Below are positions 1 through 64,000 of a stretch of 64,000 nt of DNA, one piece after another. The position numbers were made by a program, and so were the translations under genes. Position 1 is the stretch's first letter. The number at the start of each line of letters is the position of its first letter. The notes under the pieces are model-generated. The model ran no database searches, was not told the origin of the DNA, and worked only from the letters and a program-made list of their open reading frames with translations. The stretch is from Nocardia sp. BSTN01 (GTDB taxonomy: Bacteria; Actinomycetota; Actinomycetes; Mycobacteriales; Mycobacteriaceae): the NCBI RefSeq assembly GCF_015354405.1, contig NZ_JADKYP010000016.1:62001-126000 (forward strand). The letters are read 5' to 3'.

Positions 1-487
1 CCGAGTCCGCCGACGCGGTGAGCTCGGCGTCCTTGCGAGCCTGGCGAAGTGCCTCGGATTCCTCTTCGTCCCAGACGAAGTCGCCGGAGGCCTTGTCCTT
101 CTCCGAGGGCTCGTCGGCTTCCTCGTCCTCGGCTTCGGCCTCTTCGTCCTCGGCGGTCTCTTCGACCAGATCCTCGCCCTCGTCGCTCAGATCGTCCTCG
201 GAGACCTCCAGATCACCGAGATCGTCGAGTTCCAGCGACTCGTCGTCGAGGTGCTCGTCGGATTCGTTGTCCGCGCCGGGGGCCGCCTTCTTCGTGGTGG
301 CCTTCTTGGCGGGCGCTTTCTTCGCAGCCTTGGCTCCCGCCTTCTTGGCGGGGGCCTTCTTCGCGGCGACCTTCTTGGCTGGGGCCTTCTTCGCGGCAGC
401 CTTGCGGACCGGCCGTGCTGCGGTGCCTTCTGCGGAGTCGGCAGCTTCGGCCGATTCGGCGGTCTGTCGGGTATTCGTGGCTACCAC
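1..487 (-). CDS. sigA: Principal RNA polymerase sigma factor SigA, N-terminal part (cut by window edge)
   Basis: Only the first ~162 residues are present; the gene runs off the left edge. The end visible here carries the segment [20 protein letters not shown] followed by [13 protein letters not shown], characteristic of actinobacterial principal sigma factors just before region 1.2. The family directs RNA polymerase to housekeeping promoters. The start is GTG at 487, with AAAGGG five bases upstream. The N-terminal extension has two parts: about 50 residues of Ala/Lys repeats (AKKAPAKK-type units, residues ~20-65), then a strongly acidic Glu/Asp stretch. Such extensions are variable and disordered in the family. 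ppgK lies upstream on the same strand, as in mycobacteria. Confidence 0.95.
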
Positions 488-639
488 GTACGCCCTTTCG
501 TGACGGTCTCGTGCGGCGTCACGCCAGAGTAATCATCCGGCGGAGCGGTTCTGTCGGGGTTGAACCCGGCTCTACGTGCCGGGGTTGTTTTCCGGCTCAC
601 CGCCGGTCTCGTTCCATTGTAACTATCGGCAACGAGTGC

Positions 640-1398
640 TCACGGCGCGATCCCGCTATCCACGGCCATCGCGGCGCCCACGATACCCGCGGTATTGCGC
701 AGATGGGCGGCCGCGACCGGAGTCCGATTGGCCAGCAACGGTATCCAGTGCTCGGCATCGCGGCTGATCCCGCCGCCGGCGACGAACACCGTCGGCCAGA
801 ACAAGTCCTCCAGGGTGACCAGTACCTTCGTCACCTCGGCGGCCCACTCCTTGTACGACAGATTCTTTCGTTCCTTCACCGACGACGCGGCCCGATGCTC
901 GGCCTCCTTGCCGTGCACCTCGAGGTGGCCCAGCTCGGTGTTGGGAACCAGGACGCCGTGGTTCAGCAGCGCCGAGCCGATGCCGGTGCCGAACGTCAGC
1001 AGCATCACCAGGCCGTCGATGTTGCGTGCCGCGCCGTAGCGGTCCTCGGCCAGGCCCGCCGCGTCGGCGTCGTTGAGCACCACGACCTCGCGTCCGCCCA
1101 GCGCCAGCGAGAACAGTTGACGCGCGTCGGTGTCGATCCAGCTCTTGTCGATGTTGGCGGCGGTGCGGGCGATGCCGTTGACCACGACGCTGGGCAGGGT
1201 GAGGCCGACCGGGCCGTCCCAGTCGGCCTGGGTGACGAGTTTGGCGACGGTTTCGGCGATGGCATTGGGGGTGGCCGGGTGGGGCGTGGAGATCTTGATC
1301 CGTTCGTGGGCGAGGTCGCCGGTGGCGAGGTCGACGACCGCGCCCTTCACCCCGCTGCCCCCGATATCGATACCGAATGCTTGCCCCCGAGCGGACAT
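640..1398 (-). CDS. ppgK: Polyphosphate glucokinase PpgK
   Basis: Phosphorylates glucose using inorganic polyphosphate (or ATP) in the cytoplasm. It is a ROK-family sugar kinase: phosphate-1 motif FGIDIGGSGVKG at residues 8-19, the NDADAAGLAE sugar-binding segment near residue 108, the phosphate-2 region LTFGTGIGSALL near 132, and the adenosine motif VFVAGGGIS near 213. Length (252 aa) is normal for actinobacterial PpgK. ATG at 1398 is preceded by ACGAGGAG. It lies directly upstream of sigA on the same strand and divergent from suhB, the same order as in M. tuberculosis. Confidence 0.95.
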   Translation of the reverse strand: MSARGQAFGIDIGGSGVKGAVVDLATGDLAHERIKISTPHPATPNAIAETVAKLVTQADWDGPVGLTLPSVVVNGIARTAANIDKSWIDTDARQLFSLALGGREVVVLNDADAAGLAEDRYGAARNIDGLVMLLTFGTGIGSALLNHGVLVPNTELGHLEVHGKEAEHRAASSVKERKNLSYKEWAAEVTKVLVTLEDLFWPTVFVAGGGISRDAEHWIPLLANRTPVAAAHLRNTAGIVGAAMAVDSGIAP

Positions 1399-1516
1399 CG
1401 CGAACTCCTCGTTCCCTGTGGTCTAGGCCGATGAAGGTGCCAGCGGCACGTTACACCGCGCGACGCGCCCACGGCTGCGACCGCGCAGATGCGAGTCCGG
1501 GCGGATCTGTGGTCGG

Positions 1517-2428
1517 ATGGAAACCGTGTCCGAGACGAATTCACCCGCCGATATCGCGGAAGCGCCCGTCCTCGATCCTGCCGAAATCGCCGAATTACGC
1601 CGTGTCTCAGTTTATCTGGCCGAGACCGCGGCCGCACACGTCCGCCGCCGCCGGCCCGAGGTCTTCGGCCCGGGGCGGACCGAGGACGGCTCGATCCGTA
1701 CCAAATCGACACCCACCGACCCCGTCACCGTGGTCGACACGGAAACCGAGCGGCTGATCCGCTCGCTGCTGGCCGAGGTCCGCCCGGGGGAGACGGTCCT
1801 CGGCGAGGAGGGCGGCGGCAGCCTCGGAGCCGCCGGCGAGATCGTGTGGGTGGTCGATCCGATCGACGGCACGGTCAACTTCGTGTACGGCATCCCGGCC
1901 TATGCGGTATCGGTGGCCGCGATGCGCGGTGGCCGCTCCCTGGCCGGTGCGGTCGTCGACGTGGCCGGGGAGCTCACCTACAGCGCCGGACTGGGCGCGG
2001 GTGCCACCGTGGCCGGCGGCGACACCGAGCCGATCGCATTGCGCTGCAACGATATCGACTCGGTCCGGCTGGCCCTGGTGGCCACCGGCTTCGGCTACGG
2101 CGCGGCGCGCCGGGAACGGCAGGGCGAACTGGTGGCGCGGCTGCTGCCGAGAGTCCGCGACATCCGCCGGATCGGCTCGGCCGCCCTCGACCTGTGCATG
2201 GTGGCGGCGGGACGCGTGGACGCCCACTACGAGCACGGCCTCAATCCGTGGGACTGGGCCGCCGGAGCGCTGATCGCGGCCGAGGCGGGCGCCGTGCTGC
2301 GGCTGCCCGGCGCGGACTCCACCGGTGCCCAGGGGGCGTTGACCGTGGCCGCCGCCGCGGGCATCGCCGACGAACTCGCCGAACTCTTCGACCGGCTCGG
2401 CGTCGCCGCCCCCATTCCGGAGCAGTGA
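1517..2428 (+). CDS. suhB: Inositol monophosphatase family protein (SuhB)
   Basis: A Mg2+-dependent phosphatase acting on inositol monophosphate or related sugar phosphates; in mycolata this family supplies inositol for phosphatidylinositol lipids and mycothiol. Visible motifs are GEEGG (metal-binding Glu), the core signature DPIDGTVNFVYG near residue 117, and the C-terminal motif NPWDWAAGALIAAEAG near 245. The order ppgK-suhB-cei matches M. tuberculosis. ATG at 1517 has no clear ribosome-binding site and GTG at 1526 is an alternative, so the exact start is uncertain. The true substrate cannot be read from the sequence. Confidence 0.92.
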   Translation: METVSETNSPADIAEAPVLDPAEIAELRRVSVYLAETAAAHVRRRRPEVFGPGRTEDGSIRTKSTPTDPVTVVDTETERLIRSLLAEVRPGETVLGEEGGGSLGAAGEIVWVVDPIDGTVNFVYGIPAYAVSVAAMRGGRSLAGAVVDVAGELTYSAGLGAGATVAGGDTEPIALRCNDIDSVRLALVATGFGYGAARRERQGELVARLLPRVRDIRRIGSAALDLCMVAAGRVDAHYEHGLNPWDWAAGALIAAEAGAVLRLPGADSTGAQGALTVAAAAGIADELAELFDRLGVAAPIPEQ

Positions 2429-2438
2429 GCGCGGCCCC

Positions 2439-2451
2439 ACCCCGGAGGGGT
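2439..2451. terminator. Small hairpin between convergent suhB and cei
   Basis: ACCCC-GGA-GGGGT forms a 5-bp stem in the 32-bp gap between the two convergent stop codons. It lacks a T-run, so it is only a plausible bidirectional terminator. Confidence 0.3.
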
Positions 2452-2460
2452 AAGTGCGGC

Positions 2461-3138
2461 TCAGCAGCGGGCGGTGCGGGCGGCCTGCAGCAGCGCCGAA
2501 TCGACGTCCGGGCCGTTCGGGGCCGGGTTCTTCAGGGCGCGCAGTACTTCCTCGGCATCGGTGCTCGGCTGCAGATCGTTGCCGAACAGCGTGCCCAGGG
2601 CCAGGTCGACGGTGTCGTCGGTGCGCTGGTCCTCGATCAGCTCCGCGCACGGCGCGACGAGCTGTACCGCGGCCGCGGCGGGGCGCCCGCTCACGCCGTA
2701 GCGGATCTGGCCGGTGCACACCAGATCGCCGCTCAGATAGACCGGATCGTTGCCGAAGACCGGGGCCGGCGGGCTGGCGAAGCCGTAGTCACCGAGTTTC
2801 GACGCGATGTGCTCGGCCAGGCCGCGCTGGCCGGAACCGTTGAGCACCCGCACCTTCGCCTGAGCCAGCGGCGCCGGCTCCACATCGTGCAACCGCGACG
2901 GGGAGACCACCTCGCCCAGCGGCGCGGGCTGCGGCGCGTTCGGATCCGTAGCCGGAGCCGGCGAATTGCAGGCCATGGCGGTATGGGTGGCATCGGCGGT
3001 GGTCAGCGCCTTGATCCACACGATTGCGCAGATGAGGGCGAGAACCGCGATGAGTGCGACCCACGGCTGGTAGCGGCGCCGCAGGAACGGACGGCCCTTG
3101 TTGTCGACCGCGCTGCCTTCGGTGATCAGTGAAACCAC
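2461..3138 (-). CDS. cei: Envelope integrity protein Cei (LytR C-terminal domain, membrane anchored)
   Basis: Orthologue of Rv2700 by sequence and position. A short cytoplasmic N-terminus (VDNKGRPFLRRRYQPW) is followed by one transmembrane helix (about residues 27-47). An extracytoplasmic LytR_C-type domain follows, containing KVRVLNGSGQRGLAEHIASKL. The family is known for envelope integrity and drug tolerance in mycobacteria; the biochemical role is not established. Four extracytoplasmic cysteines (in ACNSP, LVCTG, APCAE and the C-terminal ARC) could form disulfides. I place the start at GTG 3138 because TAAGGT lies exactly 6 nt upstream (leaderless arrangement). An upstream in-frame GTG at 3144 overlaps the spacer of that promoter. 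Confidence 0.85.
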   Translation of the reverse strand: MVSLITEGSAVDNKGRPFLRRRYQPWVALIAVLALICAIVWIKALTTADATHTAMACNSPAPATDPNAPQPAPLGEVVSPSRLHDVEPAPLAQAKVRVLNGSGQRGLAEHIASKLGDYGFASPPAPVFGNDPVYLSGDLVCTGQIRYGVSGRPAAAAVQLVAPCAELIEDQRTDDTVDLALGTLFGNDLQPSTDAEEVLRALKNPAPNGPDVDSALLQAARTARC

Positions 3139-3144
3139 ACGCAC

Positions 3145-3150
3145 ACCTTA
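3145..3150 (-). promoter_or_regulatory. -10 element for leaderless cei mRNA
   Basis: TAAGGT, then 6 nt, then GTG at 3138. This fits the actinobacterial TANNNT-N6/7-start arrangement of leaderless transcripts seen at several other genes in this window. Confidence 0.5.
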
Positions 3151-3685
3151 CGAGTTGGCGGGCGGCGGTCGCGCACGCGGACACCTGCGCGCCGATCGCC
3201 AGGGCGGCCACGACGGACCAGGCGGCCACGGCTGCGGTGGAAATCGGCAGCTACGGCCGTGGTGGATATCGGGATCGTAACGATCGGCGAGGCCGCGGGG
3301 ATCGCGATCGGGTCACGGGCCGGGGAACCGCCGGGCACGAAGCGGTGGCGTATCGCCACACCCGTGCGGTCGCAGTGACGATTATCCGTCGGTTTCGACT
3401 CGCTCGAGTTTTGATTGCGACTTTTGCCCCGGCGTCCGCTATTGTCTGGCGGCCCGATACGAATCGGCTGATGTGAATCAGGGAAGCGATTTCGGGAACA
3501 ACCAGGGCATGTCCTGCGTTGACCGAGCGCGATCCGGTATGGGTCAGGGTGATCCGGCCGGGCGGCGAGCGGTGTACACGTGACGTACACCACGGCGGGG
3601 CGGCATCGCCGGGCGATTCCGAGAGGGATCGACGTTCGGCGGAGCCGGTCCGGGATATACGGAGTAAGGACGAGGGGAAGACGAC
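3151..3685. other. 535-bp intergenic region without a recognisable gene
   Basis: Lies between the divergent genes cei and the DUF4193 gene. No open frame here has a convincing start, a ribosome-binding site or family resemblance. It must hold the promoter of the DUF4193 gene. An AT-richer patch around 3405-3480 is the likeliest control region, but I could not assign -35/-10 boxes with proper spacing. Confidence 0.5.
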
Positions 3686-3988
3686 ATGGCAACCGACTAT
3701 GACGCACCTAGGCGCAGTGAATCCGACGAGGTGTCGGAGGACTCGCTCGAGGAGCTGAAGGCTCGTCGCAACGAGGCCGCGTCCGCCGTCGTGGATATCG
3801 ACGAATCCGATACCGCGGAGTCGTTCGAGCTTCCCGGCGCGGATCTGTCCGAGGAGGTGCTCTCGGTCCGGGTGATCCCGAAACAGGCCGACGAGTTCAC
3901 CTGCTCGAGCTGCTTCCTGGTTCATCACCGCAGCAGACTCGCCAGCGAGGCCGGCGGGCAGATGATCTGCATGGATTGCGCCGCCTGA
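3686..3988 (+). CDS. DUF4193 family protein (small zinc-ribbon protein)
   Basis: A 100-aa acidic protein, orthologue of Rv2699c by position and sequence. The C-terminus has CSSCFLVHHRSRLA and then MICMDCAA, that is two CxxC pairs, typical of a zinc ribbon. The family is actinobacterial and highly expressed in mycobacteria, with no known function. ATG at 3686 has AGGACGAGGGGAAG just upstream. It is monocistronic, between divergent cei and the convergent DUF3093 gene. Confidence 0.9.
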   Translation: MATDYDAPRRSESDEVSEDSLEELKARRNEAASAVVDIDESDTAESFELPGADLSEEVLSVRVIPKQADEFTCSSCFLVHHRSRLASEAGGQMICMDCAA

Positions 3989-4064
3989 GCGGATCTGTGC
4001 GGCCGCAGCGGATTCGTTGCGCGGGTAGCAGAAGAAACGACGACAAACAGCCCGGCAGGTCTCG

Positions 4065-4595
4065 TCAGCCCGCGCTCGGTACGCCGAGCGCGGCCAGTAC
4101 CTGTTCGGGTTTACGCGTGCTGATCAGCCAGTACGGAGCGGGGTCGTCCGGATCGTCGAGGACGAGCAGGACCATGGGCCCGATCCACGGACGATGCTGG
4201 ACGAATGCGGCCGGGTCGAGCTGACGACCCAGTGCCGCGCTCTTCGCGCTGGCCGGCACCGCCACCGCCCGGGATACATACGTTACCGGTAGGTGGGCCC
4301 GGTCCGCGCGCAATTCGAGGATGCCGTCGGCATCCGGCGCCACCTCGACCCGGTGGCGGCTCATCCATATCAGCGCCCAGACGGGCACCGGGAACAGCAG
4401 CACATACGGCAGCCACGCCCGGATCCCCGGCGCGCCCATGTGAATTTCGGCGGCCAGCAGACCGGTCACCGCCAGCGCCACCGGCCACCACCACAGGGGG
4501 ACCCACAGCCGTTCGGAATAGACCGCGGCGGTGCCGTCGGCGTGCGCGGGCGCCGGAGAGTCGTGGGGAGGTACTGCGTGGGACTGGTCGGACAC
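4065..4595 (-). CDS. DUF3093 domain-containing membrane protein
   Basis: About 176 aa, homologous to the Rv2698-type protein by position. Two adjacent hydrophobic segments (about residues 33-52 and 62-80) predict a membrane hairpin. A soluble C-terminal half containing ADRAHLPVTYVSRAVAVP and the DDPDDPAPYWLISTRKPEQVL segment follows. Function unknown. I place the start at GTG 4595, the second of two adjacent GTG codons, because TAGCAT lies exactly 6 nt before it. It is divergent from dut, 142 bp away. Confidence 0.85.
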   Translation of the reverse strand: MSDQSHAVPPHDSPAPAHADGTAAVYSERLWVPLWWWPVALAVTGLLAAEIHMGAPGIRAWLPYVLLFPVPVWALIWMSRHRVEVAPDADGILELRADRAHLPVTYVSRAVAVPASAKSAALGRQLDPAAFVQHRPWIGPMVLLVLDDPDDPAPYWLISTRKPEQVLAALGVPSAG

Positions 4596-4601
4596 CACAT
4601 C

Positions 4602-4607
4602 ATGCTA
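4602..4607 (-). promoter_or_regulatory. -10 element for leaderless DUF3093 mRNA
   Basis: TAGCAT, 6-nt spacer GATGTG, then GTG at 4595. No ribosome-binding site is present, consistent with a leaderless transcript. Confidence 0.5.
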
Positions 4608-4723
4608 GGTCAGGCCGACATATTCGCTGTCGGCGGGAGCCGCTGCGCGCCGTCCGCGACCGCCGTCGAATCGTCGCCGCCACATCGGAGCCCGGCGCTC
4701 CCACGGCCCGGCCGCCGGACGCG

Positions 4724-4729
4724 TAGGCT
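4724..4729 (+). promoter_or_regulatory. Candidate -10 element for dut
   Basis: TAGGCT followed by 8 nt and GTG 4738. Spacing is slightly longer than the 6-7 nt of the other leaderless candidates, so confidence is lower. There is no ribosome-binding site between it and the start. Confidence 0.35.
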
Positions 4730-4737
4730 CGCTGGAC

Positions 4738-5235
4738 GTGACCGGAATTGCACCCATACCTCTGCTGCGGCTCGATCCCGGCGTCCCGGTGCCCACGCGT
4801 GCGCACCCGGGCGATGCCGGAGTGGATTTGTGCACCACCGAAGACGTCATCCTGGAGCCGGGCGAGCGGGTGCTCGTCGGCACCGGAATCGCTGTCGCGT
4901 TGCCGGTGGGCACCGTCGGCCTCATTCATCCCCGGTCGGGGCTGGCCGCCAAGACGGGTCTGTCTGTCGTCAACACACCCGGCACGGTCGATGCCGGCTA
5001 CCGGGGTGAGATCAAGGTCTGCCTGATCAATCACGACCCGCGTACGGCGATTCAGTTGCGTCGCGGCGATCGAATCGCACAATTGCTGGTGCAGCGTGTG
5101 GAACTGGTGGACTTCGTGGAGGTCGACCAGCTCGACGAAACATCGCGCGGCGCAGGCGGTTACGGGTCGAGCGGCGGACACCACAGTCTGTCGCCGCAAT
5201 CCGGCGGGGTGGGCCGCGCCGGAGGGGAGGTATGA
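4738..5235 (+). CDS. dut: dUTP diphosphatase (dUTPase)
   Basis: Hydrolyses dUTP to dUMP and pyrophosphate, keeping uracil out of DNA and feeding thymidylate synthesis. All five trimeric-dUTPase motifs are visible: [10 protein letters not shown] (I), [10 protein letters not shown] (II), [16 protein letters not shown] (III), [10 protein letters not shown] (IV) and the C-terminal [10 protein letters not shown] (V). The motif order and 165-aa length are normal. The start GTG 4738 has no SD sequence. The stop overlaps the start of the DUF3710 gene by 4 nt (ATGA), so the two are translationally coupled. Confidence 0.96.
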
Positions 5236-7517
5236 ACATGTTCGGCCGTGGAGATCATCGATCCGATCATGACTCCGAGCGCGACGACACCGACTACGGC
5301 GATTCCTATTACGGCGAGGGATACGCCGAGGGCGGCTACCGGACCGGGACCCACCGGGCACCGGATCTGGGGGACGGGGGAGAGTACGGCGAATCCGGCT
5401 ACGCCACCGGCTATTCCGAGCCGGAGTATCCGGCCGGGCGCACCGGGGGCCGGCACGGCCGCGCGGAGCCGGACCACGAGATGACTCCGCCCGGGTACGG
5501 GGCGCCCGGCCGACCGGCGCCTCCGCCGTATCCCGGCGGGCGACCGGAGCCGTACGAGACGGGCACGCACGCACGAGTTCCCGCGCGTCCCGGTACTCCG
5601 CCGCGCGGTGAGGCGCCGGCCCGTCCGCCGCGCCGAGCGCCGGGCGGACCGCGTCCGGATCTGCCACCGGCGCACGGGGATATGGACGACACCGGGCCCA
5701 TTCCGCGGATTCCACCCGGCCCGCTGCCTCCGCGGCAGGCGAGCGGCACGGGTGCGATCCCGCACGTCCCCGGCGGCCCGGCGGGCTCCGGCGCGATGCC
5801 GCGTATCGCGGGCGGCACCGGTGCGACCCCGCGTGTCCCCGGCGGCCCGGTCGGTAGCGGTGCGACCCGGCGCGTTCCGGGCGGTCCGGCGGGAACGGGT
5901 GCGACGCCGCGGATTCCGGGTGGTCCGGCCGGCGCCGGGGCCACGCCGCGGATTCCCGGCGGCCCGCGCGACACCGGTGCGGTGCCGCGCAATCCCGGCC
6001 CTCCGGCCGGTACGGGCCCGACATGGCGCAACCCAACGGGACCGGAAGGCACGGGTGCGGTGCCGCGGCTTCCCGGCGCCACGCCCGGTCCGGTAGGGCC
6101 GGTGACGGGAGCGGTCCGGCGGATTCCGCCCGGCGCGAACCCGGCAGGCCCGCCGACGGGCTCGGTCCCACGCCTTCCCGCCGGACCCGGACGTCCGGCG
6201 CCGGGGCCGGGTGCCGGGCCGGGCGGGAGGCCGGCTCCGGCGAGCCCGCCCGCGGGAGCTCCGCTTCCGCCGCGACGCAGGCAGGAGCCGATGGGTGCGC
6301 CGACGGCTACCGGCCGGCACCCCGTGGTGCCCGCACACCAGCGCCCGGATTCCGGTGACGCCGACTACGGCCACCCGCAGCGGGGGCGCCATCGTCCCGC
6401 GGATGTCGACGCCGGCTATCGCGAGCCCGCGCAGCCGCGTGCCGCGGTGCCGGACTCCTACGCCGACCACGGCTACGATCCCGCCGAATCCGGCCCGGCC
6501 ACAGGCGGTTTCGCCGTTGCCGACCCCTACCGGCAGCCGGCCGGGGCGCATACGGGCGACGCGTACGGCGAAGCTTCCGAGTACGCCGATGCCTACGCCG
6601 AGGAGCCCGCCGGAACATCGGGCTACGCCGACGGTTCCGCCTATGCCGGTGCGCAGGCGTATGCCGAGGACGACGGCTACGACGCCGAATCCCTCGGTCA
6701 CGACGCCGGCGAGTACGACGCCGGCTACTCCGACTACGACGACGAGTACGACGCCGACGGCTACGACGACCAGGACGGCGACGACGAGGACGGCGAGGCC
6801 GAGGATTCCGCCCCGCGGACCGGGCCCTTCGATTACGAAGAGGTGTCCGAGATCCTCGCCGAGATCTCCGATCAGCATCTCGATCTGGGTTCGGTGCTGC
6901 TCCCCGTCCCCGACGGCGGCCAGTTGCAGGTGGAGATGACGCCCGACGGCACGCCGCAGGCGGTCCATCTCGCGACCCCGCACGGACGTCTCACCGTGGC
7001 CGCCTACGCGGCACCGAAGTCGCCGGGCCAGTGGCGGACCGTTGCCGCGGACCTGGCGGAATCGCTGCGGGCCGACGGCGCGCAGGTCTCGGTGCAGACC
7101 GGGCCGTGGGGCCGTGAACTGCACGCGGTGACCGAGGGCGCCGATCTGCGTTTCATCGGTGTCGACGGCTATCGCTGGATGGTCCGGCTGGTAGCGGCGG
7201 GGCCGTCGGGCGCCGCCGACGAGGGCGGTCCGCTGGTCGAGGCGGCTCGGGCGATCCTCGCCGAAACCGTCGTGCGTCGTGGCGAGGAGCCGATGCCGGT
7301 GCGGGAACCGCTGCCGGTGGTGCTGCCGCAGGAACTCGCCGACCAGTTGATCGCCGCGCATCAGCAGCAGGTCGAGGCGCAGCAGCAGGCGCTGGCCGCG
7401 CAGGCGGCCGCGGCGGAGGCGGCCGCGACGGGCACCTTCCCCGTGGTCACCGCCGAACAGCAGGGACCGCGCCGCGGCGCCGGAGGTTCGGCGATGCAGC
7501 AACTCGGTCGCAACTGA
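5232..7517 (+). CDS. DUF3710 domain protein with a very long disordered N-terminus
   Basis: 761 aa, while M. tuberculosis homologues of this position are about 260 aa. The conserved DUF3710 part is only the C-terminal third (about residues 535-700, from [15 protein letters not shown] to [11 protein letters not shown]), followed by a Gln/Ala-rich tail. Residues ~1-60 are Asp/Gly/Tyr rich, ~60-160 are Pro/Gly/Arg rich, and ~155-310 are degenerate [12 protein letters not shown] repeats. Residues ~400-530 are Tyr/Asp/Ala rich and very acidic. The start ATG 5232 overlaps the dut stop and has a strong GGAGGGGAGG site. Function is unknown; the dut-DUF3710 coupling is conserved in mycolata. The repeats suggest lineage-specific expansion by replication slippage. 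Confidence 0.85.
5690..6170 (+). repeat. In-frame degenerate repeats encoding [12 protein letters not shown]-type units
   Basis: At least eight imperfect units of about 15-17 codons with the pattern G-x-G-A-x-P-R-[IV]-P-G-G-P lie inside the DUF3710 gene. Codons differ between units, so the repeat is older at protein level than a recent DNA slippage event. Confidence 0.7.
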
Positions 7518-7523
7518 TCGGCA

Positions 7524-7556
7524 CCGGGCGCCCGCGGAAGTAGCGCGGGCGCCCGG
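7524..7556. terminator. Perfect 13-bp hairpin between convergent genes
   Basis: Arms CCGGGCGCCCGCG and CGCGGGCGCCCGG with a 7-nt loop (GAAGTAG) lie 6 bp after the DUF3710 stop and 6 bp before the hydrolase stop. There is no T-run; as often in high-GC actinobacteria, it probably serves as a bidirectional terminator. Confidence 0.65.
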
Positions 7557-7562
7557 CGGCCG

Positions 7563-8291
7563 TCACGCCTGCAGTGTGGGCGCGATCAGGCCGGGGATGC
7601 CCCGGGCGCCGAGAATCCCCGGATCGGCGCCGAGTTCGTCGAGGGTGATGCGGTGGATGCGCGCCTGCGGGATCAGCTCGTACCACTGTTCGGCGACGGT
7701 CAGCGGATGCACCGGATCGTCGATCGCGCCGACGATTGTGGTCGGAACCCGCAGTGCCGCAAGCAATTCCGTGTCCGGCCAGGCGTAGGTGGCGGCCTCT
7801 TCCAGTGCCGAGGGCAGATCGGGCCAGTGGGTGCGCCACGACTGGGTCAGTGCCTGTCCCAGCCAGGCGGGGCTGCCCGCCCGCATCCGCTCGATCACCG
7901 GCTCCAGGCCGTCGGCGCGCAGCTGAGCCGCCGTGGTCGCCGCGCTCAGGGCCGCCGGGCATCCCGTGATGTCGGAGCCGGTCCACGCCGGCAGGGCCGC
8001 GACCACACCGAACGCCGATTCCGGATGGGCGGCGGCCCATTCCACCGCGATCGCGGCGCCCAGCGAGATTCCGGCGGCGAGCACCGGCCCGGTGCGGGCC
8101 GCCTCGTCGAGGGCCGCCCGGCAGCTCGCGACCACCGCCCGCGGATCCGGTTCCACCGCCATGAACGGCAGATCCCTGGCGGCACAAGCGGTTTCGAACG
8201 CACGCCGGGCGAAGTCGGCGTCGGATCCGGTCCCCGGCAGGGCGACGACGACGGCAGGGCGCGGGCCGCCGGAACGGGGTAGCTCTGACAC
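7563..8291 (-). CDS. Alpha/beta-hydrolase fold protein (Rv2695c-like)
   Basis: A 242-aa hydrolase. It has an oxyanion-hole region VVVALPGTGSDADFARRAF, nucleophile elbow AAGISLGAAIAV (GxSxG), an Asp candidate in IVGAIDDPVHPL and a C-terminal His candidate in RIHRITL. It corresponds in position to Rv2695c; substrate unknown. I chose GTG 8291 (SELPRSGGPRP...) rather than an upstream in-frame start at 8465, because the extra 58 residues are low-complexity and outside the fold. It converges with the DUF3710 gene and is divergent from the OB-fold gene. Confidence 0.8.
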   Translation of the reverse strand: MSELPRSGGPRPAVVVALPGTGSDADFARRAFETACAARDLPFMAVEPDPRAVVASCRAALDEAARTGPVLAAGISLGAAIAVEWAAAHPESAFGVVAALPAWTGSDITGCPAALSAATTAAQLRADGLEPVIERMRAGSPAWLGQALTQSWRTHWPDLPSALEEAATYAWPDTELLAALRVPTTIVGAIDDPVHPLTVAEQWYELIPQARIHRITLDELGADPGILGARGIPGLIAPTLQA

Positions 8292-8556
8292 GGGCCGCAG
8301 CCTAGCCGGTGGGCCGGGCGAACCCGCGTCGCGAGGCTCGGAAAACGTGTTGTCGACCACTCGAATCCGAGGGTTCGCGCGCGGATGGGCGGGGAACCCA
8401 GCACACGGTGCGGTCAGCGCCGTCTCGGTGGTGCGGGCTCCCGTAGCGAGGGCGTCCGGGTGCATCTACAGTGGCGGTGTACGGCCCATCAGCCGGTCGT
8501 GTGGGAAACCGACGACGTGTGACCCACGCCGTCTGTAGTGCAGGAAGTGTTGCAAG

Positions 8557-8979
8557 ATGCCTTTCACAGGCGGAAACAAGGCGGGTCCCGGTGCCGCGGG
8601 CAAGGTAGGACCCGACAGCGGTTATTTCCGGCGCCTGGGGCGTCGTCTGACGGCCGATCTCGACGTCCTCGATGCGGAGGAGCTGGCGGAGACCTCCGAA
8701 GCGTCGGGCGCGTGCAGGGCGGCGGAATGCCGACGTGGCGAAGAGGTCACCATGCTGGGGCGATTGCGCAGTGTGGAGGCGTGTCCGAAGTCAGTGAGCG
8801 CTTCGGTGGAGGCCGAATTCTTCGACGGCACCGACGCGGTGACCTTGGTATGGATCGGCAGGCGCCGCATACCCGGTGTCGAATCGGGACGCCGTATCCT
8901 GGTCCGTGGCCGCATCGGTGAACGCGATGGCGCCAAGGTGATGTTCAACCCCTACTACGAACTCCGCGAGAATTCCTGA
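8557..8979 (+). CDS. OB-fold nucleic-acid-binding domain protein (Rv2694c-like)
   Basis: 140 aa. The C-terminal ~80 residues form an OB-fold: CRRGEEVTMLGRLRSVEACPKSVSA..., VWIGRRRIPGV, ILVRGRIGERDG. This resembles the anticodon/OB-type domain used in DNA- or RNA-binding proteins. The role is unknown, but the gene is conserved next to the DUF3159 gene in mycolata. ATG 8557 is preceded by GGAAG at good spacing. The next gene starts 3 bp after the stop, so they form an operon. Confidence 0.85.
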   Translation: MPFTGGNKAGPGAAGKVGPDSGYFRRLGRRLTADLDVLDAEELAETSEASGACRAAECRRGEEVTMLGRLRSVEACPKSVSASVEAEFFDGTDAVTLVWIGRRRIPGVESGRRILVRGRIGERDGAKVMFNPYYELRENS

Positions 8980-8982
8980 CGT

Positions 8983-9768
8983 ATGCCGATACCCCACAAC
9001 GACGAGGGCGCCGACCCGGCCGCCGGGGCCCGGCTCCGCGCGAACCCCGTTGCGGGGCGCGGTCGTCACCGCCTGCGCGAGTCCGACGGCGAATCCCCGG
9101 CCCGGCATCCGGCCGCGGGCGATGACGGCCACGCCTACACCGGCGAGGACCGTGAGGAAGAGATCCAGCAGACGCTGCTCGAGCAGCTCGGCGGTATCAG
9201 CGGACTGATCTATTCCACGCTGCCGGTGGTGGTGTTCGTCCCCGCGAACACGCTGTGGGGTTTGACGGCCGCCATCTGGACGGCGCTGGCCACCGCCGCC
9301 GGTGTCCTGGTCTGGCGGCTGATCCGCCGGTCGCCGATCCAGCCCGCGATCTCCGGATTCATCGGGGTCGCGGTCTGCGCCTTCATCGCTCACCGCACCG
9401 GCGCGGCGAAGGGATATTTCCTCTTCGGTATCTGGGCGAGCCTGGTCTACGCCGGGGTCTTCCTGGTGTCGCTGCTGGTGCGCTGGCCGCTGGCCGGGGT
9501 CATCTGGGGAGTGCTCAACGGGCACGGCCACAGTTGGCGTTCGGACCGGCGCGCGATGCGACTCTACGATCTGGCCACCGTGGTGTGGGTGGTCGTCTTC
9601 GGCGCCCGCTACCTGGTGCAGAACCATTTCTACGACACCGACAGCACCGGCTGGCTGGCCGCCGCCCGCATCGCGATGGGCTGGCCCTTGACCGCGGTCG
9701 CGCTGCTGGTCACGGTGTGGGCGGTACGCCGCGCCGGCCATATGCCGGTCTCCTCGGCCACCGAATAG
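8983..9768 (+). CDS. DUF3159 domain-containing membrane protein
   Basis: 261 aa. The ~65 N-terminal residues are hydrophilic. They are followed by LLEQLGGISGLIYSTLPVVVF and about five further hydrophobic segments, with the conserved Trp/Arg-rich stretch HSWRSDRRAMRLYDLATVVW and FGARYLVQNHFY near the middle. It matches the Rv2693c family by position and pattern. Function unknown; it sits in the cytoplasmic membrane. It is co-transcribed with the OB-fold gene (3-bp gap). Confidence 0.85.
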   Translation: MPIPHNDEGADPAAGARLRANPVAGRGRHRLRESDGESPARHPAAGDDGHAYTGEDREEEIQQTLLEQLGGISGLIYSTLPVVVFVPANTLWGLTAAIWTALATAAGVLVWRLIRRSPIQPAISGFIGVAVCAFIAHRTGAAKGYFLFGIWASLVYAGVFLVSLLVRWPLAGVIWGVLNGHGHSWRSDRRAMRLYDLATVVWVVVFGARYLVQNHFYDTDSTGWLAAARIAMGWPLTAVALLVTVWAVRRAGHMPVSSATE

Positions 9769-9845
9769 CGCGCCGGAGGATCGACCGGCGGACCGAACCG
9801 ACTCGAAGTCGGGTTATGCCACCAATTCTGAGGGCACGCAACGAC

Positions 9846-9866
9846 GGGGTGGGGTGAACCCACCCC
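9846..9866. promoter_or_regulatory. Strong GC hairpin upstream of the sigma-factor gene
   Basis: GGGGTGGG-GTGAA-CCCACCCC is a perfect 8-bp stem with a 5-nt loop, 78 bp after the DUF3159 stop and 75 bp before the sigma gene. It could terminate the upstream operon or act as an attenuator/operator for the sigma gene. It is followed by GGGGTATCTATTCC, which contains an AT-rich possible -10 box. Confidence 0.45.
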
Positions 9867-9940
9867 TGGGGTATCTATTCCGCGAACCGGATTCGGCGCA
9901 CGATCGTGGTAGTCAGTAGCGATCGGCGAGAGGATCTTCG

Positions 9941-10600
9941 GTGGATACCGAGAACAACACGGTGACGGCGCCCGGCCCGGCGAAGGGTGCGGGAGTGCGG
10001 TCACCGAGATCGGCGCCCGCGAGTTCCGACAGCCGCCGCGCCGCCGCCGAACTGGACCGCCTGATCGGGCCGGCCGCCGCGGGCGATCAGCGCGCGGTCA
10101 CCGAGATCATCCGCATCGTGCATCCCCTGGTACGCCGCTATTGCGCCGCGCGCGTCGGAAGCAGCAACAACCCGCACGTCACCGCCGACGACATCGCGCA
10201 GGAGATATGCATCGCGACCGTCACCGCGATTCCCCGCTACCGTGATCAGGGAAAATCGTTTCTGGCCTTCGTCTACGGCATCTCCGCGAACAAGGTGGCC
10301 GACGCGTTCCGCCGCGCCCAGCAGCACCCGTCCTATCCGGTGGCCGAATTCCCCGACAGCGCATCCACCGCACCGGGACCCGAGGAGCTGGCGCTCAATC
10401 TGGAACGCCGCCAGGCCACCCGCGAGCTGATGAAGATCCTCGCGCCCGCCCATCGCGAGGTGCTGGTGATGCGGATCGTGCTCGGCTGGACAGCCGCGCA
10501 GACCGCCGAGGCGATCGGCACGAGCCCCGGCGTGGTCCGGGTCATGCAGCATCGCGCGCTGACCAAGCTGCGCGCGCAGCTCGTCCCCGAAAGCGCCTGA
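9941..10600 (+). CDS. Sigma-70 family factor of the SigD/ShbA type
   Basis: 219 aa, group-4 (ECF) architecture. Region 2 has RRYCAARVGSSNNPHVTADD then IAQEICIATVTAIPRYRDQGK and FLAFVYGISANKVADAFRRA; region 4 has MKILAPAHREVLVMRIVLGW, then TAAQTAEAIGTSPGVVRVMQHRA. The wording of region 2 is very close to SigD of M. tuberculosis and to ShbA of Streptomyces. No anti-sigma gene is adjacent: upstream is DUF3159 and downstream is the convergent ceoC, 7 bp away. Start GTG 9941 follows a GCGAGAGGA ribosome-binding site. It is absent from the equivalent position in M. tuberculosis, so it was inserted here or is a paralogue. The ShbA link is inference. Confidence 0.88.
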   Translation: MDTENNTVTAPGPAKGAGVRSPRSAPASSDSRRAAAELDRLIGPAAAGDQRAVTEIIRIVHPLVRRYCAARVGSSNNPHVTADDIAQEICIATVTAIPRYRDQGKSFLAFVYGISANKVADAFRRAQQHPSYPVAEFPDSASTAPGPEELALNLERRQATRELMKILAPAHREVLVMRIVLGWTAAQTAEAIGTSPGVVRVMQHRALTKLRAQLVPESA

Positions 10601-10607
10601 GCCACGC

Positions 10608-11312
10608 TCAGATCGAGGCGGGCGGCTCCGCGCCGGTGGGCGCCGCGCCCGCCGGCTCCGTGGCCAGTCTGCGGCGCAGTTCTTCCTCGGCCTCCACCGT
10701 GGACACGAACAGCAGCTCGTCCTCGCCCTCGAGCGGATCGTCGGGCTGCGGGACGATCACCCGGCCGCCGCGCAGGATCGTCACCAGGGCGACATCGCGG
10801 GGCAGCGAGAGCGTGCGGACCGCGCGGCCGGCCAGCGCGGTATCGGTGGGCAGCGTGATCTCGACCAGATTCGCCTGGCCCTGACGCAGCGTCATCAGCC
10901 GGACCAGGTCGCCGACCGAGACCGCTTCCTCGGCCAGCGAGGCCAGCAGCCGTGGTGTCGAGACCGCGACATCCACACCCCAGGAACCGTCGAACAGCCA
11001 CTCGTTGCGCGGATCGTTGACCCGGGCCACCACCCGGCGCACCCCGAATTCGGTCTTGGCGAGCAGGCTGAACACGAGATTCGCCTTGTCGTCGCCGGTG
11101 GCCGCGATCACCACCTCGTAGTCCTGCAGGCCCGCTTCCTCGAGCAGTTCGAGTTCGCACGCGTCGCCGTGCATCCAGGTGGCCGAGGGCGCGACAGCCG
11201 GGTCGATATGGTCGAGCCGACGCTCGAGCAGGGTCACCCGATGCCCGCCCCGCAGCAATTCCTGGGCGATGGAGCGGCCGACGGCGCCTGCTCCCGCGAT
11301 CGCTACGTTCAC
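10608..11312 (-). CDS. ceoC: TrkA-family potassium uptake regulator CeoC
   Basis: 234 aa with an N-terminal Rossmann (RCK-N) domain: GAGAVGRSIAQELLRGGH at residues 7-24, the acidic LLERR ending beta-2, and MHGDACELELL. A C-terminal RCK-C domain follows (NLVEITLPTDTALAGRAVRTL). It binds NAD(H) or nucleotides and gates K+ uptake complexes at the membrane. It is the downstream partner of CeoB: the start codon GTG 11312 overlaps the ceoB stop as GTGA. The last ~25 residues are Ala/Pro/Gly rich and outside the fold. Confidence 0.92.
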   Translation of the reverse strand: MNVAIAGAGAVGRSIAQELLRGGHRVTLLERRLDHIDPAVAPSATWMHGDACELELLEEAGLQDYEVVIAATGDDKANLVFSLLAKTEFGVRRVVARVNDPRNEWLFDGSWGVDVAVSTPRLLASLAEEAVSVGDLVRLMTLRQGQANLVEITLPTDTALAGRAVRTLSLPRDVALVTILRGGRVIVPQPDDPLEGEDELLFVSTVEAEEELRRRLATEPAGAAPTGAEPPASI

Positions 11313-11980
11313 GACTTGTCCTCGCTCGAAGGTGCGGTGGCGGCGACGGCGACGGCCTCGCCGACCTTGTCGGAGACGGCGGCGATGTAGACCGTGTCGT
11401 CGGCCTGCAGCACCGTTTTGCTGGTGGGCAGCAGTGCTTGTCCGAAGCGGACCAGGAAGGCCACCCGCACCGGCACCGCATCCTCCAGATCACGCACGGT
11501 ACGCCCGTACCAGTCCTCATGCAGGACGAGTTCGGTGACCGAGCCGGTGCCGGTGGGATCGCGCCAGGTGGCGGTGGTTTCGTCGCCGGTGAGCGTGCGC
11601 AGGAACCGGTCGGTGGTCCACGGCACGGTGGCGATGGTCGGGATGCCGAGCCGCTCGTAGACCGCCGCGCGTTTGGCGTCGTAGATGCGGGCCACCACCC
11701 GTTCCACCCCGAAGGTCTCGCGGGCGACGCGCGCGGAGATGATGTTGGAGTTGTCGCCGTTGGACACCGCCGCGAACGCCCCGGCGCGTTCGATCCCCGC
11801 GCGGATCAGTACGCCCCGATCGAAGCCGACGCCGGTGACCCGCTCACCGGGAAAATCCTTGCCCAGGCGCAGGAATGCGCCCGGATCCCGGTCGATCACG
11901 GCTACCTCGTGGCCGATCCGGACCAGGGCGCGCGCCAATGCGGAGCCGACTCGGCCGCACCCCATGATCACTACGTACAC
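11309..11980 (-). CDS. ceoB: TrkA-family potassium uptake regulator CeoB
   Basis: 223 aa. RCK-N Rossmann motif IMGCGRVGSALARALVRIGH at the N-terminus, the acidic VIDRD, then GDNSNIISARVARETFGVERV. A C-terminal RCK-C segment follows (VTELVLHEDWYGRTVRDLE). It is the orthologue of Rv2691 and pairs with CeoC. The reading frame stays open far upstream through the antisense of the transporter gene, but the homology begins at GTG 11980, which I take as the start. TTGACA at 11984-11989 may be part of its promoter. The transporter gene diverges from it. Confidence 0.9.
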   Translation of the reverse strand: MYVVIMGCGRVGSALARALVRIGHEVAVIDRDPGAFLRLGKDFPGERVTGVGFDRGVLIRAGIERAGAFAAVSNGDNSNIISARVARETFGVERVVARIYDAKRAAVYERLGIPTIATVPWTTDRFLRTLTGDETTATWRDPTGTGSVTELVLHEDWYGRTVRDLEDAVPVRVAFLVRFGQALLPTSKTVLQADDTVYIAAVSDKVGEAVAVAATAPSSEDKS

Positions 11981-12135
11981 CGTGTCAACCCCAATTCCGC
12001 CGAAAACCGTGGTGTGCGGTCTGGTTCCCTCTCGGGGGAACCGTACCCGTTGACGGTTCCCCGCAGCACGTTCCCCCATTCGCCGGCACCGAAACGCGAG
12101 TGAACCGCCCGCTATGCCCCTCGAGGCCGTGCCCT

Positions 12136-12141
12136 TATGCT
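12136..12141 (+). promoter_or_regulatory. -10 element for leaderless transporter mRNA
   Basis: TATGCT, 7-nt spacer, GTG 12149. There is no SD sequence between them. Confidence 0.55.
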
Positions 12142-12148
12142 GTGCCGA

Positions 12149-14137
12149 GTGTCCAAGTTGACGACGGCCGTCAAGCGTATGGTGGTCGGCCGCCCTTTCC
12201 GTAGCGATTCCCTGGGACATACCCTGCTGCCCAAGCGGATCGCGCTGCCCGTCTTCGCCTCCGACGCCCTGTCGTCGGTGGCGTACGCGCCCGAGGAAAT
12301 CTTCCTCGTGCTCTCCACGGCCGGCCTGTCCGCCTACGTCTATACGCCCTGGATCGGGCTGGCGGTCGCGGCCGTGATGGCGGTCGTGGTCGCCAGTTAC
12401 CGCCAGAACGTGCACGCCTATCCGTCCGGTGGCGGCGACTACGAGGTCGCCACCGTCAATCTCGGCCCGATGGCCGGGCTCACCGTGGGCAGCGCGCTGC
12501 TCGTCGACTATGTGCTCACCGTCGCGGTCTCCATCTCCTCGGCGGCGTCGAACATCGGTTCCGCCGTGCCGTTCGTGGCCACCCACAAGGTGCTGTTCGC
12601 GGTGGCGGCGATCGTCCTGCTGACCGCGGTGAATCTGCGCGGCGTGCGGGAATCGGGCACCGCGTTCTCGATTCCCACCTACGGCTTCATGATCGGTGTC
12701 TTCCTGATGCTGGCCTGGGGCGTGGTGCGGATCGTCGTCTTCGGTGACGATCTGCATGCCGAATCGTCCGGGTTCAGTCTCAACGGCAACGAGTCGCATC
12801 TGCAGGGCATCGCCTTCGCCTTCCTGATAGCGCGCGCGTTCTCCTCCGGATGTGCGGCGCTGACCGGTGTGGAGGCGATCAGCAACGGCGTGCCGGCCTT
12901 CCGTAAACCGAAATCGCGCAACGCCGCCACCACACTGCTGCTGCTCGGCGCCATCGCGGTCACCCTGTTGATGGGGATCATCCTGATGGCGCGCAAACTG
13001 GGCGTCGTCTTCGCCGCGGACAAGGCGGATCTCGTGGGCGCGCCACCCGGCTACGAGCAGAAGACGCTCATCGCGCAGCTCGCCGACTCGATCTTCTCCG
13101 GGTTCCCGGCCGGCTTCTTCTACATCACCATCGTCACCGCGCTGATCCTGGTGCTGGCCGCCAACACCGCTTTCAACGGTTTCCCGGTGCTCGGCTCGAT
13201 TCTCGCGCAGGACCGGTTCCTGCCCCGGCAGCTGCACACCCGCGGCGACCGGCTGGCGTTCAGCAACGGCATCCTGTTCCTGTCCGGCGCCGCGATCGCG
13301 TTCGTGGTGCTGTTCGGCGCCGAGGTGACCCGGCTGATCCAGCTCTACATCGTCGGTGTGTTCGTCTCGTTCGTGCTGAGCCAGACCGGCATGCTGCGGC
13401 ACTGGACGCGGCTGCTGCGCACCGAAACCGATCCGGCGGTGCGCCGGCGGATGCTGCGCTCGCGCGTGATCAACGCTATCGGCCTGACCATGACCGGCGC
13501 CGTGCTGATCATCGTGCTCATCACGAAGTTCCTGGCGGGCGCCTGGATCGCGATCGTGACCATGGCCGCGATCTTCGGCCTGATGCGGCTGATCCGCCGC
13601 CACTACGACACGGTCGGGCGCGAACTCGAGGAGCAGGAGTTCACCGGCGTCCTGCCCAGCCGCACCCATTCGATCGTGCTGGTGTCGAAATTGCATCTGC
13701 CGACGCGCCGCGCGCTCGCCTATGCCCGGGCCACCCGGCCGGACACGCTCGAGGCGGTCACCGTCAACGTCGACGAGCCCGACACCCGGGCGCTGGTGCG
13801 GGAGTGGGCCGACAGCGATATTCCGGTGCCGCTCAAGGTGATCGAATCGCCCTACCGTGAGATCACCAAGCCCGTGGTGGATTACGTCAAGCGGGTGCGC
13901 AAGGATTCGCCGCGCGACGTGGTGACCGTGTTCATCCCCGAATACGTGGTCGGCCACTGGTGGGAGCAGTTGCTGCACAACCAGAGTGCGCTGCGGCTCA
14001 AGGGCCGGCTGCTGTTCGAGCCGGGTGTGATGGTGACGAGTGTGCCGTGGCAGTTGAGTTCGTCGGCCAAGGCACGCCGTCCCGAAGTGGTCAACGCGCC
14101 GGGCGCGGTTCGCCGCGGCTACGAGGACCGTTCGTGA
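12149..14137 (+). CDS. APC-superfamily (KUP-like) transporter, Rv2690c orthologue
   Basis: 662 aa integral membrane permease with about 12 hydrophobic segments up to residue ~480 and a soluble C-terminal domain of about 170 residues. The N-terminal stretch SDSLGHTLLPKRIALPVFAS then DALSSVAYAPEEI, then YPSGGGDYEVATVNLG, is diagnostic of this actinobacterial subfamily. Substrate unproven; the fold suggests amino acid or cation uptake, and the neighbouring Trk regulators (divergent) suggest a link to K+ homeostasis. I start at GTG 12149 (SKLTTAVKRM...), matching the mycobacterial N-terminus and the -10 box, rather than ATG 12137. The stop overlaps the methyltransferase start (GTGA). Confidence 0.9.
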   Translation: MSKLTTAVKRMVVGRPFRSDSLGHTLLPKRIALPVFASDALSSVAYAPEEIFLVLSTAGLSAYVYTPWIGLAVAAVMAVVVASYRQNVHAYPSGGGDYEVATVNLGPMAGLTVGSALLVDYVLTVAVSISSAASNIGSAVPFVATHKVLFAVAAIVLLTAVNLRGVRESGTAFSIPTYGFMIGVFLMLAWGVVRIVVFGDDLHAESSGFSLNGNESHLQGIAFAFLIARAFSSGCAALTGVEAISNGVPAFRKPKSRNAATTLLLLGAIAVTLLMGIILMARKLGVVFAADKADLVGAPPGYEQKTLIAQLADSIFSGFPAGFFYITIVTALILVLAANTAFNGFPVLGSILAQDRFLPRQLHTRGDRLAFSNGILFLSGAAIAFVVLFGAEVTRLIQLYIVGVFVSFVLSQTGMLRHWTRLLRTETDPAVRRRMLRSRVINAIGLTMTGAVLIIVLITKFLAGAWIAIVTMAAIFGLMRLIRRHYDTVGRELEEQEFTGVLPSRTHSIVLVSKLHLPTRRALAYARATRPDTLEAVTVNVDEPDTRALVREWADSDIPVPLKVIESPYREITKPVVDYVKRVRKDSPRDVVTVFIPEYVVGHWWEQLLHNQSALRLKGRLLFEPGVMVTSVPWQLSSSAKARRPEVVNAPGAVRRGYEDRS

Positions 14138-15519
14138 GTGCCGGGCCGGACTGGTCCGGGCGCGCACTGCAGGTGCGGCTGGGGCCACCCGGCCACGGTG
14201 GTTTCTGTGTCGCCCGGCACGAGGGCCGGGTGCTGTTCGTCCGCCACGGCCTGCCCGGTGAGCTGGTGCGAGCACGGGTGACCGAGGACCGCGGCGGCTC
14301 GTTCTGCCGCGCCGAGGCGATCGAGATCCTGGAGGCGTCCGCGGACCGCGTGACGCCGAACTGCCCGGTTTCGGGCCCCGGCGGCGCCGGCTGCTGCGAT
14401 TTCGCCTTCGCCACCCCTGAAGCGCAGCGCGGCCTGAAGGCGGCGGTGGTGCGGGAGCAGTTGCAGCGGCTCGCGCACTGGGACACCGACATCGTGGTGG
14501 AACCGCTTCCGGTGCGCGAGCCCGGGGACGGGTCACCGGCGGGTGGTGCCGGAGGCTCCCACGGGCCGGCGGCCGGATCCGAGCCGGATGTCGACCACCG
14601 GCTCGGCGAGAACGCGACCACGGCCGCGTCCGGCGCCGAGGTGGGGTGGCGGACTCGGGTGCGGCTGGTCGTCGATGCGGAGGGCCGCGCCGGAGTCCAC
14701 AGGTATCGCAGCAGTGACGTGATCACGGATTTGCGCTGCCCCCAACCGGTTTCGGGAGCGATGGACGGCATCGCGGAGCGCGCGTGGACCCCCGGCGCCG
14801 AACTGGTGATCTCGGTCGACGGGGACGGCCTGCGCCATATCGTCGAACTCGCGCCGCCGGCCGCGCCCCCGCGGCGCGGAGGCGATCGTCGGGCTACCGC
14901 CGCACGCCGGGCCGCCGCCCACGCGCGGCGCGCGGAACGCGTCGTGTCCGGCAGCGGGCGAGCGGTGCAGTATGTGGCGGGCCGCCGCTGGGACGTCTCG
15001 GCGACGGGTTTCTGGCAGCCGCATCGCGATGCGGCGCAACGCTATTCGGATGTGGTGGCCGACTGGGCGGACCTCCGCCCCGGCTCCACCGCCTGGGACT
15101 TGTATTGCGGCGTAGGGGTTTTCGCGGCCCGGCTGGCCGAGCAGGCGGGACCGCGTGGATCGGTGCTCGGCGTCGAATCGTCCCGCTCGGCGGTCGCGGA
15201 CGGCGTCGCCGCGCTGCGCGATCTCCCCGCCGTCGACCTGCACGCCGATCGGGTGGAGCGCTGGATCGCCACCCAGGACCGGGCACCGCACGTCGTCGTC
15301 CTCGACCCGCCCCGGGCCGGCGCCGGAAAACAGGTCGTCACCCCGCTCACTGCCGCCGCGCCCGCGCGTATCGTTCATATCGGTTGCGACCCAGCGTCTT
15401 TCGCCCGCGACGTGGGTCTCTACCGCGAGGCGGGGTACCGGGTGCGCGAACTGCGCGCGTTCGACGCCTTTCCCGCAACACACCATGTGGAGTGTCTGGC
15501 CCTGCTCGAACGGGCGTAA
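14134..15519 (+). CDS. TrmA/RumA-type class I SAM-dependent RNA methyltransferase
   Basis: 461 aa. An N-terminal TRAM-like domain is followed by an Fe-S type cysteine cluster (NCPVSGPGGAGCCDF near residue 75, another Cys in LRCPQPVSGA). The catalytic methyltransferase domain follows: SAM site WDLYCGVGVFAARLAEQ, DPPRAGAG, and the uridine-C5 methylation motif HIGCDPASFARD with the catalytic Cys. Near the C-terminus is THHVE with the catalytic base Glu. It methylates uridine C5 in tRNA or rRNA; which one cannot be told. Odd: a ~40-residue Gly/Ala-rich insertion around residues 127-168. The start GTG 14134 overlaps the transporter stop by 4 nt. Confidence 0.9.
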   Translation: MSAGPDWSGRALQVRLGPPGHGGFCVARHEGRVLFVRHGLPGELVRARVTEDRGGSFCRAEAIEILEASADRVTPNCPVSGPGGAGCCDFAFATPEAQRGLKAAVVREQLQRLAHWDTDIVVEPLPVREPGDGSPAGGAGGSHGPAAGSEPDVDHRLGENATTAASGAEVGWRTRVRLVVDAEGRAGVHRYRSSDVITDLRCPQPVSGAMDGIAERAWTPGAELVISVDGDGLRHIVELAPPAAPPRRGGDRRATAARRAAAHARRAERVVSGSGRAVQYVAGRRWDVSATGFWQPHRDAAQRYSDVVADWADLRPGSTAWDLYCGVGVFAARLAEQAGPRGSVLGVESSRSAVADGVAALRDLPAVDLHADRVERWIATQDRAPHVVVLDPPRAGAGKQVVTPLTAAAPARIVHIGCDPASFARDVGLYREAGYRVRELRAFDAFPATHHVECLALLERA

Positions 15520-15566
15520 CGGAGACGTCGGCGGTTACCGGCTTTTGCGGCGAAGATCGTTGCCGC

Positions 15567-16316
15567 TCAGGCCAAGTGCCAGGTGGCGCGCAGGTCGGCT
15601 GTGACCTCGTGTTCGCCGTATTCGACGGGAACCGGGGCGCCGGGGGCGGCCGAACGAGCGGCCACGAAACGGATGTCGCCTCGGGGTTCCGGTGTGCGTT
15701 CGGCGTTTTCGGTGATCTCGAGGACCGATCCGAGGCTGCGGCCGGCACGCGCGGCGTAACGGCGGGCGCGGTCGAGGGCGTCGTCCCAGGCCGCCTCGCG
15801 GGCTCGGATCAGCAGGTCGGCGCGGTCGGCGACAGCGAGGTTCAACCCGCCCAGGCGCACGTCGTCGCCCCCGGCCTCGACGGCACGAGCGATGACGGCG
15901 GCGGGATCGGCCGGTGCGGGCGCGTCGGGCCGGGCCGTTGTCGCGGTGCCGAGATCGGCGGCGGACGCGGTGGGAGCGCCGGGGATGCGCAGGCTGACCG
16001 TCAGCGACGTGGTCGCGACGTAACCGGTGATGCGGGTGCCCTCGTTCTCGGTCCAGGTCGTCTCGGTCCGTACGGACAAGCCGGTGGTGGCGATATCGCT
16101 CGCGGCCACCCCGTCGGCGCGCAGGGCGGCGGTGACCGCGGCGGTGCGTTCGCCGGCCCGGCCGTAGGCGACGGCCACCGCCTCGGCGCGGGTTTCGATC
16201 GAGATCGATACCTGCATCCGGTCGGGAGTCGCGGTCGCCACACCGTGTCCGAATGTGGTGACGATGGCGTGTCGCTGCCGCGCCGAAGAGTCGGCTCGTT
16301 GCTGCTCGGCGGTCAT
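15567..16316 (-). CDS. SIMPL (DUF541) domain protein
   Basis: 249 aa. The fold is recognisable from FGHGVATATPDRMQVSISIE, ALRADGVAASDIATTGLSVR, RITGYVATTSLTVSLR and the C-terminal YAARAGRSLGSVLEITENAE. SIMPL proteins are periplasmic or cytoplasmic oligomers of unclear function, linked to stress in some bacteria. No signal peptide is visible, so it is probably cytoplasmic. Start ATG 16316 has a near-perfect AGGAAGGA four bases upstream, preferred over an upstream in-frame start at 16349. It is divergent from dxs and converges with the methyltransferase gene. Confidence 0.88.
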   Translation of the reverse strand: MTAEQQRADSSARQRHAIVTTFGHGVATATPDRMQVSISIETRAEAVAVAYGRAGERTAAVTAALRADGVAASDIATTGLSVRTETTWTENEGTRITGYVATTSLTVSLRIPGAPTASAADLGTATTARPDAPAPADPAAVIARAVEAGGDDVRLGGLNLAVADRADLLIRAREAAWDDALDRARRYAARAGRSLGSVLEITENAERTPEPRGDIRFVAARSAAPGAPVPVEYGEHEVTADLRATWHLA

Positions 16317-16489
16317 ATCGTCCTTCCTGCGGGCGGGACGGGCAGCCACCCACTGTAATGCGGTCGATCTATGTCGAGCCTCACACCGAGATCGGATGTC
16401 GCAGCTCGCCGGTCGTTCCCGTCGTCGGGCCCTGATGCGGCTCCGTAGACTGTTCGAAACAGATGAGCCACGGAGAGGGAGCGAGAACG

Positions 16490-18385
16490 GTGGGAGTTCT
16501 TTCCCGGGTCGATACGCCCGAGGACCTGCGCCGGCTGACGGTGCCGCAGCTGCGCGAACTGGCCGAGGAGATTCGGGAGTTCCTGGTCCGCAAAGTAGCG
16601 GTCACCGGCGGCCATCTGGGTCCGAACCTGGGGGTGGTGGAATTGACCATCGCCCTGCACCGGGTCTTCGACTCGCCGGCCGATCCGATCATCTTCGACA
16701 CCGGGCACCAGGCCTACGTGCACAAGATGCTCACCGGCCGCAAGGACGGATTCGACCGGCTGCGCAAACACGGCGGCCTGTCCGGGTATCCGAGCCGCGC
16801 CGAGAGCGAGCACGACTGGGTGGAGTCCTCCCACGCCTCGGCCTCGCTGTCGTATGCCGACGGTCTGGCCAAGGCCTTCGCGCTGACCGGGCAGCAGCGC
16901 CATGTGGTCGCCGTCGTCGGTGACGGCGCGCTCACCGGTGGTATGTGCTGGGAGGCGCTGAACAATATCGCCGCCGGTCCGGATCGGTCACTGATCGTCG
17001 TGGTGAACGACAACGGCCGCTCGTATTCGCCGACCATCGGCGGATTGGCCGACCGGCTGACCGCGTTGCGCATGCAACCGGCCTACGAGCAGGCACTCGA
17101 CGCCACGAAGCGGTTCGTGCAGGGCATACCGCGCGTCGGCAGCTCGGCCTATTCGATGCTGCACGCGCTCAAGGCCGGCATCAAGGACGCGGTCGCGCCG
17201 CAGGAGCTGTTCAGCGATCTGGGGCTCAAATACGTCGGCCCGGTGGACGGGCACGATCCGGTGGCGCTCGAGGCCGCGTTGCGGCGCGCCAAGGATTTCG
17301 GCGGTCCGGTCGTGGTGCACGCGGTGACGCTCAAGGGCCGCGGATATCAGCCCGCGGTCGACCACGTCGCCGACCAGATGCATTCCATCGGCGCCATCGA
17401 CCCCGAGACGGGACGGCCGACCGGCGGCAAGACCGTCGGGTGGACGTCGGTGTTCTCCGAGGAACTGATCCGCCACGGCGAACAGCGCGACGACATCGTC
17501 GCCCTCACCGCCGCCATGTCGGGTCCGACGGGGCTGGCGCCGTTCGGTGAGCGGTTCCCCGACCGGCTGTTCGATGTGGGTATCGCCGAACAGCACGCGA
17601 TGACCTCCGCCGCCGGATTGGCGCTGGGCGGCCTGCATCCGGTGGTCGCCATCTATTCGACCTTCCTCAACCGCGCCTTCGATCAGCTGCTGATGGATGT
17701 GGCGCTGCTGAAACTGCCGGTGACGCTGGTGCTGGACCGCGCCGGGATCACCGGTGACGACGGCGCCAGCCACAACGGCATGTGGGATCTGTCGGTGCTG
17801 GGCATCGTGCCCGGTATTCGCGTCGCCGCCCCGCGCGATGCGGTGACCCTGCGTGAGGAACTGGCCGAGGCGCTGGCCGTCGCCGACGGGCCGACCGCGC
17901 TGCGTTTTCCGAAAGGCCCTGTCGTCGAGGAGGTTTCGGCGCTGGAACGGCTCGACGGCATCGACGTGCTGCGGATGCCGGAAGGCTCCTCGGCGCAGGC
18001 GGTGCGCGGTGACGTTCTGCTCGTGGCGGTCGGCGCGCTCGGCGCCACCGCGGTCGCCGCGGCGGATCTGCTGGCGGACCGTGGAGTTTCGGTGACGGTG
18101 GTGGACCCGCGCTGGGTGCTGCCGGTCTCCGACACAATCGTCAAACTCGCCGAGAACTATCGCATGGTGGTCACCGTCGAGGACGGTGGCCTGCACGGCG
18201 GTATCGGCTGCACCGTCTCGGCACGGCTGCGCGATTCCGGGCTCGACGTGCCGACCCGCGAACTCGGCGTGCCGCAGCAGTTCCTCGAGCACAGCTCGCG
18301 TGCCCAGATCCATCAGGAACTAGGTCTGACGGCCGAGAACATCGCCGAGCGCGTTACCCGGTGGCTGACCGGAGGTGCGGTGTAG
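16490..18385 (+). CDS. dxs: 1-deoxy-D-xylulose-5-phosphate synthase
   Basis: 631 aa. Thiamine-diphosphate enzyme that condenses pyruvate and glyceraldehyde-3-phosphate, the first step of the MEP isoprenoid pathway. Visible motifs: [30 protein letters not shown], the TPP motif [28 protein letters not shown], and [15 protein letters not shown]. Length is typical. I chose GTG 16490 ([12 protein letters not shown]...) with GGAGAGGGAG upstream; ATG 16463 would add nine residues not seen in the family. Confidence 0.96.
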
Positions 18386-18428
18386 ATTCTGAAACCGGTT
18401 ACAGTTTTCGTCGCCGGTAGGAGTCTGC

Positions 18429-19235
18429 ATGTCGTCGTTCGTGCTCGTCGAGAAGCCTCGCCCGCAGATCGCGCTGGTGACCCTGAACCGGCCCGAACGT
18501 ATGAACGCCATGGCGTTCGACGTCATGATCCCGCTGCGGGAAACGCTCGAGTCGGTAGCCGCCGACAACGACGTCCGCGTCGTCGTGCTCACCGGCGCGG
18601 GCCACGGCTTCTGCTCCGGCGCCGATCTGCAGGGCGCCGGCCGGGTGCCGAATATCGAGGGCCTCACCCGTACCACCGTGGCGCGGCGTTCGATGGACCT
18701 GCTCGACAACGTGATGACCACGCTGCGGCGGATGCATCAGCCGGTGATCGCGGCGATCAACGGGGCAGCGATCGGCGGTGGGTTCTGCCTGAGCATGGCC
18801 ACCGATATCCGCATCGCGTCGGAGCAGGCCTATTTCCGAGCCGCCGGTATCAACAACGGCCTGACCTCCGCCGAACTCGGCATCAGTTATCTGTTGCCGC
18901 GCGCGATCGGCGCCTCCCGGGCCTTCGAGATCATGCTGTCCGGCCGCGATATCGACGCCGCCGAGGCCGAGCGGATCGGCCTGGTCTCCCGAACGGTCGC
19001 TGCCGACAAACTCCTCGACACGTGTTACGAACTGGCCGAACGCATCATCGGCTACAGCCGGGTGGGCACCGAACTCACCAAACGCATGCTGTGGAGCGGG
19101 ATGGAGGCCGGCAGCCTGGAATCGCATATGCAGCACGAGGGTACGGCGCAACTGTACGTGCGGCTGACCACCGAGAATTTCGACGAGGCCATCCGCGCCC
19201 GTCGCGACCGGCGCACCCCGATCTACGAGGACTGA
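18429..19235 (+). CDS. Enoyl-CoA hydratase/isomerase family protein (EchA12-like)
   Basis: 268 aa crotonase-fold protein. It has ITLNRPE-type start (VTLNRPERMNAMAFD), first oxyanion-hole segment GFCSGADLQGAG, AAINGAAIGGGFCLSMATD, and ELGISYLLPRAIGASRAFEIML with the position of the catalytic Glu. Its sequence resembles the mycobacterial EchA12 group closely, although it sits where M. tuberculosis has echA15. It probably acts in fatty acid or lipid turnover. ATG 18429 follows TAGGAG. Its 3' end overlaps the convergent RNase D-like gene by 13 bp. Confidence 0.9.
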   Translation: MSSFVLVEKPRPQIALVTLNRPERMNAMAFDVMIPLRETLESVAADNDVRVVVLTGAGHGFCSGADLQGAGRVPNIEGLTRTTVARRSMDLLDNVMTTLRRMHQPVIAAINGAAIGGGFCLSMATDIRIASEQAYFRAAGINNGLTSAELGISYLLPRAIGASRAFEIMLSGRDIDAAEAERIGLVSRTVAADKLLDTCYELAERIIGYSRVGTELTKRMLWSGMEAGSLESHMQHEGTAQLYVRLTTENFDEAIRARRDRRTPIYED

Positions 19236-20536
19236 TCCGGTCCCGGGAACAACGCCGCGGTCAGCTCGGGAACCGCCAGTTCCCGCTGCCAGGCCCGGGC
19301 GCCGCCGGCCTCGAGATATTTGCCGATCGCTGCCGCCGGGTCCGACGGCGTTGCGCCGGTACGGAATTCGGGCAGGCCGTCCCAGCAGAGCCGGCGCAGC
19401 AGATCCGGGGTCAGCAGATTCTCCACCGGCACCGCGTGTCGTTCCGACAGCCCGTTCATCGCGGCCCGGGCAGCGGCCAGACGAGCCGCCGCGACCGGAT
19501 CGCGGCGCTCCCAGCGATTGACCGGTGGCGGGCCGTCGAACGGCTGTGACATCGGCGGCAACTGCGAATCCGGGAGCGCGCGAGCACGTTCGACCGCGTT
19601 GAGCCATTCCCGCGAATAGCGCCGCTGCCGCGGTCCGCCGAACACCGGCAGCGTGCGCAACTGCGGGACGGTCTTCGGATCCGCCTGCGCCGCGGCGATG
19701 ATCGCCGAATCCGGCAGAATCCGCGCCGGCGCCACATCGCGATGGCGCGCGATACCGTCACGGGCCGTCCATAATTCGCGCACGGTCGCGAGCTGTCGCG
19801 CCCGCCGCAGCGTGTGGATGCCCGAGGTGCGCCGCCAGCGATCCGGCTTCGGCGGGGCCGGGCGGGCGGTACGCACATGGTCGAATTCCTGTGCGGCCCA
19901 GTCGGATTTACCCTGTTCGGTCAACACGGCCGCGACCTCGTCGCGCAGTTCGACCAGCAGTTCGACGTCGAGGGCCGCGTAGTTGAGCCAGTCCTGCGGC
20001 AGCGGCCGGGTCGACCAGTCGGCGGCGCCGTGCCCTTTGCGCAGTTCCCGGCCGAGCAGCTGCGCCACCATGGCGGCCAAGCCGACCCGCTCGAATCCCG
20101 CCAACCGGCCACCCAGTTCGGTGTCGAACAGCCGGGCCGGTCGCAGCCCCAGTTCGGCCAGGCACGGCAGGTCCTGGTCGGCGGAGTGCAGCACCCACTC
20201 CAGGTCGTTGATCACCGCCGCCAACGCGTCCACCGCCGCCGGATCCGGAATCGGATCGATGAGGAAGGTTCCGCTGCCGCGCCGGCGCAGCTGGATCAGA
20301 TAGGCCCGGTTGGAATAGCGGAATCCGGAGGCGCGTTCGGCGTCGACGGCCAGCGGGCCCGAACCGGCGGCCAGCGCGGCGGCCGCGTCCGCGATCTCGC
20401 GGGCGGAATCGAGAACCGGGGGGATGCCGTCGGCCGGGGCGAGCAGAGGAACCGCGCTGTCCGCGTCGTGCTGCGTGGGCTGCTGCGGTGGCTGTGATGT
20501 CCTCGCGATGGTGTCGGACTCGTCGGCTTCGGGCAT
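19223..20536 (-). CDS. RNase D-like 3'-5' exonuclease with HRDC domain
   Basis: 437 aa. DEDD-type exonuclease domain: LAVDAERASGF (Asp/Glu), WVLHSADQDLPCL, LFDTELGGRLAG, and LNYAALDVELLVEL (Tyr/Asp). An HRDC domain follows around residues 235-310. It trims 3' ends of structured RNAs or tRNA precursors. Homologous to Rv2681. ATG 20536 is preceded by TAGAGT at 7 nt, predicting leaderless translation. It overlaps the convergent enoyl-CoA hydratase gene by 13 bp at the stop codons. Confidence 0.9.
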   Translation of the reverse strand: MPEADESDTIARTSQPPQQPTQHDADSAVPLLAPADGIPPVLDSAREIADAAAALAAGSGPLAVDAERASGFRYSNRAYLIQLRRRGSGTFLIDPIPDPAAVDALAAVINDLEWVLHSADQDLPCLAELGLRPARLFDTELGGRLAGFERVGLAAMVAQLLGRELRKGHGAADWSTRPLPQDWLNYAALDVELLVELRDEVAAVLTEQGKSDWAAQEFDHVRTARPAPPKPDRWRRTSGIHTLRRARQLATVRELWTARDGIARHRDVAPARILPDSAIIAAAQADPKTVPQLRTLPVFGGPRQRRYSREWLNAVERARALPDSQLPPMSQPFDGPPPVNRWERRDPVAAARLAAARAAMNGLSERHAVPVENLLTPDLLRRLCWDGLPEFRTGATPSDPAAAIGKYLEAGGARAWQRELAVPELTAALFPGPDQSS

Positions 20537-20543
20537 AGCCCGA

Positions 20544-20549
20544 ACTCTA
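20544..20549 (-). promoter_or_regulatory. -10 element for leaderless RNase D-like mRNA
   Basis: TAGAGT, 7-nt spacer, ATG 20536. It lies in the 21-bp gap after the upstream DUF3000 stop, so this gene has its own promoter. Confidence 0.5.
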
Positions 20550-20557
20550 CGTGTCGC

Positions 20558-21196
20558 TCAGAACTGGTCGTCGGCAATCTGCGGATGCGGCCGCAAATGG
20601 GTGATGCCGGCCGGGGGCAGTCCCGCGGCGTAGGCGAGCACCTCGCAGAACGCCTCGACGTGCGGGGCCAGCTGGGGTGAGCCGACCGTCCACGAGGCAC
20701 GCAACTCCAGTTGATAGGCGCGCGGCGGCCCGGCGATATCGCCGTAGCGGACCGAACTCGTCGAGGTCACCGTGCCACCCAGGGCCGTGAACTCCTCGCC
20801 GCGCGATTCCAGGGCGTCGACCAGCCAGCTCCAGGCCACCTCCGGCAGCAGCGGATCGCCGGCCAGCGCGGCATCGATATCGGCCTGGATGTAGGCCACC
20901 AATCGGAAGACCCCGTGCCAGGCCTCGTGCCCGTTCGGATCGTGCAGCAGGATCAGGCGGCCGAAGGCGTCGTCGTCGGAATCGACCGGGATGACATTGG
21001 TGTCGGGATGTTTGACCTCGGCTCCGATGGCGTACGAATAGGGTGCCAGGCGTTGTGGGGGCCGGATCGGTGCGAGCTCGATCCGAGGATGGACGGATGC
21101 GGTGCCCATCGCATCGACCGCGGCGCGAAACTGGGCTGGTTCGCTGTCAGGGCCCGGGGTCGGTGCGGCGCCGTCGCGGAAGTCGAGCGGTGTCAC
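20558..21196 (-). CDS. DUF3000 domain-containing protein (Rv2680-like)
   Basis: 212 aa. Characteristic stretches are IELAPIRPPQRLAPYSYAIG, DAFGRLILLHDPNGHEAWHG, VAYIQADIDAALAGDPLLPE and LRASWTVGSPQLAPHVEAFC. The family is restricted to actinobacteria and of unknown function; it is usually beside the RNase D-like gene and hemE, as here. I place the start at GTG 21196, where the family homology begins. An upstream in-frame start at 21328 would overlap hemE on the other strand. Confidence 0.85.
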   Translation of the reverse strand: MTPLDFRDGAAPTPGPDSEPAQFRAAVDAMGTASVHPRIELAPIRPPQRLAPYSYAIGAEVKHPDTNVIPVDSDDDAFGRLILLHDPNGHEAWHGVFRLVAYIQADIDAALAGDPLLPEVAWSWLVDALESRGEEFTALGGTVTSTSSVRYGDIAGPPRAYQLELRASWTVGSPQLAPHVEAFCEVLAYAAGLPPAGITHLRPHPQIADDQF

Positions 21197-21204
21197 GACT
21201 GTGA

Positions 21205-21210
21205 ACGGTA
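21205..21210 (-). promoter_or_regulatory. Candidate -10 element for the DUF3000 gene
   Basis: TACCGT followed by 8 nt and GTG 21196; no SD sequence. Spacing is one base longer than the best leaderless examples. Confidence 0.3.
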
Positions 21211-21302
21211 GACCTCTCCGGTGTCCGGCACGCGGAGGCGCGCCGCTACGGGGCCCTTGACCGGGCGGGGACGGCCGCGCGGGTAGGCGCTCGGCGGCGG
21301 CA

Positions 21303-21308
21303 TACGAT
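21303..21308 (+). promoter_or_regulatory. -10 element for leaderless hemE mRNA
   Basis: TACGAT, 7-nt spacer AGCGGGG, ATG 21316. Confidence 0.55.
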
Positions 21309-21315
21309 AGCGGGG

Positions 21316-22383
21316 ATGAGCACTCCAACCCGCCGCCGCTTGCCCGATGCGCCGTTCCTCGCCGCCGCCACCGGCGCCGGACCCGGCCGCCGTCCCGTCT
21401 GGTTCATGCGGCAGGCCGGCCGGTCGCTGCCCGAGTACCGCGAACTGCGCGCGGGCATCGGGATGCTGGAGTCGTGTTTCGACCCCGAGCTGGTGTGCGA
21501 GATCACCATGCAGCCGGTCCGCCGTCACGGTGTGGACGCGGCAATCCTGTTCTCCGACATCGTCGTTCCGCTCAAGGCGGCCGGCATCGATCTCGATATC
21601 GTGCCCGGCGTGGGGCCGGTCATCGCGAATCCGGTGCGCTCGGTCGACGATGTGCGCGCACTCCCGCGGCTGCGGCGCGAGGAGGTGGGCGCGGTCACCG
21701 ACGGGGTGCGGCTGTTGCTCGACGAACTCGGCGAGACGCCGCTCATCGGATTCGCCGGTGCCCCTTTCACTCTCGCGTCCTATCTGGTGGAGGGCGGGCC
21801 GAGCCGCCACCACGAGCGGACCAAGGCGCTCATGCTCGGCGATCCGCAGACCTGGCACGCGCTGCTCGGTGTGCTCACCGACATCACCGTGGAATTCCTG
21901 CGCGCCCAGATCACGGCCGGCGTGGACGCGGTGCAATTGTTCGACTCGTGGGCGGGCGCGTTGTCACTGGCGCAGTACCGGGAATTCGTTCTGCCGCATT
22001 CGGAACGGGTCTTCGCCGAGATCGGGCAAGCCGGTGTGCCGCGCATCCACTTCGGCGTGGGCACCGGTGAACTGCTGGGCGTGATGGGGGAGGCCGGAGC
22101 CGATGTCGTCGGCGTCGACTGGCGGGTGCCGCTGACCGCCGCGGCGCGTCGGGTCGGACCCGGAAAAGCGTTGCAGGGCAATCTCGATCCGGCCGTTCTG
22201 TTCGCCGGCAGCGAGGTCGTCGACCGTGAGGTCCGCCGCATCGCTCACGAGGCCGACGAGGCGATCACCCTCGGCGCCACCGGACACATCTTCAACCTGG
22301 GCCACGGCGTGCTGCCCGACACCGACCCCGGTGCGATCACCGCGGCGGTCGAGCTGATCCACAGCCTGCCTACGCCGTTGTAA
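21316..22383 (+). CDS. hemE: Uroporphyrinogen decarboxylase
   Basis: 355 aa. Decarboxylates uroporphyrinogen III to coproporphyrinogen III. Signatures are [19 protein letters not shown] (substrate-binding Arg residues), [19 protein letters not shown] with the catalytic Asp, [26 protein letters not shown], and [18 protein letters not shown]. Length is normal. It starts the haem cluster hemE-hemY-hemQ, with 153 bp to hemY and its own hairpin terminator. Confidence 0.97.
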
Positions 22384-22407
22384 GCGGCACTCTCTCCGGT
22401 GTGCCGC
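22384..22407 (+). terminator. Hairpin directly after hemE
   Basis: GCGGCAC ... GTGCCGC, a 7-bp perfect stem with a 10-nt loop starting at the stop codon. No T-run; probably a partial terminator between hemE and hemY. Confidence 0.4.
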
Positions 22408-22536
22408 CGAATGCCGGGGCGCGTGGAACCGTGAGCGTGGATCGAGGCGGTACCTGGGCACCCATCGCGTGGCGAGTACGTTGCAGAGGGTGCGGTAGCG
22501 CCGCGCGGCGGCGCGGGTACGAGTGAGGAGCAGACT

Positions 22537-23877
22537 ATGCGGGTCGTGGTGGTCGGGGGCGGGATCAGTGGTCTGGTCGCGGCGTATCGGCTGCGGACGG
22601 CCCTCGGCTCGGAACTCGAACTGGTGTTGCTGGAGCGGCGCGACCGCGTCGGCGGCATTCTGCACACCGCCGAGCTGGCGGGCGAGCCGGTGGATCTGGG
22701 AGCGGAGGCGTTCGTGGGCCGCCGGCCCGAAATCCCCGCGCTGCTCGCGGAATTGGGCCTGACCGAGCAGTTGGTGCATCCGGCCGGGCGGCGACCGCTG
22801 ATCTGGTCCGGCGGCACCGCCCACCCCCTGCCGGAACGCACCCTGATGGGCATTCCCGCCGGGCCCGAGGCCGTGGCGGGCCTCGTCGACGCCGGCACCC
22901 TGGAGCGCATCGCCGCCGAGCCCACCCGGCCGCTGCGCTGGGAACGCGGCGGTGACGTCTCGGTCGCCGAACTGGTCGGGGACCGTTTCGGCGCGCAGGT
23001 GGTGCGGCGCAGTGTCGATCCGCTGCTGGGCGGGGTGTACGCCGGGCGCGCGGAGTCGATCGGGGTGCGGGCGGCGCTGCCGACCCTGGCCGCCGCCCTC
23101 GACACCGGCGCCCCGAATCTCACCCGCGCGGTCGCCGACGCCCTGCCGCCGCCGTCCACGGCCCCGGTCTTCGGCGGCCTGCGCGACGGATATCGCGTAC
23201 TCCTCGCCGCCCTGCGCGAAGCCGCCGCGCCGAAGGTCGAAACCGATACCGCGGCAACGGGCCTGACTCGCACGGCCACGGGCTGGCGGGTCGACCCCAT
23301 CGGTGAGGTGGACGCGGTGATCGTGGCCACCCCGGCCCCGGTCACCGCGACGCTGCTGGGCGCGGTCACCCCCGCGGCCGCCGCGATCGCGGCCACCATC
23401 GAACTGTCGTCCTCGGCCGTGGTGGCGCTCGGACTTCCCGCCGACACCCCCCTGCCCGACAATTCCGGCATCCTGGTCGCCACCGGAGAATCGTTGCGCG
23501 CCAAGGCATTCACGCTCTCCAGCCGCAAATGGCCGCATCTGGCCGAACGCGATGTGGCGCTGGTGCGCGCATCCTTCGGACGCTTCGGTGACGACACACC
23601 GCTGAACTGGTCGGACGAGGACCTCGTCGCGGCCGCGGTGGCCGATCTGTCCACCGTCACCGGACTGCCGATCCGCCCGGAAACCGCCCTCGTGCAGCGC
23701 TGGCGCGGTGGCCTGCCCCAGTACGCGCCCGGTCACACCACCCGCATCGCGGAACTGGAATCGGCGGTCGAGGCACTGCCCGGCCTGGCAATCGCCGGGG
23801 CCTACCTGCACGGCGTCGGCGTGCCGGCCTGTGCTGCCTCGGGAACCGCTGCGGCACAACGCATTCTGTCGCGCTGA
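22537..23877 (+). CDS. hemY: FAD-dependent porphyrinogen oxidase (HemY/CgoX type)
   Basis: 446 aa. N-terminal FAD-binding Rossmann motif VVVGGGISGLVAAYRLR with the acidic end LLERRDRVGG. A substrate-binding middle domain and C-terminal IAGAYLHGVGVPACAASG complete the family fold. In actinobacteria that also carry HemQ this enzyme oxidises coproporphyrinogen III to coproporphyrin III, the CgoX reaction, rather than protoporphyrinogen; that assignment is from the family and the neighbour. ATG 22537 follows GAGTGAGGAG. Confidence 0.93.
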   Translation: MRVVVVGGGISGLVAAYRLRTALGSELELVLLERRDRVGGILHTAELAGEPVDLGAEAFVGRRPEIPALLAELGLTEQLVHPAGRRPLIWSGGTAHPLPERTLMGIPAGPEAVAGLVDAGTLERIAAEPTRPLRWERGGDVSVAELVGDRFGAQVVRRSVDPLLGGVYAGRAESIGVRAALPTLAAALDTGAPNLTRAVADALPPPSTAPVFGGLRDGYRVLLAALREAAAPKVETDTAATGLTRTATGWRVDPIGEVDAVIVATPAPVTATLLGAVTPAAAAIAATIELSSSAVVALGLPADTPLPDNSGILVATGESLRAKAFTLSSRKWPHLAERDVALVRASFGRFGDDTPLNWSDEDLVAAAVADLSTVTGLPIRPETALVQRWRGGLPQYAPGHTTRIAELESAVEALPGLAIAGAYLHGVGVPACAASGTAAAQRILSR

Positions 23878-23927
23878 GAGCGCGCTGCTTTCACCGGTGG
23901 GCGGGGACCGGGCCCCGGCCGAGGAGT

Positions 23928-23962
23928 CATGGGCTGCAAGCGAACGGCTCGGCAAGCCCATG
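23928..23962. promoter_or_regulatory. Inverted repeat between hemY and hemQ
   Basis: CATGGGCT and AGCCCATG arms separated by 19 nt, in the 263-bp gap upstream of hemQ. It could be an operator for hemQ or a weak hemY terminator. I see no gene in the gap. Confidence 0.4.
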
Positions 23963-24140
23963 AACCAGATTCGCCGCTACTCCCCGCTCATTCTGTCGCC
24001 GGGGCCCAGCCGGGTGCGCGTTCCGAGTGATCCGTGCGATGGGGACCGGCGCATCCGCGTGACCCCATGACCGTTGTCGTGCCGCAGCACACGGGGTCCG
24101 GCCGTCCTGTCCCGCGGCGCTCAGTGGCACGATGGAGGCT

Positions 24141-24836
24141 ATGGCGCGACTCGATTACCAAGCTCTCAATTCGACAATCCGGTATCTGATGTTCTCGGTG
24201 TTCCAGGTCAAACCCGGGGTGCTGGGCGATCAGCGCGACACCGTGGTCAAGCAGGCGCGGGAGTTCTTCGACTCGCTAGAGGAGCGTGGCGTCGTGGTCC
24301 GCGGGCTCTACGACGTGGCCGGCCTGCGCGCCGACGCCGATTTCATGATCTGGTGGCATGCCGAGCGGATCGAGGATCTGCAGGCCGCCTACGCCGATTT
24401 CCGCCGCACCACCGATCTGGGCCGTGCGAGCACGCCGGTGTGGAGCAACGCCGCGCTGCACCGTCCGGCGGAGTTCAACAAGAGCCACATCCCGGCCTTC
24501 CTGGCGGGGGAGGAACCGGGCAACTACATCTGCGTCTACCCGTTCGTGCGCTCCTACGACTGGTACCTGCTGCCCGACGAGGAGCGTCGCCGCATGCTCG
24601 CCGACCACGGCAAGCAGGCCCGCTCCTATCCGGACGTGCGGGCCAATACAGTGGCCTCGTTCGCCCTGGGCGACTACGAGTGGATCCTCGCCTTCGAGGC
24701 CCCGGAACTGGACCGCATCGTCGACCTGATGCGCGATCTGCGTGCCACCGACGCCCGCAACCACGTGCGCGAGGAGATTCCGTTCTTCAGCGGCCCGCGC
24801 GTGGATGTCGAACAGCTGGTCAACGCCCTCCCCTGA
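24141..24836 (+). CDS. hemQ: Haem synthase HemQ (coproheme decarboxylase, ChdC)
   Basis: 231 aa of the chlorite-dismutase fold. Converts coprohaem to haem b with peroxide in the final step of the coproporphyrin pathway. Hallmarks are [55 protein letters not shown] (catalytic Tyr), [15 protein letters not shown] with the proximal haem-ligand His, and [21 protein letters not shown] start at ATG 24141 (MARLDYQAL), as in mycobacterial HemQ; ATG 24132 adds three residues. It converges with msrB. Confidence 0.95.
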
Positions 24837-24917
24837 GCCGCGCGATCGATCGGTGCCCCCGGAACTAGGGGCGTGCCGGGGCGCGGCCGGGCCCGTAATA
24901 TCTTCCCGTCAGCTCGG

Positions 24918-24940
24918 TCGCGCGCCTGCTCGGCGCGCGA
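24918..24940. terminator. Hairpin between convergent hemQ and msrB
   Basis: TCGCGCGCC-TGCTC-GGCGCGCGA is a perfect 9-bp stem with a 5-nt loop. A second hairpin (GATCCGC ... GCGGATC, 24939-24960) follows at once. Together they likely end both transcripts. Confidence 0.55.
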
Positions 24941-25006
24941 TCCGCAGCGGTCGGCGGATCGCATCCGGCACTCGGGCGGCGGGTTCGAAACCTCGCCCTG
25001 TCGCGA

Positions 25007-25462
25007 TCAGCCCGCCGCGTCGTCCGAGGGGTGCAGGCGCAGCGCGATCGAGTTGATGCAATACCGCTTGTCGGTCGGGGTCGGATAACCCTCGCCCTCG
25101 AAGACGTGCCCGAGGTGGCTGTGGCAGTTGGCGCACAGCACCTCGACCCGGCGCATACCGAGCGAGTCGTCGGCCCGCAGAATCACCGCATCGGAATCGG
25201 CCGGGTCGAAGAACGACGGCCACCCGCAGTGCGAATGGAATTTCTCGGTGCTGCGGAACAACTCGGCGCCGCAGGCCCGGCAGGTGTAGACGCCGGTGGT
25301 TTCGGTATCGGTGTATTCACCGGTGAAGGCGCGTTCGGTGCCCGCTTCGCGCAGCACCGCGTACTCCTGCGGGGTCAGCCGCGTCCGCCACTGCTGCGGA
25401 CTCAGCTCGATTTTGGGTGCCGGAAGCGATGAGGTCGCGGGCGAACCATCCTGTGAGCTCAT
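25007..25462 (-). CDS. msrB: Peptide-methionine (R)-S-oxide reductase MsrB
   Basis: 151 aa. Reduces methionine-R-sulfoxide in proteins, repairing oxidative damage. The zinc site is formed by CRACG and CANCHSHLGHVFEGEG; HCGWPSFFDP and the catalytic-Cys segment KRYCINSIALRL are present. Length is normal. ATG 25462 has TAGACT 6 nt upstream and no SD, so it is a leaderless candidate. The next gene downstream on this strand side is aftC, with no shared operon evident. Confidence 0.95.
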   Translation of the reverse strand: MSSQDGSPATSSLPAPKIELSPQQWRTRLTPQEYAVLREAGTERAFTGEYTDTETTGVYTCRACGAELFRSTEKFHSHCGWPSFFDPADSDAVILRADDSLGMRRVEVLCANCHSHLGHVFEGEGYPTPTDKRYCINSIALRLHPSDDAAG

Positions 25463-25468
25463 GACGCG

Positions 25469-25474
25469 AGTCTA
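25469..25474 (-). promoter_or_regulatory. -10 element for leaderless msrB mRNA
   Basis: TAGACT, 6-nt spacer CGCGTC, ATG 25462. Confidence 0.55.
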
Positions 25475-25519
25475 GTGGCGCCGCGCGACCACTACCGGGC
25501 CTCGCCGGATCGCCGCAGG

Positions 25520-26965
25520 TCAGCGCAGTGCGCCGGCCTCGGACTGAGTCGTCGGATCCAGCGTCTCGTCACCGGGCACCGGTTCGTGGCGCTCGATGCG
25601 CGGCGCCGGCTCGGCGGGAGCGGCGGGAGTCGTGGCCGCCTCGGGCAGCAAAAACGCCGGTTCGATGCCTGAATCCAGCCGGCCCTCACGCCGTGCGGTG
25701 AGGTAGCGGTCGCCGAGGACGCAGAACGTCACGATCAGCAGCAGCGCCCAGCCGAAGGTCACGCGCAGGTACTCGAGCGCTCGCCCGGCGCTCTGCCAGT
25801 GGTCGAGCAGCCATTTGTCGTAGGTCATGAACCCGAAGATCGCCAGCCAGGCCGGCCAGTTGCGCAGCACCGAATTACGCAGCACCACCGTCATCAGGAA
25901 CGGGAACAGCATCATCGAGTAGTACTGCTGTCCCAGCCCCGACAGCAGCCAGAACGCGGTCAGGATGATGCCGGCGGTGGTGCAGACGAAGAACAGTTCG
26001 TCCTCGCGGCAGTACCGGTACAGCAGCCACAGCGAGATCAGCACCAGCACACCCAGCACGATGCGCATACTCCAGGTCAGCCACATCGGCAGGCCGTAGT
26101 ACTCGGCGTTGCCCACGAGCGCGCTATTGAAGTAGTCGCGCGATTTGAGCAGGTAGGGCAGCGTGCGGTGGACGAAGTCCATCGGATCCTTGGTCAGCGG
26201 CCACGCGACCGCCATCAGCACCACCGGCACGCCGATCGCGGTGATGAAGACCTGCCACTGGCGGCGCGCCAGCGGTATCAGCAGCAGCGGCGCCAGCGTC
26301 GGCTTGACCGCGATCGTGAGCCCCATGACCAGTCCGGCCAGCAGATCGCGCCGCTGCAGCAGCAGTTGGATGAACAGCACCTCGGCCAGCAGCAGGCAGC
26401 CGTTGACATTGCCGAAACCCAATGTGTTCATGACGGTTTCGGAGGCGAACATCAGCAACAGCAGCAGCGGCGCGGCCACCGATCTCGTCGAGTACTTGAA
26501 CAGCCGCAGTAGCAGATACCAGGCGAGGATGATCGCCACCGCGTTGAGCGCGATGAAGCACCAGCGCGATTTCTCCGGGTCGATCAGCGCCAGCGGCGCG
26601 ATCAGCAGAGTGCCGCTGGGCGGGTACAGGTAGTGCGGGTCGACCAGGTCGAAGTTCTCGCCGTAGATGGCGCGTCCGTTGAGGAAGGCCAGCGAGGCCT
26701 TGTAGACGGGCGCGAAATCGTCGGTGATGGAGAAGTTGGTCCCTTTGACGATGACCTGATGCAGCACTGTGAGGATCGCAAACGGCCACAGTGCGAAGTT
26801 GAACACTTCGGCGGTGGTGCGAGCGGTGCGCGGCTCGAGCTGACGAAGGAACACTGGGGCACGGTACACCGGAAACCTGGGCGGTGGTTGCGCGGACCCG
26901 CCGTCAGGCGCGCCGGAGACCGCTTTTGCCGGAAGTGTGCCACGCCACTTCGTGCGCCCGCGCAC
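25520..26965 (-). CDS. aftC: Arabinofuranosyltransferase AftC
   Basis: 481 aa membrane GT-C glycosyltransferase. It adds alpha-1,3-arabinofuranose branches to arabinogalactan (and lipoarabinomannan) from decaprenyl-phosphoarabinose. The signature DDFAPVYKASLAF plus FDLVDPHYLYPPSGTLL matches mycobacterial AftC, as do LPYLLKSRDYFNSALVGN and YYSMMLFPFLMTVVL. It has about ten membrane segments and a hydrophilic Pro/Glu-rich tail. I choose GTG 26965: the sequence GAGGTGATC immediately before it is an ideal SD and overlaps the stop codon of the upstream lipoprotein gene, implying translational coupling. Presence of AftC marks the organism as mycolata. Confidence 0.93.
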   Translation of the reverse strand: MRGRTKWRGTLPAKAVSGAPDGGSAQPPPRFPVYRAPVFLRQLEPRTARTTAEVFNFALWPFAILTVLHQVIVKGTNFSITDDFAPVYKASLAFLNGRAIYGENFDLVDPHYLYPPSGTLLIAPLALIDPEKSRWCFIALNAVAIILAWYLLLRLFKYSTRSVAAPLLLLLMFASETVMNTLGFGNVNGCLLLAEVLFIQLLLQRRDLLAGLVMGLTIAVKPTLAPLLLIPLARRQWQVFITAIGVPVVLMAVAWPLTKDPMDFVHRTLPYLLKSRDYFNSALVGNAEYYGLPMWLTWSMRIVLGVLVLISLWLLYRYCREDELFFVCTTAGIILTAFWLLSGLGQQYYSMMLFPFLMTVVLRNSVLRNWPAWLAIFGFMTYDKWLLDHWQSAGRALEYLRVTFGWALLLIVTFCVLGDRYLTARREGRLDSGIEPAFLLPEAATTPAAPAEPAPRIERHEPVPGDETLDPTTQSEAGALR

Positions 26966-26972
26966 GATCACC

Positions 26973-28538
26973 TCAGGCCGGGCAGGCGGTGCCGTCTGCC
27001 GGCAGTGTGCCGTCCTTCAGGTAGCCGATGATGTTCTGCTGCGCGCAGCCCGAATGGGTGAACACCGGATGCCCCCAGCCCTGCCACTGCACGGTGGAGG
27101 TGCGCGCACCGGCCGCACCCAGCGCGCCGGTGACCGAGGATCGCCCGTCGCCGCCGACGACGGGGTCGGCGGTCGTGCCCAGCACCAGCACCGGCAGGGT
27201 GAACTTGTCGGGCAGTCGCGGCGCCTGCGCCACCGGCCACGCCGAACATTCCATCAGTCCGGTCGCCGCGGTCTTACCGAAGGCGGGATATTTGGCGGCC
27301 CAGTCGATTTCGAGCTGCTTGGCGCGATCGGGGGTGGCAGGCTGCTGGTCGTCGCTACACCGGGAGACGAACTGCCCGTCGGCTCCCACCGCCGCCGCCT
27401 CCCGGGTGACCAGAGTCTGCAAAGCCCCCTGATCGCCGCGTCCGGCCGCCGACAGCGCGTCGGCGAGTTCGGTGGTGTGCGCGGCCTGATCCGCGCGCGG
27501 AGCGCCGAGGAAAGCGGTGATCGTGGTGGTCAGCGCCGAAGCCGAGAGTGTGCCGAGTTGTCCCGCCCCCGCCCGGTTGATCAGATCGGTGATCGCGGCG
27601 CGCGGATCCGCGCCGAGTGAGCACCCGAGATCGGCGCAGCGGCGGGCGAATCCGGTCAGCGCCGCTTCCGCGCCCTTGACCTGCTGTTCGGTCCTGGTCA
27701 CCGCATCGGTGTTCGCCGGTTCCGGCGAATCGAGCACCAGCCGTGCCAGCCGGTCGCCGAATTTGGCGGCGTAGCTCAGCGCCACCCGTGCACCGTTTCC
27801 GGTGGCCAGCAGATCGATGTGGTCGACCTGCCACTGCTTGCGCAGCTGTTCGATGTCGTCGGCGGCGTGCGGGGCGTCGAAGGTGCCCTGATAGGGCTGC
27901 AGGAAGTCCTGGCAGGCGATGGTGGCGTTCTGGCTCAGTGTCGCCACCGCATCAACCCGGTCGCCGCCACCGGGCGCGAACTGGGCGTTGTCTGCCAGTC
28001 CCTGCCGGGTGTCGTCGGGCAGGCAGTCGATGGGCTGGGAGCTGCCGATACCGCGCCGGTCCACCCCGACCACCGGCCGGCTCGCCAGAATCGCCGCACC
28101 CGGGCCGGAGACCAGGCCCGCGACGGTGGCGGTGGAGGAACGGTCACCGCCGGAGGTCACCACCAGCGGCGCGGCGTCGGCGGGCGTCTGCGGTGTGCGC
28201 GCGCGGACCGCGGCGATCCGGAAGGTGCCCAGGACGGTGCCACCGGAATCGATCGGCGCCGAGAACTCCGCGCAATCGAAACCGACCCCGGCCGGGGGCG
28301 CCCCGGTCCCCAGCAGCGCGAAGGTGGGTGCCGCGCAATCGTGCCAGGCGAGATCGGTTTTGGGGACCTGGGCCTGCGGTGGCGGCGCCGGCGCGGCGCT
28401 GGTGCTGGTGGCCGGACCCGAGCCGCCGTGCGGCTGTTCCACCGCCACGCCCGGCCGCTGCGACGGCCCGGCACCACAGGCGGTGGTCAGCAGAACCGTC
28501 AGCGACGATGCCAGCAGAGCGGCGCGAGTCCAACGCAT
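26973..28538 (-). CDS. Secreted alpha/beta-hydrolase-fold lipoprotein (Rv2672-like)
   Basis: 521 aa. Lipoprotein signal peptide with lipobox LLTTAC followed by G (Cys ~21), then a Pro/Ser/Ala linker. The hydrolase fold resembles Tap/SCO-type peptidases: DRRGIGSSQPIDC, then LLATGNGARVALSYAAKFGDR in place of the nucleophile elbow, LPVLVLGTTADPVV (Asp) and WGHPVFTHSGC (His). Odd: the usual GxSxG serine is not present, the aligned position being Gly in ATGNGA. It may be inactive or non-classical. It is followed by aftC, whose start is coupled to this stop. The cysteines suggest extracytoplasmic disulfides. Confidence 0.85.
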   Translation of the reverse strand: MRWTRAALLASSLTVLLTTACGAGPSQRPGVAVEQPHGGSGPATSTSAAPAPPPQAQVPKTDLAWHDCAAPTFALLGTGAPPAGVGFDCAEFSAPIDSGGTVLGTFRIAAVRARTPQTPADAAPLVVTSGGDRSSTATVAGLVSGPGAAILASRPVVGVDRRGIGSSQPIDCLPDDTRQGLADNAQFAPGGGDRVDAVATLSQNATIACQDFLQPYQGTFDAPHAADDIEQLRKQWQVDHIDLLATGNGARVALSYAAKFGDRLARLVLDSPEPANTDAVTRTEQQVKGAEAALTGFARRCADLGCSLGADPRAAITDLINRAGAGQLGTLSASALTTTITAFLGAPRADQAAHTTELADALSAAGRGDQGALQTLVTREAAAVGADGQFVSRCSDDQQPATPDRAKQLEIDWAAKYPAFGKTAATGLMECSAWPVAQAPRLPDKFTLPVLVLGTTADPVVGGDGRSSVTGALGAAGARTSTVQWQGWGHPVFTHSGCAQQNIIGYLKDGTLPADGTACPA

Positions 28539-28570
28539 GCGTTACAGCCTGCCAGGTCCGGTGCGCCGTT

Positions 28571-29362
28571 TCAGCCTTGGGTGCGGCTGCGCTCCCACCG
28601 TGTCAGCACCGTGCCGTCGTCGTCGATCAGTGCGTGGCGCAGGCTCATCGGGGTCGGCAAGGCATTGGGCGACACCGCGATTCGGCCCGCTGTACCGCCG
28701 ACCAGCAGCGGCGAGAGGGTCAGGCACAACTCGTCGACCGCGCTCGCGCCGATCAGTTCGCCGAACAGCGACGGCCCGCCCTCGCACAGCACCCGCAGCA
28801 GTCCGCGCTCGCCCAGCACGCGGCGGATGTCGGCGGCGGTGACGGTGCTCTGCCCGGCCTCGATCACCTCCGCGCCGGTCTCGGCGAGCAGGCGTTTGCG
28901 TTCGCCGTCGGCCGCGGCGGTGGTCAGGATCATCGGCGGGCGCTGGGTGTCGGTGAACAGCCGGCTGGCCGGATCCAGCGCGGCGCTGGCGGTCACGACC
29001 GCGATCGGCGGCGGCGCACCGTCGCGCGCCCCGCCCAGCCCGTGGTGGTGCAGGCGCATGCGGCGCCGGGAGTCGGTGCGCGCACCGCCGTAGTTCTCCA
29101 CGCGCGCGGTCCCGGCGCCGACGACGATCACGTCGGCCAGGTCGCGCAGGATGGCGAAGACGGTGGCGTCGGCGGGCCGGCCCAGGGCGCCGGAACGGTC
29201 GTCGACGGTGACCGCGCCGTCGAGGCTGGCGATGAAGTTGACCCGGATCCACGGCCGCTCCAGGGCCGTCGGATAGGTGTAGAGCTGAACCAGGTCGGTG
29301 ATCTCGCCGGCACCGTCGGTGGTCAGTGCTGTGAACTGGATCGCATCGGGGACACGCTGCAT
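28571..29362 (-). CDS. RibD C-terminal-type pyrimidine reductase (Rv2671-like)
   Basis: 263 aa. DHFR-like reductase fold of the RibD C-terminal domain: PWIRVNFIASLDGAVTVDDRSG, DATVFAILRDLADVIVVGAGTARVE, VLCEGGPSLFGELI. The deaminase domain of full RibD is absent. Homologous to Rv2671, a protein reported to have dihydrofolate-reductase-like activity that can bypass antifolates; which reaction dominates here is unknown. It lies upstream of the lipoprotein gene on the same strand (32-bp gap) and is divergent from zapE, with 35 bp between start codons. Confidence 0.9.
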   Translation of the reverse strand: MQRVPDAIQFTALTTDGAGEITDLVQLYTYPTALERPWIRVNFIASLDGAVTVDDRSGALGRPADATVFAILRDLADVIVVGAGTARVENYGGARTDSRRRMRLHHHGLGGARDGAPPPIAVVTASAALDPASRLFTDTQRPPMILTTAAADGERKRLLAETGAEVIEAGQSTVTAADIRRVLGERGLLRVLCEGGPSLFGELIGASAVDELCLTLSPLLVGGTAGRIAVSPNALPTPMSLRHALIDDDGTVLTRWERSRTQG

Positions 29363-29385
29363 AAGGTCCGATCACACCACGTCAG

Positions 29386-29391
29386 TACGCT
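29386..29391 (+). promoter_or_regulatory. -10 element for leaderless zapE mRNA
   Basis: TACGCT, 6-nt spacer GCAAGC, GTG 29398. The whole divergent control region with the reductase gene is only 35 bp. Confidence 0.55.
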
Positions 29392-29397
29392 GCAAGC

Positions 29398-30417
29398 GTG
29401 CAACAACGCCTCGTCGATCGTCATCCGGAGGTTCCGGCCGATCAACTCATCGCCCAGATGGTGCCCCCGCCCACCTTCGACGAGGTGAGTTTTGCCTCCT
29501 ACATTCCCGACCCCAAGGAGCCGAGCCAGGCCGCGGCCGTGCGCGCGGCCGAGGATTTCGCCGCGCGGGTCGGCAAGATCCACGCGGCCGCCGGTAGGAA
29601 ATCCCTGTTCGGGAAGAAGAAGCAGGTCGACGGCGCCGGGCTGTACCTCGACGGCGGATTCGGCGTCGGCAAGACGCACCTGCTGGCCTCGATCTTCCAC
29701 GCTTCGCCCGGCCCGAAGTCGTTCGGCACCTTCGGCGAGGTCACCAATCTGGTCGGCGCGCTGGGCTTCACGAACGCGGTGGAACGGCTGGGCGGCAACA
29801 GCGTGCTGTGCATCGACGAATTCGAACTCGACGATCCGGGCGACACCATGCTCGTGTCGCGGCTGCTCACCGAATTGACCGCGCGGGGCGTGTCGGTGGC
29901 CGCGACGTCGAACACGCTGCCCGATCAGCTGGGCGAGGGCCGGTTCGCCGCGCAGGACTTCCTGCGCGAGATCCGCAAGCTGGGTTCGCTGTTCGACGCC
30001 GTCCGCGTCGACGGCCCCGACTACCGCCACCGGGATCTGCCGCCCGCGCCGGAGCCGACCGATCCGGGACTGCTGTCCGAAAAGGCCGCGGCCACACCGG
30101 ATTCCACGCTCGACGACTTCGACGCGCTGCTCGCCCACCTGAGCACGCTGCATCCGTCGAAGTACGGTTCGCTGATCGCCGGGGTGTCGTCGGTCTACAT
30201 CTCGGCGGTGCACACCATCACCGATCAGGCGGTGGCGCTGCGGATGGTGGTGCTGGCCGACCGGCTCTACGACGCCGGCACGCCGGTCACCGTGTCGGGC
30301 GCGCCGCTGGACAAGATCTTCTCCGAGGAGATGCTCGGCGGCGGCTACCGCAAGAAGTACCTGCGCGCGATCTCGCGCCTGCTGGCGTTGTCGCGATTCG
30401 AGGTCCCGGCGGGCTGA
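29398..30417 (+). CDS. zapE: Cell division protein ZapE / AFG1-type ATPase
   Basis: 339 aa AAA-type ATPase. Walker A GGFGVGKTHLLAS near residue 85, Walker B SVLCIDEFELDD near 135, sensor region VAATSNTLPDQLGEGRF, and C-terminal GGGYRKKYLRAISRLLALSRF. ZapE/AFG1 proteins are linked to Z-ring dynamics in proteobacteria and to mitochondrial protein quality control in eukaryotes; the actinobacterial role is not settled. It is the Rv2670c homologue. GTG 29398 is leaderless by spacing. Confidence 0.9.
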   Translation: MQQRLVDRHPEVPADQLIAQMVPPPTFDEVSFASYIPDPKEPSQAAAVRAAEDFAARVGKIHAAAGRKSLFGKKKQVDGAGLYLDGGFGVGKTHLLASIFHASPGPKSFGTFGEVTNLVGALGFTNAVERLGGNSVLCIDEFELDDPGDTMLVSRLLTELTARGVSVAATSNTLPDQLGEGRFAAQDFLREIRKLGSLFDAVRVDGPDYRHRDLPPAPEPTDPGLLSEKAAATPDSTLDDFDALLAHLSTLHPSKYGSLIAGVSSVYISAVHTITDQAVALRMVVLADRLYDAGTPVTVSGAPLDKIFSEEMLGGGYRKKYLRAISRLLALSRFEVPAG

Positions 30418-30497
30418 GCCCGGTTCGTACAGCGTACTGTCGGGAGGCGAATTTCCACCATGGACGACTGTCCAGTTTCCCTCTGAACGGAGCTGAC

Positions 30498-31304
30498 ATG
30501 GCCCATCGTTCGATTCGCCTCGCCGCCACCGTCGCCGCCGGCGCCCTGATCGCGACCGGTCCGGCGCTGGGTGTCGCGGTCGCCGCCGACCCGCCCGCGG
30601 CGCCCTCGTCGGTCGCGGTGAACACCGAGAACCGGTCACTGCGTCTGGCCAGTGTGCAGAATGCCCGCGATATCGGCGGATACCGCACCACCGACGGCCA
30701 CGTCGTCCGGACCGGCCTGGTGTTCCGTACCGCCGACCTGAGCAAACTGTCCGACGCCGATTCCGCCGCGCTGTCCGCGCGCGGACTGCGGGTCGTCGAC
30801 GATCTGCGCACGAGCTACGAGCGCGCGCTGGGGCAGGACCGGGTGCCGGCGGGGGCGACGCTGAACATCCGCGATGTGATCGGCCAGGCGCCGCCGCAGG
30901 TCATGGCGTCGACGCTGAGTGCCGGCAGCGACCTGTACCGCGCGTTCGTCACGGCTCCCGGTGCGAGCGAGGCGTTCGCCGGAGTCCTGCACGACGTCGC
31001 CGGCAGCGACGGTTCGGTGCTGTTCCACTGCTCGGCCGGTAAGGATCGCACCGGCTGGACCGCGGCCGTGCTGCTGACGATCCTCGGCGTGGATCGCCAC
31101 ACGGTGAACTACGACTTCCTGCTGTCGAACTACTACCGCGACGCCGCCGCGGGCGACGCGGTCAACGGTGTCGTGCAGTCGGCGCTGGATTCCGCCTTCG
31201 ATCAGGTGGATCGCAGCTACGGCGGTTTCGACAACTACGTGCACGACGGATTGAAGCTGACCGACGGCGATATCGCGACCTTGAGGGCGAAACTGCTGTC
31301 CTGA
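30498..31304 (+). CDS. Secreted tyrosine-protein phosphatase
   Basis: 268 aa. Signal peptide RLAATVAAGALIATGPALGV with a likely cleavage after AVAA near residue 31. Motifs of the PtpB-like tyrosine/dual-specificity group: NARDIGGYRTTDG, LVFRTADLSKLSDAD, LRVVDDLRTSYER, and the active-site P-loop HCSAGKDRTGW near residue 180 with catalytic Cys and Arg. A secreted phosphatase could act on host or envelope targets; this is inference. ATG 30498 follows GAACGGAG. The upstream frame is open into zapE but has no homology. Confidence 0.9.
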   Translation: MAHRSIRLAATVAAGALIATGPALGVAVAADPPAAPSSVAVNTENRSLRLASVQNARDIGGYRTTDGHVVRTGLVFRTADLSKLSDADSAALSARGLRVVDDLRTSYERALGQDRVPAGATLNIRDVIGQAPPQVMASTLSAGSDLYRAFVTAPGASEAFAGVLHDVAGSDGSVLFHCSAGKDRTGWTAAVLLTILGVDRHTVNYDFLLSNYYRDAAAGDAVNGVVQSALDSAFDQVDRSYGGFDNYVHDGLKLTDGDIATLRAKLLS

Positions 31305-31327
31305 CCGCGGATTTCGGCACGCGGGTG

Positions 31328-31354
31328 GAATCCGGTTGCGCGACAGCCGGATTC
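31328..31354. terminator. Hairpin between convergent phosphatase and GNAT genes
   Basis: GAATCCGG ... CCGGATTC, an 8-bp perfect stem with an 11-nt loop, touching the stop codon of the GNAT gene. Likely bidirectional terminator. Confidence 0.5.
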
Positions 31355-31892
31355 ACAACTCCCGTTGCATCACGAAGTCGTGGCACAACTGGTCGCCGAC
31401 GGTGAAGGTCTTGGTGCCGATCCGGCGGAAACCGTGCTTGCCGTAGAAGCGCTGGGCTCGCTCGTTGCGCTGGTTCACGCCGAGCCAGATCACCGGATAT
31501 CCGCCGCGGCGGGCGTAATCCACCGCCGCGTTCATCAGAGCGGTCGAAACGCCACTGCCGTGATGGCCGGGCATCACGTACATCTTGCTGATCTCGAGCG
31601 CGGGGCGGGCTTCGATCAGGGCGGCGACGGCGGCGTCGACCGGTTCGCCGGAGATCAGCATGGTGTAGCCCACGATGTCGCCGCCGAGGACGGCCTTGAG
31701 CACGATCCGCTGCGGATCGCTCAGATAGTCGCCGAAGCGCTCGCCGGACAGCACCTCGGCGATGAAGGTGCCGATGTTCTCCTCGCTCAGCTCCGGCGGG
31801 CAGGCCAGGGGAAACGTCGCGGTAGCGACGTCGCTCAATTCCTCGGCGTCCCAGAGTCCGGCGCGGTCGACGACGACTTCCTGCTCGGTCAT
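31353..31892 (-). CDS. GNAT family N-acetyltransferase
   Basis: 179 aa. Acetyl-CoA-dependent transferase fold: IVGYTMLISGEP, LEISKMYVMPGHHGSGVSTA with the acyl-CoA pyrophosphate-binding loop (HHGSGV), LGVNQRNERAQRFYGKHGF (motif B). Probably the Rv2669-type protein. Substrate unknown. ATG 31892 overlaps the stop of the upstream MFS gene (ATGA), so the two are co-translated; an acetyltransferase coupled to an exporter suggests handling of one small molecule. Confidence 0.88.
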   Translation of the reverse strand: MTEQEVVVDRAGLWDAEELSDVATATFPLACPPELSEENIGTFIAEVLSGERFGDYLSDPQRIVLKAVLGGDIVGYTMLISGEPVDAAVAALIEARPALEISKMYVMPGHHGSGVSTALMNAAVDYARRGGYPVIWLGVNQRNERAQRFYGKHGFRRIGTKTFTVGDQLCHDFVMQREL

Positions 31893-33127
31893 GGGTCCAG
31901 TACAACATGTCCGGTGTGCGTCGCCGACAGGTCGCCGGGCGCCGGACGTGGCCGGAAGAAGCGGGCGGTGGCGATGAGGACGAGCGCGAACAGCAGTGGG
32001 ATCACGAACCCGATCCGCAGACTCGACGCGGCGGCGACCGCACCGACCACGCCGCCGCCGATCAGCGTGCCCGCGTAGTTGAACAGGTTGAGCCGCGCGA
32101 TCACCGCGTCCAGTCCGCGGCCTTCGGTGAGCCGACCGGCCTCGCTGAAGCACAGCGGCGCGATCACGGGCAGGCCGAGGCCCGCGATGAGGAATCCGGC
32201 CAGCGCGGTGGCCGGTCCGGGCGCGGCCACCACGAGCGTCAGTCCGAGCACGCCGATACCGGCGGCCACCCGCACCACCGCCCGCGCGCCGTAGCGGCGC
32301 ACCCACCAGTCGCCGCTGAGCCGGGTGAGCAGCGAGGCGCCCTGATAGGCGGCCAGTGCCAGGGCCGCCGTCGCCGACGAGGACAGCAGATCGTCGGTGA
32401 GGTAGAGCGCCGACCAGTTGCCCACCGCCAGATCGATCGCGAACACCAGCGCCATCGCGATTCCGAGGGCGAGATAGGCCCGCAGCGCAACGGCCGCAAG
32501 GGGTTCGGGGGTACGGCCGGAGTCGGTGGGCTGGGCCTCGGCCTGGCCGGCGCCGAGCAGTCGCGGCCCGAACACCAGACTCGCCACCGCGACCACCGCG
32601 GCGGCGATGGTGACCGCGTAGGGCAGCGTGATGCCGACCTTCTCGCAGCCGGAGACGAACAGTGCGCCCAGAATCGAGCCGGCACTCCACGCGGCGTAGA
32701 ACGACGACAGCACGAACCGCCCGTACCCGTGCTGGATGAAGACGGCTTGCATATTCGTGCCCGCGTCGACCATGCCGACAGCGACCCCGTAGCAGCCGAG
32801 CGCGATCAGATCGACCACGATATTCGGGGCGACCGCGATCGCGAGCCCGCTCACCGCTATCAGCGTCAGCCCGGCCCGCAGTGCCACCCGGCTCGACCAG
32901 CGCACCGCCACCCGCTCGGCGAGCAGGCTGCCGCCGGCGGCCAGGCCGGAGATCATCACGACCGCGACCAGGATGACGGTGTCGGTGAGCCCGAGCCGAT
33001 CCCGCTGTTGCGGCAGTTCGGTGAGCACGACCGCGAGGAAGAAGCCCTGGAGCGCGAAGGCCACCGAATTGGCGGTGCGGGCGGCCCGCAGGGTGGTCGA
33101 TACAGGAATGTATCCGCGGTCGAACAT
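31889..33127 (-). CDS. MFS transporter
   Basis: 412 aa with about 12 transmembrane segments, e.g. NSVAFALQGFFLAVVL and VILVAVVMISGLAAGGSLLA. The A-loop here is the basic ERVAVRWSSRVALRAG. There is an inner hydrophilic loop around residue 205. It resembles FucP/bypass-of-stop-type MFS permeases; substrate unknown. ATG 33127 has TAGGCT 6 nt upstream, so it is probably leaderless. It drives the downstream GNAT gene through a 4-nt overlap. Confidence 0.87.
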   Translation of the reverse strand: MFDRGYIPVSTTLRAARTANSVAFALQGFFLAVVLTELPQQRDRLGLTDTVILVAVVMISGLAAGGSLLAERVAVRWSSRVALRAGLTLIAVSGLAIAVAPNIVVDLIALGCYGVAVGMVDAGTNMQAVFIQHGYGRFVLSSFYAAWSAGSILGALFVSGCEKVGITLPYAVTIAAAVVAVASLVFGPRLLGAGQAEAQPTDSGRTPEPLAAVALRAYLALGIAMALVFAIDLAVGNWSALYLTDDLLSSSATAALALAAYQGASLLTRLSGDWWVRRYGARAVVRVAAGIGVLGLTLVVAAPGPATALAGFLIAGLGLPVIAPLCFSEAGRLTEGRGLDAVIARLNLFNYAGTLIGGGVVGAVAAASSLRIGFVIPLLFALVLIATARFFRPRPAPGDLSATHTGHVVLDP

Positions 33128-33133
33128 CTGCGC

Positions 33134-33139
33134 AGCCTA
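33134..33139 (-). promoter_or_regulatory. -10 element for leaderless MFS-GNAT operon mRNA
   Basis: TAGGCT, 6-nt spacer GCGCAG, ATG 33127. Confidence 0.55.
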
Positions 33140-33396
33140 ATGGGTGAGTGCCCGTTGGCGGTAGCGGAGGGCTCGGGCCCCGAGGCCGTGCGGCGGACGT
33201 TCCGGCTTCGCAACGTCGCGATTACGCCGCCGTCCGACGGCGGACGATTCCGCAGTTCACCGGAGTCGATGATCACGTCGGGCTCCCGGTTGGATAACGA
33301 AACCGGTCACGGGGACGTGTAGCCCCCTGGCCGGTGCGGCACTCTGGAGACAGCGGACCGCACGGGCCGCTGGTGCACGGGTAGGGGAGTGGTCGC

Positions 33397-34338
33397 GTGA
33401 GTACGACAGAACGGGCCGACACGAGGCAGCAGACGACGACGCTGGCTCCCCTGGAGCCGGTGAAACTGCCTGTGGTGGAGCCGAATCCGCGTGGACATCA
33501 GGCGGGTGACCGGTGTCGGGAACCCGGATGTGGCGACTGTCACTGGGATGTGCAGCGGCTCAAGTACTGGTTGCGCGGCAGGCTGCTGGCGGCGGGCGCC
33601 GACGATGCCGAGGTGGACAAACCGCTGGGTGCGCAGACGCCGGGTCTGCTGTGGCGGCGCGGGAACCGGTTGTGCGCTATCGAGGTGCGCAGCGCGCCGG
33701 TCTCGATCGAGCACGCGCGAAAACGCACGGCCCGGTTGAAGGCGGTGGGTTGTGACGAGGTGTTGTGGCTGTGTCCGACCGGATACTGGATCGGGCAGAT
33801 ACCGGCACTGGGCGTGGACGATTTCGCCGCCGCCGGCTGTGAGTACCGGGCATTGTCGGGCGGGCTGGACCTCGATTCCGACGGTATCCTCAGCCACAGG
33901 CAAACCCCGTGGGGAATAAGGGAATTCATCGATGGTTGGGTCGGGGGCACGTTGGCCTGCGGGTATCTGGACGAGGACACGAGAGGGTGGGCGACGGTGA
34001 GCACTTGGGAGGCCCACACCCACGCACAGGCGATGATGATCGCGCAGCAGCGGCAGGAACTGCTCGACCAGCGCACCGAATTGGCGTTGGCGCGCAGGGC
34101 GACTCGCGACAAAGCCAAACAGATGCACAAGATGATGCACCGGCTCGAACGCGCCGAACTCGTCGCCGGGGAGTTGGATGCGGTTAAACGCCGGCTGTCC
34201 GACCGCGACCGTCTGGAGGCCGGCTTGCGGGTACGGATCGCGCGTCAGCGCGAGGCGGTGCTGCACTGGCAGCTGATGACCTGTTTCGCGATGCTGGTGA
34301 TCGTGACGTTCATCGTGGCGGGATTCATGCTGAAGTAG
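33397..34338 (+). CDS. CoiA-like nuclease-fold protein with coiled coil and C-terminal membrane anchor
   Basis: 313 aa, not identified with certainty. Residues ~38-60 have RCREPGCGDCHWDVQRLKYW, a Cys/His cluster then the helix typical of CoiA-type proteins. Residues ~88-130 have RLCAIEVRSAPVSIEHARKR, resembling the CoiA (competence) PD-(D/E)xK core with its ExQ pattern changed to EVR. The Asp normally before this strand is not apparent (AQTPGLLW). Residues ~205-285 are a long charged coiled coil, and the last ~20 (MLVIVTFIVAGFMLK) are a tail anchor. GTG 33397 follows AGGGGAG. It converges with the next gene, with only 6 bp between stops. Confidence 0.7.
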   Translation: MSTTERADTRQQTTTLAPLEPVKLPVVEPNPRGHQAGDRCREPGCGDCHWDVQRLKYWLRGRLLAAGADDAEVDKPLGAQTPGLLWRRGNRLCAIEVRSAPVSIEHARKRTARLKAVGCDEVLWLCPTGYWIGQIPALGVDDFAAAGCEYRALSGGLDLDSDGILSHRQTPWGIREFIDGWVGGTLACGYLDEDTRGWATVSTWEAHTHAQAMMIAQQRQELLDQRTELALARRATRDKAKQMHKMMHRLERAELVAGELDAVKRRLSDRDRLEAGLRVRIARQREAVLHWQLMTCFAMLVIVTFIVAGFMLK

Positions 34339-34344
34339 GACCGG

Positions 34345-35529
34345 TCAGGTCGCGCTCAGCCGGAACGGGGCACGATCCCAGCGCCAGCCGTGGCGCAGGA
34401 CGAGCGCGATCAGGTCCACCGGTTCCAGGCCGGTCTCGTCGGCCAGGCCGTGGAACTCGGTCCAGTGCACGGCGCCGGTGGCGATCCGGTTGCGGAGGAT
34501 GTTCTCCGAGCGAGCGGGTACGGTGTGCCGCAACAGATCCGGTTCCCCGAGCCGGCTGCCGGTGAACACCAGCCACCCCCAGCCGCGGGAATGCGCGTGC
34601 GCCCGGGCCGCCGCCAGACGCACCCGGTTGGCGTGTAACCCCAACTGCCCCAACGCGACCACGTCGATCAGCAGTACCCGTCCGTCGGTCAGCCGCGCGC
34701 CGACGGTGGGGCAGTAGGAGTCCGCGACGCCGTCGACGGTGAAGTCGACAGCCGTGGGCCGCTCGGTGTAGCTGTCGATCTGTTCGCCGTCGTCGAGTAT
34801 GCGCAGCAGCCGGGCCTGCAGCGCGGTGTCGAATGTGGTTTCGCGGCCGAGCTTCTCGGCGAACATGTGGCCGCGGGCGTCGTCGTCGGCATCGACCGTC
34901 GTGATGGGCAGCTCGGGCAGGTCGTCGGGATCCGCGCTCGGCCATTCCACCCGCCGCAGCAGCGGAAGCAGTTGCCCGGCAGTGGGTTCGGCCGTACGAG
35001 GGCGATCGAGATGCCACCGGCCACGCTGCTGCCATCCCGCGATGCGCTGATAGACGAAACCCGCGACCCGTTTGGCGTCGATGAGCGAATGCCCGGCCAG
35101 CCGCAGCTTCAGATAGGCGAGATCCTGGGCGGCGATATCGCAATCTCCGACGTAGGTCTCGATGAGCAGCGTGCGCGTGAGCCGCTGATCGCCCCAGCCG
35201 ACCGGATACTGCCCGGCGAACACGGCGGGGTCGGGGTAGCCGGTGGCCTGTACTCGCCGCAGCAGTTGCCCCGCCGCCCGCGTGTAGAGCTGGCGCACCC
35301 GGTCGCGGGACAGTTCGAAGCGGGCGCCCAGCAGTGTCAAGGTCTCCGGGCGCGCACCGTCGAGCCCGAGCCGGCGGGTGAGCAGCTCGCCGTCGCGGGG
35401 GCGTTCCTCGGTCTGGGCCGCGACCATGTCCGCCAGCGTGTCGGCCATCTGCTCGGAGGTGAAGGAGATGCCGTCGCGCAGGTCGTCGAGCAGCCCGGCC
35501 TGTATCTCCTCGATCCGGTTGGTGGTCAC
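34345..35529 (-). CDS. Sigma-region-4-like HTH protein with degenerate nuclease-like domain
   Basis: About 394 aa, function unknown. The N-terminal half contains TLTLLGARFELSRDRVRQLY, then TRAAGQLLRRV, a sigma-70 region 4-type helix-turn-helix. The C-terminal half (about residues 235-340) looks like a TnsA/restriction-endonuclease fold: TFDTALQARLLRILDDGEQ, then VDGVADSYCPTVGARL and GRVLLIDVVALGQLG. The usual YxPDF and ExK catalytic motifs are altered to YCPTV and IDVV. I chose GTG 35529, with GAAAGG at 6 nt; 35553 is an alternative. It faces the CoiA-like gene. Confidence 0.7.
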   Translation of the reverse strand: MTTNRIEEIQAGLLDDLRDGISFTSEQMADTLADMVAAQTEERPRDGELLTRRLGLDGARPETLTLLGARFELSRDRVRQLYTRAAGQLLRRVQATGYPDPAVFAGQYPVGWGDQRLTRTLLIETYVGDCDIAAQDLAYLKLRLAGHSLIDAKRVAGFVYQRIAGWQQRGRWHLDRPRTAEPTAGQLLPLLRRVEWPSADPDDLPELPITTVDADDDARGHMFAEKLGRETTFDTALQARLLRILDDGEQIDSYTERPTAVDFTVDGVADSYCPTVGARLTDGRVLLIDVVALGQLGLHANRVRLAAARAHAHSRGWGWLVFTGSRLGEPDLLRHTVPARSENILRNRIATGAVHWTEFHGLADETGLEPVDLIALVLRHGWRWDRAPFRLSAT

Positions 35530-35630
35530 CACATGCCTTTCGCTGTCTCGCACGTCCTTTCGAAAGCCTATGCCCTCGTGCGGGTTCCGGGCGCTCGCGC
35601 GCGGGCGTGTCCGCCGATGTGGTGACCGGA

Positions 35631-35677
35631 TTCAGCGGCGAGCCGCTCGGTGACTCAGCGGCGAGCCGGTTCGGTGA
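35631..35677. repeat. Tandem 23/24-bp repeat across the MFS stop codon
   Basis: The unit TCAGCGGCGAGCCG-(C/G)-(T)TCGGTGA occurs twice in tandem. One copy contains the stop of the DHA2 transporter gene, so a duplication has occurred exactly at the end of the coding sequence. Confidence 0.7.
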
Positions 35678-37073
35678 GGCGGCCCTGTCGGCTCGCTTCG
35701 GCCGTTCGCGACCCGCCGGCTTCGATGGCGAACACGGTGACCAGCAGCGCCACCACCCACGCGAGCGCCGATCCGATCGCCAGCGTGTGGATGGCGCCGA
35801 CGAAGCGCGCCCCGGTCGGTGATCCGGCCACCGCACCGAATATCGCGACACCGCAAGCGGTTCCGACCTGCCGTGCGGTATTGGACACACCCGTCGCCAG
35901 CCCGGACCGGTCCGCCGGTGTGGCGCGGACCGTCGCCGCGACCACCGACGTCGTGATGAGGCCGGACCCGCAGCCGAGCACGGTGAAGCTCAGCAGCAGT
36001 CCGCTGCTTCCACCGCGGCCGTCGAGCGTCAGCAGCATCGCGGAACCGCAGGCCGCGAGGGCACAGCCGATCGCGATCGCCGGGCGCGGCCCGTACCGGG
36101 CGGTCAACCGCCCCGAGACCGGTGCCAGCAGCACGAGCGGCAGGGCCAGCGGCAGCACGCTGACGCCGGCCGCGACGGGGGAGCGGCCCAGCGTGTCCTG
36201 CAGATACAGCATGCCGATGAACAGGATGCCGTTGAAGATCAGGTTCATCATCAGGGCCACGACATTCGGGGCGAGAAATTCCTTGTGCCGCAACAGGTCC
36301 ACCGGCAGGAACGGATGCGTGCTGTGCCGCGCCGAGCCGTAGGCGCCCGCCAGAGCGCCCACCGCGACCACCACCGCGATGCCGACGACCGCCGTCGCCG
36401 CGTGGTGGCCCGCGGAAATGATGGCGAACACCAGCGCACTCAGGCCGAGGACGAACCCGGCCAGCCCCGGCACATCGATACGCCCGCCACGCCGTGCTGG
36501 TGTGGTCGGTACCACGGCCCGCGCCGCGACGGTCGCCGCGATCGTCAGCGGCACCGCGATCCAGAACACCGGCCGCCACCCGAAGCGGTCCACGAGAATT
36601 CCGCCGGCCAATGGCCCCGCCGGCAGTGCCAGCGAGGAGACCGCCGCCCAGGTACCCAATGCCTTCGCCTGTCGGGCCCGATCCGGGAAGGCGTCCACGA
36701 TGACGGCCATGGTGCTGGGCAACAGCAGCGCGCCGCCCACGCCTTGGACGACCCGCGCCGCGATCAGCACGCCGATCGCCGGAGCCAGTGCGCAGGCCAG
36801 CGACGCCAGCCCGAAGACCGCGAATCCGGCCAGCAGCATCCGGCGATGACCGGTCCGATCGCCGACGGTCCCCGCCGCCAGCAGCAGTCCCGCGATCGCG
36901 ATCACATATCCGTCCACCACCCACTGCAGCGATGCGACGTCCGTATGCAGACCACGCCCGATCGCAGGCAGTGCGACATTCACGATGGTCACATCCAGCA
37001 ACACCAGAAACATCCCGGCGCACATCACCGTGAGGATGACGGCCGGATTGCGCACCTGTGGAGTCGAAGTCAT
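35655..37073 (-). CDS. DHA2-family (EmrB/QacA-type) MFS drug exporter
   Basis: About 472 aa with 14 predicted membrane segments. Family signatures are LDVTIVNVALPAIGRGL (motif D1), DGYVIAIAGLLLAAGTVGDRTGHRR (motif A), and ARVVQGVGGALLLPSTMAVI (motif C). Drug/proton antiport is the family role; substrate unknown. I start at ATG 37073 (MTSTPQVRN). CACACT, a weak -10, lies 6 nt before it. The divergent ArsR-type gene ~500 bp away could be its regulator. Confidence 0.9.
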   Translation of the reverse strand: MTSTPQVRNPAVILTVMCAGMFLVLLDVTIVNVALPAIGRGLHTDVASLQWVVDGYVIAIAGLLLAAGTVGDRTGHRRMLLAGFAVFGLASLACALAPAIGVLIAARVVQGVGGALLLPSTMAVIVDAFPDRARQAKALGTWAAVSSLALPAGPLAGGILVDRFGWRPVFWIAVPLTIAATVAARAVVPTTPARRGGRIDVPGLAGFVLGLSALVFAIISAGHHAATAVVGIAVVVAVGALAGAYGSARHSTHPFLPVDLLRHKEFLAPNVVALMMNLIFNGILFIGMLYLQDTLGRSPVAAGVSVLPLALPLVLLAPVSGRLTARYGPRPAIAIGCALAACGSAMLLTLDGRGGSSGLLLSFTVLGCGSGLITTSVVAATVRATPADRSGLATGVSNTARQVGTACGVAIFGAVAGSPTGARFVGAIHTLAIGSALAWVVALLVTVFAIEAGGSRTAEASRQGRLTEPARR

Positions 37074-37193
37074 ATCCGCAGTGTGGGTGCGGAACCTTTC
37101 GGCCCGGACCGAAGTATCGGCGACGGAGCGGCTCGTGACGACGAACATCCATCTCCCGCCGCTTCTTTCGCTCTTCGCCCGTGGCGGCGCGAG

Positions 37194-37442
37194 TCAGGTC
37201 CGGCGGCGGAACCATCGCCGGCGGCGACTCCGGCGATACACGACAGCGGTGACCCGTGCGCCCAGGGAGTCGGTGACGTGGAAGTACTCACCACCCAGGT
37301 CGGCGGCGGCGTACGCGATCTCGTCGATCGAGCCGTGGATGTCGCCGGCGCCGAACGCGCTCAGCGTCATCTCGACCGTTCCGATCGGGTCGAATCCCTC
37401 GGTCGGTGGCGCATCCAGTTCCTCCGCACGCACACGCACCAC
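37194..37442 (-). CDS. Small hypothetical protein, possible DUF1471/YhcN-like fold
   Basis: 82 aa. The core PIGTVEMTLSAFGAGDIHGS plus IDEIAYAAADLGGEYFHVTD and TAVVYRR has the strand-helix-strand pattern of small BhsA/YhcN-type domains (IGTIxVSG ... AKYYHI ... AxVYK). No signal peptide, and a very basic tail. It may be a real gene because codon usage fits its neighbours and it fills the gap between two divergent genes. The start (GTG 37442 or 37439) lacks a clear SD at proper distance. Function unknown. Confidence 0.45.
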   Translation of the reverse strand: MVRVRAEELDAPPTEGFDPIGTVEMTLSAFGAGDIHGSIDEIAYAAADLGGEYFHVTDSLGARVTAVVYRRSRRRRWFRRRT

Positions 37443-37576
37443 CTCAATGTCGGCCGAACCAGGACGGTAGTCAAGGTCGCGAAGCCGGGTCGCGCACCGG
37501 TCGGCGGATGTCGCCGCGTCCTGCGGGCGACGACGGTTCGGTGGGCACCGAAGTGTTGTCGCGGCAGACTCGGATC

Positions 37577-38344
37577 ATGACCGATCGCCGACCTCTCTAC
37601 GGATATGCCGATATCGCCGCCGTCGGCGCCCTGCTGGCCGACGCGACCCGGGCGCGCATGATGATCGGCCTGGCGGACGGTCGCGCGCTGCCCGCGTCGG
37701 TACTGGCCGCGGAATCCGGGGTCGCGGCATCCACAGCCAGTGAACATCTGGCGCGGTTGGTCGAGGGCGGGCTGCTGACCGTCGAGCGATCCGGCCGGCA
37801 CCGGTACTACCGCATCGCGAATTCGCGGGTCGGCGCCGCGATCGAAGCGCTGGCCGTGCTGGCGCCGACGCGGCCCGTGCGCTCCCTGCGCGAATCCACC
37901 CGCGCGGCGGCGCTGCGCCGGGCCCGCAGCTGCTACGACCACCTGGCCGGTCGGCTGGGCGTCGCGGTCACCGAGGCGCTGCTCGATCGGCAGGCCTTGA
38001 CCCGGACCGACGGTGTCGCGGGAACCGCACGCGCACAGGGAGATCCGATCTCCGCGCCGATGACGGACCACCCGTACCGCCTGGGCCCGAATGCCGAGCC
38101 CCTGTTCGCCGAGCTGGGCGTGGATCTCGACGCCGCCCGTGGCCGGCGCCGCCCGCTGCTGCGTTTCTGCGTCGACTGGAGCGAGCAACGCCATCATCTG
38201 AGCGGCGCGCTCGGCGCCGCGGTCCTGACCCGCATGGAAACCGCGGGCTGGGTGGAACGCCCCGGCACCCGCCGCACGCTGCGGTTGACCGACAGCGGAG
38301 CGCGGGTGCTCGACCGGGTGCTGGGTGTCGACCTCGCCGGCTAG
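37577..38344 (+). CDS. ArsR-type winged-helix transcriptional regulator
   Basis: 255 aa. The N-terminal winged helix is clear: AVGALLADATRARMMIGLAD, then LPASVLAAESGVAASTASEH, then LARLVEGGLLTVERSGRHRYYRI. The C-terminal ~150 residues are a second helical domain with SEQRHHLSGALGAAVLTRME and GWVERPGTRRTLRLT. No Cys pair for metal sensing is seen, so the ligand is unknown. ATG 37577 is chosen because homology starts there; CAGACT sits 6 nt upstream as a weak leaderless -10. It probably controls itself or the DHA2 exporter. Confidence 0.88.
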   Translation: MTDRRPLYGYADIAAVGALLADATRARMMIGLADGRALPASVLAAESGVAASTASEHLARLVEGGLLTVERSGRHRYYRIANSRVGAAIEALAVLAPTRPVRSLRESTRAAALRRARSCYDHLAGRLGVAVTEALLDRQALTRTDGVAGTARAQGDPISAPMTDHPYRLGPNAEPLFAELGVDLDAARGRRRPLLRFCVDWSEQRHHLSGALGAAVLTRMETAGWVERPGTRRTLRLTDSGARVLDRVLGVDLAG

Positions 38345-38356
38345 CCCGGACCGGCT

Positions 38357-38815
38357 TCAGCCGTGCTCGACCGCGATCTTCATCCGGTTGAGCGTGGTGG
38401 CCATGTCGTTGTGGTTGCGCCGGCCGCGCGCCCAGCCGAGCGCCGTCCAGTAGAGCCGCAACGGCGCGATCGCCGCCAGTTCGAACGATTCGGTGACATC
38501 GGTGCCCCCGTCGCGCGCCTCGAGCCGGTAACTCCACCTGTTGATACTCATTCCCCCGGGGCCCAGGACGGTGAAGGCGAATTCGCGGTCGGGCTCGCAC
38601 ACCTCGACCCGGCAGGTGGTCCAGTACACCGGCCCCACCTGGTTGCGCCGCACATGCCCCCGGAACTTCGCCCCCACCGCGGGGCCCGTTGCCCCGCCGA
38701 CCCATCGGGCCTCGAACGTCTCCGGACTGAACTCGCCGATCCGGGTGACATCGCTGACCAGCGCCCACACCTGCGCCGGCGACGCCGCCATATGGACGGT
38801 TACCGAATCGCGCAC
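38357..38815 (-). CDS. SRPBCC (START-like) family protein
   Basis: 152 aa. The fold is recognised from RDSVTVHMAASPAQVWALVS, DVTRIGEFSPETFEARWVGG, FRGHVRRNQVGPVYWTTCRV and the long C-terminal helix. Such proteins bind hydrophobic ligands (polyketides, lipids) or act as cyclases/carriers; the ligand is unknown. GTG 38815 has an excellent AAGGAGGG five bases upstream; an ATG at 38820 is out of frame. It is the last chromosomal gene before the tRNA remnant. Confidence 0.88.
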   Translation of the reverse strand: MRDSVTVHMAASPAQVWALVSDVTRIGEFSPETFEARWVGGATGPAVGAKFRGHVRRNQVGPVYWTTCRVEVCEPDREFAFTVLGPGGMSINRWSYRLEARDGGTDVTESFELAAIAPLRLYWTALGWARGRRNHNDMATTLNRMKIAVEHG

Positions 38816-38904
38816 GACATCCCTCCTTGTCGCTCGGCTTGTTGTTCGACCGTATCCCAGTCGAGGGGCGGCGGACGCGTTCGTTTCGGGTCCGGATACA
38901 AGAA

Positions 38905-38926
38905 AGCCCCGGTCGAAACCGGGGCT
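38905..38926 (-). terminator. Rho-independent terminator of the disrupted tRNA gene
   Basis: AGCCCCGGT-TTCG-ACCGGGGCT on the minus strand, a perfect 9-bp stem with a UUCG-type loop, followed by TTTCTTGT. It lies 14 bp after the tRNA 3' end, in the right orientation. Confidence 0.8.
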
Positions 38927-38940
38927 GACCTGTTCTTCGT

Positions 38941-38968
38941 TGGTGCGCGATACTGGGATTGAACCAGT
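38941..38968 (-). other. 3' end of a tRNA (probably tRNA-Val), attachment site of the integrated element
   Basis: On the minus strand ACTGG-TTCAATC-CCAGT forms a complete T-arm, followed by ATCGCGC, discriminator A and encoded CCA. Upstream, where the variable loop and anticodon arm should be, the sequence does not fold into a tRNA. No GCGCGAT 5' acceptor strand is present. From memory the T-arm and acceptor match actinobacterial tRNA-Val(GAC). This is the classic footprint of a tyrosine integrase using a tRNA 3' end as core site; the intact tRNA should be rebuilt at the other end of the element, outside the window. Confidence 0.8.
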
Positions 38969-39083
38969 TCTAAGCCTACTGTCGGGAAAGTCCCTTGCTT
39001 GCGCAAATAGTGTTCTGACCTGCGCGTACAGTGGATGTGTAAGCAGGCAGCTGTGGACAGATTCGGACACAGAGTGCCACATC

Positions 39084-39105
39084 TCAGTTCACGTTCAGTT
39101 CACGA
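39084..39105 (+). repeat. Tandem 11-bp repeats next to int, probable integrase arm sites
   Basis: TCAGTTCACGT directly followed by TCAGTTCACGA, ending 15 bp before the integrase start and ~115 bp from the att core. The palindrome TTGCGCAA (38999-39006) lies between them and the core. Position and spacing fit arm-type binding sites. Confidence 0.55.
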
Positions 39106-39120
39106 AACAGGCGATTCCCG

Positions 39121-40275
39121 ATGGCACGTGGCGAGGGCAGGAAAACCAGGCAGACCGGAACGTTCGGCACGGTGCAGAAATTGCCCAGCGGACGTTTCAG
39201 GGCGCTGTACTACGGCCCGGACGGCGACGGCAAGCGGTACAAGGCACCGACCACATTCCTCACCAAGCAGGACGCGCGCGGCTGGCTGGCGATGCAACAG
39301 GCCGACATCATCCGCAAGGTATGGCAGCCGCCGCAGGCACCGGATCGTAAGCGCGTGACCTGCCGCGAGTACGCCGAGCAGTGGCTCAAGCACCGGCCGC
39401 TCAAGACGCGCACCCGCGAGCACTACCGGCGGCTGCTGGACAAGAACATCCTGCCGATGCTGGGAGAGCAGCTGCTGGGTTCGATCACCGCCGACGACAT
39501 CCGTGACTGGCACGCCGTGACCCTGACCGACCGGCCGACCATGCGCAGCCATGCCTACGGGCTAGTGCGGGCCATCCTGGGAAGCGCCGCGAGTGAGGGA
39601 AAGATCGGCGCGAACCCATGCCATATCCGGGGTGCCGGAAGCGCCAAGCGCGTGGTGAAGATTCGCCCCGCCACGTTGCCGGAGCTGGAGACGATCACCG
39701 CCGCGATGCCCGAACGCTATCGGGCGATGGTGCTGCTGGCGGCGTGGTGCGCATTGCGGTTCGGGGAGCTGACCGAGTTGCGGCGCAGCGATATTCGCCT
39801 CGAATCGAAGCAGAAGAAGCGGAAGACGGTGTGGTCCGGGGAGATTCGCCTATATCGCGGGGTGGTGCGCACCGACGACGGGTTCGAGGTCACGACACCG
39901 AAGTCGCAGGCCGGTAGCCGGGACGTGGCCATTCCACCGCATCTGTGCCCGATCGTCGCCGCGCATCTGGACGACCATGTGGGGACCGAGCCCGACGCAC
40001 TCCTGTTTCCGGCGGTGCATGGTCAGCCCCTGGCCCCGGCGACTTTCTACCGCTGGTGGTACCCCGCGCGGGAGGCGGCCGGGCGCGGTGACCTGCGATT
40101 CCATGACCTGAGGCATACGTCGGCGACCCTGGCCGCTGCGACCGGGGCGACGCTGGCCGAGTTGATGAATCGCCTGGGGCACAGCACATCCGCTGCCGCG
40201 CTGCGGTATCAGCACGTAGCCAAAGGGCGGGACGCCGAAATCGCGGCGCTGTTGTCGAAGATCGCCACGAAATAA
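39121..40275 (+). CDS. int: Tyrosine-type site-specific integrase
   Basis: 384 aa. An AP2-like arm-binding N-terminus (GTFGTVQKLPSGRFRALYYG, PTTFLTKQDARGWLAMQ) is followed by a SAM-like core-binding domain (TCREYAEQWLKHRPLKTRT). In the catalytic domain the first Arg is in AWCALRFGELTELRRSDI, HDLRHTSATLAAATG gives His-x-x-Arg, and LGHSTSAAALRYQHV gives His and the nucleophile Tyr. It inserts the element into the tRNA 3' end 150 bp upstream. The architecture is that of mycobacterial prophage/satellite integrases such as phiRv2. It points away from the att site. Confidence 0.95.
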   Translation: MARGEGRKTRQTGTFGTVQKLPSGRFRALYYGPDGDGKRYKAPTTFLTKQDARGWLAMQQADIIRKVWQPPQAPDRKRVTCREYAEQWLKHRPLKTRTREHYRRLLDKNILPMLGEQLLGSITADDIRDWHAVTLTDRPTMRSHAYGLVRAILGSAASEGKIGANPCHIRGAGSAKRVVKIRPATLPELETITAAMPERYRAMVLLAAWCALRFGELTELRRSDIRLESKQKKRKTVWSGEIRLYRGVVRTDDGFEVTTPKSQAGSRDVAIPPHLCPIVAAHLDDHVGTEPDALLFPAVHGQPLAPATFYRWWYPAREAAGRGDLRFHDLRHTSATLAAATGATLAELMNRLGHSTSAAALRYQHVAKGRDAEIAALLSKIATK

Positions 40276-40515
40276 ATCTCCTTGGGGGGCGTCGACTCTC
40301 TCATTTCTTGTCTGCGCTCATCGTTTTCTGCAAATTGTGATGGCGTAGAGGCAATTTCACCCGACACGGCACATCGCATGGTGTGACTGCTGTGAACCGC
40401 TGAGATTATTGAGTTCTGAGGGCGCTGTGTTCTCGGGCACCTGTTTCCGCTCCTGCTGCAGCATCTGACCGGTCACGTCCGTGACTATTCGGAGTTAAAA
40501 GCAGGGAGCAAAACA
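40276..40515. other. 240-bp AT-richer control region between int and xis
   Basis: No coding frame is convincing. The stretch is visibly less GC-rich than its surroundings and precedes the xis-HNH-primase operon, so it probably holds the lytic/excision promoter and operators. I could not assign boxes with confidence. Confidence 0.4.
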
Positions 40516-40719
40516 ATGGCGAAGCAGACAGTAGTAACCGCGCCGGAGTACACAGATCTTCAGGGTGCAGCGACGATCCTCAGTTGCGACGAGCGCACGA
40601 TTCGCCGTCTCATCGCCGACGGAAAACTGAAGGCGTACAAGCTCGGAACCAAGGCCGTTCGGATTCGGCTGACCGACCTGGGCGCTGTCCTACGACCTTT
40701 CGGCGGCGGTGTCGCATGA
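40516..40719 (+). CDS. xis: Excisionase-type helix-turn-helix protein
   Basis: 67 aa. MerR/AlpA-like winged HTH: EYTDLQGAATILSCDERTIR, RLIADGKLKAYKLGTKAVRI, then RLTDLGAVLRP. This matches the excisionase/DNA-binding family that bends DNA at att sites or acts as a transcription factor. ATG 40516 follows AGCAGGGAG. The stop overlaps the start of the HNH gene (ATGA). Context with int suggests excision control. Confidence 0.8.
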   Translation: MAKQTVVTAPEYTDLQGAATILSCDERTIRRLIADGKLKAYKLGTKAVRIRLTDLGAVLRPFGGGVA

Positions 40720-41270
40720 GGTGCAGGCCGATTCCTGCTGGGCTGTTCACACGCGGAGATATCCACGCCAATGTTGTTGTCTCCGAGACACCGAATCCTG
40801 TTGTCGGGACCCCGTGTTGGGTGTGGCAGGGACGGAGAAGCTCCAAAGGCTACGGGTATATCGACCGCAAAGGGCAGGGCTTCCGTGCCCATCGGGTGTC
40901 GTACACGGTGTTTCGCGGGCAAATTCCCGGAGGGCTTGTGCTGGACCATCTTTGCCGAAATACATCGTGCGTGAAACCTGAGCATTTGGAGGCGGTCACG
41001 AATCGCATCAACCTCAAGCGAGGTGTCGGTTTGACCGCCGAGAGAGTCCGCGCGAGAGATTCGGGCCGCTGCATAAACGGCCACGTCTTGGCCAACGTTG
41101 GATTGTATAGAGACGGGCGCTATCTCAAGTACGCTGAATGCAACCGGAGCCGAAGCCGCGAACGGCTGTCGAATCCCGAAGTCAGGGCGAAGAAGCGTGA
41201 GCGCGACCGCGAACGGTACGGCGCGAAAAAGAAAGCCGCACAGCACGCCGAAGGCGGCGGTACCGGATGA
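40716..41270 (+). CDS. HNH endonuclease
   Basis: 184 aa. The HNH core is GTPCWVWQGRRSSKGYGYID, AHRVSYTVFRGQIPGGLVLD, and HLCRNTSCVKPEHLEAVTNR with the conserved His, Asn and His. The C-terminal third is highly basic (SRERLSNPEVRAKKRERDRE), likely DNA-binding. Such small HNH enzymes in phages and satellites work in packaging or homing. ATG 40716 overlaps the xis stop, and its own stop overlaps the next start; the four genes form one coupled operon. Confidence 0.85.
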   Translation: MRCRPIPAGLFTRGDIHANVVVSETPNPVVGTPCWVWQGRRSSKGYGYIDRKGQGFRAHRVSYTVFRGQIPGGLVLDHLCRNTSCVKPEHLEAVTNRINLKRGVGLTAERVRARDSGRCINGHVLANVGLYRDGRYLKYAECNRSRSRERLSNPEVRAKKRERDRERYGAKKKAAQHAEGGGTG

Positions 41271-41575
41271 GCCCGAAGAAAGCCCCCGGCGTGACCAATA
41301 GCACCGGGGGCAATACCAACACCAGAGAGATTCGGTTCGGCGTCTGCAAGCCTACTCGAGTCTCTCGACACCGACACAACAGGCGCAGAAACCGTGACCG
41401 CGAGTTCTTTGCCCGCTATCCCGATGCCACGGAATACACCCGCGCGCTGACTGCTGCTGAACGGGCTTTCCTGACGGCAGCGCTCGGTGTGGGCGTGCTC
41501 GGAACGCTGACGGTCAGCCGTGACGGGCGGCGCGTTTTCTCCGGCTCGTTTTCGCTGGGCGGTGGCCGCGAATGA
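41267..41575 (+). CDS. Hypothetical protein in the element's replication operon
   Basis: 102 aa, no family recognised. The N-terminal 50 residues are very basic (VSRHRHNRRRNRDREFFARY); the C-terminal half has a hydrophobic helix and strand (TAAERAFLTAALGVGVLGTL, VSRDGRRVFSGSF). The reading frame is supported by ATGA overlaps at both ends with HNH and primase genes. Probably a small DNA-binding accessory protein; this is inference. Confidence 0.65.
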   Translation: MSPKKAPGVTNSTGGNTNTREIRFGVCKPTRVSRHRHNRRRNRDREFFARYPDATEYTRALTAAERAFLTAALGVGVLGTLTVSRDGRRVFSGSFSLGGGRE

Positions 41576-43596
41576 GCGAAGACGACCTGACGATCGCGCG
41601 AAAGCTGATCGAGCACGGCATCCCGGTTTTCGTCGCTCCCAAGGCAACCAACGCCGAGGGCAATTGGGACCCGGACGGAGGCACCGGCAACTGCGGATAC
41701 CGGCTGCCGACCGCATGGCAGCACACGAAGCCCGACCCGGCGGTGCTCGACACCTACCGCGACGGCGACGCACTGGGCATGGTCTGTGGTCATGGCCTGG
41801 ATGGGCTGGATTGGGACACGCGCCATGGTGGCGATGTCACCCGCGACGGAATGCTCAGCGCCGGAGTATGGCCGACCACGTATGGCACGGCAGCGACCCC
41901 GAGCGGCGGTGGTCATGATCTGGTCGCAGCACTTGGTGTGCGTAGCCGCGACGGCATCAGCAACGGACTGGATGTCAAGGCGGGCGTGGACGGTGCGGGC
42001 TGCGGTTTCCTGTTCATCGCGCCGACGCGGAAGAAGTCGAAGGTGGACGGCGAAATCCGTGCCTACCAATGGACTACGCGGCCGGATCTGGACAGGCTGG
42101 CCGAGGACGGCCCCACCGACGACTCGGGCGCGCACATCGCGGAGATGGTCGGCACCGCCCGCGTGGGCGACGCCGCACCCGAAGATGAATCACCCGGTGA
42201 GCATGATGTCGAATACGCCGACCTGACCGAGAACCAGCGCGCGCGCGTGGACAGCTATATCGAAAGCACGCGGGAGAGGATCGGCAAGGAACTGCGCGAG
42301 TTGCAGGACTGGACGCCGGGCCAGCGCGACGCGAAAGGCAATGGCTGGCAGAAGATCACCGCCGACGCGGCGTGGCGGCTGGGGCAACTCGCCCGTGAGC
42401 ACTGGAACACGCTGACCGAGGCGGAGGCGCGAAAGGTGCTGGTGGAGAAGGCACCGCGCGACCCCGGCTTCGACCTGCCGAAGATCGGAAAGATCTGGGA
42501 GGCACAGTGGCGGCGCAGGCCACTGGAGGGGCTGCCCCCGGATCTGCGCGAGCGGACCACCACCGAAGACGAGCCGGCGGCTGGGGTTGACACGACTATG
42601 TCAACGGATACGGCAGTGACGGAGCCGGTTTCACCGTGGGGCAAGGTCGATCTGGCCGAAGTCCTCGCCGACGACTACGAGCCGCCCCGCGCGACGATAC
42701 TGCGCCGATCCGACGACATCGGGCTGATCTATCCGGGCAAGGCGCATTCGTTCATCGGCGAATCGGAAGTAGGGAAGTCCTGGATCGCGCTACAGGCGGT
42801 CGCCGAACAGATCGCACTCGGTGAGCGGGTTCTCTACCTCGACTACGAGACGGACGCCGCCGAGATCACCGGGCGACTGCGCGCGATGGGTGTGCCCAAG
42901 GGCGACCTACTGCGATACCTCGACTATCGACAGCCGGAGATGCCACCCACCGCGAACGACACAGCCACGCTGACCGGCTACGCGCTGGCGGTAATCGACG
43001 GTGTGACCGCATGTCTGAGCACATTCGGCTTCAAGGGCGATTCCAACGACGACGTCGCGATCTGGACCGAGAGACTGCTGAAACCCGTCGCGCGAAACAG
43101 CGCGGCCGTGGTGTCCACCGATCATGTGACCAAGGCGAAGGATACGCGCGGGAACTACGCGATCGGTGCGCAGTCCAAGCGCGCACTGGCCGATGTGTGC
43201 TACCTCGTCAGCTCCGACGATCCTCCTTTTGCGCGGGGGCGGACCAGCGTCCTGCGACTGGAGATCAGCAAGGACCGGCCAGGGTATGTGCGCGGCGCGA
43301 GTCCGGCAGGCAGGGCAGGCGAGAGGCAGATTGCCGCGCGGGTGGTACTCGACTCCGACGCGGATACCCACCAGGTCACCGTGAAGGTCGAAGCGCCGAC
43401 GCTGCAACAGCAGATCGACGCGGAACAGCAAATGGCGAACGAACTCGACCGGCTGGGCTGTCCGGTGTTTGGCCGAGACAAGACCATCGCGTGGATGAAA
43501 GACAACGGCATGCCGACACGGAGCGCCGCATTCATGACCCGCGTGGTCGGGATACGGAATGCGAAGGCCCAGACCACCGTATTGGACGACGAATGA
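41572..43596 (+). CDS. Bifunctional primase-polymerase / RepA-type AAA ATPase
   Basis: 674 aa. The N-terminal ~170 residues are a prim-pol domain: GIPVFVAPKA, GYRLPTAWQHTKPDPAVLDT, GLDGLDWDTRHGGD with the catalytic Asp pair, and GHDLVAALGV. The C-terminal half is a RecA/RepA-like ATPase: GKAHSFIGESEVGKSWIALQ (Walker A near residue 396), VLYLDYETDAAEI, YALAVIDGVTACL (Walker B), and STDHVTKAKDTRGNYAIGAQ. It is likely the replication initiator-helicase-primase of the element, as in mycobacterial phiRv-type elements and PICIs. It ends in an ATGA overlap with a small gene that contains candidate iterons. Confidence 0.88.
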   Translation: MSEDDLTIARKLIEHGIPVFVAPKATNAEGNWDPDGGTGNCGYRLPTAWQHTKPDPAVLDTYRDGDALGMVCGHGLDGLDWDTRHGGDVTRDGMLSAGVWPTTYGTAATPSGGGHDLVAALGVRSRDGISNGLDVKAGVDGAGCGFLFIAPTRKKSKVDGEIRAYQWTTRPDLDRLAEDGPTDDSGAHIAEMVGTARVGDAAPEDESPGEHDVEYADLTENQRARVDSYIESTRERIGKELRELQDWTPGQRDAKGNGWQKITADAAWRLGQLAREHWNTLTEAEARKVLVEKAPRDPGFDLPKIGKIWEAQWRRRPLEGLPPDLRERTTTEDEPAAGVDTTMSTDTAVTEPVSPWGKVDLAEVLADDYEPPRATILRRSDDIGLIYPGKAHSFIGESEVGKSWIALQAVAEQIALGERVLYLDYETDAAEITGRLRAMGVPKGDLLRYLDYRQPEMPPTANDTATLTGYALAVIDGVTACLSTFGFKGDSNDDVAIWTERLLKPVARNSAAVVSTDHVTKAKDTRGNYAIGAQSKRALADVCYLVSSDDPPFARGRTSVLRLEISKDRPGYVRGASPAGRAGERQIAARVVLDSDADTHQVTVKVEAPTLQQQIDAEQQMANELDRLGCPVFGRDKTIAWMKDNGMPTRSAAFMTRVVGIRNAKAQTTVLDDE

Positions 43597-43982
43597 CCTG
43601 TTCCCGGACAAGATCGCAAACCACGGGGCTCAGAACAGGTCTCGGAACAGGTTTTCCGACCCTGCAACTGTTCTGGGTGTTCGGAACAGGTCACCACGTT
43701 TCGCAGCTCGGAGCTGTTCGGAACAGGTTTGGAACTACCCGGAACAGCAGGCTTTACGCGAGACCTGTTCCGAAAGCCCCCCTGTCTCTCTTAGGACAGG
43801 GGCGGCGGACAGGGCGCAGCCTCGACGGCACTTCACACCGCACCTATCAACTGGCGGGCACATCCGCTACCGCCGGACGGACGCCTTCCGCCCGCGCTTT
43901 GAAGTCTCAACACAAGGTCGCGATCAGCTATGGGTCCATCGCCGAGCATCTCATCGGCGACGAACCCGACCAGCCTCCCTAG
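43593..43982 (+). CDS. Hypothetical protein overlapping the iteron cluster
   Basis: 129 aa. ATG 43593 overlaps the primase stop (ATGA), which supports the frame. The N-terminal half is low-complexity (GLRTGLGTGF...) because it reads through GGAACAG repeats. The C-terminal end (HKVAISYGSIAEHLIGDEPD) looks more like a folded protein. No family recognised. It may be a genuine small gene, or a frame opened by repeats; a competing frame is less convincing. Confidence 0.45.
   Translation: MTCSRTRSQTTGLRTGLGTGFPTLQLFWVFGTGHHVSQLGAVRNRFGTTRNSRLYARPVPKAPLSLLGQGRRTGRSLDGTSHRTYQLAGTSATAGRTPSARALKSQHKVAISYGSIAEHLIGDEPDQPP
43596..43771. repeat. Iteron-like cluster of GGAACAG(GT) motifs
   Basis: Nine copies of (G)GAACAG or its complement in 176 bp: 43596-43604 (ACCTGTTCC), 43633-43640, 43644-43652, 43668-43673 (CTGTTC), 43683-43691, 43714-43719 (CTGTTC) directly abutting 43720-43728 (GGAACAGGT), 43741-43747, 43763-43771 (ACCTGTTCC). 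The density directly downstream of the primase/ATPase gene points to an origin or initiator-binding region. Confidence 0.7.
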
Positions 43983-43989
43983 GAATGAC

Positions 43990-44009
43990 GAATGCGCGAA
44001 AGCGCGTTC
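43990..44009. terminator. Hairpin with GAAA tetraloop between convergent operons
   Basis: GAATGCGC-GAAA-GCGCGTTC is an 8-bp stem (one G-T pair) with a GNRA loop, between the end of the replication operon and the end of the defence operon. Likely bidirectional terminator. Confidence 0.55.
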
Positions 44010-44037
44010 ATAATCAGTCTCCGCAGCCCGTGCCGGC

Positions 44038-47000
44038 CTAGCTTTCCTCGAATCCGGACTGGTCGAACTTGAGCGTCCTCGCGTTCTCGGAGACGGTTCG
44101 AACGCGGCTCTCGTTGAAGCCATCGGAGTCCGTCGCCTCGATCTCGATCCGCACCGTCACGCTGGTGTTCTCCCCGGAACGAAGGTGCGCGAGAACCTCT
44201 TCGGCAACATTCTTGAACTCCAGAGCGATCTTGTCGGGGTTGAGGGTTTTCACTCCGTAGAAGCGCGTCGGCCAGGCAATGTCGACCCTCGGAGTCGGCG
44301 TCGGGCCGGGACCCGGCTGCGGGTTCGGCGCGGGACCCGGAGCCGGCTCGGGGCCGGGTCCCGGTGCCGGCACAGGGCCGGGTTCGGACGCGCGCTGCTT
44401 CTCCGCGACGTCGGGGCGGACGAGGAGGAGCGAGTCGGTTGCGACCGGCGCGCGCTCCTTGTCCTCCGGCGTCCAAAGGCCGATGTACCGGCCGGCGTCC
44501 TCGTCGTAGCCCGCCGCAAGGGCGAACGCATCTGTCTGCCAGATCATCGGCAGATCGAGGATGCCCGCGTCGAGAACGGACCGGTCACGTAGGCGCGGCA
44601 TGTAGGGGTACTGCGAGTACAGCCTCCACAACGAGCCCAATGAGACGTGGCCGTCCTTCCAGATCTGCGGGACCTTGCCGACTGCGAGGCGGATCGTTGC
44701 CGCGGCCTGCCGCGTCGAAAGATCACCGTCGTTGCCCAGCCGTCGCGAGACTCGGTCCGCGAGGGCGTCGGACTGACCCTCGACCTTGGTCTCCTTGATC
44801 AGGAACGGCGCACCCGGGTCGGGCTGCGCGGGCACCAAAACCCACGTGAAGCTCTGCAGCAGACGTGCGGTGACAGTCTTGTCGGCCTGAGCCGCCCGCT
44901 GCGACGCCTGGTTCTTCTGGTTTTGGGTCAGATCGAGGTCGGCCTCGTTGGCGAGTACGTGCGTCCATCCGAGGTAGTCGCGGGTCGCATTCTCGAGCTC
45001 TTCGAGTCGCGCCTCGTCCGCGGCAAGGTAGACGAGTGCGTTGCGGTTTGTTCGGTTCGAACTGCCGCGGTGCTCAGTGGCCGTGTGGGCGAATTCCTTT
45101 GCCGCAGATTCCGTACCCCGCTTGTGGGCGACCTTCGGGTGCAGGATGACCAGTCGAGTCTCGTCGGTGTCAGGGATGTCCGCGTTTGATTCCGGGCAGA
45201 CGTGGACGCCGGCGAAGTCGCCTCGTTTGCGGCCTTGGTCTTGGAGTCGTCGGACGATCTCGGCCCACACATCCTCCTTGTGGAGACGCTCGGCCTGGTC
45301 CTTCGCGGTGCGGGTGATGTTGGGCTGGACGTCGTACCAGTACTTGCCCGAACCGGAGTAGAAGTACGTCGCGCGGTCGCCGAGCTGGGTCAGCGCGGAG
45401 TGGAAGTTGCCGGGGACGTCGCCGGGGATCGCGGTTCCGAGGAAGACCCGCTGGGCACCGATGCCCTTGTGGACCGATCCGGGTGCGATCGTCGGAGCCG
45501 CTCCGAAAAAGACCGTGCGGGCGAGGCGCTTGGTCAACGCCCGCTGACCGAAGAGCGGCTTCTCCTTGTCGATACGAGCCGGCTCGGAATTCGAGCCATC
45601 GACGTCGGCATCGATGATCGTCTTCCAGGAGTCCTGGAGATACTGCGTGAGCTCGGAGTTCACGTTCGCGGTGGCAAGCGGGATCGACGCAGGCATGATC
45701 AGTGGCGACTGATCTTCACCGGTCCAGAGAGCATGGATGACCGTACTCATCAGGCGCAGGACGCCACGGGTACGTTGGAAGCGTTCCAGCGACGACCATT
45801 CCTCGTAGAGGGTGTCGAACAGCTCCGGGTGGATCGGGTAGGTCCGCTTGATCCGGTCCTCGTAGGCTCCGTCGCGTGATTCGCGCGGGAAGTCGTCAGA
45901 GAACTTGCGGTACATCTCGACGTACGCGCGAGCAGTCGCGCCGATGGCCGCGAGCGCTGCGGCATCCGGCTGCTTGAAGAGCCGCTGCTTCACGATGTGG
46001 TAGGCCTCGTCGGACGAGGCGGGGCGCCACTGGTCCGCGACGCGCCGAACGACGTTCTGGAGGCGCTTGAGGGCTTCCAGGCCGTTCTGTCCGCCCACTT
46101 CTTCCGCGTTGCCCGCAGCGATCTTGTCGTTGGCGTCGCCTGTCTCCGACGCCGGAATCGAGATCGCGAGCAGAACGCCCTTGGTGCCCTTGGCCGCCTC
46201 GGTGAGCGACTGCGCGAACGTGAACTGGTCGTCGAACGTGCCGCCGGCAAGGTCGTCACGACCGACCAGTGACCGCGCGTAGGCGACCCACTCGTCGATG
46301 AGGATGACGGCGGGCGCGTACTTGGCCAGCAGCTCGTGGAGAGCGTCGCCTGGGTGGGTCCGGTCGTGGTCAGCCTTAGCGACGACCGCGTAGGCCTCCG
46401 GCCCACCGAGTTGCCACGCGAGCTCACCCCAAATCGTGTTCACATGGGTGCCGTCATCCTTCGTGACGCCGGACGGGCTGAAGTGGTTGCCGACGATGGC
46501 GACGCGGTTGACCTTGGTGGCTGAGTATCCGCTGGCGGTGAGAAGTTCCTGGGTCTCCTGAGGGAAATCGCCGACCGGCAAGCCCGACGCCACATGCCAC
46601 AGCGAGAGCATCGAGTGCGTCTTGCCGCCACCGAAGTTGGTCTGCAGGTTGATAACCGGAGAGGCATTGTCGTCGCCTGCGAGCCGGCGGACAGCTCGGC
46701 CGATCAGGTCACGGAGACCCTCGGTCAGGTAGGTGCGGCGGAAGAACTCGACGGGGTCGGCGTAGTCGGAGTCGACCTCGCCGCCTGTGGCGACCTTGTA
46801 GAGGTCCGCCGCAAACTCCGACGCATGGAAGTTCCCGGTCGCGACGTCGTCGTGCGGCTGAAGCACCTCGCGCCAGGGCCGAAGACCTGCAGCCTCGGGG
46901 TTGTCGACGGCGGCCTTCAGAACCTTCTTGTCATCCTTGTCCGCGGTGACGCGACGAAGGTTGTGCCGAATCCCTCGGACCTCATCGGCTTCCTTCGCGG

Positions 47001-47403
47001 CACCGATCAGCTTGAGGAGCCGCTCACCCGTGTCGAGGGCGCGGTACGCGTCGTCATCGGTGAAGGTGCCGTTGTGTGCCCACTGGTTGCGCACCTCGCG
47101 AAGTTCGTTGGCAAATGTCTCGCCGCTGCGGCCGATGGCTTGATTGAACGGGCGCCACCCAGGCTTGAACCCGGTGGTGATGTTGCCTTCGGTCAGGATC
47201 CTGAACTGTACCTGCGGGTCCAGGGCGTCGTACGTCTTCGTCGACGGAGCCCCGTTCTTGCCATCCTTGGCCTGAACGAGCTTGGTCCACGCGGCCCCGA
47301 GTGACGGATCGCCCTGACCAACGACGGTTGAGATGAAGTCGTCGAGTGCCGGCGCAAGTACTTGGAACATGCGGTCGATACGGTCGCGGTTGCTCTGAGC
47401 CAT
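44038..47403 (-). CDS. Swt1-type HEPN plus DUF499 ATPase, anti-phage-associated
   Basis: 1121 aa. Residues ~1-140 form a HEPN-like helical domain with the RNase motif R105-NQWA-H110 (RxxxxH). Residues ~210-900 are the DUF499 P-loop ATPase: Walker A NFGGGKTHS at ~256, Walker B AVILIDEWVAYAR near 365, VFLGTAIPGDVPGNF, FYSGSGKYWYDVQPNITRTA. A proline-rich linker (~985-1015) leads to a small C-terminal domain. DUF499 proteins pair with DUF1156 methylases in defence islands. ATG 47403 is 1 bp after the DUF262 stop. Last gene of the five-gene operon. Confidence 0.9.
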   Translation of the reverse strand: MAQSNRDRIDRMFQVLAPALDDFISTVVGQGDPSLGAAWTKLVQAKDGKNGAPSTKTYDALDPQVQFRILTEGNITTGFKPGWRPFNQAIGRSGETFANELREVRNQWAHNGTFTDDDAYRALDTGERLLKLIGAAKEADEVRGIRHNLRRVTADKDDKKVLKAAVDNPEAAGLRPWREVLQPHDDVATGNFHASEFAADLYKVATGGEVDSDYADPVEFFRRTYLTEGLRDLIGRAVRRLAGDDNASPVINLQTNFGGGKTHSMLSLWHVASGLPVGDFPQETQELLTASGYSATKVNRVAIVGNHFSPSGVTKDDGTHVNTIWGELAWQLGGPEAYAVVAKADHDRTHPGDALHELLAKYAPAVILIDEWVAYARSLVGRDDLAGGTFDDQFTFAQSLTEAAKGTKGVLLAISIPASETGDANDKIAAGNAEEVGGQNGLEALKRLQNVVRRVADQWRPASSDEAYHIVKQRLFKQPDAAALAAIGATARAYVEMYRKFSDDFPRESRDGAYEDRIKRTYPIHPELFDTLYEEWSSLERFQRTRGVLRLMSTVIHALWTGEDQSPLIMPASIPLATANVNSELTQYLQDSWKTIIDADVDGSNSEPARIDKEKPLFGQRALTKRLARTVFFGAAPTIAPGSVHKGIGAQRVFLGTAIPGDVPGNFHSALTQLGDRATYFYSGSGKYWYDVQPNITRTAKDQAERLHKEDVWAEIVRRLQDQGRKRGDFAGVHVCPESNADIPDTDETRLVILHPKVAHKRGTESAAKEFAHTATEHRGSSNRTNRNALVYLAADEARLEELENATRDYLGWTHVLANEADLDLTQNQKNQASQRAAQADKTVTARLLQSFTWVLVPAQPDPGAPFLIKETKVEGQSDALADRVSRRLGNDGDLSTRQAAATIRLAVGKVPQIWKDGHVSLGSLWRLYSQYPYMPRLRDRSVLDAGILDLPMIWQTDAFALAAGYDEDAGRYIGLWTPEDKERAPVATDSLLLVRPDVAEKQRASEPGPVPAPGPGPEPAPGPAPNPQPGPGPTPTPRVDIAWPTRFYGVKTLNPDKIALEFKNVAEEVLAHLRSGENTSVTVRIEIEATDSDGFNESRVRTVSENARTLKFDQSGFEES

Positions 47404-47404
47404 G

Positions 47405-49081
47405 TCAGTTCAGTTCCCATTCCTTATGAAGCACAGCTAACAGGTCCGCTTGTCGGGCCTCGATCACAGCCGGCGTCCACTCACCATGCGTGAGTACTTG
47501 GGTCGTGAGTGCGAAGACGGCGCTGCCGTTCGCGCTGGTGAAGTAGTTCGCCTTCTTCTTGGCGAAGTCGTAGTTCTGCGCCTCACTGTTCTTGGCGCGG
47601 TTGAGTAACACCAGATTGCCGAGTCGGTGCGTCCAGTGCAGGCGTTGTTCGTCGGTGAAGTCCTGCTTCCACCCGCTGCTGCCCTTAGGGTTCTGGGGTA
47701 GGACGTGCTCGACGGTGATCATCTTGTGCTGATAGCTGACGCCGGGCTGCTTGGCGAGCAAGTCGTCCAGCCGGAGGAGAACGTATTTACGCACGGGCGC
47801 AACCAGATACAGGCGGTCAGCTAGGCGGTCCTTCGTCTCGGCCACTTCCTCGGGCGTGAGGTCGAAGGCTGGCGCGGACAGCCCATCGCCCTTCTCAAGC
47901 TGCTTGAGGAGTTCGCCGTACCTGGAGCCTCGCGGCGTCGCGTACACGCGTCGCAGCAGCATGCTCGCTGCTAGGCGCTCGAGCTTGCGGAGGAATTCCG
48001 CCAGGAACGCGGGATCGTTTCCGTGCTCCTTCAGGGCCCACAGCGCCGGTGCCTGCCAGTTGTCGTTGTCGATCTGAATAAGGCGGCGAAGCCAGTTGTT
48101 CACCGGGGACCAGTTCACATCGTCGGGATAGTTCTGGGTCAGTAGGTGTTCGTAAGCATCGGAATACGGGATCAGCACTTCATCGACGAACTCACGTCCC
48201 TTGCCCGGCAGGTACTTACTAAGTACCTGCTCATCGAACTCCTGAAGTAGAACCTTGGTTGCTCGTTCCTTCTTGAAGATCATGCGGACGTGCCCGAATA
48301 GGTTCGCGAAGGCATCGCGGCCGAGGTCGACCTCCTCCTGCTCCCACTTGTCGGCGTACTCGGCGGCGTCCTGGTCGGGTACGTCGCCGATCACCTTGGA
48401 TTTGAAGATGTCTGACGGAGTGAGGTCGAGTCCGCGCGCATTCATGACGCTGAAGATGCGGTGCGCGCTGTTGAGATCAGGAGTGCTCACGACGACCAGG
48501 AAAGTGCGGGTACCGAGCATGGCCGCGAGGCGCTGCCGCTTGTCATCGGACCAGACCGCGAGACGATCGTGCAGCACAGTTGTGTTGTCGCGGATCGCCT
48601 TCTGTGCGTCCGTCTTGAGGTGAGCGTCGTCGAGTGCGACGAGTTTTTCGGTAGCGCCCTCGGCCTGGACTCGGTCGGCGAAGAACTTGGCGTCCCTCTT
48701 CCTCAGCGTCAGCCGCGGCTTCGCCTGAGTGCCGGCAAGGATCTCGCCCGGCTCGACAACCACCTTGGCCAGCTCCGCCGCAAGCTTCGAGTTATCCGTC
48801 AGATCACGAAGCACTGCGAAGAGAATGCTGAGGGTCGTCAGCCGCTGCTGACCGTCGATCACCTCGGCGCGAGGGTCAGATCCCGTCTTGACCAACACGA
48901 TCGACCCCAGGAAGTAGGGCTCGTCGGTGTCACGGACGAGGGCGCCCTCCAAATCGTCCAGCAGTTGGAGAGCCTGCTCCTTGCCCCATGCGTATGGCCG
49001 TTGATAGTCCGGGATCGTAAACTCGTAGTCGCTCGAGAAGATCTTGCGCAGCGGGTACTCGCCTGCGGTGAGGTCCTTCAT
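47405..49081 (-). CDS. DUF262/DUF1524 (GmrSD-type) ParB-like NTPase-HNH nuclease
   Basis: 558 aa. N-terminal DUF262: FTIPDYQRPYAWGKEQALQL, IDGQQRLTTLSILFAVLRDL (DGQQR at 76-80), and FSVMNARGLDLTPSDIFKS. C-terminal DUF1524 HNH nuclease: ITVEHVLPQNPKGSSGW, HRLGNLVLLNRAKNSEAQNY (His, Asn, Lys). The same pair occurs in GmrSD type IV restriction and SspE-like effectors, where NTP-dependent nuclease activity responds to DNA modification. Here it is between a methylase and an ATPase, so it is the likely DNA-cleaving effector. Its ATG overlaps the methylase stop by one base (TAATG). Confidence 0.9.
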   Translation of the reverse strand: MKDLTAGEYPLRKIFSSDYEFTIPDYQRPYAWGKEQALQLLDDLEGALVRDTDEPYFLGSIVLVKTGSDPRAEVIDGQQRLTTLSILFAVLRDLTDNSKLAAELAKVVVEPGEILAGTQAKPRLTLRKRDAKFFADRVQAEGATEKLVALDDAHLKTDAQKAIRDNTTVLHDRLAVWSDDKRQRLAAMLGTRTFLVVVSTPDLNSAHRIFSVMNARGLDLTPSDIFKSKVIGDVPDQDAAEYADKWEQEEVDLGRDAFANLFGHVRMIFKKERATKVLLQEFDEQVLSKYLPGKGREFVDEVLIPYSDAYEHLLTQNYPDDVNWSPVNNWLRRLIQIDNDNWQAPALWALKEHGNDPAFLAEFLRKLERLAASMLLRRVYATPRGSRYGELLKQLEKGDGLSAPAFDLTPEEVAETKDRLADRLYLVAPVRKYVLLRLDDLLAKQPGVSYQHKMITVEHVLPQNPKGSSGWKQDFTDEQRLHWTHRLGNLVLLNRAKNSEAQNYDFAKKKANYFTSANGSAVFALTTQVLTHGEWTPAVIEARQADLLAVLHKEWELN

Positions 49082-51969
49082 TAGTCGTCACCCTCGTCGA
49101 AGTCGAACGCACTCTGATCGGCCGCAGGCTTCTTGACGCTTCTCGCAACCTCGAGGATCTCGGGCCAGCTCGTGACCAGCGTATTGAAGCTCAGTGCGTC
49201 CTTGGTCCAGCCGTTCCCTTCGGCGATGCGGAACAAGAGATGAGCGAGCTCCTTCACAAGGTCCGCGTCGATGGCACCGTCGGGGCGGCTCAGGGCCGCC
49301 TGCAGGAAGTCACCCGCCGGGGCGATGCCATCACGCTCCAGCACCTTAATCAGGTGGTGAAAGGCTTCCCAGTTGCTCGTGTGCACGTCCTTGAGGACGT
49401 CGTAGGTTAACGACAGGTCTGATGGCTTGATGAGCTGGACGTTGCCAGCGCGGCTCGTCAGAATCTCGTCGCGATCCATCGTGTCGACACTCGTATTACG
49501 AGCACGGGCGAGGTTGTCCGCGTCGCCGAACTTGCCAACGCCGTATCCGTGCTGGCGGTACCAAGCGATGGCGAAGCGCGACGTCGAATCGAAATCTCCT
49601 TCTTGCTCATTGAGTACTTGATCGAGAATCTCATTGATACGAGCCAACGCGGACCGCACCGTCATCTTTTTGCCGTCGGGTTCGAGAACCGCGCTGTAGC
49701 GACTGAACACTGCCATGCCTGGACCAATCGCGGCCTGGGGAAGATCGACCGGCGCGATCTGCCCTTGCTCGAGATTGCGAAGCGCGTCCGGGAGTTCAGC
49801 CTGGAGGGCCCCGATGAAGCCACGTCGATCGGTAGTCGACGCGGATTCCGGACGCGGCCGTAGTGATAGCACGATTGACGATGCCAGAGCGTTACTTCCC
49901 GATGCGCGGAATCGGTTACTTAGCTCAGACCGCATGGGCCATGTAGAGGTAATCTCCCATCCCGATCGGATCATTCCCTCTAGCAGCGTTTCCCAGCCAG
50001 TTGATGCGGTTTCGTTGGCTGTCGTGTCACTCTGTTTGAATGCGTAGTACACCGTGATCGGGAACCCCGCCGTCGAGGTTTCTGATTCCACCCCGCGCCG
50101 AACACGGGTGAACACCTGCCGGAACCCTTCTTCAAAGAATTTCTGCGCATTTTCCTTGCCGCCCCAACGATATGGGTTTGCGACCAATTCTTCGGTCTTA
50201 GGTGCCACCATTGTCGAAAACAAGTTGGGGTAAACGGAGCGAAGCATTTGTCGCAACCAGACGTAGAAGTAGTCGCTAAAATCCGAATACGGGATATTGC
50301 TGTAGTACGGCGGGTCTGTGGAAACGACGACGTTCCGATATTCCCGACTAGCGGCGTCAACTTGTTCCGCGACACCTGGCGTCTGCGCAGGCAGCGAATC
50401 GACTGCGTTCGTCAAGAAGTCGATTTGAGATGCGAACCCTCCCGATGAATTTGATAGAAGATTTGCTTCGCAGAAGTCCCAAGTCATCGGTACGCCAAGA
50501 CGACCGAAAGTATTACGTATGCTCTCCCGTGAAGAATCCCAGGATGCGATGGTTGAAGAACGATCGACTGTTCTGCTGACGACGAGCGCGAGATAGCTGG
50601 CTATGGCATCGGCATAAGCTTCCGCGCTTGGTGAATGCTGGATGAAGGCGGCTGGGTCACTTTCGCCCCCTGGTCCGACGCCGCTCGATTGATCGAGGTC
50701 GACGAGGCGTGGCCCGTTGGGTAGCCCCGCTGCGAGTGCATCAGTCAGTACTCGCTCACGAACGGTTTCGACCAGATCCGAGAGCACAACAAGGCCCTGC
50801 AACTGCCTACCGGAGAACAGGTCGGCAACATCCGTCAGGCCGTAGCGGACTACGTTGATGTACCCCGGCCAATCAAAGAGTGCACCTGGCGGAGCCTCTG
50901 CCGGACGTTCCACGGCTGCCGTTTCGACCTGATCACGCGACGGCGGGAGGTATGCGCGCTGACGGCTCCCCTCCGCGACTACAGCGATCAGTTGCTGACT
51001 GAGGCGCCCTCCACGCCCTTCGGACCTGACGTGGTCGAGAGAAACCGCAGTTCTGCAAGCCAGGCACTCGGCCCCGGTGCGGCCCACAGTGCCGTCACCT
51101 TCACCCGTTGGCGCGGTAGCCGGGTCGCGCCCGATGCTGAACTCGACACGCCGCCCGCCTGGTGCTGCGAAGTCGTCGACCACCGTCGGAACGATGTACG
51201 CCTCCTTTCCCTTCTTCTTGCCGAGCCACCAAGAGCGGACCAGTGGCATCTGGATTCCGCAGGCGGGATTGGGGCAGGTGACGGTGCGGGCCCAGATCCA
51301 AGCGATGACGGTTGCCTCGCTGCCATCGGCCAGGGTGGCCTTAGGGTAGAGGTGACCGATGCGTTCCTCGGCGCGGTTGCGCATCCAAGCGCCGTAACGC
51401 CGTACGTCCTCGGTGAGGCCAGTCGTGCGCGGCCAGCCGCCGAGCTGGGAGTCGGCTGCGCCGGGGAACACGGGCGGTCGATGAGCAAACCTCGGCGGAA
51501 TCTCGATGAGCGCCTTGTTGATGAGCACAGCGACGGGATTGAGGTCGCTCGCGCAGGCCTCCAGCCCGAGGCGCTGGGCTTCGAGCGGGATGGTGCCGCC
51601 GCCGGCGAATGGGTCGAGTATCGCGGGCGGGTTGCCGTCGGTTGACTTCAGGATCTCGGCGTGCACCTCGGCGAGGAGCTTCTCGTCGCGCACGTTGTCC
51701 CAGACCACCAGCCTTTCAATGAGCTCATGCAGCCGCTCGCGCTCCGTGCGCTGGGCCTCCTCGGTGGGGAACTCCTCGGGCCGTGCGGACGGGTCGTCCA
51801 CGAGCTGAGCGAACAGCACTGCGCGTGCAGCAGCCAACGGCCGTCGCGCCCACCAGAGGTGGAGCGTCGACGGGTGGCCATGCCTGATCGACTTCTCCCG
51901 CGCCGACTCCTTGTTGATCGCCTCCAGCGGTAGCGCCACCTCGATGAGCTTCCGCTTACGCACGTGCAT
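49081..51969 (-). CDS. DUF1156-family adenine-specific DNA methyltransferase
   Basis: 962 aa. N-terminal DUF1156: VALPLEAINKESAREKSIRH, GHPSTLHLWWARRPLAAARA. SAM motif I ILDPFAGGGTIPLEAQRLGL at ~117; a Cys cluster (TCPNPACG ... ECLACR) suggests a zinc ribbon; catalytic motif IV VVSTDPPYYSNIPYSD near 555 (DPPY, adenine-N6 type). The large size and insertions are usual for this COG1743-type enzyme. It likely marks self DNA for the helicase/nuclease partners. ATG 51969 follows GGAGGAACGAGG. The middle part (49.9-50.7 kb) is visibly AT-richer than the host genes, indicating transfer. Confidence 0.92.
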   Translation of the reverse strand: MHVRKRKLIEVALPLEAINKESAREKSIRHGHPSTLHLWWARRPLAAARAVLFAQLVDDPSARPEEFPTEEAQRTERERLHELIERLVVWDNVRDEKLLAEVHAEILKSTDGNPPAILDPFAGGGTIPLEAQRLGLEACASDLNPVAVLINKALIEIPPRFAHRPPVFPGAADSQLGGWPRTTGLTEDVRRYGAWMRNRAEERIGHLYPKATLADGSEATVIAWIWARTVTCPNPACGIQMPLVRSWWLGKKKGKEAYIVPTVVDDFAAPGGRRVEFSIGRDPATAPTGEGDGTVGRTGAECLACRTAVSLDHVRSEGRGGRLSQQLIAVVAEGSRQRAYLPPSRDQVETAAVERPAEAPPGALFDWPGYINVVRYGLTDVADLFSGRQLQGLVVLSDLVETVRERVLTDALAAGLPNGPRLVDLDQSSGVGPGGESDPAAFIQHSPSAEAYADAIASYLALVVSRTVDRSSTIASWDSSRESIRNTFGRLGVPMTWDFCEANLLSNSSGGFASQIDFLTNAVDSLPAQTPGVAEQVDAASREYRNVVVSTDPPYYSNIPYSDFSDYFYVWLRQMLRSVYPNLFSTMVAPKTEELVANPYRWGGKENAQKFFEEGFRQVFTRVRRGVESETSTAGFPITVYYAFKQSDTTANETASTGWETLLEGMIRSGWEITSTWPMRSELSNRFRASGSNALASSIVLSLRPRPESASTTDRRGFIGALQAELPDALRNLEQGQIAPVDLPQAAIGPGMAVFSRYSAVLEPDGKKMTVRSALARINEILDQVLNEQEGDFDSTSRFAIAWYRQHGYGVGKFGDADNLARARNTSVDTMDRDEILTSRAGNVQLIKPSDLSLTYDVLKDVHTSNWEAFHHLIKVLERDGIAPAGDFLQAALSRPDGAIDADLVKELAHLLFRIAEGNGWTKDALSFNTLVTSWPEILEVARSVKKPAADQSAFDFDEGDD

Positions 51970-52034
51970 CCTCGTTCCTCCGCGGCCTCAAGACCCGGCT
52001 CGACCAATGCGGCGTGGCGCCGCAAACTTGCGCG

Positions 52035-52568
52035 TCAGACTCTAGTGGGAACACCGACAGGTCCGTGACCCACTGGGACAAGGCTCAGGCGAACTGCCTC
52101 GTCGAACGGAATATTGGGATGTGCGCGATACGTCCAGCGCTGCCAGCGCGAGGGATGCCTTGGCCCATCTCCGAACTGCCAGACGGGAAGCATCAGCGTC
52201 GACAGTTGTCCCTTCAGCCAATCGACCTGAGCACGAAACTGAATGCGCGCCGCCCCGACGGGAGCCGTCGACCCGTAGCCGAGGAGCACTCCGCCCGCAC
52301 TGTTGAGGGCACTGACAATGTCCGGTCGCGCCTCGGCCCAGCCAGAGTCCGCGGTCCCGAGCTGGTTGAGTTCCCCTGTCGCGTGCGACGGCCAGGCGAA
52401 CATGTTGACGATGCGGTAAGCGTCGAAGCCCAGGATCATCGTGGCCAAATCAACACGGCGGGCTGTGCGGCGGCCATCGGTAACCGGCGGATTGCTCAAC
52501 ACCGCAACGAGTGGACCGCGAGCCTGGTCGTCCCGGTCTATCAGAACGGCTGCCTCCCCTTGGCCCAT
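52035..52568 (-). CDS. DUF1643-like protein
   Basis: 177 aa. The stretch GPLVAVLSNPPVTDGRRTAR, RVDLATMILGFDAYRIVNMF, AWPSHATGELNQL resembles DUF1643 (pattern: xxNPSTAD ... R ... G ... NLFA), and GVLLGYGSTAP takes the place of its AWG strand. The consensus NPSTAD is altered to NPPVTD. DUF1643 proteins recur in defence islands with unknown activity. ATG 52568 lies 28 bp inside the end of the helicase gene, so the two are coupled. 65 bp separate it from the methylase start. Confidence 0.65.
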   Translation of the reverse strand: MGQGEAAVLIDRDDQARGPLVAVLSNPPVTDGRRTARRVDLATMILGFDAYRIVNMFAWPSHATGELNQLGTADSGWAEARPDIVSALNSAGGVLLGYGSTAPVGAARIQFRAQVDWLKGQLSTLMLPVWQFGDGPRHPSRWQRWTYRAHPNIPFDEAVRLSLVPVGHGPVGVPTRV

Positions 52569-55500
52569 TGTTTCGCCCAGTCACCCCGGATGCCGGTGGC
52601 CTCGAAGTCGCCGAGATCCGTTGTGGCGAAGGGGTCGTCGAGGTAGCGTACCTCGTCGAACTGGGCGCCGCGCGGATCGACTTTGACCAGCACGAACCGG
52701 TAGCGCGGCACGGCGTTTTTCCCGGTCATAACTTCGTTGTGGGTGACGAAGAAATCCTTGGCGCCCTCGATGCGGGCCTTGACCTCGATCCGGTAGGTGT
52801 CACCGTTGGTGTCGGTCGAGAGGATGTCGAAACCCTTGTTGTTGAAGGCCTGCTCGACCGGTTTGCGCCCCAGCTCGCGCTCGCAGGCCAGGACAAGGTC
52901 GACACCGCGGCGTTCCACCTCCTTTGTCTCCTTGGCGTGGATGGGCGCGGCGGCTGGGATATCGTCTTCCAGCATCCTGATCGGAAGCACCAATGCGGCC
53001 GTCACGATATGCGGAGGCTTCGTCGACATCAGCTGTTGCTGATCAAGTAAAGCGAGACGTTTGCGGAGGCGGGCATCGAGCTCGACCGCCTTGCGGTTGA
53101 GGCTGTCGGAGGATTCCTTGGGTTTCTCACCCTTCTGTTCCTTCTCTGATGCCACGGCGGCGTCGAGCAGGAGGCGTTCGCTCTCGGAGCTGAGCCGCTT
53201 GGTCACCAGGTCACGAACCTTCTCCAGCTCCGCAAGCCGTCGTAGCTGGACCTCGGCGAGGTATTCGGGCAGCTGGTTGGCGATGATCCAGCTCATGGCC
53301 TTGTCTTCGGCATCGCGGAGCCAGGCCAGGCTCCGGGCATCGTCAACGGCCGGGCCGTCGGGTGCGGCCACGCAGTCGAGGTACGGCGCAGGGCCGGCCG
53401 GACTGACGCTGCCGAACTGGTCGACGTAGGCGTAACCGAAGCGACGTGCAACCGACTCGCCAGTGGCGTCTGCGACCTCCTCGACGACACCGACCAGGAG
53501 ATGAGGCTCCTCGAGGGTCGAGGAAACAAGGATCGTGCCCTGGTTGAGGACACCACCGAAGTTGCGGATCGCCTCACCTATGACCGCGTCGTGCAACGGG
53601 TGGCCCGGCGCCAGGAGGTCGGCGCGAGTCAGGTCTCCGGGCTGGACGTGGCTGAGATCGAAGGTAACCCGGTCGTACCTGGTCGCGATCGGCCCGGTGC
53701 CAGCTGAGCGGATGTGTTGCGGGACGTTCGCGATCTCGTAGCGCCCCTTTTCCCGCTTGACGATGCGCCCGCCGAGCCTGGTGAACGCGGCCTTGAACGC
53801 GAGCTCGATGTAGTGCGGCTGCAGCCGACGCGCGCGGGCATCGTCCATCGCGGCCCTCAGCGCGTGGAGGTCGGCGTCGGCGAGGTGCTCGGAGGCCAGC
53901 GCCCGCTCGTCGAGCAGGTCCTTGAGCCCGTCCCCGACAGAGGCGTCGATGACCTCGTGCATCTTGGCCCTCACGTCGGCACGCTCACCGTACTGGATGG
54001 CCTCCAGCAGCAGGTTGCGCAGCGGGATGTCGGTGAAGGCCTCGCCGAGGACGTCGAAGACCTTGCCGCCGTAGGTCTGCCGCATCTGATCGAGCTTCTC
54101 AAGCAGGCGGGTGAAGACCTCGCCCTCACGGGTGTTCGAGGCGACGAGGTTCCAGAGTCGGCAGACCTCCTCCTGGCCGATGCGATGGACGCGGCCGAAT
54201 CGCTGCTCGATGCGGTTCGGGTTCCACGGCAGGTCGTAGTTGACCATCAGGTGCGCGGCCTGAAGGTTGAGGCCTTCACCTGCGGCGTCGGTGGCCAGGA
54301 GGATCTGGCAGTCGCGGTTCTTGGTGAATTCCTCGGTGATCTGGCGTCGCTCGGCGCGGCGGACGCCGCCGTGGATGGCGCGGACGGCGTCGGGCTTGCC
54401 GAGAAGGGAGCTGATCTTGCCCTGGAGGTAGTCGAGGGTGTCGCGGTGCTCAGTGAAGACGATGAACTTCCGCGGCCAGCCGTTGTTGTCGGTGACGAGC
54501 GCGTTGTCTTGGAGGATGTTCGAGAGCTCGGTCCACTTGCGGTCGGTGCCGGCTTCGCGGACCAGTTGTGCGGTCTTGATCAGGTCGCCGAGTTCGACGA
54601 GTTCGGCGTTGAGCTCAGTGACCGTCTGGGCGGCGGTCGCCGCGTCGAGGAGCTCCTCCTCCATCTGCTCCAGCTCCTCGGCGTTGAACTCGTCCTCGTC
54701 AATGTCACTGATGTCGACGGTCGGTTCACTGTCTCGGTAGGTGCCGTTCTGGATCTCAAGCTTCTTGCGCTCCAAGCGCTCGGTGCGTCGGACGAGGCTC
54801 TTGTAGATCGCCTCTGGGCTCGACGCAAGGCGTCGCTGGAGGACGGTGAGAGCGAAGCCGACAGTGTTCTTGCGCTTTCCACCGATACGCTCGGCTCGGT
54901 TCATCCCCTCGCGAACGTAGTGGGTCACGTCCTCGTAGAGCTCGTATTCGAGCGCCGTCAGCTCGTATGGAACCGTCTCTGCGATGCGTTCCGGGAAGAG
55001 CTTCTTGCCCTCAAAGGTCAGGAGATCTTCTTTGACCATGCGTCGCATGATGCCGCTCACATCGACACTGTTCTTCTGCTTGCCTTCGAACCGGTCGCGG
55101 TCGAGCAAGGTCAAGAAGAGTTGGAAGTCCTCCTCCTTGCCCGAGTGAGGGGTCGCAGTCATCAAGAGCAGGTGGCGGGTGATCTGACCGAGGATCTCGC
55201 CGAGCAGGAATCGTTTAGTCTTGCGCAGCTCGCCGCCGAAGTAGTGTGCCCCCATCCGGTGCGCCTCGTCGACAATGATCAGATCCCACTCGGTCTCCTT
55301 GAGCTGGTCCTGCAGTTGCTCGTTGCGGGAGAGCTGGTCCATCCGTGCGATCAGCAGTGGGTTGGTCTCGAAGACGTTGAAGTTCGCTTGGGCATCGATG
55401 AGCTGGTTGGTCAGAAGGTCGAACCGGAGCCCGAACTTGAAGAAGAGCTCGTCCTGCCACTGCTCGACCAGTCCGCCGGGAGCGATGATCAGGCATTGTT

Positions 55501-55951
55501 TGACGTCGTCGCGGAGCAGCAACTCCTTGATATAGAGACCGGCCATGATCGTCTTGCCCGCGCCTGGGTCGTCGGCGAGGAGAAACCGGAGCGGGGTCCG
55601 GGGCAGGAGCTCGCCGTACACCGCGCGGATCTGGTGCGGCAGCGGCTGAACGTCGCTGGTCGCGACGGCCAGCATTGGGTCGAACAATCCGGCGAGCGAG
55701 ATGCGCTGAGCCTCGGCGACGAGCTTGAAGTCGCTGGCCGTCGCGTCGAACGCGCGGCCGCCGCTCTGCGCGATGCTCAGATTGTCCTGGTCCTTTCGGA
55801 ACACAACCTGCTGGCCAAGCCCACCCGAGGCGTTCTTATAGGTGAGCTCAAGTGCATCCGTGCCGTGCCACTGCGCGGCGATTACGGTGATCACCTCAGA
55901 GGGGATGAGACCGTCGATCCGTAGACCGGCCTTCAGCTCTTCAAGCCGCAC
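52541..55951 (-). CDS. SNF2-type helicase with C-terminal DUF3883 (DrmD-like)
   Basis: 1136 aa. Superfamily 2 motifs: DDPGAGKTIMAGLYIKEL (I, ~127), IIVDEAHRMGAHYFGGE (II), LLMTATPHSGKEEDF (III), FIVFTEHRDTLDYLQ (IV), ILLATDAAGEGLNLQAA (V), IEQRFGRVHRIGQEEV (VI). The C-terminal ~100 residues are DUF3883, a PD-(D/E)xK-like fold with NNKGFDILSTDTNGDTYRIE and VKAR. It probably translocates on invading DNA. I choose GTG 55951 with a perfect AGGAGG at 7 nt. It heads the operon and diverges from the zinc-finger gene. Confidence 0.92.
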   Translation of the reverse strand: MRLEELKAGLRIDGLIPSEVITVIAAQWHGTDALELTYKNASGGLGQQVVFRKDQDNLSIAQSGGRAFDATASDFKLVAEAQRISLAGLFDPMLAVATSDVQPLPHQIRAVYGELLPRTPLRFLLADDPGAGKTIMAGLYIKELLLRDDVKQCLIIAPGGLVEQWQDELFFKFGLRFDLLTNQLIDAQANFNVFETNPLLIARMDQLSRNEQLQDQLKETEWDLIIVDEAHRMGAHYFGGELRKTKRFLLGEILGQITRHLLLMTATPHSGKEEDFQLFLTLLDRDRFEGKQKNSVDVSGIMRRMVKEDLLTFEGKKLFPERIAETVPYELTALEYELYEDVTHYVREGMNRAERIGGKRKNTVGFALTVLQRRLASSPEAIYKSLVRRTERLERKKLEIQNGTYRDSEPTVDISDIDEDEFNAEELEQMEEELLDAATAAQTVTELNAELVELGDLIKTAQLVREAGTDRKWTELSNILQDNALVTDNNGWPRKFIVFTEHRDTLDYLQGKISSLLGKPDAVRAIHGGVRRAERRQITEEFTKNRDCQILLATDAAGEGLNLQAAHLMVNYDLPWNPNRIEQRFGRVHRIGQEEVCRLWNLVASNTREGEVFTRLLEKLDQMRQTYGGKVFDVLGEAFTDIPLRNLLLEAIQYGERADVRAKMHEVIDASVGDGLKDLLDERALASEHLADADLHALRAAMDDARARRLQPHYIELAFKAAFTRLGGRIVKREKGRYEIANVPQHIRSAGTGPIATRYDRVTFDLSHVQPGDLTRADLLAPGHPLHDAVIGEAIRNFGGVLNQGTILVSSTLEEPHLLVGVVEEVADATGESVARRFGYAYVDQFGSVSPAGPAPYLDCVAAPDGPAVDDARSLAWLRDAEDKAMSWIIANQLPEYLAEVQLRRLAELEKVRDLVTKRLSSESERLLLDAAVASEKEQKGEKPKESSDSLNRKAVELDARLRKRLALLDQQQLMSTKPPHIVTAALVLPIRMLEDDIPAAAPIHAKETKEVERRGVDLVLACERELGRKPVEQAFNNKGFDILSTDTNGDTYRIEVKARIEGAKDFFVTHNEVMTGKNAVPRYRFVLVKVDPRGAQFDEVRYLDDPFATTDLGDFEATGIRGDWAKQWAKGRQPF

Positions 55952-56464
55952 GAATGAACCTCCTGATGGACAGCCCACGAATATTACTCGAGACCGCCGA
56001 CAGCTTTTGCCACCCCGCCGTATCCGTCTGCAGCCCTTACTAATTTCCTCAGCAGAACGTCACTGAGGTGCAGGCGTTCGCGCTCAGATCCAGCTTGGCC
56101 GACACTGTGGCCGCCAGCAAGCAACAGGATCACCGCCCGTGAGAACCTCCGGCCTCAACGCTTCCGCGGATCCGGCACCCAGCCAGCGCCCGCAGCAATC
56201 ACTCCGGAGTCATCCTGACCGCACCGCTGTGCCTCGGCTTCCCGGCCGGATCTGTTCCCGGTTCGACACGGGCAGCAATAGCAGGCGATGATGACAACAT
56301 CGGCACGGCAACGACTTTCGACGATCAGGTGTGGAACCATGATCATCACGAAGCTGATGCCGTGCCCGCGCCAGTGACACACCCCGAATCCGCAGGTCGG
56401 CCACTCAATTAACGGCCTTGCCAGAGCCCAGGAACCGAAGAGGGACCGAAGGGAGACAACCACA
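55952..56464. other. 513-bp divergent control region between two defence-type operons
   Basis: Contains no convincing gene. It must hold the promoters for the helicase operon (leftward) and the zinc-finger/Hsp70 cassette (rightward). CCTCAG ... CTGAGG (56047-56068) forms a short inverted repeat that could be an operator. No regulator gene sits in or beside the gap. Confidence 0.5.
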
Positions 56465-57580
56465 TTGGCACATTGGTCTACCGGGTTCATGGACTTCCAC
56501 GAGGAGATCTACGCCCCACCACCGGGCCCGCCGGAACCGCCGCGCATCAACTGCCTCGAATGCGAGGGTGTGTTCACCACCTCGGATGCGCTACACGAGC
56601 ATGTCTTCACCAGCCATCCGATCGCCAGCCCGGTTCTGCTTCACCGTGGCGTAGTGTGCGGCAGCGCCACGCTGTTGGTTCAGCGAGCTACCAAACCTGC
56701 GGATTGGTCTGTGGTCAACTGTGATTGGACGCGCGTCGACGAGGTGGTGGTCCCACCGGAGCGCCTCGGTGAACACCTTTCCAGGGAAAGCGGTTTCGTC
56801 AAGGTCGAGATCGGCAACATGCGCACGAACACGACCTACAAGTTCGACTTCGCGATTGCGGCCGAGCAGGACCTCATAGGTGTCGACAACGTTTTGGAGC
56901 AGTTGCTCGACAAGGTTGAGAAAGTCGCGGAGTTCGAGATCACGCCGAAATCGATCAGCAGCGACTTCCTCGACCGAACCGCTCCCTTCGACACCGCACG
57001 CAAGTACGCTGAGGGGATCGCGGAGTACCTGTATTGGCTCGCGCACCGCAGGGCCGGGGGCGCATCGGATGTCGCTCTCGATCGTGAGAAGCTGAACCGG
57101 TCCGCAGAGCTGCTTCGGCACATGCACCGGCCCGTCGCCCTCGCGGTGACGAGCCTGATCTCCCTATATCACAATCATTTTGAAGAAGCGGCGGACAGAG
57201 CGCTGAGTCGAGGGCTGCACGCCGTCGCAGCGCGCCTCGCCCGAATGTTGACAGCGGGAGCGCAGCCGGTGGATCCGGGACGGATCGTCCATGACCTCGC
57301 GGACCTTGAGCGACGGCTGATCGACAAGAGGACCCAGGCCCTGATCGACTTGTGCCGCCTGCCGATCGATGCCTCCGCGACCGACGACGTGGCTGGTTTC
57401 GACCATATTTACGTCGCCACAGAGTCTTACGACCGTACAAAAGCACATCTGTTTATCGCCGAATACCATCTCGCAACCGGCACCCCCTACACCGAACGAC
57501 TCATCCGGGCTGCTGGGCAGAATGGTGTTCCCGAACACTGGGTGGAATCCCGCCTCAATCTCATCGGCGACGAAGGATAG
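56465..57580 (+). CDS. C2H2 zinc-finger protein, first gene of the Hsp70 cassette
   Basis: 371 aa, family not recognised. Residues 30-51 are a classic C2H2 finger (C30-x2-C33-x12-H46-x4-H51), rare in bacteria. Residues ~55-135 look like a small beta-rich domain (GVVCGSATLLVQRATKPADW, VKVEIGNMRTNTTYKFDF). From ~140 on it is mostly helical, e.g. LLRHMHRPVALAVTSLISLY and HFEEAADRALSRGLHAVAAR, perhaps TPR-like. The start may be TTG 56465, with GGGAG upstream, or ATG 56489. The next gene starts 3 bp after the stop. It may recognise nucleic acid or a partner protein; this is inference. Confidence 0.75.
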   Translation: MAHWSTGFMDFHEEIYAPPPGPPEPPRINCLECEGVFTTSDALHEHVFTSHPIASPVLLHRGVVCGSATLLVQRATKPADWSVVNCDWTRVDEVVVPPERLGEHLSRESGFVKVEIGNMRTNTTYKFDFAIAAEQDLIGVDNVLEQLLDKVEKVAEFEITPKSISSDFLDRTAPFDTARKYAEGIAEYLYWLAHRRAGGASDVALDREKLNRSAELLRHMHRPVALAVTSLISLYHNHFEEAADRALSRGLHAVAARLARMLTAGAQPVDPGRIVHDLADLERRLIDKRTQALIDLCRLPIDASATDDVAGFDHIYVATESYDRTKAHLFIAEYHLATGTPYTERLIRAAGQNGVPEHWVESRLNLIGDEG

Positions 57581-57582
57581 AT

Positions 57583-59589
57583 GTGACAGACGACAGCTGC
57601 GATCAGGGTGTTCGACAACGTGGGCACAGCTGGAACAGTGCGGCAGACCCCGGTCGACGGAAAGGCTCGAGTCGACGATCCCAGCGACAGGCTCGGGACA
57701 GTGCCGACTCGCCCCGACGGACCAACGGTCGCTCTGCCGGACGAATGACAGACGACCAGAACGACGATGCCCGGATCGAACAGGCTCGACCGGAAACTCG
57801 GCAGATCCAAGATGATGGCGGAAAACATCCTTTCGTAAAAGGATCCACTCGACTGCGCGGCCGCGCGAAAAGGGCGCAGGCCGGAAAATTCATATCGCGT
57901 AGCTCCGAGCAAGCCCCACGAGACGGCGCGACCTATCCCGCTCCGCGCGGCGACGACATGCGCCGCCGGCAACAAGATGGCTTCGCCCGCAACGCCCGTC
58001 GCCACAAAGATGGTTCCACGCGTGCCGGCCACCGAACTCCGAGACGCTCGCAGAGGGACGCTGTACAGCAGTCATTCCGCAGCGAAAACGCGCCTCGACG
58101 CAATAGCCAGGTCCAGAAAGCAGAGCCGAAGCGGACGATGACGGAGGTAGCGCCCACCATGCCCGACGCTCCTACCAGCGAACCCATCCGGAACGACAAA
58201 GCCGCGCAAGTAGTTCCTCCGCCAGAGCTTGCCGCTGCTGCTGAACCATCGAGTTCTCCCGACCAAGCAAAGGCGGGACCGGACAGCGAGATTCCCCCCA
58301 TGACAGCCGAACTCCCGGCGGGCGACAGCCAGACATCACCCACCCGTCCCGATGAAGAAGCAAACGAGGCAGCGGCAGAGGTCGCCGCTCCTCCAACGGC
58401 TGTCTCCTCGCCGGATCGGGAAGCCGGAGAGGCCGACATCGAAGGCGAACCTCGGGCCGAGACCCAGGTCGAGGTCGAGGACGAGGCAGGAGCTCGACCG
58501 GGCGACCGGCCGAAGCGCACGACTGTCGAGCACGTCCGCTCGTTCGCGGATTTCCTCCGGTTTCTGGTTGAACTCGAGGGAGAGCTCAAAACGCTCCCTC
58601 TCGAAAAGAATTCCCCTGCGCGGAAGGCGCTGTGGGCGTCGGTCGACTTCGACAATTTCGCGGATGTGATCGCCCGCATCGCGGAGCGCGATTTCAAACT
58701 ATCCACCAGTGTCACCTTGCTGGTCTCGGCCGACAAGTTCGGGCTCGCTGGGAACGCGCGCCGGAACATCAATGAACTCGCCACGCGCATCGTGCTCGGG
58801 CACCGCTTGTTCCATACCGATGACACGCTGTGCGAGTCGCTATATCGGTTACTCAGCGGCGATCCGGACGAGGAAGCGCTGTCGCGTGCGCTCGGCCGAG
58901 CTCAGTACCTGATCAAGCACGCGATCGACGTCGAGCGCAACCGCAAGCCGGTGCCCAAGGCCAAGATCGCCGCCATGGCGGCTCTCGCCGAAAACGCGGC
59001 TCAAGCGGTGGTGCTGATCGCCGCATCCGCGGCGGACTGGAACGTCGCGCGGTGTGTCGAGATCTTCGCGGACAAGCTCTGGGGCGCCGGCGGCCCTGTT
59101 CCGGAATCCGCGGCAGCACGCGAAAAACTGGCCACGCTGTCGAAATCCGCACGCGTAACAGCAGCCCTCATTGTCGATTCCACGCGCAATCGACTGCGAT
59201 CGGCGGAATCCGAGCGAGATCACGCGCGCACGCAGATGCAGGTAGCGCAGAACCAGTGCCGGCGATTGTCCCAAGAACTCGCTGCCGCTCGCGCGCGCAG
59301 CACCGAAATCGAGTCGGAGCTGAATAGCCGGATTGCTGCGCTCCAGCAGGAATCCGATGCTCGCCGCAAGGAACGTATGCTTGTGACATCGGATTTCAAG
59401 AGGGTGAGAGTCGATACCGCCCGGGTCATCGGACAACAGGTCGAATCGCTCGAAGACGCGCTCGGTGCCCTCGAAAACGGAGACACCGACGTGACCGACG
59501 AGTTTGTCAGGCACTCGATCAAACATCTGAAACGTAGTTTGTCAGCACTTCGGTCGGCTGCCGAAGAAGATTTGCAGGGGAAAGCATGA
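57583..59589 (+). CDS. Disordered/coiled-coil protein coupled to the Hsp70-like ATPase
   Basis: 668 aa, unknown family. Residues 1-180 are low-complexity and basic with many Arg/Gln (RRSQRQARDS, RRRQQDGFARNARRH). Residues ~180-305 are Pro/Ala/Glu rich and acidic. Residues ~311-530 form a helical domain starting KRTTVEHVRSFADFLRFLVE and including RAQYLIKHAIDVERNRKPVP. Residues ~535-600 are a strong coiled coil (LRSAESERDHARTQMQVAQN), ending in a helical tail. The layout resembles a GrpE-like dimeric partner of Hsp70, but no homology is visible. GTG 57583 has GAAGGA at 5 nt; ATG 57745 is an alternative. The stop overlaps the Hsp70 start (ATGA). Confidence 0.75.
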   Translation: MTDDSCDQGVRQRGHSWNSAADPGRRKGSSRRSQRQARDSADSPRRTNGRSAGRMTDDQNDDARIEQARPETRQIQDDGGKHPFVKGSTRLRGRAKRAQAGKFISRSSEQAPRDGATYPAPRGDDMRRRQQDGFARNARRHKDGSTRAGHRTPRRSQRDAVQQSFRSENAPRRNSQVQKAEPKRTMTEVAPTMPDAPTSEPIRNDKAAQVVPPPELAAAAEPSSSPDQAKAGPDSEIPPMTAELPAGDSQTSPTRPDEEANEAAAEVAAPPTAVSSPDREAGEADIEGEPRAETQVEVEDEAGARPGDRPKRTTVEHVRSFADFLRFLVELEGELKTLPLEKNSPARKALWASVDFDNFADVIARIAERDFKLSTSVTLLVSADKFGLAGNARRNINELATRIVLGHRLFHTDDTLCESLYRLLSGDPDEEALSRALGRAQYLIKHAIDVERNRKPVPKAKIAAMAALAENAAQAVVLIAASAADWNVARCVEIFADKLWGAGGPVPESAAAREKLATLSKSARVTAALIVDSTRNRLRSAESERDHARTQMQVAQNQCRRLSQELAAARARSTEIESELNSRIAALQQESDARRKERMLVTSDFKRVRVDTARVIGQQVESLEDALGALENGDTDVTDEFVRHSIKHLKRSLSALRSAAEEDLQGKA

Positions 59590-61358
59590 CCGTCGTAGGT
59601 TTCGACTTCGGCACCACAAATAGTCTTGTCTCGGTCGTCATCGGCGACAACCGTGCGGAGAATCTTGTCGATGAAACGGGTCGGCCGGTGCCGTCGATCG
59701 TCAAATACGAGGGGCTCCGGAAAGTGGTCGGGCAGGCCGCCAAGGATGAGCTCGACGCCACCGATCTCGGCATCCACGGCAGTTTCGTGAAATCTCCGAA
59801 AACCTACCTCGGTAAAGAGACGATGACCGTCGAAGGGGTCGAGCGCAGTCCGATCGATGTCACCCACGACGTCATCGAGCATGTGCGGAAATGCGCGCTC
59901 GCAGTGGCGGAGAAGGAAAATTACCTTTCCGAAATCACCGAGGCTGTGGCCACCATTCCCGTCAATATGAACGGCCGCCAGCGCCGCGATCTGCGGGATG
60001 CCTACAATCGCAGCGGAATTCGTGTGGTCCAGTTCGTCCACGAACCTTTCGCTGCACTGTACGGACACTTCCGGCCCCGTATGGGCACCGATTTCGCGCA
60101 CCGTTTCGATCGCAAGAACATTCTGGTCGTGGACTGGGGTGGCGGCACCCTGGACCTCACCTTGTGCCGACTGGACAGCGGCCGCGTCGTCCAGTTGCAG
60201 AATGCCGGCACAAGCGACCTCGGCGGCGATCATTTCGACGCGGCGCTCCGTAATTGGATTGTCGGGCGGGTTGTCAATGATCCGTCCGTGATCGGCTGGG
60301 ACAGACGTCGGCAGCTTCGTCACAAATGCGAGCAATTGAAGATCAAACTGTCCGAAGTCGAACGAGCGACCCTCTACATCAACAACTTCCACACGGAGAG
60401 CGGCGAGCCGCTCAAACAGGTGGTGACACGTGACGATTTGGAGAGTATCGCGAAGCCGATGATCGATCGTGCGATGGACTCCATCACGGCCCTGCTCGAT
60501 GCGGCCCATCTCAGCGGCTCACAGGTCTCCATGTGCCTGGTTACCGGTGGCATGTCGCAGATGCCGGCGATCGTGTCCCGACTCCGCGAACTCTTCGGCC
60601 ATCGGGTCGAAGTGTCTTCGAACAGTGCGACTTTGGTAGCCCAGGGTGCGGCGTGGATCGCGCACGACCGGCAGCAGTTGGAGCTGGCGAAGGATATCGA
60701 GGTCCGTATTGCCCGCGGCTCCTACTTCCCGCTGCTCAAGGCGGGTACGAGGGTGCCCTTCGAAGGTCAGGAGCTGGTGGACGACAAGTTGAACCTGTAT
60801 TGCGCGGATCCGCGCGACGGCCACGCGAAGTTCCAGTTCTGCACACCCACCCGCCCCGGGACCGATATCCCGCGGACCGATCCACGTGACGAGTTCGGCG
60901 CTCTCCGCCTTAACGTCGATCGCCGAGCGCAACGGCTCTTCGAACGCCTCACCCTCACCACGAAGCTGGACGCCGACGGCGTCGTGCACATCGCGGCGAT
61001 GTCCCAGCTGAACGGGCATCGCGCGAGCACGGCCTTGTACGACTTGCAGTTCGGGATCTCGCTCGGATCGGTGAAGTCGGACGGAGGCGTCGCCGCCGAT
61101 CCCGACCCGCCGACACCAGCGGCGGAAGCACTGCACGAAATCGGCAGTGTCGTCCTGCGCTCGAATATCGCCGACAAGAAGGACGAATCCTACGTACCGG
61201 GCGATCTGGAATTGCTGTCCAAGCAGTCGGGCTACTTCGATCGGCGGTACGGTAAGGCGTCCCAGATGCAGATCGAAGAACGCCTCTACTACCAGCCGTG
61301 TGCACGTTGCAAGCGAATGGTCAACGACCCCGAGTGCCGCTGCGGCTCCCGTCGCTGA
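59586..61358 (+). CDS. Hsp70-like (DnaK-type) ATPase with C-terminal zinc ribbon
   Basis: 590 aa. The actin/Hsp70 ATPase core is complete: phosphate-1 VGFDFGTTNSLVSVV at 4-18, AVATIPVNMNGRQRRDLRDA (connect 1), phosphate-2 VVDWGGGTLDLTL near 182, DLGGDHFDAALRNWI, and adenosine motif CLVTGGMSQMPAIVSRLREL near 317. The substrate-binding part is short and divergent (residues ~375-500), with no helical lid or EEVD-type end. The last ~20 residues hold CARCKRMVNDPECRCG, a zinc ribbon. It is not housekeeping DnaK: no grpE or dnaJ nearby. Third gene of the cassette. Confidence 0.88.
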   Translation: MTVVGFDFGTTNSLVSVVIGDNRAENLVDETGRPVPSIVKYEGLRKVVGQAAKDELDATDLGIHGSFVKSPKTYLGKETMTVEGVERSPIDVTHDVIEHVRKCALAVAEKENYLSEITEAVATIPVNMNGRQRRDLRDAYNRSGIRVVQFVHEPFAALYGHFRPRMGTDFAHRFDRKNILVVDWGGGTLDLTLCRLDSGRVVQLQNAGTSDLGGDHFDAALRNWIVGRVVNDPSVIGWDRRRQLRHKCEQLKIKLSEVERATLYINNFHTESGEPLKQVVTRDDLESIAKPMIDRAMDSITALLDAAHLSGSQVSMCLVTGGMSQMPAIVSRLRELFGHRVEVSSNSATLVAQGAAWIAHDRQQLELAKDIEVRIARGSYFPLLKAGTRVPFEGQELVDDKLNLYCADPRDGHAKFQFCTPTRPGTDIPRTDPRDEFGALRLNVDRRAQRLFERLTLTTKLDADGVVHIAAMSQLNGHRASTALYDLQFGISLGSVKSDGGVAADPDPPTPAAEALHEIGSVVLRSNIADKKDESYVPGDLELLSKQSGYFDRRYGKASQMQIEERLYYQPCARCKRMVNDPECRCGSRR

Positions 61359-61527
61359 GCGGAGGGAACCCCAGCACCACAACCCGGCGCCGCCTCTCGA
61401 ATCCGCATGCCGCCAGGCAAGACTGTCAGTCGAAGGTCCATTGCTACTGCGGGGGGCTGCTGCAGGGGTGTGACATGACCCCGGTGGTTGGGTCCGGGTG
61501 ATCTGGCCCCCGCTTGTCGGTCCGGGC

Positions 61528-62306
61528 TTACGAGAGTTGAGGGCTTGGTTGGATGTCCAGCCACAGCGTCTCATACTCGCTCGGGCTGAGGTGGCCGAGG
61601 TAGGAGTGCCGGCGTTCGGTGTTGTAAAAGTTGTCGATCCAGTCGGCCATCGCGATCGTCAATTCAAGGGTTGTCGGCCATTTCCTGGTATTGAGGAGTT
61701 CGGTCTGCATCCGCCCCCAAAACGATTCCATCGCTGCATTGTCGAAGTAATCCCCGACAGTCCCGAACGACGGCAGAAGACGATGCCGTCGCAGGTTCTC
61801 ACCGAACGACCACGACGTGAATTGCGTTCCGTGATCGGCATGCAGTATCAAGCCAGTGCTGGTCGCTCGCAATAGTCTTTTCCGTCTCTCGCTGGGTGTT
61901 CGGTGATGTCGGTGCACCACAGCTGGTTCGGGCGAGCAGCGGTGAAGGCGCGGTTCACCAGGTCCGCGGGAGTGCTCACCTTGAGCATCGGGTGACCGCG
62001 ACGTTTGCGTCTGGGCAGGCCGAACAGCCCACGCTCAGCCATGATTGAGGCGACCAGCTTGTGGTTGACGATCATCTCGCACTCGGCCAGCAACGCGGCC
62101 TTGATCCGGCGTTTGCCGTAGGTGCCGCGAGACTGGGTATGAATGCGGGATATCTCGTCCGCGACCACGATTCTGCGAATTGTTCTGGTGGACAACGGCT
62201 GCCGCCGCTGTCGCAGAAATGTGGATCTGTGTACACCAGCAGCACGGCAGGCGGCCCGCCCTGAATGTCCGAGCGCGATCAGCCCTTCGACGACCGCGAT
62301 TCGCAT
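61528..62306 (-). pseudogene. IS3-family transposase orfB, broken
   Basis: The N-terminal part (61848-62306) has GHSGRAACRAAGVHRSTFLR and QLWCTDITEHPARDGKDYC with the first catalytic Asp. The C-terminal part (61528-61920, another frame) has LILHADHGTQFTSWSF with the second Asp and FDNAAMESFWGRMQTELLN with the Glu. About 35-40 residues that should join YC to the second part are missing around 61,865-61,875, and the frame is shifted. It is therefore inactive by itself. Reads on from orfA through a CCCCAAAA slippery sequence near 62,307-62,314. Confidence 0.85.
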
Positions 62307-62563
62307 TTTGGGGACACCACCGCCTGCGCATCGAACAATTCGCAGGCGTCGCGGGTGAGTTTCAATTCGGCTTCCAACGCAGCGATCCGTTTGTTCGCTG
62401 CGGCCAGTTCATCGGCTTCCACGCTCGGGATACCCTCTCGGACACCCGCATCGATGAGGACCTGCGCCTTCCATCGGAACAAGGTGGCAGGCGAGATCCC
62501 TGTCTCGGCCGCGATCTCGGCGACGGGCTCGCCGGCTCGCAGGCGAGCGCACACTTGTGTCAA
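62279..62563 (-). CDS. IS3-family transposase orfA (HTH)
   Basis: 94 aa: VCARLRAGEPVAEIAAETGI, SPATLFRWKAQVLIDAGVRE, SVEADELAAANKRIAALEAE. This is the HTH plus leucine-zipper of IS3-type OrfA. It overlaps orfB by 28 nt; the overlap contains CCCCAAAA, which fits -1 frameshifting to make OrfAB. A few N-terminal residues may be lost where the neighbouring ISL3-type remnant begins. With orfB broken the element cannot move alone. Confidence 0.8.
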   Translation of the reverse strand: MTQVCARLRAGEPVAEIAAETGISPATLFRWKAQVLIDAGVREGIPSVEADELAAANKRIAALEAELKLTRDACELFDAQAVVSPKCESRSSKG

Positions 62564-62618
62564 TGCCGACCCAATCCTGGATCTGGCACGCTTTCCGTGA
62601 TTTCGCGCGCTCGATGGT

Positions 62619-63999
62619 TCAGTCGCTGAGCAGGATTCGCTTGCGGAGCAGGTCGAGGTTGGCGCGACCGAACATCTGGCGTTTGATCATTTTGATGCGA
62701 TTGACGTGGCCTTCGACCGCGCCGCTGTTCCATTCCATCGTCAGTCCTGCGGTGGCGGCGTCCTGGTCGCGGCGTAGACCGCGAACGAACGAACGAGTGC
62801 AGGGCAGGGTGATCATCGGCGTCGACGGCTTTCATCCAGGCTTCCAGCTCGCTGCCGCGCCGGTGCCGCATCATGTCGGCGAAACTGCGGACATGGTCGG
62901 CCAGTTCGCCAATTCAGGGCTGGCGGTGAGGATCGCGTCGAGTTGCCGCTGCTGGTCGGGTGTGAGGCCGGCGGGATCGGTCATCAGCCAGGACGTGGCC
63001 CGTCGCACTGTGGGCGGTTTGGGCGGTGTCCGCGCGACCTGGTCGCCGGTGCGGAATTGGTGCAGGTATTTCCGCAGGATCTTGTCACTGCCGCGGTAGC
63101 CACGAGCCTTGATCTCGACAAACAGTTGAGTGGCATTAGTGCAGCCCTCGTTCCACCGTTGGTGCAGATAGGGCTTGTAATCCTCGAGAATGCTGCGACG
63201 GAACCCGGTCCGGTTGTTGACCAGCAGCTCGTGCGGGCTGGCAGCGCGGGCGAACCGACGGGCGGTGCCGCGAGCCTAACCCAGGTCTGCGGCTATGCGG
63301 CGGATGCTGCGGCCCTCGGCGAGCAGTTGATGCACCGCTTCGTAGCGCAGCCGGGTGCGCACGGCGGTCCGGTCGGTCCGCTCGGCCGGCCCCAAAGGCA
63401 TCGGGGATGGTGCTGGCGTGGTGGCCGGTTGCGGTGACATGGGTTCGGACTCGTCGGCGATGGCGGCCGCGAGGTATCGACGATGGGTGGTGACGGCTCG
63501 TTCGACCGCTTCGCCGAGGTTGTGCCACATGTGCCAGCGGTCGGCGACCTGCACGGCGTTCGGGGCGCCCGAGCGGATAGCGTCGGCGTAGGCGCCGCCG
63601 CGATCGCGGCATACGATCTCGATACCCGGACGGTCGCGCAGCCACCTCGCCAAGGTCTCGATGGTGCGATCGGGCAGGACCTCGACCGGACGCCGGGTTT
63701 GCATGTCGATGAGGATCGTGCCGTAGTGGTGGCCCCGGCGCAGCGCGAAGTCGTCGACGCCGAGCACCGTCGGGACCGGCGCTGCCGGATCGGGTAGCGC
63801 TCTGATCTGCCGCAACAGTGTCATCCGGCTCACCGCGGCGGCCAGATGCCGGGTCAACCGCGCACCGGGGCGACCGCCCAAGGCCAGTGCCACAGCGCGC
63901 AAGAGCCGCTGCAACACCGTGGTGCGCCGCGCGTGCCGCCCGGACAACTCGGGCACCTGCTCAGCGAAAGTCTTTCTGCCGCAATCAGTGTTGTCGCAG
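62619..63999 (-). pseudogene. ISL3-family transposase, degenerate and cut by window edge
   Basis: The N-terminal zinc motif (CDNTDCGRKTFAEQVPELSG) is at the window edge. DDE residues are in VLGVDDFALRRGHHYG and EIVCRDRGGAYADAI, and the Glu in WNSGAVEGHVNRIKMIKRQM. The reading frame is broken three times: an in-frame TAG at 63276-63278 after IAADLG, a 1-nt deletion near 62,913, and a 4-nt TTCG duplication near 62,785. All pieces are otherwise collinear with a full-length ISL3 transposase, so it is recently decayed. Confidence 0.85.
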
Positions 64000-64000
64000 A

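Follow-up and report, generated by a model that had tools for sequence, protein, structure and literature searches.

A conserved zinc-finger, coiled-coil and Hsp70 gene cassette found beside or within restriction and BREX loci in several bacterial phyla

The stretch of Nocardia sp. BSTN01 DNA analysed here (64,000 nt of contig NZ_JADKYP010000016.1, hereafter the window) carries a cassette of three open genes on the plus strand, encoding a zinc-finger protein (ZF; 56465..57580, 371 aa, TTG start), a coiled-coil protein (CC) and an Hsp70 homologue (59586..61358, 590 aa). In an earlier note on this DNA, CC was read as a 668-aa protein with a GTG start (57583..59589); counted as the frame from 57583, it lies 2 nt downstream of ZF, while the CC/Hsp70 junction consists of a 4-nt ATGA overlap. 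The gene order, spacing and overlap described in that note are borne out by the open-frame coordinates and, as detailed below, its three genes, their layout, families and neighbourhood stood up to analysis, with the exception of the 668-aa CC and its basic N-terminal part.

Most relatives share an N-terminal motif of ZF, which supports its TTG start. The finger, a C-x2-C-x12-H-x4-H motif at residues 30-51, has four Cys/His ligands that are invariant in all 12 aligned sequences, the window's included, and in a PDB profile search, positions 28-56 of the profile matched a zinc finger (3.6e-8). By its ligand pattern ZF is thus a C2H2 zinc-finger protein, as originally proposed, and zinc binding is predicted. 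In the AF2 model (mean pLDDT 84.6), the finger is followed by a beta-rich domain (residues ~57-129) and a helical domain (~134-368), which VIA-align structure comparison suggests to be TPR-like. The finger may serve as a recognition module.

The true extent of CC is probably 58159..59589 (plus strand), corresponding to about 476 aa. A GGAGG site and the ATG at 58159 lie inside a 46-nt stretch that is 87% identical to the relative at locus L004, and it is this shared, conserved Shine-Dalgarno site with its ATG that favours the downstream start; the GGAGG site before the CC start is also kept in locus L005. The CC open frames of ten relatives beyond the closest ones span 337-477 aa. The first 192 codons of the longer frame, including the basic N-terminal part, are accordingly doubtful. 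Decay of a ZF extension such as relatives possess was considered as the origin of this upstream segment and dismissed, its similarity to those extensions in any frame not exceeding that of shuffled controls.

The 476-aa CC comprises an acidic linker, a helical domain, one long helix (residues 210-320 of the modelled fragment) and an antiparallel C-terminal helix; the model shows a long helix with a C-terminal helical hairpin and no beta strand. GrpE, the nucleotide exchange factor of DnaK, has a beta wing as well as a long helix that ends in a hairpin. Profile searches of CC against the PDB placed chains of GrpE amid other coiled-coil matches (E=0.1 and 0.15), and hhalign gave a probability of 6.4% for GrpE (5.7% for the reversed control) and, in a second comparison run without a reversed control, 20.4%. 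The C-terminal score against GrpE was exceeded by one of 30 column-permuted controls. VIA-align of the CC model returned no GrpE row among the matches listed, an absence that excludes nothing. In the model, the helix arrangement of CC appears GrpE-like, yet its similarity to GrpE is not significant; a role as co-chaperone, as the earlier note envisaged, may be proposed.

The third protein belongs to the Hsp70 superfamily, as judged by its profile matches (Pfam HSP70, 2.4e-50; solved DnaK structures in the PDB, down to 2.5e-53) and its conserved ATPase residues. Seven ATPase positions (T11, T12, E171, D194, G196, T199 and D201, numbered as in E. coli DnaK) are conserved throughout the 15 cassette Hsp70s collected, and the column of K72 does not vary among the 10 aligned rows. 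The divergent Hsp70 with a complete ATPase core that was reported earlier is hereby confirmed at the level of profile and residues, and its description as chaperone-powered is supported by the intact ATPase positions. The ATPase domain is followed by a beta substrate-binding domain. The top-scoring alignment with a DnaK structure ends at position 490 of the profile, and the 60 best rows reach at most 532 of 591, so that a full lid is unmatched; the protein finishes beyond the aligned part in a four-Cys tail, a probable zinc ribbon. The CxxC...CxC form of the tail is found in 12 of the 15 Hsp70s (the four-Cys tails of L068 and L069 are of other forms, and L070 stops short). The window protein falls below the curated NCBIfam cut-offs for named bacterial Hsp70s, among them HscA, its best match (155.8 bits against a cut-off of 708.55), and DnaK (150.3 against 648). 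In a tree of the 15 cassette Hsp70s and two DnaKs, from which L021 and L023 were left out, the two groups are separated by a 100/100 branch.

The three genes form a unit that is conserved as a single block in several phyla. Loci were collected by Hsp70 searches alone, and the partners were then sought upstream; 15 distinct loci, the window included, were obtained from Actinomycetota, Pseudomonadota, Acidobacteriota and IMG/VR contigs. The Hsp70 gene is preceded by CC in 15/15 loci, and ZF is present upstream in all 14 whose DNA reaches that far. When the clade of the tested locus was excluded from the profiles, the partners were still the best matches of their loci, at E values of 3e-36 to 2.6e-6 for CC (weakest in L068 and L070) and 1.7e-90 to 1.6e-26 for ZF. 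Pairwise identities of ZF and Hsp70 are strongly correlated (r=0.98; 66 pairs from 12 loci), and the genes are closely spaced in the 10 loci tabulated (-8 to +50 nt between ZF and CC, -17 to +3 nt between CC and Hsp70). A recognised or candidate defence or restriction gene neighbours the cassette at 10/15 loci, one of them by a candidate gene alone. The earlier note had raised both the prospect that the three proteins co-occur in defence islands across genera and the opposite one, that the Hsp70 homologues mostly lack the two partners and lie outside mobile or defence contexts; the constancy of the partners, the spread over phyla and the frequency of defence neighbours agree with the former.

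In the window, a neighbouring group of minus-strand genes constitutes an Hma system, which is related to BREX and corresponds to the restriction-type operon noted previously. Its SNF2-type helicase gene hmaA (52541..55978; PADLOC PDLC00659, E=0), with helicase and NOV_C domains according to Pfam, is divergent from the cassette and is accompanied by hmaB (49081..51969), encoding a DUF1156 adenine methyltransferase, and hmaC (44038..47403), encoding an HEPN-DUF499 ATPase. Between hmaB and hmaC lies a GmrSD-type restriction gene (47405..49081); these three genes were assigned by Pfam and PADLOC. The GmrSD protein is 43.6% identical to that adjoining the Aquabacterium cassette. A tyrosine integrase gene (39121-40275) and, to the right of the cassette, IS3- and ISL3-type transposase genes provide the mobile context, in keeping with the putative integrated element suggested earlier.

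At other loci the neighbours are diverse. In three type 1 BREX operons (L007, L035 and L067/L077), the cassette has pglX on one side and pglZ on the other. PADLOC named the L007 and L035 loci, except for the L035 BrxL, while the L067 operon was assigned by the 40-92% identity of its PglX, PglZ and BrxL to those of L007 and L035 (BrxC, 81%), Pfam having given no family for the L067 PglZ. In L007, a GmrSD gene comes after the cassette. Type 2 BREX genes lie close to the cassette in N. beijingensis, Hma adjoins it in G135 as in the window, a McrB/McrC pair in L068 and restriction-modification (R-M) genes in L006 and L014, and at three loci a DUF4011 helicase-nuclease gene is directly upstream. 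Hsp70s are widespread, and 16 phage records contain distant Hsp70 genes (22-29% identity), although a search with the L068 Hsp70 at 1e-45 matched no phage; a general stress chaperone that a mobile element happens to carry might be considered. This explanation is highly improbable, given the branch separate from DnaK, the two constant partners, neither of which is a known chaperone, and the BREX-internal position in three operons.

In L077, ZF starts 2 nt past pglX and the Hsp70 gene overlaps pglZ by 4 nt; this coupling on both sides suggests a joint function. It argues against a stand-alone antiphage system, in which the cassette itself would sense phage proteins or altered folding and stop infection, merely sharing an island as BrxU shares that of BREX. 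Such independence would be consistent with the partners' variation from locus to locus (BREX 1 and 2, Hma, McrBC, R-M, the DUF4011 helicase), and it has precedents in BrxU, which is protective alone despite its position inside a BREX locus (PMC8565348), and in bNACHT25, reported to sense phage infection in a DnaJ/DnaK-dependent manner (PMC12169576). On the other hand, none of the three proteins in the window showed an effector domain, whether nuclease, toxin or another kind, in Pfam, PADLOC and NCBIfam scans, and a stand-alone system is considered a possible but rather unlikely alternative.

Several cassette-neighbour proteins are 900-2000 aa long, and the Hsp70 has intact ATPase residues and an alignment spanning the beta substrate-binding domain. 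The cassette might, therefore, be a dedicated folding or assembly factor for large neighbours such as PglX, HmaB or the 2000-aa helicases, with no role in sensing. However, simple folding needs neither a conserved finger nor a changing set of partners, and the type 1 BREX of pEFER (brxR, S, T, A, B, C, U, pglX, pglZ, brxL), described without such genes in the part of the source available, protects against phages (PMC8565348); this alternative is regarded as improbable. The pEFER genes brxS and brxT were also considered as counterparts of the cassette genes and dismissed, BrxS being a putative IS3 transposase and BrxT the product of a hypothetical upstream gene (PMC8565348).

Other BREX loci are known to carry extra defence genes in or beside the core, namely BrxU, PARIS and OLD modules (PMC8565348, PMC12839542). 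These resemble the cassette in being inserted within or adjoining BREX core genes but consist, according to the accessible portions of these papers, of nucleases or OLD-ATPase modules. In the available text of PMC12839542, the words Hsp70, chaperone and DnaK each occur zero times. A search of PADLOC-DB with the window's cassette proteins gave no match for P0001 and only marginal ones for P0002 and P0003 (4.9e-4 and 7.4e-4).

Compared with the DnaK-DnaJ-GrpE machine, the cassette shares the Hsp70 ATPase and beta substrate domains and, in the CC model, the long helix leading to a hairpin. It differs in the unmatched full lid and four-Cys tail of its Hsp70, in that no J domain was found in the window proteins and in the lack of a significant relation of CC to GrpE.

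The cassette also resembles published conflict systems. The GTPase-centric systems containing GAP1-N2 (Kaur et al. 2020) include actinobacterial and firmicute operons that combine HSP70 and GrpE with an FNIII protein carrying a fused DnaJ or TPR part (PMC7159879), i.e. the same three roles as proposed here. These operons are, however, centred on a GTPase and have a recognisable GrpE as far as the available part of the paper describes them (PMC7159879), whereas the cassette has a C2H2 finger and a CC lacking a significant GrpE match. Genes called heuristically at nine cassette loci and at the end of the window were scanned for a P-loop plus [NT]KxD motif, which only two BrxL and one AAA_25 protein carried. 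Type III CoCoNuTs likewise join an Hsp70-like protein (CnuD), coiled coils and zinc ribbons and occur with BREX and R-M (PMC11090510), and the McrB/McrC pair adjoining the L068 cassette adds to this likeness; the cassette might accordingly be an RNA-directed module similar to CnuD. As described in the accessible text, however, CoCoNuTs contain an NxD-motif McrB GTPase with McrC, and the ATPase (Walker A-like) motifs of CnuD are degenerate and combined with HEAT-like repeats (PMC11090510). The cassette Hsp70s retain all seven ATPase positions and are paired with ZF and CC, and the sole McrB seen, that of L068, has the NxxD form (MNIADRS), with no McrB in the subset of neighbour proteins that was scanned elsewhere. 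Membership in the CoCoNuTs was thus dismissed, and an RNA-directed role is judged very unlikely. The GTPases of the published systems were not seen at the loci scanned, and no description of this ZF-CC-Hsp70 set was found in the open-access PMC library searched. The earlier statement that no described system has this set therefore holds within that library, although the HSP70-GrpE-TPR/DnaJ operons (PMC7159879) and Hsp70-bearing CoCoNuTs (PMC11090510) are partial precedents.

That the three genes travel together between distant bacteria, often beside or inside antiviral systems, suggests that some of these systems use a chaperone machine of their own. The preferred, still tentative interpretation is a mobile Hsp70 machine that serves DNA-modification-based defence and has a predicted antiphage role, with ZF as adaptor, CC as partner or exchange factor and Hsp70 as motor. 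We infer that the three proteins would assemble as a dedicated machine of the neighbouring systems. ZF could bring in a client, either a phage protein or a subunit of the defence complex, via its TPR-like domain and finger, thereby acting as a J-protein or a TPR co-chaperone would, while the C-terminal hairpin of CC would bind the ATPase domain, making CC a GrpE-like exchange factor and scaffold. ATP hydrolysis by Hsp70 would then hold or remodel the client, and the neighbouring restriction complex (BREX, Hma, GmrSD or R-M) would presumably be assembled, activated or rescued when blocked by phage proteins; in the Nocardia window, the client system may be Hma with GmrSD. A bolder version is distinctly more speculative, namely that this undescribed, phylum-crossing machine of a ZF-TPR adaptor, a GrpE-like coiled-coil protein and a zinc-ribbon Hsp70 is a working part of BREX and BREX-related immunity, where it would sense phage inhibitors or restriction complexes that have stalled and use ATP to remodel them. 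It would then be the first known case of a dedicated Hsp70 machine powering phage defence based on DNA modification.

How BREX blocks phages is a long-standing question, to which accessory genes offer clues. If the cassette serves these defences, its presence with BREX, Hma, McrBC and R-M genes would point to ATP-driven protein remodelling as a step common to them, and bacterial immunity would have gained an Hsp70 reserved for it, complete with adaptor and partner. The roles of chaperones in eukaryotic immune receptors would be a parallel to the proposed bacterial case. The three families are small enough for joint cloning and testing.

The prevalence of the cassette is low. Counting Nocardia sp. 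BSTN01 itself, it was found in 3/301 genomes of the family and 2/396 of the phylum; the phyla of two relatives gave 2/398 and 1/247, and the G403 family 1/180, the centre genome being counted in each of these three. The cut-offs were 1e-60 or 1e-70, which leave outside the housekeeping-type Hsp70s at 7e-33 to 8e-31. A ZF profile search matched two of 299 genomes, both already rows of that profile, and found among the 299 no ZF without a cassette Hsp70. E. coli genomes gave no megablast match to the Aquabacterium cassette. In viral contigs, the window protein P0003 as query gave no match and five single-protein scans added no further contigs, query A3 having returned five loci; among plasmids, the cassette was represented by two Paenarthrobacter records only.

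In the window, the three genes lie on the plus strand, with gene calls placing the C2H2 finger and TPR-like protein (ZF) at 56465-57580, the end of the coiled-coil protein (CC) at 59589 and the Hsp70 homologue at 59586-61358. The intergenic spacing reported in the earlier note was correct when checked against these coordinates. The Hsp70 matches Pfam HSP70 (2.4e-50) and scores far below the NCBIfam cut-offs for both DnaK and HscA, while neither ZF nor CC belongs to a significant family in Pfam, NCBIfam or PADLOC scans. The Nocardia genome itself (7.79 Mb) carries a single copy of the cassette Hsp70, with two further weak matches (3.4e-6 and 5.8e-4). GrpE was not found in the search of this genome, whereas it was present in 39 of the 41 genomes of the same search; DnaK gave no strong match either, perhaps owing to an assembly gap.

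Searches with Hsp70 as the only query yielded 15 distinct loci, window included, showing that the three-gene unit is spread across phyla, with Hsp70 ATPase residues that are intact as judged from sequence. The other loci are from Nocardia beijingensis (L004), Nocardia AG03 (L005, equal to L010 and L012), N. aurantiaca (L006), genomes G135 (L009, equal to L011) and G403 (L015, equal to L024), Paenarthrobacter plasmid pA (L014), an Aquabacterium MAG (L007), genome G771 of the same phylum (L035), a Bryobacterales MAG (L008) and IMG/VR contigs (L066-L070); a matching copy on a second plasmid, from Paenarthrobacter strain AT5, was left out of the count. CC lies directly 5' of Hsp70 in all 15 loci (its tail in L008), and ZF was found in 14 of the 14 with DNA at that position, interrupted by an IS3 element in L014 and truncated at the contig end in L069. 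Of the two partners, CC is less well conserved (13-46% identical to the window copy), and its first placement had relied in part on position; profiles were therefore rebuilt, for each locus under test, from sequences outside its own clade. With these profiles, CC was the best match in every locus (E 3e-36 to 2.6e-6, with the weakest values for L068 and L070), as was ZF (1.7e-90 to 1.6e-26, best piece). When 299 genomes were searched with a ZF profile, only two gave matches; both also carry Hsp70, and their ZFs are among the sequences that make up the profile. Across 12 of the 15 loci, ZF and Hsp70 are correlated in pairwise identity (r=0.98, 66 pairs), L008, L014 and L069 being excluded because they have no whole ZF. 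In the tree, a 100/100 branch separates the 15 cassette Hsp70s from two DnaKs.

Several loci show additional features. The L070 Hsp70 frame (5989-7455) stops early, at 488 aa, and does not have the four-Cys tail pattern. In N. beijingensis, the decayed C-terminal end of a second Hsp70 (L026:10575-10838) lies upstream of the intact cassette, at a distance of approximately 10 kb. A fourth gene follows Hsp70 at L014:11769-13109 and L024:7865-9196 (45% identical to each other); neither Pfam nor PADLOC gave a match for the L014 copy, and tblastn against 19 sequences from cassette loci matched only L014 and L024.

CC had been listed in the earlier note as a 668-aa frame with basic and acidic disordered parts. 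Of these, the acidic part, at roughly residues 210-310 of that frame, is kept. The basic part is doubtful, because CC probably starts at ATG 58159 and the region upstream of it shows no similarity to the ZF extension above shuffled scores in any frame. This ATG and its GGAGG site lie inside a 46-nt block with 87% identity to N. beijingensis, and a GGAGG site before the CC start is likewise kept in L005. In three close relatives (L004, L005 and L011), a ZF C-terminal extension of approximately 200 aa precedes the CC start in another frame. Both frames are open there over approximately 600 nt (L004:5954-6553, L005:5894-6529 and L011:9933-10562), possibly indicating dual coding or chance overlap.

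Within the DNA examined per locus, a defence or restriction system lies near the cassette in 10 of 15 loci, in one of them (L005/L012) by the PADLOC candidate PDC-S37 alone. PADLOC identified Hma and GmrSD in the window, and tblastn found Hma homologues in G135, which also encodes a DUF4011 helicase-nuclease (PDC-S37). In L004, PDC-S37 is directly upstream of the cassette and type 2 BREX (PglW, PglX, PglY, PglZ, BrxD and BrxHI) begins approximately 6 kb off. The remaining systems are type I R-M with GmrSD (L006), a type IIG enzyme with two DUF262 genes (L014), McrB and McrC by Pfam (L068) and type 1 BREX (L007, L035 and, by identity to these, L067/L077). Of the five other loci, L008, L024 and L066 show no clear defence setting, L069 has a PDC-S15 candidate, and L070 carries a gene that is RecD-like.

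The cassette lies within three BREX operons, and in one locus is coupled to BREX core genes. The order pglX, cassette, pglZ is found in all three type 1 loci; pglX and pglZ are adjacent in the core list brxA, brxB, brxC, pglX, pglZ, brxL (PMC8565348). In L077, 2 nt separate the pglX stop from the ZF start, and the Hsp70 and pglZ frames share 4 nt. A GmrSD gene sits between Hsp70 and pglZ in L007. Hma has been regrouped as a BREX-related system centred on DUF499 (PMC12839542), and by our assignment from gene content the window Hma would be type 1. There is a real chance that the cassette represents a new functional part of BREX. In the proposed mechanism, ZF may serve as client adaptor and CC as exchange factor or scaffold, while Hsp70 would be the motor, working either on inhibitors from phage or on the restriction complex itself. 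Its main rivals are that the cassette is a defence system in its own right, or that it helps neighbouring proteins to fold.

The cassette falls among Hsp70-based conflict modules, a known kind, but this gene set appears to be new, as no description of it was found in the open-access literature searched. Nearest in logic are GAP1-N2 GTPase operons with HSP70, GrpE and fusions to TPR or DnaJ (PMC7159879) and CoCoNuTs (PMC11090510); however, a partial motif scan revealed no GTPase of the GAP1-N2 kind, and the NxD McrB that is the CoCoNuT hallmark was not found among the neighbour proteins scanned at cassette loci. The McrB and McrC genes of the IMG/VR contig L068 (339-3661) lie directly upstream of a divergent cassette, and this McrB has a long N-terminal part that looks EVE-like by eye. 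A GmrSD gene is found with the cassette in systems of two kinds, alongside Hma (window, 47405-49081) and with BREX (Aquabacterium, L007:9719-11491); the two genes are 43.6% identical and both best match the PADLOC model PDLC02686. In the L035 BREX operon, a 570-aa gene between brxC and pglX (14156-15868) looks AlbA/Schlafen-like by eye.
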